Positions 1 to 64,000 of a DNA stretch of 64,000 nt are shown here, piece by piece; position 1 is the first letter of the stretch, and every line of letters begins with the position of its first letter. The position numbers were made by a program, and so were the translations under genes. The DNA lies in assembly GCA_029718625.1 (NCBI GenBank), contig CM056385.1:21890924-21954923 (forward strand). The letters are read 5' to 3'. Below the pieces are notes generated by a model. That model was not told the origin of the DNA and ran no database searches. It saw only the letters and a list, made by a program, of their open reading frames with translations. This stretch comes from Synaphobranchus kaupii. Its lineage: Eukaryota; Chordata; Actinopteri; Anguilliformes; Synaphobranchidae.

Positions 1-1224
1 TTCTGAAGTAAAATGGGCCGTTCCAAACATTGTTCGGAGGAACAATGTAATTTGATTAAAAAGTTGATTGGAGAGGGGAAAACGTATAAAGAAGTGCAGC
101 AAATTATAGGATGCTCAGCTAAAATGATCTCAAATGCTTTAAAATGGCAACAAAAACCCGAAACACGCGGAAGAAAAACAAGCAACTACTGTTAAAACGG
201 ATCGAAGAATAGTCAGAATGGCAAAGATTCAGCCAATCATCACCTCCAGAAAGATCAAAGATGATCTAAAATTACCTGTAAGTGCTGTTCCAGTCAGAAG
301 ACGTTTGATCGAAGCTAAGCTATCAACAAGAAGCCCCCGTAAAGCACCATTGTTGAAAAAACGGCATGTGCAGAATCGGTTAAAATTTGCCAAGGAACAC
401 ATCGATTGGCCCAAAGAGAAATGGCGTAACATTCTGTGGACTGATGAGAGTAAAATGGTTCTTTTCGGGTCTAGTGGTCGTCGACAGTACGTCAGATGAC
501 CCCCGGGTACTGAATTCAAGCAAAGAAGCATGGTGGCGCAAAAATCATACCATACTACGGTGTTGGGCCTATTTATCGTATACCAGGGATCATGGATCAG
601 TTTGAATACATCAAAATACTTGAAGAGATTATGTTGCTGTATGCCGAAGAGGAAATGCCCCAGAAATGGGTGTTTCAACAAGACAAACGACCCCAAACAC
701 ACGAGTAAGCGAGCAAAATCTTGGTTCCAGACAAAAAGGATTGAGGTAATGGAGTGGCCAGCTCAATCCCCTGACCTCAACCCCATTGAAAACTTGTGGG
801 ATGACATTAAAAATGCAGTTTCTGAAGCAAAACCCAAAAATTCACAGGAACTCTGGAATGTAGTTTGTTCATCCTGGGCTGAAATACCTGTTTCTAGGTG
901 CCAGAAGTTGGTTGACACGATGCAACGCAGATGCGCAGCAGTCAAAAACAATGGTTATGCAACTAAATATTAGTTGAGTAATTTAAAGTGAAGTTAAATC
1001 TTGAAAAATTTCTTCAGTTTATACAGTAAGTGCAGAACAGATTAATATTCCTTTTCTTTGCTTCCTGTAAAAGAATAACGCAGACTTGATAAAATTTGTT
1101 AATGCTTTGATTTGGAATTGAATGTGTAATGTTTCCACTACATTTGAAATATGGAACTAAAAGCTATTAAAAAATATTTGCACTTTATTCACTTTTTTTA
1201 ACGCACTGCTATTTATTTGAACGT
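1..1224 (+). mobile_element. Tc1/mariner element, copy A (5' end outside window)
   Basis: 3' portion of the same element as at 18372-19924. It holds a broken transposase and a degenerate 3' terminal inverted repeat (cactgctatttatttgaac, 1204-1222). The 5' terminal repeat lies left of the window. Confidence 0.8.
13..973 (+). pseudogene. Tc1-like transposase pseudogene, copy A
   Basis: Cut-and-paste DNA transposase of the Tc1 family. An N-terminal helix-turn-helix region starts at MGRSKHCSEEQ. The catalytic motifs follow: WTDESK (first Asp), a DPKHT block (second Asp) and SPDLNPIENLW (Glu), the usual DD34E layout. The frame is broken by an extra A in an A-run near 178, after the WTDESK block near 490, and by a one-base insertion just before DPKHT near 685. 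TAG at 971-973 ends the last frame. About 340 residues would be normal length, so the element is dead. Confidence 0.85.
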
Positions 1225-2260
1225 AGGCAGTGTACCCTGTTGTCCCTTAGTATCTCAAAATCTATCCAAAATGGCTAAATTGTGCACTGCTGTAAATCAT
1301 AAAATAATCATATATTTAACTACAGCATCATTTTCAAGTGGGAATTACCATCTTTTAATCAGTATAAGGGGTAGATATCTGTGGGTCCTGAAAACTATCC
1401 AAAACTTATCATAAAATGAATTAAATATTTGTTGTCCATTATAAAGCATATACACATTCATAGTCACTCCAAGGAAAATTTTACATTATTCTAGCACGTA
1501 TGCACAGTACATTTGAATTAGTATTTTCCATGCCCTAAGTGACAAGTATAGCCCAGGGAGATACTATTACGCCATAGTGTATATTATGTACGATAAGATT
1601 ACAATAAAATAATATTCCACCATCAGGCAAATGTTCTAGCTTAAGGGCAAATCAAACATAAAACATGGCTGAGCCACCTATGAACACTTACACTACAGTA
1701 TGTGAAATGCACTCAAAATGCAAAAATGACAATATCAAACATATGGCACAACCATGTGGCGGAGTGGAAACAGTAACGTACATATTTGAAATATTGCAAG
1801 CAGTAGTACTTATTATTGAGGGGGAAACTTTCCCTCAGGCATATTTCTCAGACAGAATCAATGCTATGGTATCAATGGTATCTTGGTAACTATCGTATCT
1901 GCTGACCCACTCCCAAAATCCATGCAAGCAGGCGAGGTTTCTCTTTAGCCATGCTGACGAGTTAGTAAATTAGTAAAGACTTGTGAAAATAACAGGAAAA
2001 CAACTATTATCCTTCGGCGAGCGAATGTGCATTATAAATTGTGCATGAGGGGTTTTCAAATTTCAGATAATGTAATAGCATTATAAAGTGGTGTGTATTT
2101 CTTGTCCCAGACAATAAATGACCACTGAATTTTGAAAGGGACATCTCTATGCGTAAAACCAATGGAGGATTGTATATTTATTTAATATTTAGTAGCAGAT
2201 GTTGATAGTAGAATGACGTGGTATAATTACACAAGAATTTCACATGTTTATTTTGCACAG
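1225..2260. other. Non-coding stretch before duplicate exon 11
   Basis: AT-rich, no gene or recognisable element seen. It is the duplicate of 19925-20959, i.e. the end of rad50 intron 10. Confidence 0.6.
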
Positions 2261-2418
2261 ACGGATAAGGAAGAACAGGTGCGTAAAATCAGGTCCAGGC
2301 ACAACGAGGACCTGACGTCCCTCCTGGGCTATTTCCCCAACAAGAAGCAGCTGGAGGACTGGATCCACAGCAAGAACCGGGAGATCAACCTCACCAGAGA
2401 TAAGCTGTACAAGCTCAG
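2261..2418 (+). CDS. rad50: rad50 exon 11, duplicate copy A (out of order)
   Basis: 158 nt flanked by ttttgcacag and gtgagc. It encodes a RAD50 coiled-coil segment containing [19 protein letters not shown], the same protein sequence as 20960-21117. It lies about 13 kb upstream of exon 7, so it cannot belong to a collinear transcript. It is either a haplotig copy or a stranded duplicate. If it were spliced between exons 6 and 7 it would shift the frame, because 158 is not a multiple of three. Confidence 0.9.
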
Positions 2419-2859
2419 GTGAGCTGGCACCATACCACTGGCCCATGTGCACACTTACTGGAGAACACAGCTCACAGGTTGTTTTTTTTTAACCACTGGG
2501 GGTGGTAAAAAGGTGCAAACCTTGTATAATCAGGTGGTGTGCTTTTAATACTGCAGTAAACAAATTCTTATTGGGGTATGGATGGACTACAAGCCACAGA
2601 AAATATGGTGCTGTCAGCGACGCGAGAAAAATGCCCTCAGTAAGCAAGTTTCCACGCAGAAATTCAGATGTATAATATAACACGTGCTGTGAGACCTCTG
2701 CACACAATGGACACCATAAGTACGCAATGTTTAGAGTCTGTGTGATATGGCGACACCGTGACCGAAAGGCAGAGGTAGAAAATGTTTTTTTTAAGCAGAT
2801 TTCTGACTTTCACCCTGAGCATTCTTTTACGCATTCTTTTACTCAGAGTTTTATACATG
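2419..2859. other. Duplicate of the start of rad50 intron 11
   Basis: No gene or element recognised; same sequence as 21118-21558. Confidence 0.6.
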
Positions 2860-2945
2860 TTGCCCCTGGTGTGTGTAATTTCAGTAAGGATCTTGTGTGT
2901 TTGTCTGCTGTGTGTGTGTACATGTGTAATTTCAGTAAGGAACTG
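2860..2945 (+). repeat. Decoy-acceptor minisatellite, copy A
   Basis: Two units carrying taatttcagtaagga, which copies the exon 12 splice acceptor; same as 21559-21644. Confidence 0.75.
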
Positions 2946-3885
2946 GTGGGTCATTCCGTGTGAAATCAACCAGTTTTCTGAAAAGTTCCTATATGACCCT
3001 CTCAGATTTTGATGAAACTCCTTCATAATAATCCATTGTGTGAAAAATGAACACACACAAAATTGCCTCATACGACATGTCGTTTCCGAGATATGGCCTC
3101 CTGAAATTTGCTCAATACCTCCGTCTTTCGCGCTCGCGAGTTGTGAAAATGCGCAAATGTGATTTTTTCCGACTTTGGAAGCTTATAACTTGGGATTGGT
3201 AACAGCTGTAGAGCTGAAACTTGGTATCCTAGCTTACTTTCTTCCAAATTCCAAGAATATGACATCTGATTATCTGAAGATTACTTGTTCCCCCTTCCCT
3301 TTTCAAGTTATATGCAGCCAAGGTAGCCACTTTGTTCAGTCGCACATGTTTTTGGTGATTTTCAAGGTCACCCTGTGCCAATACGAGTGGACATATACAT
3401 CCCATAAAACAGATGTATTATCTATAGGTGTATGTCTATGGTCACAAGCAAGTACAGGCTAATCAATTCATTTGTAAAGGAATGACATCCATCCAAAGTT
3501 GGGTCCGGGTGGAAAAAAAGTTAAAAACACAACCGTCCGTCTTGTCAATGGATCACCATGTGGACAGTTAAAACTTTTTCTGAAATTTACACCAGTTAAA
3601 CAGATATATTAGATCTACTCATGAATCAAATTTCAGCTTTCTTTAACTCCTTCATGGTTAGATAGCATTTTGAAAAGTACACATATTTTAACATATCGGG
3701 AATTCACATAAGTCTTAAGAGTTGCGTTACTACTTAAGTGTCAAATTATGTATCAGAGACTTCCGGGTCGGGGTTTAGAGGGGATGGCAGCTTAGGAGGA
3801 GAGCTCCCGACAAGAGAAATAAAACTGCCCCAAAACGAATTAATTTAAAAGTGAAGCTCAACGAAAACGAGGGGAAAGGGGCCAA

Positions 3886-4816
3886 GATGACGTCTAGAAA
3901 GTCACGAAGAGGTAAAAAGTCACCTAACGAGCAAGGCGGAAGACAATGAGATGCAGCTAGCAGAAGAAGCTAACGTCGGCTCTCCGTGTGCTAGCTGGCG
4001 GGCCTCGCCCGGGCCCAGCCGCGGCGGCGCTGAGACAGACAGTGAGGAGGAAACGGCGAACTTGGCGCTGATACTGAAAGAGTTAAGAGACGTCGGTAAA
4101 GAGGTGAAAGAGTTCAGAAAAGACACTAACAAACAATTACAAGATATCAGAGGAGAACTGGACAAAGTTAACGCGAGGGCTCGATGACGTGGAAACCAGG
4201 GTCGCGGAACATGAGGACAAGCTCCAAAACGCAGACGAGTTGTTAGCCGAGATGGCGGGCTGCTCAGGAAAAGCTCCAAGCTAAACTGACCTCTATAGAA
4301 GCTTATTCGAGGAGGGAAACGCTGAGAATATATGGGGTCCCGGAGGGATCTGAGTCTGGATCACAATCTGTGATCCACTTTGTGGAGAAACTGCTGAGAG
4401 AGAATCTTAACATCCCCGCGTCGACAGCGTTACAGATCCAGAGGGCGCATAGAGCGTTAGCGTCTCCCCCACCGGACGGTTCCGGCCAAGATCGCTCCTG
4501 GTAAAGTTTTGTGCTTCACCGTTAAAGAAGAGGTGCTCGGGTTGGCATGGCAGAAGAAAGGCTTTGTGTGGAACAACAACAAGATAAACCTCGACCACGA
4601 CTATCCTCCGGAGATTATGGCTATGAGGAAAGAATATACGGAGGCACGGAGGGCGCTAAAGGAGAAGAATCTGCGGTTCCGGACCCTCTACCCTGCCCGC
4701 CTGAAGGTGTTTTTCGAGGAAGGTGTGAGTACCTACAACACGGTGGAGGAGGCGACGGCGGGACCTGGCGAAGCGGGGACTCCCGGGTGAAAGTGATCAA
4801 ACACCGGCGACACTAA
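3886..4816 (+). pseudogene. LINE ORF1 (RNA-binding chaperone), frameshifted
   Basis: Likely start ATG at 3886 (MTSRKSRRGKK, basic), stop TAA at 4814-4816. A coiled-coil segment (ILKELRDVGKEVKEFRKD) is followed by an L1-ORF1-type RRM-like region (TLRIYGVPEGSES) and a C-terminal basic domain (EIMAMRKEYTEARRALKEKN). At least three frame changes break it (near 3945, 4183-4260 and 4490). The family protein binds element RNA and acts as a nucleic-acid chaperone. Confidence 0.75.
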
Positions 4817-5300
4817 GAGAGAATCTGCAGAGGTGGGCGTCGTGGCGGCGCGTCGGGGAGGGGCTCGCCGGCAGCGGAGCGGAGGAGCGACTGGTTACAG
4901 AGAGAGACTGCAAGTATTCAGACGTGAAGACAACTAGTGTGACTTGCTGGGGTATATTTAGGACATAGACGGAACAGTGAAATATAATTACTGTCGAGTC
5001 AATTTGGGGAGGGGGTATCCTTTTTTCCTTATGGGTGTCATCACAGCTGAGGGCCCTCTGGCTCAGGCAGAGTGTAGGGGTCTTCCCTCAGAGACTAAGG
5101 GAAGCAGTGGAAGTGATTCACTGCTGGAAAGTGTGGCCAGAAGCTCTTATGCTTCAGTTATTCACCACGTTTTTGTTTGGTTATTCCTTGTTTCTTACTT
5201 TCATGTTGTTTTTCGGGGGGGTTTGCTGCTCTGCTGTCGGGGGAATGTTATTCAATCAACCATTATCAGTTACAACTATATGCACAATGAGCCAGTGAAG

Positions 5301-8300
5301 ATGATTTCTTTTAATGTGAAAGGGGGGTCCTAAATCCGATTAAAAGGAGTAAGATATTATCCAAGTTAAAGAAAGAAAAAGCCCAGATTGCCCTACTCCA
5401 GGAGACACACATGAGCCAAGTGGACCATTCAAGGCTGAAAAGAATGGGTTTCAAATATGTGTTTTTCTCATCGGTTGATTCTAAGCATAAGAGGGGTGTG
5501 GCTACTCTTATTTCTAGTACACTTAATTATGAACATATTTCAGAAATTAGCGATGATGAAGGCAGATTTGTTAGGATAACAGGGAGAATAGAGGGTGTCA
5601 GTAATAACAATACTAAATGTGTACGCCCCCCCTGGAGCGACTGGTTGTTTTATAGGAATATTTTTGACTTAATGGTGGACGCTCAGGGTACGGTTATCTG
5701 TGGGGGGGGACTTTAATTTTAGACTCAACCCCAAATTAGATCTTCTAATCCGACCAACCAGAAAAACCCACTTATAAGAAAAGCTAATTCTTACATGGAA
5801 GAAATGGGAATAATTGATGTGTGGCGAGTGCTACATCCCTCCATCAGAGACTATACACACTACTCAGGTTCATTTAAAGGTCTATGCTAGGCTGGACTAC
5901 TTTTTTATGTTTAGTGTGGATAGATTTAGGATTAGAGACTGTGACATATTGACAAGGGACTTATCTGATCATAGTCCCATCTCTGTGTCCCTGGGTTGTG
6001 GTGAAGAAGAGACGCAACACTCTGTGGAAATTTAACTCGCATATATTTAATGACCCTGCTATAGTATCCAAAATAAAGGAAAACATAAAGGAATTTTTGA
6101 AATTAATGACACAGGGGAGGTCTCACCAATCATTTTATGGGATACGCTTAAAGCTGTAATGAGGGGAAACTTGATCTCTATTACCTCTTATTTAAAGAAA
6201 ACTAAGGGACAGAAATTAGCGGATCTACAGGCAAAGCTAAAGCTGAAACAACAGGAGGATATTGCTAACCCATCCCTCATTGTGAAGCAGGAAATTAGGA
6301 AAATACAGGGTGAAATTAATGATATATACACACAAGAGGCTCAGAAGAATTTAACCTTCCTGAGGCAGAGGTACTATGAGATAGGAGGGAAATCAGCTAA
6401 ATACTTGGCTTATAAATTACGCAAACAGCAGGAGGAAAGTACAATACATAAAATTAAGAATCCAAAAACTAAAGTACTGGAAACTAAAATGGAAAGAATT
6501 CAGGAATGTTTTGAGAAGTTTTAACAGGGACTTGTATTCACAGCCTAGTGCCTCTGAGGAGAATTGCATAGATGCTTTTCTATAGTTCTCTAGACTTACC
6601 TTCACACTCAGGCCTTCAAAACGAAGGATTTAATCAACCAATATCAATAGAGGAAATTAATGCGGCGATCACTAGATTAAAATCAGGAAAGGCAGTTGGG
6701 TCGGATGGGTACAACGCTCAGTGGTACCGCACCCTAAGGACAGAACTAGTTCCACTATTACGTAAGACATTTAATTGGGTTCTACAGGTGGGAGAAGTTC
6801 CCGCCCTCTTGGAGGGAGGCGATTATCTCAGTTATTCCAAAAGAGGGAAAGACAGGGAAGGAATGTGGGGAATTATCGACCAATTAGTGTTCTTAACTTA
6901 GATTACAAACTGTTCACCTCTATTTTTGCCCGTAGATTGGAAAAGCTGTTACCTAACCTTATTAATCTAGACCAGACTGGTTTTATTCATCAGAGACAAA
7001 CCACTGATAACATCAGGAGAATATTGCACATCCTAAGACAAATACAAAAGGATAACACTCAGTCAATCATAGGGAGCCTAGATGCAGAGAAAGCTTTCGA
7101 CTCTGTCAGATGGACATTCCTGTACAAGGTGCTGGGGAAGTTTGGGTTTCATGATACTTTTATCAGAACAATTCAGGCGTTATACTTGATCGGCCTTCAG
7201 CCCGCATCAAGGTCAATGGTGACCTTTCTGAAGTCTTTATCTTGAAACGTGGGTGTAGACAGGGCTGCGCAATTTCGCCCCTCCTCTTTGATTTATTTAT
7301 AGAATCCTTAGGTCAGTTAATAAGGCAAAATCAGAATATCAAGGGCATTATGATGTCAGGGGTTGAACACAAGGTGGCGATGTTCGCTGATGATGTGTTG
7401 GTTTGCCTGTGAGACCCAGAGAGATCATTTAATGAACTGATGTATATCTATTTTACTTGATTTTGGCAAATATATCGGTGTTACAAAGTTAACATTTCAA
7501 AACTCAGGTGATGACTCTAAACTATAATGTTCCGGTGACTTTAAAGGAGAAATTTTAAAGTAAATTGGGGAAAATGAGAAAATTAACTATCTAGGGGATA
7601 GGTCTGACTAGGGACCTCCTGGGGCTTTTCCGGGCAAACTACGAACCAATGTCCTCAAAGATAAAAGCAGACCTGCACAGATGGAATCTGGTCCCTTCCT
7701 GAGCCTTAGCTCAAGAATAAGTGCAGTAAAAATGAATATCCTCCCCCGATTGTTATACCTTTTTAGGAACTTACCTGTGGAGGTGGATGACAGTCCAATT
7801 TCAGGGAGTGGACAAATGGCTCTCCAGATTTATTTGGCGGGGCCAGAAACCAAGAATTAAATATGCCACTTTAACAACTGGATAAGAAAAGCGGGGGGAT
7901 GGGCCTGCCTTGTCTTAAAAATTATTATTGTGCTGCACAAATAACTCCCCTCCTATATTGGTGTAATGAATCATATACGGCTAAATGGAAGGAGCTAGAA
8001 TCCAATTTATCAACTCGGTTCCCCATCCAAGCAGTAATTGCTGATAGGGGTTTGATGTGCAGTGTGGCACGGATGGGGAACCCATGGTTGGCTCACACAC
8101 TTCAGGTCTGGCAATGAAGGTGATTGGTGTTTGTGGGGATGCACAGAATGATGAGAATTTTCAGGTGGTTTGCTTATGACTCAGACTTCACTCCCAACAG
8201 GCATGACTCCAGCTTTAAATCATGGACATTGAAGGGTCTCACAACATTTCTTTCACTTACTCAAAGAAACGCTGTGCTCAGCTTTGGGCTCCTGAGGGAC

Positions 8301-9091
8301 AAACATGGTTTAGAATGGAACGACTTTCATAGATATCTCCAATTACGATCTTATATTGAACATGAATGTAAATTAACGGATCTTTCAGCTGTAGAATCAG
8401 AATTCTTCCATATTATAAAGTCTGCTGCTGACAACGACTCCATCTAAATCTATCTCTAAACTGTACACTGCTCTATCCCATGCTTGCAAGAATGACACCT
8501 TATATGTAAAAGGTAGATGGGAAAGGGAGGCTGGGGATTGAGATATCTGAGGAAGTTTGGGGCGACATCTGGTCTTTCCAGTGGACAACATCTAGTTCCA
8601 TGGACTGGAGAGAGCATTGCTGGAAAAATATCATTAGATTTTTTAAGACACCGTTTCAGGAGAAGTACAAAGGGGCTAATATACCATGCTGGAGACAATG
8701 CGGCTCAACTGTGGCTAACCACTATCATATTTTCTGGGAATGTCCCAAACTAGGGGGATTCTGGAGGGGTATCCGGGCTTCATTAGTTGCAGTCTTTAAC
8801 ACCCAAATACTCTGAGTTTTGAGGCCCTGTACCTCGGTCATGTCTCTTGCCTGGCACATGGGAGAGATATAAAGCTGCTACAAATACTCTTGGTGGCGAG
8901 CAAAAAATCAATTACGAGGAGGTGGTTAAGTCCCCACTCCACCCACCCTGGAGGACTGGTCGGACACTATTTTGGAAATATTTAGAATGGAAAAGATAAC
9001 TTACTTATTAAGAATTCAACAAGGAAAATTTTACCAAATCTGGAATAATTGGATTTCATTTATAACCCCAACGAGAGCAGATTTTATGTGA
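5301..9091 (+). pseudogene. LINE ORF2 (endonuclease-reverse transcriptase), frameshifted
   Basis: Starts MISFNVKGG at 5301 and would end TGA 9089-9091, about 1260 residues. An APE-type endonuclease shows ALLQETHM, a GGDFN-type motif broken in a G-run near 5702-5710, and LSDHSPISVSL. The reverse transcriptase shows [53 protein letters not shown] and the catalytic FADD (7383-7394). An in-frame TGA follows at 7410-7412. Multiple frameshifts make it inactive as read. It copies element RNA at a nicked target in living relatives. Confidence 0.85.
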
Positions 9092-9674
9092 TATCACTGG
9101 TATTAATCATCTAAGTAGTCTTTTACTGATTCCTGGTATCATTTTATATTTATATATTATCTTTATGACAGCGGCAGCAGGTGGCCTCCTTCTGGTTCCT
9201 GTTAAATAGTTCTTGTTAGTTGTCTTATTGTGTAGAGGCTTGTATCGGTTGCTGTTTCTTTCCAGATGTGCATGGAAGCCTCACCTGGCTCTGTTGATTT
9301 TTGGCAGCTCTGATGTTGTGTTCTAAGGAGGAAGATGTGCCTTTGTGACTGTATGCTTATAAAACATTGTGAACTTTGAGTGGGAACTGACCCATGGATC
9401 AGGATGCAAGTTCTCTGAGCCGTCTATGCTCTTTATCTGTTTTGTTTTCTTTTTGATAGTTTCTGGACCTAAAATATGTAAAACTGGAAGGAGATTTGTT
9501 TCTTTTGATGTCTTTGTATGACTGTATTGCTTGCTCTTTCCAAATAAATATATAATTAAAAAAAAAAAAATTATGTATCAGACATCAAACAGAATAGTAC
9601 ATGTACTTTAAACCATACACTATAAATGTTAAATTACCACATGTTCTGCCATATAAATGTGTACAGTTTCTCGT

Positions 9675-10174
9675 TTACTTGATAAGTGCTGGCAGTTTGC
9701 CTGAATGTTATTGAAGTCGTTTAACAGTTAGTCTGTAGTGACGGCCTCCATGTCCCTGCAGCTCTGGAGCACTGATAACACAAACTACGTCCTGGAATGG
9801 TACCCAATGCTCATTATGGACATCTTGGGGCCAGGAGAGTGCATTTGAGTTCTTTGCTCTTCACATGAACTTTACGAAGACATGCATGTTGCTCCGTCTG
9901 ATCGCTCCACGATAGTGCCAATGTACCATTCATTGTCATAGATGCATGCAATGTACCTCCCTGGTTGGTTACGTCGGTCGGGTCAGTCAGAGTTGGAACA
10001 TGAACAGAACTGGAATCTTGCACTGCACAATCTCCAATTGAAACCAACGCTGAAACGGTATCATTACAAAGTAGCCGCATCTCTAATTGTTCTTCATTAA
10101 TGGGGACAAAACTATGATATGTGAGCGTGTGCAGTAGTGGTCTTTGATCGGGAGAACCGCTCAATACTAGGTTG
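9675..10174 (-). pseudogene. Transposon-borne SH3-like protein, copy A, truncated by gap
   Basis: Same protein as 22551-23252, with extra indels (for example at 9883-9892 and near 9972) and its N-terminal part lost in the N gap. The sequence near the gap edge differs from copy B by several small indels, suggesting low consensus quality. Confidence 0.7.
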
Positions 10175-10674
10175 NNNNNNNNNNNNNNNNNNNNNNNNNN
10201 NNNNNNNNNNNNNNNNNNNNNNNNNNNNNNNNNNNNNNNNNNNNNNNNNNNNNNNNNNNNNNNNNNNNNNNNNNNNNNNNNNNNNNNNNNNNNNNNNNNN
10301 NNNNNNNNNNNNNNNNNNNNNNNNNNNNNNNNNNNNNNNNNNNNNNNNNNNNNNNNNNNNNNNNNNNNNNNNNNNNNNNNNNNNNNNNNNNNNNNNNNNN
10401 NNNNNNNNNNNNNNNNNNNNNNNNNNNNNNNNNNNNNNNNNNNNNNNNNNNNNNNNNNNNNNNNNNNNNNNNNNNNNNNNNNNNNNNNNNNNNNNNNNNN
10501 NNNNNNNNNNNNNNNNNNNNNNNNNNNNNNNNNNNNNNNNNNNNNNNNNNNNNNNNNNNNNNNNNNNNNNNNNNNNNNNNNNNNNNNNNNNNNNNNNNNN
10601 NNNNNNNNNNNNNNNNNNNNNNNNNNNNNNNNNNNNNNNNNNNNNNNNNNNNNNNNNNNNNNNNNNNNNNNNNN
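10175..10674. other. Assembly gap (500 N)
   Basis: Exactly 500 undetermined bases, probably a placeholder length. Left flank is copy A of the duplicated block; right flank does not match copy B, so the join is not supported by sequence. Confidence 0.99.
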
Positions 10675-11959
10675 ACACAGACATGTCCCTAAGTGTGTTT
10701 GGAAATGGGAGACTCCATAAAGCATATGCAAGTCTTTTCTATGACACCTTTCCTTGATACAATTTTTAATTATTATTATTTTTAATTTTTTTTGTGAAGC
10801 GTGGACAGTCCAGTTTGCCCCTGCGTATGTATTTTTAAACTTTATTCAAACCGGGGGGAAAGCAGGCAGGGTCACAGATAGAGATGGGATCACAGTACAG
10901 AATGTGCCGTTCTTATTTGGTTTGAAAGTGGGCCACCCTGTGGACGGTGCCAAAAGGACTCCCGACATGCATTTTACTCTTCGCATAAAACCTGATATAG
11001 AACTGAGATAAACATACAATGCATGTGAGCTTATGCTTATACACTATGTCTGAAGAATTACACACACTTCGTTTTCATTAGTCCTTCTCCTGTTAGCTTC
11101 AACATGGAAAACTCAAGCTTTACTCTTTGACTATGTGAAGCTGTGTCTGAATTGTACATGCTTACATGAGATCAGTTGGCACGCAAATGTAAACGGCCAA
11201 TGCCTGTTGTCATTGTAGTTATTTCTGTGGAGAAACCCTGAAAAGTGCAAAACGGTACTGTTTAAATTTGGAGTGTGCGAAGCCAAGCTCTAAATTTGCT
11301 GAACGGGCCACCTACCTACCTTTGGGTTTCTGACTGTTGTGGTGACGTTTGTTGATACTGCAGTCAAAAACCGACTTTTCCCATTGAAAACCGATGTTTT
11401 GGGTTAGATTATGATCATACACAACTCTTTATGTCCGAAAATCTCATGTTTAGTCAAAATAGTTTTATCTGAGTTTTTGTGTAGGCTTACCAATGCGCTA
11501 GTTTCCGGGGATTTGTGACATCATGAGATCCTTAACATAAAAATGGGTGGATCCTAGGGGTGGTCTCGGCTGGGCACGTGGTATAAAAACAGAGACCAAC
11601 GGGTTTTTTTTCCTCTTTGAGACTGAGACCCTTACTGCTAACTAGTTCGTTCAAGTTCAAATGTGAATTGCTTTGTATTACTGCTAACGTTAATATTACG
11701 ACATATCGACACACCCCTTTCACTCTTTGACCGTATGAATATTCATAATATGACTACGTGTCACCATCGTCATATGACCACACCCACTCACGGGTTCCAG
11801 TTCAAATTGAAGCGGTAAAAAAGGCCTTAGAAAAGCCTCTGGAGTATCTCTTTAAATCCTGTAAATGCACAGAGCGTAATTTTACTCGGGCAACAACTGT
11901 GTTTTACCTGTAAGTTCACAAACCTCATTAAGAGCAAGCCGTTTACTCTTCTACAGCAG
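10675..11959. other. Non-coding stretch, nothing firmly recognised
   Basis: AT-rich with short repeats. A TATA-like gtataaaaacagagacc at 11580-11596 follows a GC-richer tract and could be a fragment of an element or LTR promoter. No exon seen. Confidence 0.4.
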
Positions 11960-12433
11960 GGCGACTCGCACTTCCCCCCCCCCCCCTCCGTGTCAACGGC
12001 TCTCGCTCGTCCCGACTGCGGAGTTTTTCCACCTTAGCTCCTCAGTGGTGGAATGAACTTCCCATTCCCCTACGTTCTACTCCAACCCTGCCTGCATTCC
12101 GTCGAGGCCTGAAGACACACCTCTTCAGACTCCACCTTGACTGATATTCTAACCTAGGAATATCAGTTCCCTGTGTTTACTAGTTCCCTGTGTTTTCCTG
12201 TATGTTTGTTATAGTTTATAATAGTATTTAGAATAGAAGTGTAGTATAGCTGATTTACCCACAACTTACTGTGAACTACAGTCAACGTTCATTACTAGGG
12301 ATAGCTGCTACATTATGGGAAGGATGTGCTTGGTCTTGTCTGTTCTGTATTGATCTTGATGACGTCTCTGTATGCACGTATTGTACGTCGCTTTGGATAA
12401 AAGCGTCTGCTAAATGAATGTAATGTAATGTTT
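11960..12433 (+). mobile_element. LINE 3' fragment, L2-like
   Basis: A decayed coding tail (region of ctcctcagtggtggaatgaa) of a type common in fish LINEs. It is followed by a 3' end reading cgctttggataaaagcgtct and closing in atgtaatgtaatg. That 3' tail is shared by L2-clade LINEs and the fish SINEs that use them. A C-run lies at 11976-11987. 5'-truncated and inactive. Confidence 0.6.
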
Positions 12434-12495
12434 ACCATGGCTGGTTTCTTCCTCCAAATCATTGTCATCTCTATTAATATCACAGATGATGAAAT

Positions 12496-12592
12496 TCTTA
12501 GAGAACCGCAAACTTCCTTTTCCCACGTTTTCAGCTGTAGCTGTGTGAAGTATGCAGCAGTGATGTACTCCACTTAGTATGCAATCACAGCA
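12496..12592 (+). repeat. Dispersed ~100 bp repeat, copy 1
   Basis: Contains ctgtagctgtgtgaagtatg. A direct second copy lies at 15191-15293 at roughly 85-90% identity by eye. Family not recognised. Confidence 0.6.
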
Positions 12593-12879
12593 AGTTCATC
12601 CATACTCTAACCAATTGAAAAATGTGACCGTTTATGGCCTGGGCACAGTAGAGGGTCCCTGAACCCCCCACCAACCCCTCTGTGATCACAATATCAACCC
12701 TCTTACCCCCTCCAGCAACCCCCCACCCCGATCCCGACCCCAGTTCATAAGTACCCTCCCCAAACCCCCGTCCACTGTCACAATCCCCACCACCCTCGGC
12801 CCACGATGGAAATCTTAATATAAGCTTCTTTTTTAAAAGAATACTTATTGGGGTCCCCTGGATGCCTTTCAGTCTGCGT

Positions 12880-12900
12880 GGGGGGGGGGGGGGGGGGGGG
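12880..12900 (+). repeat. Poly-G tract
   Basis: 21 consecutive G. Similar runs occur at 24695-24712, 25100-25121 and 26158-26169; their lengths are unreliable in most sequencing data. Confidence 0.9.
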
Positions 12901-13214
12901 AATCCCTGGATCAGAAAAAAGTTTATGGTGATGACATTTGAATGTGTGTGTACAGAAGGAAATTCTAAACAATGCGTGGGAACGACTGACTAATTCTTGA
13001 ATGGACTGTAGGTTTGGCTTGAGTCAAGGGTTTTCCATAAACTCAGAGATGGTATCTACATGTTTAAATGTTACCTTGTATTTTCCACACACCCATTAAT
13101 AGCTTTATTAGCTTTTTTTTTTTTTCTTACTAGTACATATACACATTCCTTTCCAAGAACCATGATGGCATGATGATGAATCATCAGCCTTAACGTAAAG
13201 GGTGTTGCACTTAC

Positions 13215-13292
13215 AAATTTCTCCAGTGAAGAGGTGAGCAACGAGTTCTCACCGATTGTGAAAGATAAGCTGCCGTCGGTGTTGAAGATCAC
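13215..13292 (-). CDS. Candidate orphan exon, minus strand
   Basis: 78 nt (26 codons, phase 0), bounded on the minus strand by a good acceptor (ttattacag at 13293-13301) and a consensus donor (gtaagt at 13209-13214). It would encode a peptide starting VIFNTDGSLSFTIGE and ending SSLEKF. I do not recognise the protein and see no partner exon nearby. It could be a real exon of an unidentified minus-strand gene, a transposon remnant, or chance. Confidence 0.25.
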
Positions 13293-13300
13293 CTGTAATA

Positions 13301-14929
13301 ACCCATGTTAGGAAGCCTGATTCCGGGGAGGTGTCCAAATGACTCATTCTGTTTAGCGGGCAAATCTTGGGAAATGGCTTAACGGCTACGCGACGCAACG
13401 GAAATGTGTTCCCGCGTTTGAAGTGGCCTCATTTCACTTTAAACCGATGTGCTGCCGAAACTACAGCCGACATGTGCTTTTAAATAAAAGTTGCAAAAGC
13501 AGCCACAAATCAGACCTCGAAAGCCAATACCGTGGCCTATATACGAGTGCTAATCATGGAAATCCCACGTGGATTTAATTAACAGTATTAAACAGGCCCG
13601 CCCCTCCGTATACGCAGATCACGCACTGTGCTTAGGGCACTAGCTCAGCTGGGGCGGGACCAAGTCAGCTCAGCTGCCGTTAAATTTGCGCAGGCTGCTG
13701 AATTTTCTTATTGAATGGGATGAATAAACAATGTAATCCTCAAACACATCATCAGAGCCACAAGCGTTAGAAAATCAGGATGGTGGTGATCAGATGATGC
13801 AGACTAGTGCTACTGCTTCATTTCACTTTCCTTTAATGTGCCTTATAGCCTAGGCTACTTGTATTTACGGTTTCTATTGGATTCTATTCGGGGTTTGGCT
13901 GAATCTAAAATGTAGGCTATCCAATGTTAGCAAGCGTATTGGTCATTAGGCTACAACAGACAGTGTCTCAAAACCAGTGATTGTGAAGTATTAAAAGCAT
14001 ATTGTATCGACCTATATATATTATTGAGAACTATTGCCCGTGTAGCCTATCCAACTGAAAATACAATCATGTAGGCTAAGCTATGTTTAATGATTTTAAA
14101 ACGCCCGCTTCACATTCCATTTGAGGCGGACGATGTCGCTGGAGTTCCATTCATAAACGAAACGCTCACTATATAATTGCGGCGCTATTTTTACGGTGTG
14201 CCAACCTCTGTGCCAAGTTGATCTTTTACCTGCCTAGGGGACTACAGATGAAGACTAGCTTACGAGCTAACTCTGGCATTGTACCCATTGTTACTTTTTG
14301 CGGATATGTTGATGACTGTGCTGTCCCTTTTAAATTATTATTATTTTATTTTTTTTAAAGAGACTGTTAAGCACCACTGGTGACATTCTCTTTCAGGTTT
14401 AATTGATGTATGAAAGCAAATGTATAGTCTGTTTTCCTGGTGCAATTTAACAAACCATACGCTAAATCTCAGCATAAGATTCCATATATTTTCATTAAAG
14501 CTTACTAACGAGAAGGCTCTGGCTGTTGCGTACTCACGCCTCTTTTCAACTACCATCTATTAGGCCTTTGGTTTTAATTTGATAAAGCCATGCATGACAA
14601 CTTTGCTGCAGTCCTCCTAAAATGCTAATACAGTGGACACAATTATCACGCTACTGGGCGTTGAGAAGACTAAACTATTTGTGCCATCGCGTGAATTTAC
14701 AAAGAAAATAATTTAATATGCATGTTTTCATTTCACACATGCTGAAATGTTCTATTGAAAATAGAAAATAGTCTATGTATTTGAACAAGGAATTGAATTG
14801 TTTTATTTATTTTACTTCTTTACTTTCGGGATTCGGCCGAATCTTAACTGGTGGATTCGGGATTCGGCCTTACCCTAAAATATGGATTCAGTTCATCCCT
14901 AAAATCAACTGTTAGGTACATGAAGAAGC
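13301..14929. other. Non-coding repeat-rich stretch
   Basis: No gene seen. Two short segments with the attcgg/ccgaatc theme (13880-13920, 14828-14900) look like fragments of one inverted-repeat element family. Confidence 0.4.
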
Positions 14930-15175
14930 AAGAACACACTGGTGAGCTCAGCAATAACAAACAATTTGCTAGACCACTATAGGAAGGCCACTATAGTGGC
15001 TGACCGAAGAATGCTTTCAATTGTGAAGGAAAAACCCTGCAATATGCAAACCACTGGTAAGCCTCAAGAACAAAACGGCCAGGTGGGAAAACTGGAACAA
15101 ACTCTTACGGACAGATGAGATGTGTATTACCTGTACCAAAGTGATAGAAAGGAACAAGTGTGTAGAAAAAAAGGG
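14930..15175 (+). pseudogene. Tc1-like transposase remnant
   Basis: Short decayed match to the middle of a Tc1 transposase, including a cacggacagatgagat-like WTDE region near 15108-15121, with many stops. The second copy of the 100 bp dispersed repeat follows. Confidence 0.5.
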
Positions 15176-15190
15176 AACTGCTGAATTTCT

Positions 15191-15293
15191 TAGAGATGTG
15201 AACCGCAGACTTCCTTTTTCCATGTATTTGGCTGTAGCTGTGTGAAGTATGCAGCAGCGATGTATTCCACTTAGTATGCAGTCACAGCAATGA
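15191..15293 (+). repeat. Dispersed ~100 bp repeat, copy 2
   Basis: Direct copy of 12496-12592. A run of 12 C begins at 15311, just after it. Confidence 0.6.
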
Positions 15294-15550
15294 TCCATGA
15301 TCCAAAGCCACCCCCCCCCCCCACACATGATTCATAACAACAATACCAAATATGGAGTTTCTAAGTGCTACCATTGTTCAGTAGGTTGTCCATTTCACAA
15401 GCAACCCCCACCCAGTTTCACCTGCAACTATTCCGACCAAAGTGTGGCACATTGGACAACACCTTTTCATATTTTCTTAAATTAAAAAAAGAAAATCTAA
15501 AAATACATGAATGAAAGATGAAAAGGTTCTGGTGACTCTGTCTCTTGCAG

Positions 15551-39333
<23,783 letters not shown>

Positions 39334-39711
39334 GCCACCCGGCCACTGGGAGCCACCCTCAGAGACCCTGGCCTGGCACCGGACTCAGTCCGTCTCCTGT
39401 GCCTGCTTCTCTTTATCTAAGCTGCTCAATTTAAGGAAAATGAAGGCTAATGATAAATTCAGCTCTTTTACTTGAAAGATGCATGTGCATTTTGAGTTTT
39501 TTTTTTTTTTTTGATGATGAAAATGCTCATTCTTAGACGGTGAATGTCATGCTATGTTGCACACGATGTGTGATGCCAGGAAAACTTTGACCACAAATAA
39601 CCTGTCAACGTCTTCCAGAATTCACAAATAATATTTGCTTTGGCCTAATCGGTCATTAATGCCATTTGTTTTTCCATAGTAAAGCAAATTAAAACACTAC
39701 TGCATCATAAA

Positions 39712-39717
39712 AATAAA
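39712..39717 (+). terminator. Candidate rad50 poly(A) signal
   Basis: AATAAA about 380 bp after the stop codon, first clear consensus in the 3' region. Confidence 0.5.
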
Positions 39718-42384
39718 TATAAATGATTGAGAGTAATAATCAAAGCAAGTAAGTGTTAATGATTGAATGTTTATTAAACTTTGTTAAACTTTACAGCATC
39801 TGGCTTCGATGTAGTGTTATTTTTTTGTACCTTGGCAATGATGCAGCGATAATCAGATTAGAACTCCTATAAAGATTGATTAAATTATTGGGGATATATT
39901 GATATGCATTCTTCCGGGTGCACATTGTACAAAGCTTCTTTGTGCCTTTATAAAATGGCCATGGGGAATTCTGAAGGTAGTGAAATGGAGTGTTGCTGGT
40001 TTTCTGAAGTTCTGATGTTGTGATATCTAGAGATCAAGGAGTCATCATCACACACGCAAAAGCACAACACGCACACACTTAGAAATGTGCATGCACAAAC
40101 GCAATGCTCTCACACACCTCACTTCACCTTTAGCCTTGCTTATGTGCTGCGCTGCCATTAATCACCAAAGTAGGTCAGCTGACGAGATGAGAGGAAGTTC
40201 TTCCGGCTGAGTTTTTTATTTTATTTTTTTTTTTTTTAACTGGCCTGAGTTTATTATTTAGTAATATATACCATTGTACTGAGGGTGGACAAAATAAATA
40301 TGTAATTCCTCTCAGTGAAACCTAATTTGTTGACTTGTTTCCAATTCAACAATCCATGCACAGGGCACCACTTTATGTAGTTTGTGTTTACTATTAAATA
40401 TTCCTCTGCCCTTCTATACCATTCCTCTGCCCTTGTATACCAGAGGTAAGGGTTTCCTCCAGTTACAAGATGGCAGTTATTGAATTGACAGAGTTCTCAG
40501 CGGGCCTGAAAATTCAAACCCGAACCGACACGGCTCGCCCGAGATCATCACATACAATACTGAGCCCGAGACCGACCAAACCCGAGAAGAAGAAAAAAAA
40601 AAAAAAACAGGAATCGGTTATTGCCAGAAAAGGCAATTTAGGTAGGCAGCGGCTCAAATCACATAGTACAACGTGGTGAGAGAGCAAGAGAGAGGGAGAG
40701 AAGGAGCAAGCAAGCAGGAACGCCACAAACTAGCTGTTTTTAGACTACTGTTTTTGAGTTTTTAACAGATTTAGTAATTGAGAGCAGCAGAGTAAACCAA
40801 TTTTGCAGAAAACAAGCAATTAGATTTGTACTAATGTTTTAATGTTTGCCATGCTGTAGTGTTTTTTCGTTAGAACGGGATTCAACTTTTTTATTGTTGA
40901 GTAGTTTGCATGTTCTTGCTTCATTATTATTACCCTATTATCATTTATCACACAGCAGACGATACTTCAACTCGAACGCCTACATTCGCCGTATAGTTAC
41001 AACAAACAGGAGATGTATGAATAAAATAAATAGCTACAGTTTACAGCAAGCAGAAAAAGTCTTGACAATTGATTGACTCCAAAATTAGAAATCAGCACCA
41101 CATGTAAAAATGCAGATTAGCCTACTGTAAATACACACAGAGACATTCTTAAAATTTTTTTTTTTTTTTGCACAGCCTATTTATTATACAACAATATCAA
41201 GCACAAAATATTTATTTTCAAAAGAGATGATTAGAATGATTAGAAAAAGGCAATATAATATGCTCTGATGATCAAGTCTTGTGTTTTATGGTTGTTACAC
41301 TTGGTTATGTTATGAGGGATCCTTTTCTGGTACAGGCCTGCTCATGTTAGGTTCTCTCAGAAACCAACATCTTGACCTCTCCTTACTCTGAAACTGAAGT
41401 GTGGCTTGCCTTGTTGCTAAGACAAGTTCCAGCCTACTGGATGAAGTCTCTTGACATCACAATGCTGAGGCCTGGTTTGGTCCAGAGCCTAGTCTGCCCT
41501 TTTCAGGAGCAGAGGTAGCGTTGTAGAGCTCATGGCTAACTCGCGCAACAAAATTGCCAATTCACAAGAAAAGGCAGAGGTTCCTGTGTGTTGATAAGAT
41601 CCGTGTGAATGTGGAAACCCCCTCTCCTGGTGGCACAGGATGTCATTGATATGGTGAAAAAAGAAAATTGAAAATTCAAAACTGGCTCAACAATAAATGT
41701 ACCAAGTATTTGCTATGCTTTATGTAGCTGACAGTTTGCCATTGTAATAGGAATCCTATCAAGCATTTTGCCAACATCGCAGGCAAAAACCTTACAATGA
41801 ACTAGGGAGCTTGAGTTGACAGGGACATTGATAGAGGACTGGTACCCACAAATGTAGACTAGATTATTTCAGGTAGAATTTACTTGAAAGAATGAAGCTG
41901 CTGAAATGTATTGGGAGATAACTGCTTTTTGAATGCTTCTGGGACCCACCCCTTATGAAAATGTCCAAACATATGTTCAAATATGAGAATTTTGAGACTA
42001 ATAAAAATCCTTTGTATGTTTGGACATTCAAAAAGCAATGCTCTCCTATACTTTTCAGTATCTTATTCTATTCTATACTATATTCTATTCTATTCTATTG
42101 TGTGATATAACTTGTGTATAACATACAAACCCCAATTACAAAAAAGTTGGGACAGTATGTAAAATGCACATAAAAGCAGAAAGCAGTGATTTGTAAATTA
42201 ATTTTCCTATTGAATGCTTTGGAAAAATAAGTCAGGAGAAACAACCCTTCAAGTGATCTATCCATATCTACTACCTTTTCCCCTTTGTTGTTTCGTGGTC
42301 TTTTTGGTTTTCTGTGCTACGTAACTAGACCGGGAGAGACAAGTTGTAATCAACCACATCTTCATCAGTCATTATGCTCCCTAA
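39718..42384. other. rad50-il4/13 intergenic region
   Basis: No exon seen. Holds T-runs (39498-39512, 40217-40238, 41155-41169), a tattc/tctat-repeat patch (42055-42105) and Tc1-derived fragments at 42121-42280. Confidence 0.5.
42121..42280. mobile_element. Tc1-type fragment upstream of il4/13
   Basis: Starts tacaaaccccaattacaaaa and aagttgggacagtatg, the end sequence of a widespread fish Tc1 family. A following piece (cttcaagtgatctatccata) resembles 43807-43826 inside intron 2 of the cytokine gene. Confidence 0.6.
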
Positions 42385-42453
42385 TGCGTCAGCATTTGTG
42401 AATTTGCATTTATAAAAAATAGAGAGATAGCGCCTTTGCCCAACATATAAATA
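42385..42453 (+). promoter_or_regulatory. il4/13 core promoter with MAF-like and GATA motifs
   Basis: TATA box tataaata at 42446-42453, 61 bp before the ATG. Upstream are a WGATAR site agatag (42425-42430) and tgcgtcagca (42385-42394), which contains the gtcagca half-site bound by MAF proteins. A ggaaaa NFAT-like core lies at 42221-42226. In mammals GATA3, c-MAF and NFAT drive IL4/IL13 in Th2 cells; use here is inferred from motifs only. Confidence 0.5.
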
Positions 42454-42513
42454 GTGTGGATTTTCTCATGTGAAGCCAGTCTCGCTCCAGCCCTCGGCCA
42501 AGCCACCATCAAC

Positions 42514-42657
42514 ATGAAGATCTTGCTTTTCTTTCCTTTCCTTTCGGCTCTGGTGCTAGTTAGCGCCGTACCTGCTCGCCATCCACCTGCTCGCCCACCA
42601 CGCCTGCTCCTGGAGGAGATGGTGATAACCCTGAACCGCATTGAGAAGCGTCCTACG
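42514..42657 (+). CDS. il4/13a: il4/13a exon 1
   Basis: 48 codons; signal peptide of about 18 residues, then a proline-rich start (VPARHPPARPP) and helix A (LLLEEMVITLNRIEKRPT). Donor gtaaga. Confidence 0.9.
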
Positions 42658-44254
42658 GTAAGACTGGGTGAAGTTACGCCCATATGGTGTGTCTGTACAT
42701 GCAAGTGGAACTCTGCTTCCTATCATTGTCTAAGTTTGGGATGCCCTTGCAAGCTAAAGAATGTTCCGATTTATTCCCTCTCCCAGGATGTCGGACACAC
42801 GCTAATAGCGGATGTCATTGACGTGCACAACTGCAAGGTAAAGTATATGTGTCTCAACATGGTGTCTTCAGAATGATAGAATGATTATTGATAGCAATGG
42901 AATATACTGTATATAAATGGACAGGTTGACGCAGTCTGCAAATTTCTTGTGAATATACAAGTTTGTTAGTTTTATATATATATATATTATATATATATAT
43001 ATAGGCTATATACATACAGTTGCACTCAAAATTATTCGACCCCCCAATAACCCATAACCCATGTTTTTTGAATTTTTTTGCAAATGTATTAAAAAAAACA
43101 AATCTCTCATGTGCATAAGTATTCAACCCCTTTGCTTTAATGTATTTTTAAAGTATCATATTTCATATTTGGTCGCATATCCTTTGCATTCTGTTACTTC
43201 CTGAAGTCTGTGACCCATGATCAACATCAAAAGACTCGATATCTTATTTGCAGGTACTGTTACAAGCGATACTATAATCTCTCTGCATTTGAATGGATGA
43301 AATATGATACTTTAAAAATACATTAAAGCAAAGGGTATGAATACTTATGCACATGAGAGATTTCAGTTTTAGATTTTTAATACATTTGCAAAAATGTCTA
43401 AAAACATGTTTTCACTGTCATTATGGGTTATTGAGTGTAGATTGATGGGCAAAAATTGTATCCATTTAAAAGTAAATCTACAACACAATAAAGTGTGCAA
43501 AAAGTGAAGGGGGTTGAATAATTTTGAGTGCAACTGTATATATACAGTTGAAGTCGGAAGTTTACATACACTTAGGTTGAAGTCATTAAAACTAATTTTT
43601 AACCACTCCACAGATTTCATGTTAGCAAACTAGTGTTGGCAAGTCAGTTAGGACATCTACTTTGTGCATGACACAAGTAATTTTTCCAACAATTGTTTAC
43701 AGATTATTTCACTTTTAATTCACTATATCACAATTCCAGTGGGTCAGAAGTTTACATACATTAAGTTGACTGTGCCTTTAAATTAAAAAAATAAGTTAGA
43801 AGAAATCCTTCAAGTTATCCATCCATATCTACTGTATTTCTGGGAGCAGAGTGATGATTTAAGGCTTGTTTGATACGTCAGACCCTTGATGACTTAGATC
43901 AATTTAGCCAACCATGTGTTTCCATACTGTTCCAGTGTAATTTACAGCTAAATCTATTCCCACCCCCCAATTCCCATAGAGATCCATTCAAATGCAGAGA
44001 CGTTGTAGTATCGCTTGTAAGAGTACCAGAAAATAAGATATCAAGAGTCTTTTGATGTTGTTGGATCACAGACATCAGGAAGTCATGGCATGCAAAGGAT
44101 ATGCGACCAAATATTAAAAGTTTAAAGGCTAACTGACTTGCCAACACTATAGTTTGCAAACATGAAATCTGCGGAGTGGTTAAAAATGAGTTTTAATGAC
44201 TTTGACCAAAGTGTATGTAAACTTCCGACTTCAACTGTATGTGTATATATATAC

Positions 44255-44316
<62 letters not shown>

Positions 44317-47090
44317 ACAGGTGACAAATTAAAAGAAAAACTCCTATAGTGTGGGGGTCCTGTGGCTCTGTTAAGCTGTGGGGGGCATTTTCTTGGCATG
44401 GTTTGGATCCACTTTGAGGGAAGGGGTCACTGCAAATCAATTAAAGTTATTCTGAGTGATCTCCTTTATCCTGTGATGAAACATTTCTATCCTGATGGGA
44501 GTGGTCTTTTCCAGGATGACAAAGCCCCCATCCACAGGGCACGAGGGGTCACTGAATGGTTTGCAGTGACCCTTCCCTCTAAGGCAGTGGTTCTCAACCC
44601 TGGTCCTGGGGACCCCCTGTGTATGCTGGTTTTCGTTCCAACCACAATTGCAAAACCAGAATTTTAACAAGCTGTTATTTTTTCTTAATTAGGTGTTTTT
44701 ATTGTATAGAGAGAACACTTTAAACTCTTTACTCTCTTAAGCCACGTTATGTTAGCAATAGCTATGCATGCTTTGAAGAAAAAAAAATCCCATGTTCGTT
44801 ATGCTTATTGTGTTATATTGCAAACAATTACAAAGAAGAGGTAATAACTTTTTTCCTTAAACTTGTTAATACAATGCAGGTTTGGCTCGTTATCATTTGC
44901 TTTGTCTTTGAATTCTTCATTATTTACCAAACAGTTAGTTTTAGTGGCCATGTGTCCACAATTTCACCAATTATGAGCCAATTGCTTCACCTCAGTCTTT
45001 AATTTGATCAGTTAAAACATTTTTTACCTCCTTTTAATTGTTTACAATACAGCACAATGTGAATATTGGACTTTTATTCTTCATGGCATGCATAGCTATT
45101 ACTAACATAATGTGGCTTAAGAATGTAAATAATCCCTCTAAACATTAAAAACACCTAATTAAGAAAAATTAACAGCTTGTTAAAATTCAAGTATTGCAAT
45201 TGTGGTTGGAACGAAAACCAGCATACACAGAGGGTCCCCAGGACCAGGGTTGAGAACCACTGCTCTAAGGGGACAAGTGGACCATGCCAGGAAAATGCCC
45301 CCCACAGCATAACAGAGCCACCGGACCCCCTCACTGTGGGGGTTTTTCCTTAGATTTGTCACCTGTCTGCATATGTATATATATATTATTTAATTTTTTT
45401 TACCTTTCTTCACTAAACAGAGGGAAGATTTCTGCAGAGTGGAGAAAGTTTTGTCTAACATGGTCAAAGAGTTCAAAGAAAAGGGAATAATTGTAAGACA
45501 GCTGAAGGAATACAATAAGGACTTTAAGGTAAGTAACTATTTGCTCCATAATACAAGATCATAGTTGTTCTTTTGTCAGAAAAAGGAAGCCATCTTAAAA
45601 GTTTAAGTGTTTTTAACTAATTCAGTGCCGCGGGCGACTTTAGTCGACAAACATACGAACGGTCTGAAGTGTCAAGGGCGACTGAAGTCGACAAGTTTTT
45701 ATTTTTTATCTTTACTCTGCTACACCAGTAAAGAATTCTGGATTTGAGTCGGGAAAAATTAAACGATAACCAATTTACAATTACGTTCTTTTACCGTCTT
45801 TTTTTAAACTTATTTATTTATTTTTTTAAACATGGTTCTCGATGGAAAGTTTAATTTATTTATCCCATTTTTTTTTTTTAAACCCTCATGTCTAACCATC
45901 TATACCAACTTTGGGGCGTGGGAATAACGCGTCCCCGTCAACACGTTTCTGTGCCAGTGACCAAGAAAAAAAAGAAATTGAACACAATCAAGTGGACAAT
46001 ATAACAAACTAGGCTACTGCTATGCTACTGTCTCAGTCACGGGAGAACATTACTCCCCTAGCTTTCAGTTGTTCCATATCGTCTGGTATACGTTTGAATC
46101 ACGGACAGTAGCCTACCATTAATTCGTTTTATAATATCCCTTTCCCAACTTATATTTAATAATTCTCTGATTTCCACTTATGTCCAGTTATTTCCCATAT
46201 CTCTTCCAGTGACCATCGTTTTGTTGATTTAGAATTAGTCCCCCACACCACAGATTTTAGCCTACGTTATTTTTGCCTCAGGATAAATGTTTCTGTTTGA
46301 AACGGTTGATACAAAGTAACTCACGTGGACAACTCATTTCTACATGTCTATACAAATGACCAGTGATTATGTTTATTGTTCATTTTTACATATCTATAGT
46401 TGTGCAAGAGCTGATTTTTATGGAATACTGTTTTCACTATTATTACTCAGCACCAATGTAAGAGTCATGTTAACCAAACTAAGCACTGAAAATAATATTT
46501 CCATTAATGTTGTTTGACATTGTTCAAATAGTGAACTGAACCAGAAGGTGTGTTATTTAGTGCCATCTATCCTCATTAACAAAACAATTATGTTGGAATA
46601 GGTAAAATAATGTGTTTTATTAGAAGTTTGCACATTGACAGGATCAATCTAAAAATTTAGAATGTTGGCAGCCATATTGGCTTGGCACTGCTGAGGCTTA
46701 GTGTTCACTCTGGCATTGAATGAGTTAAGGACGCATTGATGTGTCACTCAGGATGCAACAGCTCTTTATTGGACAATTTTGCTGATGGTTTTATTGCTGG
46801 AGTTTTGAACTAGTGTTGTTTGTGGAGGCGATTAAGGAATGCAAGACAAACTTGACACATGATGCTGATGAAGGGGACGGTGACCTGATACTGTAAAACC
46901 TTTGCAGACCCCATAAAAGCTGTGCAATGGCGGTCGCAGTCAGATACGGTTCCGCCTCCCGCTGGATGCTAACCGTTATGCTGCATCTCTCTTTCAGGTA
47001 AACTGCCCTGTTGTAGAAAACAAAGAGATAGAGCTGAAGAAGCTTCTGCACCACCTCCGTATCTGTGCTCAGAAGAAGTACGCCCAGTAA
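42514..47090 (+). CDS. il4/13a: Interleukin-4/13 (type-2 cytokine), four exons
   Basis: Secreted four-helix cytokine of the IL-4/IL-13 family, acting through IL-4R/IL-13R-type receptors and STAT6 in type-2 immunity. Exons 42514-42657, 42787-42837, 45421-45528 and 46998-47090 are all phase 0, as in mammalian IL4 and IL13, and encode 131 residues. The start ATG follows ccaccatcaac and opens a signal peptide (MKILLFFPFLSALVLVSA). Cysteines are C64, C70, C104 and C124. Helix motifs match human IL-4: REDFCRVEKVLSNMV in exon 3 and VNCPVVENKEIELKKLLHHL, then KKYAQ, in exon 4. Position directly downstream of rad50 on the same strand agrees with the vertebrate Th2 locus. The 'a' paralogue is chosen because the rad50-linked teleost copy carries that name. 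It could be another short helical cytokine, but locus, exon phases and cysteines all fit. Confidence 0.9.
42787..42837 (+). CDS. il4/13a: il4/13a exon 2
   Basis: 17 codons, DVGHTLIADVIDVHNCK; acceptor ctctcccag, donor gtaaag. Contributes C64. Very short exon 2 is typical of IL4 and IL13 genes. Confidence 0.88.
42974..43004 (+). repeat. (TA)n tract
   Basis: TA-rich tract next to two Tc1-type insertions, both at TA targets. Confidence 0.8.
43017..43536. mobile_element. Non-autonomous Tc1/mariner element 1, intron 2
   Basis: 520 bp with TIRs cagttgcactcaaaattatt (43017) and its mirror ending caactg (43536), flanked by TA on both sides. Internal sequence is itself partly palindromic (atgtgcataagtattcaacc region). 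No transposase. Confidence 0.9.
43545..44237. mobile_element. Non-autonomous Tc1/mariner element 2, intron 2
   Basis: 693 bp with TIRs cagttgaagtcggaagttta (43545) and its mirror ending 44237, TA on both sides. This is a very common fish Tc1 end sequence; the transposase region is deleted. Confidence 0.92.
44238..44312 (+). repeat. (TA)n(AC)n microsatellite
   Basis: Joins elements 2 and 3 within intron 2. Confidence 0.9.
44316..45367. mobile_element. Element 3, Tc1-like MITE split by a nested hAT MITE
   Basis: Ends gacaggtgacaaatt (44316) and aatttgtcacctgtc-type mirror (45353-45367). The next inward segments also mirror each other (ctgtggggggcattttc against gaaaatgccccccacag). The same family recurs at 47663. 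It is interrupted by 44585-45262. Confidence 0.8.
44585..45262. mobile_element. hAT-type MITE with 8 bp target duplication
   Basis: 678 bp, TIR cagtggttctcaaccctggt and its mirror ending caaccactg-type (45262), flanked by a perfect 8 bp duplication ctctaagg (44577-44584; 45263-45270). Long inverted arms, no ORF. A half copy lies at 49940-50071. Confidence 0.92.
45421..45528 (+). CDS. il4/13a: il4/13a exon 3
   Basis: 36 codons; acceptor cactaaacag, donor gtaagt. REDFCRVEKVLSNMVKEFKE to YNKDFK. The FCR-x-x-x-VL pattern is the helix B/C motif shared with mammalian IL-4. Contributes C70. Confidence 0.9.
45613..46730. mobile_element. Possible piggyBac-like MITE, intron 3
   Basis: Bounded by taactaattcagtgccgcg on the left and ggcattgaatgagttaa on the right (46712-46728), an imperfect inverted pair near TTAA-like sites. 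Two copies of a small palindromic motif (gggcgact..agtcgacaa) lie near the left end. Boundaries tentative. Confidence 0.4.
46998..47090 (+). CDS. il4/13a: il4/13a exon 4
   Basis: 30 codons plus TAA (47088-47090); acceptor ctctttcag. VNCPVVENKEIELKKLLHHL, then RICAQKKYAQ: helix D with C104 and C124. Confidence 0.92.
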   Translation, partial: VNCPVVENKEIELKKLLHHLRICAQKKYAQ

Positions 47091-47145
47091 CACCATGACC
47101 TAAGACCCACCTCCACGGAACATTCTCCTGCTTCTCTGGGATTCC

Positions 47146-47547
47146 TTTATTTATTCACATACTATGTTGAATTTGTGTTAGATTGAGTTTGAGTAACTAT
47201 TTTTGTACGTATTTATCAAGACTTGTCATTAAAATGTTGTGTTCAAAAGTTTAATACTTTTTTTTTTTTTTTTTTTACAAATGGTGTGATAAAATTGTCA
47301 CTGTCATTGAAGATGACATTGAAGTCACAATTCGTTTCTGAAATTTTGCATTGTTCTGTGGGAAAATAAATTGAGAAATCCTGCTCTTAATACTTTTCCA
47401 GAGGTTGCATGGCATTCTGTAACAAACGTTTACATGTTAATGTACATCTTAAATCTACATCCATGAGTAATTCTACATCCCTTAGTGCAAATTATTTCTC
47501 AGTATGAATTTGCAATGAAATTCTTTTGTATTGAAAATTAAAATAAA
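47146..47547 (+). promoter_or_regulatory. il4/13a 3'UTR: AU-rich elements and poly(A) signals
   Basis: ATTTA-type motifs at 47147-47155 and 47210-47215 suggest the rapid mRNA turnover usual for cytokines. Candidate poly(A) signals: attaaa 47228-47233, aataaa 47365-47370, aataaa 47542-47547. Which is used is unknown. Confidence 0.5.
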
Positions 47548-47662
47548 GTTTCACAGTTCTGAATAGTTTTGCTATGATTTATGTACGTTGTTGTTGTACA
47601 TTGAGCAGCATTGTTGTTGTTTTTTTAAACAGCTGCAATTTTTATATATTACACATTATATA

Positions 47663-48060
47663 CAGACGGGTGACAAAATAAAGGAAAAACCAACAAAGTG
47701 TCTTAGTAAGGTGTTAGACCACCACGCGCCTTGGCTTAGATTCTACTTCTAGTCTATCATAGATTCTAGTCTCTGGAACTCTACTGGAGGGATGCAACAA
47801 CATTATTCCAAAATATATTCCCTCATTTGGTGGTTTGATGTTGTTGGTGGAGAGCGTTGTCCAAAATCCGGTACCAAATCTCCCATAGGTGTTCGATTGG
47901 GTTGATCTGGTGACTGCAAAGGCCATAGTAGATTATTCATATCATTTTTATACTCATCAAACCATTTAGTGACCCCTCGTGCCCTGTGGATAGGGGCATT
48001 GTCATCCTGGAAAAAACTTTTTCATCATGGGATAAAGGTGATCTTTATTTAAGAAAACAA
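47663..48060. mobile_element. Truncated copy of the element 3 family
   Basis: Starts cagacgggtgacaaaataaa. Its inner part (gacccctcgtgccctgtgga, ggggcattgtcatcctgg) mirrors element 3 sequence at 44500-44550. Right end missing. Confidence 0.7.
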
Positions 48061-48346
48061 GGATATTCCCTGTTTTGCACATTTACTTAAAATGATTTAT
48101 TTTATTCGAAAATGGCAATCTTTTTAAGCAACTCTAAAATATGCTATTTCTAGAGTAAGTCATTTGGTTTAAATAAATAAGCAAAGTAGGGAATATCCTT
48201 ATTTATAAAAATTAAATTCCCCAAAAATATGCCTGTCTACTTTTGGTTACACATTGTCCCCTAAAAAGGAGCCAACCAGGTACACTGTGGGATTGGCCTT
48301 CTTTCTACATCCATAAAATACATAGTCAGAATCTGTGATTTCTTTT

Positions 48347-48523
48347 CAGGGTTGCCAGATGCTTAAATCTGGGTTGTTTTGGATGGCAGACCTGGCCTAC
48401 CCGAAACAAAAACCCAGGGACGCCAGATCGAAAAATCCCCTATTTGAGGGCAAAAAAAACTCCCAAAGATCCCTTGTTTGGGGGAATTTTTAAATAAAAC
48501 TTTTCTAAAATCTGGCAACCCTG
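48347..48523. mobile_element. Small MITE, TIR cagggttgccagat
   Basis: cagggttgccagatgc at 48347 is mirrored by tctggcaaccctg ending 48523. The matching position near 61085-61096 (tacattttcag) looks like a site lacking the insert. Confidence 0.75.
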
Positions 48524-48529
48524 AAAATG

Positions 48530-49207
48530 TATGCTTCAATTAATTCTCATTAAAAAGTTCAGATTACCCACAGTGCAGTTTGTGTATTATAAAATGCAGA
48601 TGAGTTTTATCAGCAGCCATACCACCGTGCAATCTGCTCCTGCTGAATGGCCGAAGCTAAGCAGGTGTGGGCTTGGTTAGTACTTGGATGAGAGACCTGA
48701 GTTGTTGCTGGAAGTGATGTTGGTGGGCCAGTAGAGGGCAATCATCTCTAGTCAAATCTTCCCTTTGGTCAAATATGCCCCAATAGAGTGATCACCCTCA
48801 AACACATCAAGGCCACTGTGGCATAACGGTAGAGTCTTGGTCTCTGGAAGGTGAGCTTGAGGGTTCAAACCTCATTCTATATCTTTATTCCTCATATTTT
48901 TATGATCTCAGCTTCTTCACTCCACTTCAGAGCTCACAGAACAGCTAAGGATACTTTGGCACAACGGTATTGTCTTTGTCTGTGGACACGGCACTTCAGG
49001 GTTCAAACCTCACTCTTTACCTACATTTCTGTGGTCTCATTTTCTGTCCATGATTGTGGCGAGAATTCAGTAAACTTTCATTGTCCCCGTAGGGCAATTG
49101 AAATGGCAGCAAAAGCACATAGGTACATAAAGGTATAAAAAACAACAGAAGGGACAGGCTTTTTGAATGTTCTTTCTCCTCTCTTTTTGTATCTTCATGA
49201 ATTCACT
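48530..49207 (+). mobile_element. Composite 5S-like/tRNA-like module, + orientation
   Basis: Contains a 5S rRNA-like unit (48616-48697), a tRNA-like unit (48811-48880, with tggcataacggtagag as box A and gggttcaaac as box B) and a second tRNA-like unit (48947-49015, box B ggttcaaacc). A tail with gtccccgtagggcaattgaa and ggtacataaaggtataaaa follows. The same order in reverse orientation occurs at 54730-55430 and 60370-61090. Confidence 0.75.
48616..48697 (+). repeat. 5S rRNA-derived sequence
   Basis: gccataccacc, gaagctaagcagg and ggttagtacttggatgagag are the diagnostic 5S rRNA blocks in order, with divergence between them. This fits a 5S-derived SINE head rather than a functional gene, since the 3' stem sequence is absent. 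Confidence 0.8.
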
Positions 49208-49939
49208 CAGGGTTCGAGTTATAATCTTAGCTTTGTGGGGGTCTCTAAAATAACTAACGTTAGGGGCGGAGATAAATAAATAAATAATAGCCTAACGGGT
49301 GCGCTTTCCAGAGAGAGAGAGAGACTTCACTGCTCATTACGTGGTCCAACACTTTCACACACCATCATCATCATTACAGAACAGACAAGGCAAAGCACAT
49401 CCTTTGCATAATGTAGCAGCTATCCCTAGCAATGAACGTTGAAGACCCCGTTGAAGGCTTGTAGACCCCGTCGGCAGCAGCGGCCTTTTTTTCGGCGGCA
49501 TGGTAGCTAGTCTATACTACTACTTTCTATTCAATATATAAAACTGGCTGATACATGTAGTGGCTTCTTCTTCCAAATGGGTTCGAAGTGAACGTTCGCG
49601 GCTCGCGTGCTCTCAACAAGCATAGTTTGCGGCGCGCAATATTCTACTGCGCACCATGGTGGCTTGGTGGTGAAGTGCAGCCTCTTTGGCCATACTGTCA
49701 TTCATGAGAGAATATGGGTCGTAGTTCTTTTGGAAAACATGTTTCTTTTAGCCTATTTATCTCTTTAACATAAATAATACTCATTACATTGAAAAATGCA
49801 TTATTTGTGATTAAAATAATGGTTGTTGGTAATGTATTAGCGACCCCCACAGATGTATGATTTTACTGCTTTCATGGGAGCTCAGACCCCTCCTTATGGG
49901 AGCTCAGCTCCCACTGGCTCCCACATAACTCGAACCCTG
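49208..49939. mobile_element. hAT-like MITE, TIR cagggttcgagttat
   Basis: cagggttcgagttat at 49208-49222 is exactly mirrored by ataactcgaaccctg at 49925-49939. Flanks do not match as a target duplication: the left flank is the composite module and the right flank is a hAT MITE half, so one side has been rearranged. Confidence 0.8.
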
Positions 49940-50071
49940 GTTCTCTCTATACAATAAAAACACCTAATTAAGAAAAAATAACAGCTTGTTAAAATTCTGG
50001 TATTGCAATTGTGGTTGGAACGAAAACCAGCATACACAGGGGTACTCCAGGACCAGGGTTGGGAACCACTG
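49940..50071. mobile_element. Half copy of the hAT MITE
   Basis: Matches the right half of 44585-45262, from tctctatacaataaaaac to gggttgggaaccactg. Confidence 0.8.
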
Positions 50072-52456
50072 ATATAGAGGATACAAGAGTTTGGCAATCC
50101 CAACAAGCCTGCCAAGTTTGGTGATTCTAGGCCAAACCAGCTCACGGGAATTTTAGGTGAAAGGGGAGAAAAAAAGAAAAAAAAAGAATCTGAACAAAAA
50201 CAATAGGGTACCAGCAGCTACGTCCCCTAATAAACAAGCAAACTGCTGGCTATTAGCTTTGCAGCTGCAATTACTGGGATTATTATAAGTTGCTATGTAG
50301 CATTCTCTGTGTGGTCTTTTCAGCAGGTGATCTGTTCGGTAGTGCAGCATCGTATCATATGACTCTATAAGATCTGGTTTGAGTTTGAGAGAGAGCATGT
50401 CTCTGACAGGAATTGTCTCTCATTGAAACTAGAGCAAGAGAACAAGATCTATGCAGATGCAGTCAGTAAATGTGGGCCATAGACTATATCTACTGCTGTC
50501 TTTCCTTACCAGCTCTGCTGATTAAATTATACTGAGTCAGCTCGGAGTCCATCCACAGGACTCGGACCAGTGGTTTTAAACGGACTTATCTTGCTGCAGA
50601 CCTTCTCCAGTTGAGTAACAGAATCAGCAATAGCAGCAGAGTGTCTAGTTTTTGGTGTCAGAGCTAGTATTCATATCAAAGAATATGGCCATGCTTGGCA
50701 CAAAATGGTGACGTTATCTGTCGTGCCACCTTTTCCAGGAGAGACGGATACCATCTAGGCGCCGGTGTGGTAGTGTTAGCTTTCACAGTGCAGGAGGCAT
50801 GTCCACTCTACTGGACATGTACAGGCCTGCTACACATTTGTCTAGTACGACATTTCTATTTCTTCAGTGTGTGAAGCATCTCTGTCAGCTCTTGCAGTTG
50901 TAAATCTGAGTCTCAGTGTGACTATGAATACATAACCAATGCCTTTTTCTGCCTGAAATATTATAGTGCAATGTGAGTGTGTGTATACATCACGTTCTGT
51001 ACAGTTATTTGTAGTGTAATTGACCCCTGGTTCTGCGTAGGGTAACAAGATCTGAGAATGGCTGGTAGCTCACAGAACATAGCTAGCTTTAGCTCAGCCC
51101 GCTCCCTACACATTAACATCTCACACTTTTCTGACCAGACGTCTTCTACTCTTACTCTGAAAAAATACCGTGCACTGTGTGCATCACAAGACTCCAAAAA
51201 TGCATCCTCCTTTCCTCCACTACCACCTCCTCTCCTCCGGCCCCAGAAGCCGATCTTTGTGTCCTAATCTAATATTGCTGATTACATATTAATGGTTACA
51301 TATTAATTAAATGACGCAAACCGCAATGTCAGGTACACTTTATGCTGTACGTGCAACTACTTGTACTTTTGCATACTTCCGGGTAGGAGATGAGTGGAGG
51401 AAAGGAGGTGAGGAGCGAGGGAATATTGGGACTCACCCTCTGTGGTGCTAGCTGCTGGCAGCTACCCCATTGTTGATTTTCAACAATTGCATTTGTCTGT
51501 GTGATTCTGCATTTGTGAATGCACCCTGGTTTGCTCCTGCTCACATCAACCAATCACATGCACACACTGGCTGTGTCACATGCACAGTGTGTGTAACATG
51601 TTTTGTGGTCTTCCTCAGTGAGGAGGGAATGAGAGTGGATTTTGTAGTAGTAAATTGGATAATTGCGGAACGGGATTGAATGATTGAATGAGTGGTTGGT
51701 ACTCATGGGGGAATTGATTGATTGAAGTGGGGACGCAAGGGGCTGGGTTTCCTGAGGGAATAAATGGAGCGCACCTGGAGTGAAAGGGGAGAATTGATGG
51801 AGGGTGAGCGAGAGAGGGTGGCTTGCCTCTGAGCTCCCGAAATGTTTGACAGTGTATTTCTTTTCGTTTGGTTTATTAAGTTTGGTTAGCTTTTATTTTT
51901 GTGCGAATGTGTTGTGTTGTGTGTACGGCGAAACTTACCTGATTGCGGCGAGCAGCTGCGGGAGAGCTGCAGTGGCCAGAGACTGCGGAAACAAGCGAAA
52001 GACGGCATTGTACCCGGGGACCGACGAGCAGCATCGGTGGCGTACTGCAGAGCCGGTCAGTGCGACGGAGCCAGTGGAACCGGGGATATTGTGATGAGCT
52101 TTTGCTGGGGGAAACGACTTCCCCTAGACTGTAAAGAATGTGTTTGCGCCGTACTTGAGCACAGCGTGCATGGATCCCAGACCGGTGTGAGCGGGGGAAC
52201 TGAGTGGCAGAGGGTGTGTACGTCTCTCCCCTTGCCTAGAGTCGGTGTCCTGTGGCGAGACCGGCGAGTGTGATGAGGGCGAAGGCCTGTGACCTGAGGC
52301 TCGCCCGAGTGGGGGACAGGCATAAACCCCGTTGGCGACCACCAAAGAGTGGCGAAGCTGTCCCATTGTGTGTTGCATGTGTATGGTTATTTGTTTGGCC
52401 TGTATTTTTCTTTTATTTGGTGGTAGTCCTCCAAGTGGTGTGGGCAGGACTCCACT
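50072..52456. other. Non-coding; GC-rich patch at 51900-52330
   Basis: No exon recognised. The GC-rich patch has open frames on both strands but no protein I recognise; its composition would fit the leader of an LTR element. No KIF3A exon, the expected next gene in mammals, was seen. Confidence 0.4.
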
Positions 52457-52548
52457 ACTGTGCGTGCGTGCGTGCGTGCGTGCGTGCGTTGCGTGCGTGC
52501 GTGCGTGTGTGCGTGTGTGTGTGCGTGTGTGTGTGCGTGTGCGCGTAG
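52457..52548 (+). repeat. (GTGC)n/(GT)n microsatellite
   Basis: gtgcgtgc repeats grading into gtgtgtgc, directly before the G-rich minisatellite. Confidence 0.95.
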
Positions 52549-52955
52549 ACTTTTGGGGGGGGGGGGCGCGTGTAGACTTTTGAGGGGGGGGGGGCGCGTG
52601 TAGACTTTTGAGGGGGGGGGGGCGCGTGTAGACTTTTGAGGGGGGGGGGGGCGCGTGTAGACTTTTGAGGGGGGGGGCGCGTGTAGACTTTTGAGGGGGG
52701 GGCGCGTGTAGACTTTTGAGGGGGGGGGGGCGCGTGTAGACTTGAGGGGGGGGGGCGCGTGTAGACTTTTGAGGGGGGGGGGCGGGGGGGGGCGCGTGTA
52801 GACTTTTGAGGGGGGGGCGCGTGTAGACTTTTGAGGGGGGGGGGGGGCGCGTGTAGACTTTTGAGGGGGGGGGGCGCGTGTAGACTTTTGAGGGGGGGGG
52901 GGGGGGGGGGGGGCGCGTGTAGACTTTTGAGGGGGGGGGGGGCGCGTGTAGACTT
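52545..52955 (+). repeat. G-rich minisatellite, 15 units
   Basis: Fifteen units of gcgcgtgtagacttttgag plus a G-run of 7 to about 23 (22-38 bp per unit). On the other strand it produces a long proline-rich frame that is an artefact. Confidence 0.95.
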
Positions 52956-52967
52956 TGGTGGAAGGCA

Positions 52968-53399
52968 TATTTCTTCATATATTTATAAATATGCACAGTG
53001 AAAATGGTGACGTTAAATCCCCCCATGAAGTTTAATTAGAGTTTGAAGTTGGCCATCTCATAGCCTTGTATATAACAGTACTACCACATTTTGACCACAA
53101 GATGGTGCCATTTTAACAGATAGTTGAAATGGCACCATCTTGTGGTCAAAATGTGGTAGGTACTATATGTGATATACATCTCATATCCTTGTATTTCACA
53201 TAGTACTACCACATTTTGACCACAAGATGGTGCCATTTTAACAGATAGTTGAAATGGCACCATCTTGTGGTCAAAATGTGGTAGTACTGTTATATACAAG
53301 GCTATGAGATGGCCAACTTCAAACTCTAATTAAACTTCATGGGGGGATTTAACCATCACCATTTTCACTGTGCATATTTATAAATATATGAAGAAATAA
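52968..53399. repeat. Fold-back element, unit A (two inner hairpins)
   Basis: Outer arms (tttcttcatatatttataaa and catgaagtttaattagagtt) are mirrored at 53285-53399. Between them two hairpins (53082-53159; 53203-53286) each contain accacaagatggtgccattt and its reverse complement around a short spacer. Confidence 0.9.
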
Positions 53400-54399
53400 T
53401 AATCCAAGTCACAGTTTCTCATGTGTTTTCCCGCATAATTTATGCTAACAGATATTGGTGATTTTAAACATGTTTCAACCTCTCTTTTTCACTCCAGCTT
53501 TTCTGCAGCCCCGCAAGCAATTGTGGCCCCGGGTTTATCTGTGTGCAAACCCAGTGCGTACGTTCTGAAGTGTGCCGGTGTCCCCAGGTGCAGTGGTATG
53601 TATATTTTATGTCTCAGACTCAGGTCCCAGGGCCTCGTTGTCACGACTTTGGCCTGGTTCATATCTCAACACTTGTGAATTGTAGTATCAGAATCCATGT
53701 CAAGAACTAGGCCCGTTACAGGTTCTCGAGAATTTACGGCAGATACAAGTCTTAAGGCCTCAGAGTGCGACCAGCAGCTGCAACAAGCCTTAAGACCGTC
53801 TGGAATCTGCCCTGGGTGGATCCATGACCCAAAACCTCTGAAATCAGTGCCGTCCTAAGAACTCTGTGTTGCTCATATGCTCGACCTAAGTCCCAAGACA
53901 TTTGTCATTCAGCCCAGTGTGTGTACCAGTACCATGTCCTGAAATCCAATCCATAGGTACGCTACCCAGCACCAAGGCATATGCATCAGGGAAGCACTGT
54001 GGGCGTCTAACAGATGAGCTGACCATGCGGAGGAGAAGCAGGAAGTCCCCAGACGGAGGAGCTGTGTAAGTATGAGTTTTGCTTTCTTTTTGTTTTTATG
54101 CACCACATTTGGTGTAGATTAGTGTATTACTACTTACAGTCTTACATACTTCTATGCAATCAAATCAATTTGTTTTAACTAAAACAAACAAATTTGATTA
54201 TAGTTGTATGTGATACTGTCTGTAGTAATGCACTAATGGAGGGTGGGGCCTGGCCGAATTCTCAAACTTTTTCGCCTTACAGCCAAAAAGTTTGTGTTCC
54301 AAAAAAGTTGCATAACCCCCTGTGTTTTGCTTCCAACTTTCAGGGGGGGGCCACAACCGCCACTTCCCCTTCATTCACACCCCATTCATTACAACTCCC

Positions 54400-54492
54400 C
54401 CACCCTTGGGGACCACCGCATCCATACCACTCCCCCACCCTTGGGGACCACCGCATCCATACCACTCCCCCACCCTTGGGGACCACCAACAT
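54400..54492 (+). repeat. 36 bp repeat x3, unit A
   Basis: Unit contains ctcccccacccttggggacc and accgcatccatac; also at 60038-60131. Confidence 0.9.
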
Positions 54493-54500
54493 TGCTCAGG

Positions 54501-55355
54501 TGTGGCACTCGGGGAATCGAACCGGCAACATCGACCCACGTGAAGTGCGGTCCAACCTCCTACGCCACGGAGTCCTTTGCATTTGTGTTTTGTTTTTCTA
54601 CAAACTTAAATGGCACAATGGTACAATGGTACAATGGACAAAAGTTGTGCAAACCTGAATGGGGATTGAACCCCAGACCTTGGCGTTGCTAAACCAGAAC
54701 CATTCCTTTGAGCCACTGTAACTTGCATTTCTTTGTTGGGTTTTCCTGCAGTGAATTCATGAAGATGCAAAAAGAGAGGAGAAAGAACATTCAAAAAGCC
54801 TGTCCCTTCTGTTGTTTTTTATACCTTTATGTACCTATGTGCTTTTGCTGCCATTTCAATTGCCCTACGGGGGACAATTAAAGTTTATTGAATTTAATTG
54901 AATTCTCACCACAATCTTGGACAGAAAATGAGACCACAGAGATGTAGGTGAAGAGTGAGGTTTGAACCCTGAAGTGCTGTGTCCACAGACAAAGACAATA
55001 CCGTTTGTGCCAAAGTATCCTTAGTTGTTTTGTGAGCTCTGAAGTGGAGTGAAGAAGCTGAGATCATAAAAATATGAGGAATAAAGATAAAAAATGAGGT
55101 TTGAACCCTCAAGCTCACCTTCCAGAGTCCAAGACTCTACCGTTACGCCACAGTGGCCTTGATGTGTTTGAGGGTGATCACTCTATTGGGGCATATTTGA
55201 CCAAAGGGAAGATTTGACTAAAGAGATGATTGCCCTCTACTGGCCCACCAACATCACTTCCAGCAACAACTTAGGTCTCCCATCCAAGTACTAACCAAGC
55301 CCACACCTGCTTAGCTTTTGCCATTCAGCAGGAGCAGATCGCATGGTGGTATGGC
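54501..55355 (-). mobile_element. Cluster of tRNA-like and 5S-like units, unit A
   Basis: On the minus strand, in order: 5S-like 55355-55274, tRNA-like 55159-55095 and 55022-54957 (box B ggttcaaacc type), tRNA-like 54723-54649 (box B ggttcaatcccc) and tRNA-like 54580-54501 (box A tggcgtaggaggt, box B ggttcgattcc). The third and fourth flank a non-tRNA segment with ctacgggggacaattaaagt. None has a full cloverleaf that I can draw with confidence. Confidence 0.7.
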
Positions 55356-56125
55356 TGCTGATAAAATGCCTCTTCATTTTATAACACACAAACTGCACTG
55401 TGGGTAATCTGAAATATTTAATGAGAATGTGTATGCATGTTAGCTAACCATATGAACATAATGAACACAAAGTAGACAAGGAGGCAAATTATAAACCAAC
55501 AGCATAACATATGTAAGCTACTTTGTGAAAACCTTTGTTTCATTTAATGGGGGACTTTGAAGGATACATTTTCAGGGCTGCCAGATTTCAGAAAAAAAAG
55601 GGGGATTTCCCTCCCCCCAACAAGGTTGGAAAACAAACGAAAACGAGCTGCATTCGGATGCAGTAACCGACAGCAAACCTTTCTGTGTTCGCGTTTCCAA
55701 TTAACAATGCACAAACTAACCTATGTATGAAATTTCCTATAGCATAGTAATCACAATTTCAATCACAATTTTTCTTTAGGCAACGTGTGCATTACACACA
55801 CATTTGAGTATTTTTGTTGCATTCCTTGTTATATAAATCTAAAATAGAAACTTTCCATAATTTGTGGATACTAATCCCTTTGTTGAACATTGGTAACAAT
55901 CGCATTCGTTTAGGCTATCGGCTATCATCTTTTCCTGTTGTGGTGAAGAAATAGCATGAGCTGTCCAGATTATTGAAATAATTTGATTCAAAACTAGTGT
56001 TCCGCTCACACGCTCTGGTGGCTATGCAAATAAAGTTTGAACATAATGTTTTTTTAATTCAAAATCACTCTTTAATGAATGCGGAGGAGACCATTCATCA
56101 TTAATTTACAACCTCCCTTAATAAT

Positions 56126-56346
56126 AGGCATTTAGCAGATGCTCTTATCCAGAGCGACTTACACAACTTTTTAGCATTTTTTTTTTTTTTTACATATTAT
56201 CCATTCAGACAGCTGGATATATACTGAAGCGATTCAGGTTAAGTACCTTGCTCAAGGGTACAACGGCAGTGTCCAACCGGGGAATCGAACCTGCAACCTT
56301 TCGGTTACAAGGCCAGTTCCTTAACCATTGTACTACACTGCCGCCC
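56126..56346 (-). mobile_element. tRNA-derived SINE, unit A
   Basis: Minus strand starts gggcggcagtgtagtacaat (box A) and gcaggttcgattccccgg (box B), then ccttgagcaaggtacttaac, and closes with agtcgctctggataagagca and tctgctaaatgcctatta. This is a common fish SINE with an L2-type tail. Confidence 0.85.
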
Positions 56347-56461
56347 TGCATATCTGTCTGCATGGTGCAGGTATTAAGAATACACTCTCCATGCTGTATG
56401 GTTGGTGTCTGCACTCATCCCCGTTCCCCAGTAGAGGTGCGCAACTTTCTCCCTTTAATTA

Positions 56462-56719
56462 CCCAGATAGCAAGCGAACGTTGAATCGACGTGGATTCAA
56501 CATCAATTTGCTCATCGAAATCACGTTGAAAGCTAATGGAGTGAGTCGGTGATGGCAACAAACATTAAAACTTTTAAATATCATGTAAATATTTAACCTT
56601 GATTATTCAATATTTGTCGGTATTCTGACAACGTGATCTCGATGAGCAAATTGATGTTGAATCAACGTCGGAATTACACATTGAATCTACGTCGATTCAA
56701 CGTTCGCTTGCTATCTGGG
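56462..56719. mobile_element. MITE, TIR cccagatagcaagcgaacgt
   Basis: Perfect terminal inverted repeats of more than 30 bp (cccagatagcaagcgaacgt and its mirror ending at 56719); inner arms around tgctcatcgaaatcacg also pair. 258 bp, no ORF. Confidence 0.9.
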
Positions 56720-57540
56720 AGGTGTTCACCAATACACTTTCTGCACTGTAACATCTCTATCTGTCACCTTCTATGCTTCCCCCTGACTGAATAAACATGA
56801 ATAAAAAATTAATAAGGAGAATGGACAGCCCACTCTCCTATTCAAAAGTAATCACAATTTCAATTTCCAACACTGTTCACTGCAATCTTTGCTTTCAAAC
56901 ATTCAAACCATACATTCAAAGTCATATGGACAACACAGTTTTGCGCTAAAAGTTTATTAACGTTAACACACACAGCACGATAGCCTACAGAACTGCTTGC
57001 TAAGCTGCTAAATTAGCTGATAGCAACATACGATCGAATAGGAATCAACTGCTTAAATATCAGGAACATTAACTGACATATAGTATATAGTTCTGTGGAT
57101 ATGACTCACTCTTGTACCATAGTCAGAATCTCTGCCATAGTTATGCGAATAAACGCTCTATGTATTTTTACTTCCGGGTTACTTGCTGAAATTGTTGGAT
57201 GAGTGCACAATTCTGCAGGTGAGTGTGCTCCTGAATTCCCTCAACAACACCCCGGAAATAAGGGGTTCGTTTTGGTAATTTAAGTGTCCCCATTTGTGAG
57301 AAAAATCGCACACTCAAAAGCTTTTTGACGAAGTGGACTCAAATATGCGTACCCAAAAGTGTGTAGGGGTCGTATTCGGACACAGCCAAAATGAAACTCC
57401 AGTTAATATGGTTTGATCAACCGTGACGCAATGTTTATGTTTTTTGAAAGCGCTTATGGGATAGCTATGTTGTCAATAACAAGACGCGATTACTGAAGCC
57501 GACGAGACCTTTGACTTCATTTCCCGAATAAACCATTGTC

Positions 57541-58502
57541 GAAAGGCCATGTGGTGTAGGCTACATCTGCAACTCGTAAACATTCTTCCACCGTAGCTAC
57601 AGTGCTACAGAAAGGTAATTACTTATTTTGTAGCAAGACAAAGTTAACTATGTAATGTCTACCAGCTAACTCCAACTTTTGAAAATAGCACTTCGTATGC
57701 TTCGCGTGTGATACCTAATTATATATCCCTATATTTAACCAAGCTTGCATCGATAAATGGAACTAGTTAGCTGGCTTTGTAGAGAACACTAGCTAGACAG
57801 GGACCATTGAATGAACAAGCCAGCTAATGTTAGCAAGATCGTTTAAGCAGGCATGCAACTTGACGCGCCCCCCGCCCCGCTAATGTGTTAGCTAATGTTT
57901 TATGGCTTGTCACGTTGCTAAATATACCGAAAGTCTTTTTATATGGTTACCATTTACAAAGTAACATTATACTCCATTATACATGTATCTTGTTGCTAGT
58001 TATCTGTCAAATTATTTAAACCTAGAAAAAAAAAAAATCGGATTATTTTGAGTAAGTTCACTAGTAAAATGCAACACTGCGTAACTTCCTATTTAAACAC
58101 TCGTAATTTACAATTACAGTAACAATGGTATGGATGTTGAGTTTTTTCCACACCTATGAATACATTTACCTTGACTCGACTGCATGGACTTCTTGTCTGG
58201 AGCAAGATGCTTTATTCATTCTTTCTCATAAGCCACTATCAGTCTAGCTCACTAAATATGATGATAGATATGTTTGCTTTTTATGACTGTCCCTCAGATT
58301 TATATAACTAGGTTAGTAATCAAGTTTACGATGATCCACTTTAGTTAACAGCAGCAATAGCTAGCTTTCTGCCTTGGCTGTTTTCTTTTTGTATTTTTCT
58401 GTCATATCAGGTGCTATTCCAGATGTCAAAATATTTCAGATTTATAAGTACATGTGGTCATATGTAAGTACATACTGGCTATAGAAAGTTTGCACATCCT
58501 TT
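57541..58502. other. Spacer between tandem units
   Basis: Unique within the window. Begins just after a possible promoter/5'UTR-like stretch (see findings); no exon with coding content seen. Confidence 0.4.
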
Positions 58503-59049
58503 CATAAATATGCACAGTGAAAATGGTGACGTTAAATCCCCCCATGAAGTTTAATTAGAGTTTGAAGTCGGTCATCTCATATCCTTGTATATAACAGTAC
58601 TACCACATTTTGACCACAAGATGGTGCCATTTTAACAGATAGTTGAAATGGCACCATCTTGTGGTCAAAATGTGGTAGTACTATATGTGATATACATCTC
58701 GTATCCTTGTATTTCACATAGCACTACCACATTTTGACCACAAGATGGTGCCATTTTAACAGATAGTTGAAATGGCACCATCTTGTGGTCAAAATGTGGT
58801 AGTACTATATGTGATATAAATCTGATATCCTTGTATTTCACATAGTACTACCACATTTTGACCACAAGATGGTGCCATTTCAACTATCTGTTAAAATGGC
58901 ACCATCTTGTGGTCAAAATGTTGGTACTACTGTTATACTGTTATATACAAGGATATGAGATGGCCAACTTCAAACTCATTAAATTTCATGGGGGGATTTA
59001 ACCATCACCATTTTCACTGTGCATATTTATAAATATATGAAGAAATAAT
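58503..59049. repeat. Fold-back element, unit B (three inner hairpins)
   Basis: Same as unit A but with three hairpins (58598-58681; 58722-58805; 58846-58930). The third has its centre inverted relative to the others. The left outer arm is truncated, starting at cataaatatgcacagtg. Confidence 0.9.
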
Positions 59050-60037
59050 AATCCAAGTCACAGCTTCTCATGTGTTTTCCCGCATAATTTATGCTAACAG
59101 ATATTGGTGATTTTAAACATGTTTCAACCTCTCTTTTTCACTCCAGCTTTTCTGCAGTCCCGCAAGCAATTGTGGCCCCGGTTTATCTGTGTGCAAACCC
59201 AGTGCGTACGTTCTGAAGTGTCCCGGTGTCCCCGGTGCAGTGGTATGTACATTTTATGTCTCAGACTCAGGTCCCAGGGCCTCGTTGTCACGACTTTGGC
59301 CTGGTTCATATCTCAACACTTGTGAATTGTAGTATCAGAATCCATGTCAAGAACTAGGCCCGTTACAGGTCTCGAGAATTTACGGCAGATGCAAGTCTTA
59401 AGGCCTCAGAGTGCGACCAGCAGCTGCAACAAGCCTTAAGACCATCTGGAATCTGCCCTGGGCGGATCCATCACCCAAAACCTCTGAAATCAGTGCCGTC
59501 CTAAGAGCTCTGTGTTGCTCATATGCTCGACCTAAGTCCCAAGACATTTGTCATTCAGCCCAGTGTGTGTACCAGTACCATGTCCTGAAATCCAATCCAT
59601 AGGTACGCTACCCAGCACCAAGGCATATGCATCAGGGAAGCACTGTGGGCGTCTAACAGATGAGCTGACCATGCGGAGGAGAAGCAGGAAGTCCCCAGAC
59701 GGAGGAGCTGTGTAAGTATGAGTTTTGCTTTCTTTTTGTTTTTATGCACCACATTTGGTGTAGATTAGTGTATTACTACTTACAGTCTTACATACTTCTA
59801 TGCAATCAAATCAATTTGTTTTAACTAAAACAAACTAATTTGATTATAGTTGTATGTGATACTGTCTGTAGTAATGCACTAATGGAGGGGTGGGGCCTGG
59901 CCGAATTCTCAACTTTTTCGCCTTACAGCCAAACCGTTTCTGCTCCAAAAAAGTTCCATAACCCCTGCATTGTGCTCCCAACTTTCAGGGGGGGCCACAA
60001 CCGCCACTTCCCCTTCATTCACACCCCATTCATACAA

Positions 60038-60131
60038 CTCCCCCACCCTTGGGGACCACCGCATCCATACGACTCCCCCACCCTTGGGGACCACCGCATC
60101 CATACGACTCCCCCACCCTTGGGGACCACCA
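60038..60131 (+). repeat. 36 bp repeat x3, unit B
   Basis: Copy of 54400-54492. Confidence 0.9.
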
Positions 60132-60144
60132 ACATTGCTCAGGT

Positions 60145-60996
60145 GTGGCACTCGGGGAATCGAACCAGCGACTTCTATCCACGTGAAGTGCGGTCCAACC
60201 TCCTACGCCACGGAGTCCTTCGCATTTTTGGTTTGTTTTTCTACAAACTTAAATGGCACAATGGTACAATGGTACAATGGACAAAAGTTGTGCAAACCTG
60301 AATGGGGATTGAACCCCAGACCTTGGCGTTGCTAAACCAGAACCATTCCTTTGAGCCGCTGTAACTTACACTTCTTTGTTGGGTTTTCCTGCAGTGAATT
60401 CATGAAGATGCAAAAAGAGAGGAGAAAGAACATTCAAAAAGCCTGTCCCTTCTGTTGTTTTTTATACCTTTATGTACCTATGTGCTTTTGCTGCCATTTC
60501 AATTGCCCTACGGGGACAATTAAAGTTTATTGAATTTAATTGAATTCTCGCCACAATCTTGGACAGAAAATGAGACCGCAGAAATGTAGGGGAAGAGTGA
60601 GGTTTGAACCCTGAAGTGCTGTGTCCACAGACAAAGACAATACCGTTGTGCCAAAGTATCCTTAGCTGTTCTGTGAGCTCTGAAGTGGAGTGAAGAAGCT
60701 GAGATCATAAAAATATGAGGAATAAAGATCTAGAATGAGGTTTGAACCCTCAAGCTCACCTTCCAGAGACCAAGACTCTACCGTTATGCCACAGTGGCCT
60801 TGATGTGTTTGAGGGTGATCACTCTATTGGGGCATATTTGACCAAAGGGAAGATTTGACTAAAGAAATGATTGCCCTCTACTGGCCCACCAACATCTCTT
60901 CCAGCAACAACTCAGGTCTCCCATCCAAGTACTAACCAAGCCCACACCTGCTCAGCTTCAGCCATTCAGCAGGAGCAGATTGCATGGTGGTATGGC
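60145..60996 (-). mobile_element. Cluster of tRNA-like and 5S-like units, unit B
   Basis: Same order as unit A: 5S-like 60996-60915; tRNA-like 60799-60736, 60662-60600, 60368-60294 and 60225-60145. Confidence 0.7.
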
Positions 60997-61516
60997 TGCT
61001 GATAAAACTCGTCTGCATTTTACAATACACAAACTGCACTGTGCGTAATCTGAACTTTTTAATGAGAATTAATTGAAGCGTACATTTTCAGATATAATTC
61101 AAATACCATACTCTTACATTCATGGTTTGCAATAATACATGAAATGCATTGTGGGTAATCAGAATGGATTAATTGGAAAACACATACATTAGGTACCCAG
61201 AAATAAACCTGTTTGCTGATTCATTTGAACTTCTTTTTGACTCTTTAGTTACTTATTTAGTTACTTATCTGTTTCTAAACAGACATACTTACAAAGCATT
61301 TGCATGGCATGTTGACACATATATTTACATACACAAAACATTGCGTTAGCACATAAAAAGCATTGAGAGTAAACGGTGTCAATCGAAATATGCACACATT
61401 CACAGATGTGCGATAGTAGATGAAATGCATTATAGGTACTCAGTCAATTAGTCAGAATAGCTCCCTCTGGTGGACATGGACAATTTGGCTCCCTCTGGTG
61501 GACATGAATAATTAAT

Positions 61517-61690
61517 AATAATAATGCCTGGCATTTATATAGCGTCTTTCTCACACTCAAAGCACTTTACAATGATGAGGGGTGACTTGCCTCAACCACC
61601 ACCAATGTACAGCACTCACCTGGATGATGCAACGGCAGCCATTTTGCACCAGTATGCTCACCAGACGGAGAGGGAGAGAACAATTTGTTG
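61517..61690 (-). repeat. Interspersed teleost repeat, unit B only
   Basis: gcatttatatagcgtctttc, cactcaaagcactttacaat and caccaccaatgtacagc are the hallmark of a repeat frequent in fish genomes; absent from unit A. Confidence 0.6.
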
Positions 61691-62411
61691 CCAATTAAAC
61701 TGGGGGACGATTAGGTAGCAGATGGAAAAAGCGAGGTTGGGAATTTAGAATTTGGTGTTCTGCAAGCCATTGATTTTGATGTAAACTGGTTAAGATCCTT
61801 TCTGATTAATGGCGATGTGAATTATATTTTACATTGTGGCTATTATGTTACATTGTGGCTATAAATGTTCAAATCCCCACTTTGACCACCTGTTGTGATT
61901 TTATTCATTAAAGCAGGCTATTATTGGACAAAGTTCACTGTCGCCATGATTCCTTCCTTTCCCATGTCCTAAATGCATAAGGGTGATAACCTAGTTAGCC
62001 TACTATTTTTCTGTTTTCCTTCAGTAATTGTCCCTATAATTAGGCTATAACACAGTTTTTTCTTTAGGCAACGTGTGCATTACACATACATTTGAGTATT
62101 TTTGTTGTATTCCTTGTTATATAAATCTAAAATAGAAACTTTCCATAATTTGTGGATACTAATCCCTTTGTTGAATATTGGTAACAATCGCATTCGTTTA
62201 GGCTATCGGCTATCATCTTTTCCTGTTGTGGTGAAGAAATAGCATGAGCTGTCCAGATTATTGAAATAATTTGATTCAAAACTAGTGTTTCGCTCAACTC
62301 CGCTCACACGCTCTGGTGCTATGCAAATAAAGTTTGAACATAATATTTTTTAAATTCAAAATCACTCTTTAATGAATGCGGAGGAGACCATTCATCATTA
62401 ATTTACAACCT

Positions 62412-62635
62412 CCCTTAATTACATTATAGGCATTTAGCAGATGCTCTTATCCAGACTTTTGAGCATTTTTTTTGTTTACATATTATCCATTTAGACAGCT
62501 GGATATATACTGAAGTGATTCAGGTTAAGTACCTTGCTCAAGGGTACAACGGCAGTGTCCAATCTGGGAATCGAACCTGCAACCTTTCGGTCACAAGGCC
62601 AGTTCCTTAACCATTATACTACACTGCCGCCCTGC
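62412..62635 (-). mobile_element. tRNA-derived SINE, unit B
   Basis: Copy of 56126-56346 with a small deletion near ccagacttttgagc. Confidence 0.85.
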
Positions 62636-62749
62636 ATATCTGTCTGCAAGGTGCAGGTATTAAGAATACACTCTCCATGCTGTATGGTTGGTGTCTGCAC
62701 TCATCCCCGTTCCCCAGTAGAGGTGCGCAACTTTCTCCCTTTAATTACC

Positions 62750-62945
62750 CAGATAGTGCGGAATTCCGACGTGGATTCAACATCAATTTGCTCATCGAAA
62801 TCACGTTGAAAGCTAATGGAGTGAGTCAGTGATGGCAACAAACATTAAAACTTTTAAATATCATGTAAATATTTAACCTTGATTATTCAATATTTGTCGG
62901 TATTCTGACAACGTGATCTCGATGAGCAAATTGATGTTGAATCAA
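62750..62945. mobile_element. MITE of 56462 family, both ends damaged
   Basis: Inner arms retained. The left TIR has lost the caagcgaacgttgaat part and the right TIR is replaced by tcaattcaatc and an A-run, where the relocated block begins. Confidence 0.85.
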
Positions 62946-64000
62946 TTCAATCAAAAAAAAAAAGTCAATCAAAATGCCTCTTCATTTTATAACACACAAA
63001 CTGCACTGTGGGTAATCTGAAATATTTAATGAGAATGTGTATGCATGTTAGCTAACCATATGAACATAATGAACACAAAGTAGACAAGGAGGCAAATTAT
63101 AAACCAACAGCATAACATATGTAAGCTACTTTGTGAAAACCTTTGTTTCATTTAATGGGGGAGTTTTTTTCCCCCCAACAAGGTTGGAAAACGAACGAAA
63201 ACGAGCTGCATTTGGATGCAGTAACCGACAGCAAGCCTTTCTGTGTTCGCGTTTCCAATTAACAATGCACAAAGTAACCTATGGATGAAATTTCCTATAG
63301 CATAGTAATCACAATTTCAATTTCCAACATTGTTCACTGCAATCTTTGCTTTCAAACATTCAAACCATACATTCAAAGTCATATGGACAACACAGTTTTG
63401 CGCTAAAAGTTTATTAACGTTAACACACACAGCACGATAGCCTACAGAACTGCTTGCTAAGCTGCTAAATTAGCTGATAGCAACATACGATCGAATAGGA
63501 ATCAACTGCTTAAATATCAGGAATATTAACTGACATATAGTATATAGTTCTGTGGATATGACTCACTCTTGTACCATAGTCAGTAATCTCTGCCATAGTT
63601 ATGCGAATAAACGCTCTATGTATATTACGTTTTTACTTCCGGGTTACTTGCTGAAATTGTTGGATGAGTGCACAATTCTGCAGGCGAGTGTGCTCCTGAA
63701 TTCCCTCAACAACACCCCGGAAATAAGGGGTTCGTTTTGGTAATTTAAGTGCCCCCATTTGTGAGAAAAATCGCACACTCAAAAGCTTTTTTGACGAAGT
63801 GGACGCGTACCCAAAAGTGTGTAGGGGTCGTATTCGGACACAGCCAAAATGAAACTCCAGTTAACATGGTTTGATCAACCGTGACGCAATGTTATTATGT
63901 TTTTTTGAAAGCGCTTATGGGATATGTTGTCAATAACAAGACGCGATTACTGAAGCCGACGAGACCTTTGACTTCATTTCCCGAATAAACCATTGTCGAA

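What the first reader, a model, noticed from the sequence alone, without database searches (positions are those of the whole stretch)
42514..47090. A complete four-exon il4/13 cytokine gene hidden beside rad50
Seen: four phase-0 exons with consensus splice sites, a signal peptide, four cysteines, and FCR...VL and NCPV motifs matching human IL-4. Known: in mammals IL13 and IL4 follow RAD50 in the same orientation, and teleost IL-4/13 genes are fast-evolving and easily missed. Inferred: this is the rad50-linked il4/13a. Exons 2-4 (51, 108, 93 nt) are not visible as conventional ORFs.
Basis: partly seen in the sequence, partly recalled or inferred. Interest (0 to 1): 0.8.

Follow-up and report, generated by a model that had tools for sequence, protein, structure and literature searches.

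The report
Deep-sea eel interleukin-4/13 gene
This is an ordinary but real immune-signalling gene, the eel version of interleukin-4/13, sitting where such genes normally sit beside rad50 and so far labelled only as a hypothetical protein.

Summary
Four exons (42514-42657, 42787-42837, 45421-45528, 46998-47090, +) with GT-AG borders and phase-0 introns give one 131-residue product with a hydrophobic start and four cysteines. It matches Pfam IL4 above cut-off (E 2.5e-6); a reversal and 8 shuffles do not. An IL-4 profile built without it, run over 2805 open frames of the window, ranks the frame of exon 4 first (E 6e-5) and that of exon 3 second (E 0.46, weak). The same protein is already public, letter for letter, as 'hypothetical protein SKAU_G00267070' of the deep-sea eel Synaphobranchus kaupii: only the name is missing. 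rad50 precedes it in the same orientation. A mild surprise: the product is IL-4-like (37.3 bits) but not IL-13-like (3.1 bits, within shuffles). Structure prediction was too weak to help; expression, a tree and the rest of the genome could not be tested.

The parts
15548..39330 (+). rad50: exons covering most of human residues 295-1312, in order; upstream neighbour in the same orientation
   Evidence: tblastn with recalled human RAD50; two of the stretches matched solved RAD50 chains best, E 2.1e-34 and 1.7e-22
42446..42452 (+). TATA-box-like motif TATAAAT upstream of the start codon (by sequence only)
   Evidence: motif scan; transcription start not tested
42514..42657 (+). il4/13 exon 1: start codon, signal-like segment, helix A (E35 aligns with the helix-A glutamate of human IL-4)
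42787..42837 (+). il4/13 exon 2: A-B loop, Cys64
45421..45528 (+). il4/13 exon 3: helices B and C, Cys70 in FCR, R91 aligned with the helix-C arginine of human IL-4
   Evidence: its frame ranks second of 2805 with an IL-4 profile, E 0.46
46998..47090 (+). il4/13 exon 4: C-D loop with NCPV (Cys104), helix D with Cys124, stop codon
   Evidence: its frame ranks first of 2805 with an IL-4 profile, E 6e-5
47091..47553 (+). probable 3' UTR with ATTTA at 47149 and 47211 and AATAAA at 47365 and 47542
   Evidence: motif scan; end of transcript not tested

Best explanation
The four exons are an intact il4/13 gene of the deep-sea eel Synaphobranchus kaupii, the rad50-linked il4/13a of teleosts. It encodes a secreted short-chain cytokine of about 112-113 residues. 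Shown: exon-intron structure, IL-4 family sequence match, rad50 linkage. Inferred from the family: a four-helix fold, production by type-2 lymphoid cells, a Cys70-Cys104 bond equivalent to human Cys46-Cys99 plus a Cys64-Cys124 bond, binding of an IL-4R-alpha-type receptor through E35 and R91, and signalling through STAT6.
For: Pfam IL4 E 2.5e-6, 28.0 bits, cut-off 23, none in 9 controls. All 15 solved-structure sequences listed at E up to 10 are IL-4. Local alignment to human IL-4 (recalled) scores 81; 0 of 500 shuffles reach it. A profile of 37 IL-4 sequences without the eel gives 37.3 bits, best shuffle 6.9. Frames of exons 4 and 3 rank first and second of 2805. Identical public protein from S. 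kaupii. rad50 upstream. Four exons and phase-0 introns as published for fish il4/13. E35, C70 and C104 invariant in 32 of 32 rows of A2.
Against: No RNA evidence. Best solved-structure E-value is only 0.011. Identity to mammalian IL-4 is 18-29% over the 31 rows chosen. Intron 1 is short and open in frame, so its removal rests on family layout and the public model. AlphaFold models are of low confidence (pLDDT 43.2 and 58.5) and the fold searches listed no IL-4. No other fish il4/13 appeared in the protein searches, so the 'a' in il4/13a rests on rad50 linkage, not on a tree. Confidence lowered from 0.95 to 0.92 on re-reading, because of the open intron 1.
Confidence: 0.92

Rival explanations
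1. It is an il4/13 gene, but not the 3R copy called il4/13a: a relocated il4/13b, or one of several copies.
For: Published trees do not group A and B copies across lineages (PMC4905449 section 17), and sea bass has adjacent A1 and A2 (PMC5440397 passages).
Against: It lies about 3.2 kb after the rad50 coding end, same orientation, which is how A is named. A recalled KIF3A motor domain finds nothing in the window, and no second il4/13 copy was seen in it.
Confidence: 0.04
2. The exon 1-2 junction is wrong or optional: intron 1 (129 nt, open in frame) is kept, giving a 174-residue product.
For: The frame 42451-42876 runs through exon 1, intron 1 and exon 2 without a stop.
Against: GT-AG borders with good consensus. 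The 43 extra residues would add six cysteines (alignment) and break the published phase-0 intron layout. The public protein lacks them.
Confidence: 0.03
3. It is a decayed il4/13 copy, no longer expressed or functional.
For: No expression evidence; repeat-rich introns and neighbourhood.
Against: All four exons open, splice sites intact, family-invariant residues kept, polyadenylation signals and ATTTA motifs present.
Confidence: 0.03
4. It is a different short-chain cytokine of the TH2 locus, such as a member of the IL-3/IL-5/GM-CSF family.
For: Gar has an IL-5 family gene at the rad50 locus (PMC4690019 section 7).
Against: No better than shuffles against human IL-5, GM-CSF and IL-2 (recalled) or the published gar IL-5famA: 114, 247, 359 and 167 of 500 shuffles reach the score. 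Of the four Pfam families listed only IL4 passes its cut-off; IL5 and IL13 are not listed.
Confidence: 0.01

Closest known systems
Teleost IL-4/13A (rad50-linked)
   Same: Four exons, three phase-0 introns, four cysteines, rad50 linkage, ATTTA motifs in the 3' region, basic predicted pI (9.39 to 9.40 by cut site; trout 7.20 and salmon 8.72 in PMC4905449 Table 1).
   Different: Shorter (131 aa; salmonid IL-4/13 142-153 aa). No N-glycosylation sequon (trout IL-4/13A also has none). Direct sequence comparison with a fish IL-4/13A was not possible.
Mammalian IL-4
   Same: Sequence match over most of the mature protein; FCR and CPV motifs, helix-A glutamate and helix-C arginine align with human IL-4.
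   Different: Lacks the human B-C insert; cysteines 64 and 124 have no human partner in the alignment.
Mammalian IL-13
   Same: Locus and gene layout; exon 3 of 108 nt falls in the 105-114 nt range given for tetrapod IL-13 (PMC4905449 section 6).
   Different: No signal beyond shuffles with an IL-13 profile (3.1 bits, best shuffle 5.7), and 0 of 62 pairwise z above 5; a weak match to the N-terminal part of human IL-13 only (5 of 500 shuffles reach it).

Membership tests
IL-4 / IL-13 / IL-4/13 cytokines | Profile match to the family above curated cut-off | tested here: met
   PF00727 28.0 bits, cut-off 23, residues 32-129, profile 5-115 of 116
IL-4 / IL-13 / IL-4/13 cytokines | Four coding exons, three phase-0 introns | tested here: met
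   as a gene model without RNA; published layout in PMC4905449 section 6
IL-4 / IL-13 / IL-4/13 cytokines | Hydrophobic signal-like N-terminus | tested here: met
   Hydropathy only; the cut after Ala18 is read by eye, no signal-peptide program was run
IL-4 / IL-13 / IL-4/13 cytokines | Short-chain four-helix fold | tested here: inconclusive
   Helices in plausible places but pLDDT 43.2 and 58.5; fold searches uninformative
IL-4 / IL-13 / IL-4/13 cytokines | Receptor binding and STAT6 signalling | not testable with these tools
   needs protein and cells
Teleost IL-4/13A | Adjacent to RAD50 | tested here: met
Teleost IL-4/13A | Separate from KIF3A, with an IL-4/13B copy elsewhere beside KIF3A | tested here: inconclusive
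   No KIF3A motor match in the window with a recalled query; the genome search did not complete
Teleost IL-4/13A | Phylogenetic placement among fish IL-4/13 | not tested
   No other fish IL-4/13 in the answers
Mammalian-type IL-13 | Match to an IL-13 profile | tested here: not met
   IL13 not among the families listed (filters drop most matches above E 0.1); 3.1 bits against best shuffle 5.7

The most novel reading that the evidence does not exclude
An elopomorph teleost has kept an IL-4/13 that is clearly IL-4-like in sequence and not IL-13-like, with the helix-A glutamate, the helix-C arginine and the FCR-CPV cysteine pair of human IL-4. That would suggest that the ancestral gene looked like IL-4 and that IL-13 is the more altered tetrapod duplicate.
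Probability: 0.25. Interest if true: 0.45.

Novelty: new member of a known kind. Interest (0 to 1): 0.25.

Why it matters
It gives a name and a checked gene model to an unnamed eel protein and adds an elopomorph to a fast-evolving cytokine family that, among bony fish in the papers seen here, is described from salmonids, cyprinids, percomorphs and gar. Its IL-4-like sequence offers a testable point on whether IL-4 or IL-13 is nearer the ancestral type-2 cytokine. It does not change what is known about the locus.

Tried and rejected

IL-5 family gene beside rad50: the published gar IL-5famA gave no convincing match in the window (best E 0.26 at 38114-38034, minus strand). This does not exclude one, since the family is very poorly conserved.

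A second il4/13 exon: an 11-residue minus-strand match to exon 4 at 24861-24829 (8 of 11, E 0.62) had nothing recognisable around it by eye; taken as chance.

Neighbours downstream: 9 selected long open frames between 48.8 and 60.4 kb gave no Pfam family at E up to 0.01 (its tenth frame lies in il4/13 intron 2). Recalled KIF3A motor, POU4F3 POU and IRF1 DNA-binding domains gave no match at E up to 1. Short exons of other genes could have been missed.

GATA and STAT motifs: one AGATAG at 42425 and one TTCN4GAA at 41561; no control was run and I give them no weight.

NCBIfam gave nothing; it is built for prokaryotes.

Literature: looked for S. kaupii or eel IL-4/13 in print. From titles and abstract starts alone I saw no paper describing one; one search found 0 papers, one search listed 10 of 23 and one search listed 10 of 20. 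Several 'anguilla' hits concern Vibrio anguillarum, and so do the passages with that word shown in PMC5440397. Most subscription papers are not held.
Full report
What is there. The four exons described are in the sequence at 42514-42657, 42787-42837, 45421-45528 and 46998-47090 on the + strand. Each is a multiple of three, all three introns are GT-AG and phase 0, and the joined frame gives 131 residues and a stop. Introns are 129, 2583 and 1469 nt, and the 3' flank carries ATTTA motifs (47149, 47211) and AATAAA signals (47365, 47542). Residues 3-18 are strongly hydrophobic; the cut after Ala18 is my reading, no signal-peptide program was available. One detail of the finding is wrong: exon 2 is visible as an ORF, because exon 1, intron 1 and exon 2 share one open frame (42451-42876).

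More than chance. The exons were picked by a reader who had IL-4 in mind, so I tested for selection. Pfam's IL4 family matches the product at E 2.5e-6 with 28.0 bits against a cut-off of 23; three other families are listed at E 0.034 to 0.062, all far below their cut-offs. The reversed protein and 8 shuffles list no IL4 at E up to 0.1 (0 of 9). Against solved structures, all 15 sequences listed at E up to 10 are IL-4, the best at E 0.011. I then took an IL-4 profile built without the eel protein and scored 2805 stop-to-stop frames of 15 codons or more on both strands: the frame of exon 4 ranked first (E 6e-5) and that of exon 3 second (E 0.46, close to the next row at 0.83); the frame of exons 1 and 2 is not among the 8 rows printed. 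So exon 4 is found without guidance, exon 3 is only suggestive alone, and the strength lies in the whole. Finally, the same 131-residue protein exists in public databases as 'hypothetical protein SKAU_G00267070' of Synaphobranchus kaupii, with a precomputed IL4 domain (1 protein at E up to 10 among 13 candidates). That names the organism, a synaphobranchid eel of the Anguilliformes, and means that the model was already predicted elsewhere.

Which cytokine. Against human IL-4 (recalled letters) the local score is 81 and 0 of 500 shuffles reach it (z 11.2); human IL-13 gives 39, reached by 5 of 500 (z 3.1); IL-2, IL-5, GM-CSF and the published gar IL-5famA are at shuffle level. For a broader test I took P0002-P0088 (90 hits with the eel itself; P0089 and P0090 dropped), kept 76 by length 125-155 and 37 after removing near-duplicates, and from the 120 listed of 133 IL-13 hits kept 96 by length 125-150 and 62 after removing near-duplicates. 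The IL-4 profile gives the eel protein 37.3 bits (best shuffle 6.9 among 195 reported of 200); the IL-13 profile gives 3.1 (best shuffle 5.7 among 193 reported of 200). Pairwise z exceeds 5 in 33 of 37 IL-4 (lowest 2.7) and in 0 of 62 IL-13 (highest 4.5). The search that gathered the IL-4 set had the eel protein in its query, but the eel is not in the set. So the eel protein is nearer to mammalian IL-4 than to mammalian IL-13; more cannot be said without fish and reptile sequences. [quoted passage not shown] Wang et al. give 16-29% identity of fish IL-4/13 to mammalian IL-4 and 15-28% to IL-13 (PMC4905449 section 17), so the 18-29% seen over 31 selected IL-4 rows is in the usual range.

Residues. 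In the alignment with human IL-4, E35 falls on E9, R91 on R88, C70 on C46 and C104 on C99 (human numbering, the human disulphides and the weight of E9 and R88 in receptor binding are recalled; a passage of PMC5440397 says that the helix-C arginine matters for IL-4R-alpha binding). E35, C70 and C104 are invariant in 32 of 32 rows of A2, R91 is not. C64 and C124 have no human partner; a C64-C124 bond is inferred only because they are left over.

Where it sits. tblastn with recalled human RAD50 finds stretches covering most of residues 295-1312, in order, on the + strand from 15548 to 39330; two of these match solved RAD50 chains best (E 2.1e-34 and 1.7e-22). The il4/13 start codon follows 3.2 kb later in the same orientation. 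No KIF3A motor match was seen with a recalled query. Published nomenclature calls the RAD50-linked teleost gene IL-4/13A and the KIF3A-linked one IL-4/13B (PMC5440397 passages), with four exons and phase-0 introns. So il4/13a is the right name by locus. A tree was not possible because no other fish IL-4/13 appeared, and the search of the rest of the genome did not complete in eight tries.

How it works. By family membership: a secreted four-helix cytokine of type-2 immunity acting through an IL-4R-alpha-type receptor and STAT6. Shown here: gene structure, family match, locus. Inferred: secretion, fold, disulphides, receptor, cell source. Rainbow trout IL-4/13A is broadly and constitutively expressed (PMC4905449 abstract), and in the four teleosts tabulated in PMC4690019 section 8 its read counts are highest in gill, so gill is the tissue to look in.

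Papers. PMC4905449: abstract and sections 5, 6 and 17 read. PMC5440397: passages. PMC4690019: passages, section 7 part 1 and section 8. PMC9465101: passages. All others: listings only.

Verdict. AlphaFold models were poor and fold searches uninformative, and there are no RNA data. What remains is solid: an ordinary, real member of a known family, already predicted but unnamed, with a modest evolutionary point in its IL-4-like sequence.

Noticed in passing
window 1-3757 and 9568-10174 against 18700-23043: Two stretches at 99.7% and 97.5% identity to one continuous region, ending at a 500-N gap (10175-10674); a rad50 stretch (residues 521-597) therefore appears twice (2201-2416 and 20900-21115). 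Looks like a haplotype copy left in the assembly, one copy holding about 5.8 kb extra (3758-9567) that reads LINE-like by eye.
   Followed up: partly
window 1-15547: No stretch for RAD50 residues 1-294 was found in the window with the recalled query; those exons may lie upstream or be lost at the gap.
   Followed up: no
window 143-973 and 18767-19672: Open frames that read like a Tc1-type transposase by eye, within the duplicated segment.
   Followed up: no
window 36128-37063: A tandem array with a unit of about 69 bp inside the rad50 region, seen as shifted self-matches.
   Followed up: no
window 53054-57543 and 58695-64000: Long direct copies at 93.5-95.8% identity downstream of the gene, with related inverted pieces at 48521-49211; perhaps a large mobile element or a tandem duplication.
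   Followed up: no
window 42838-45420: Intron 2 of il4/13 holds sequence resembling Tc1-type and palindromic transposon remnants (by eye).
   Followed up: no
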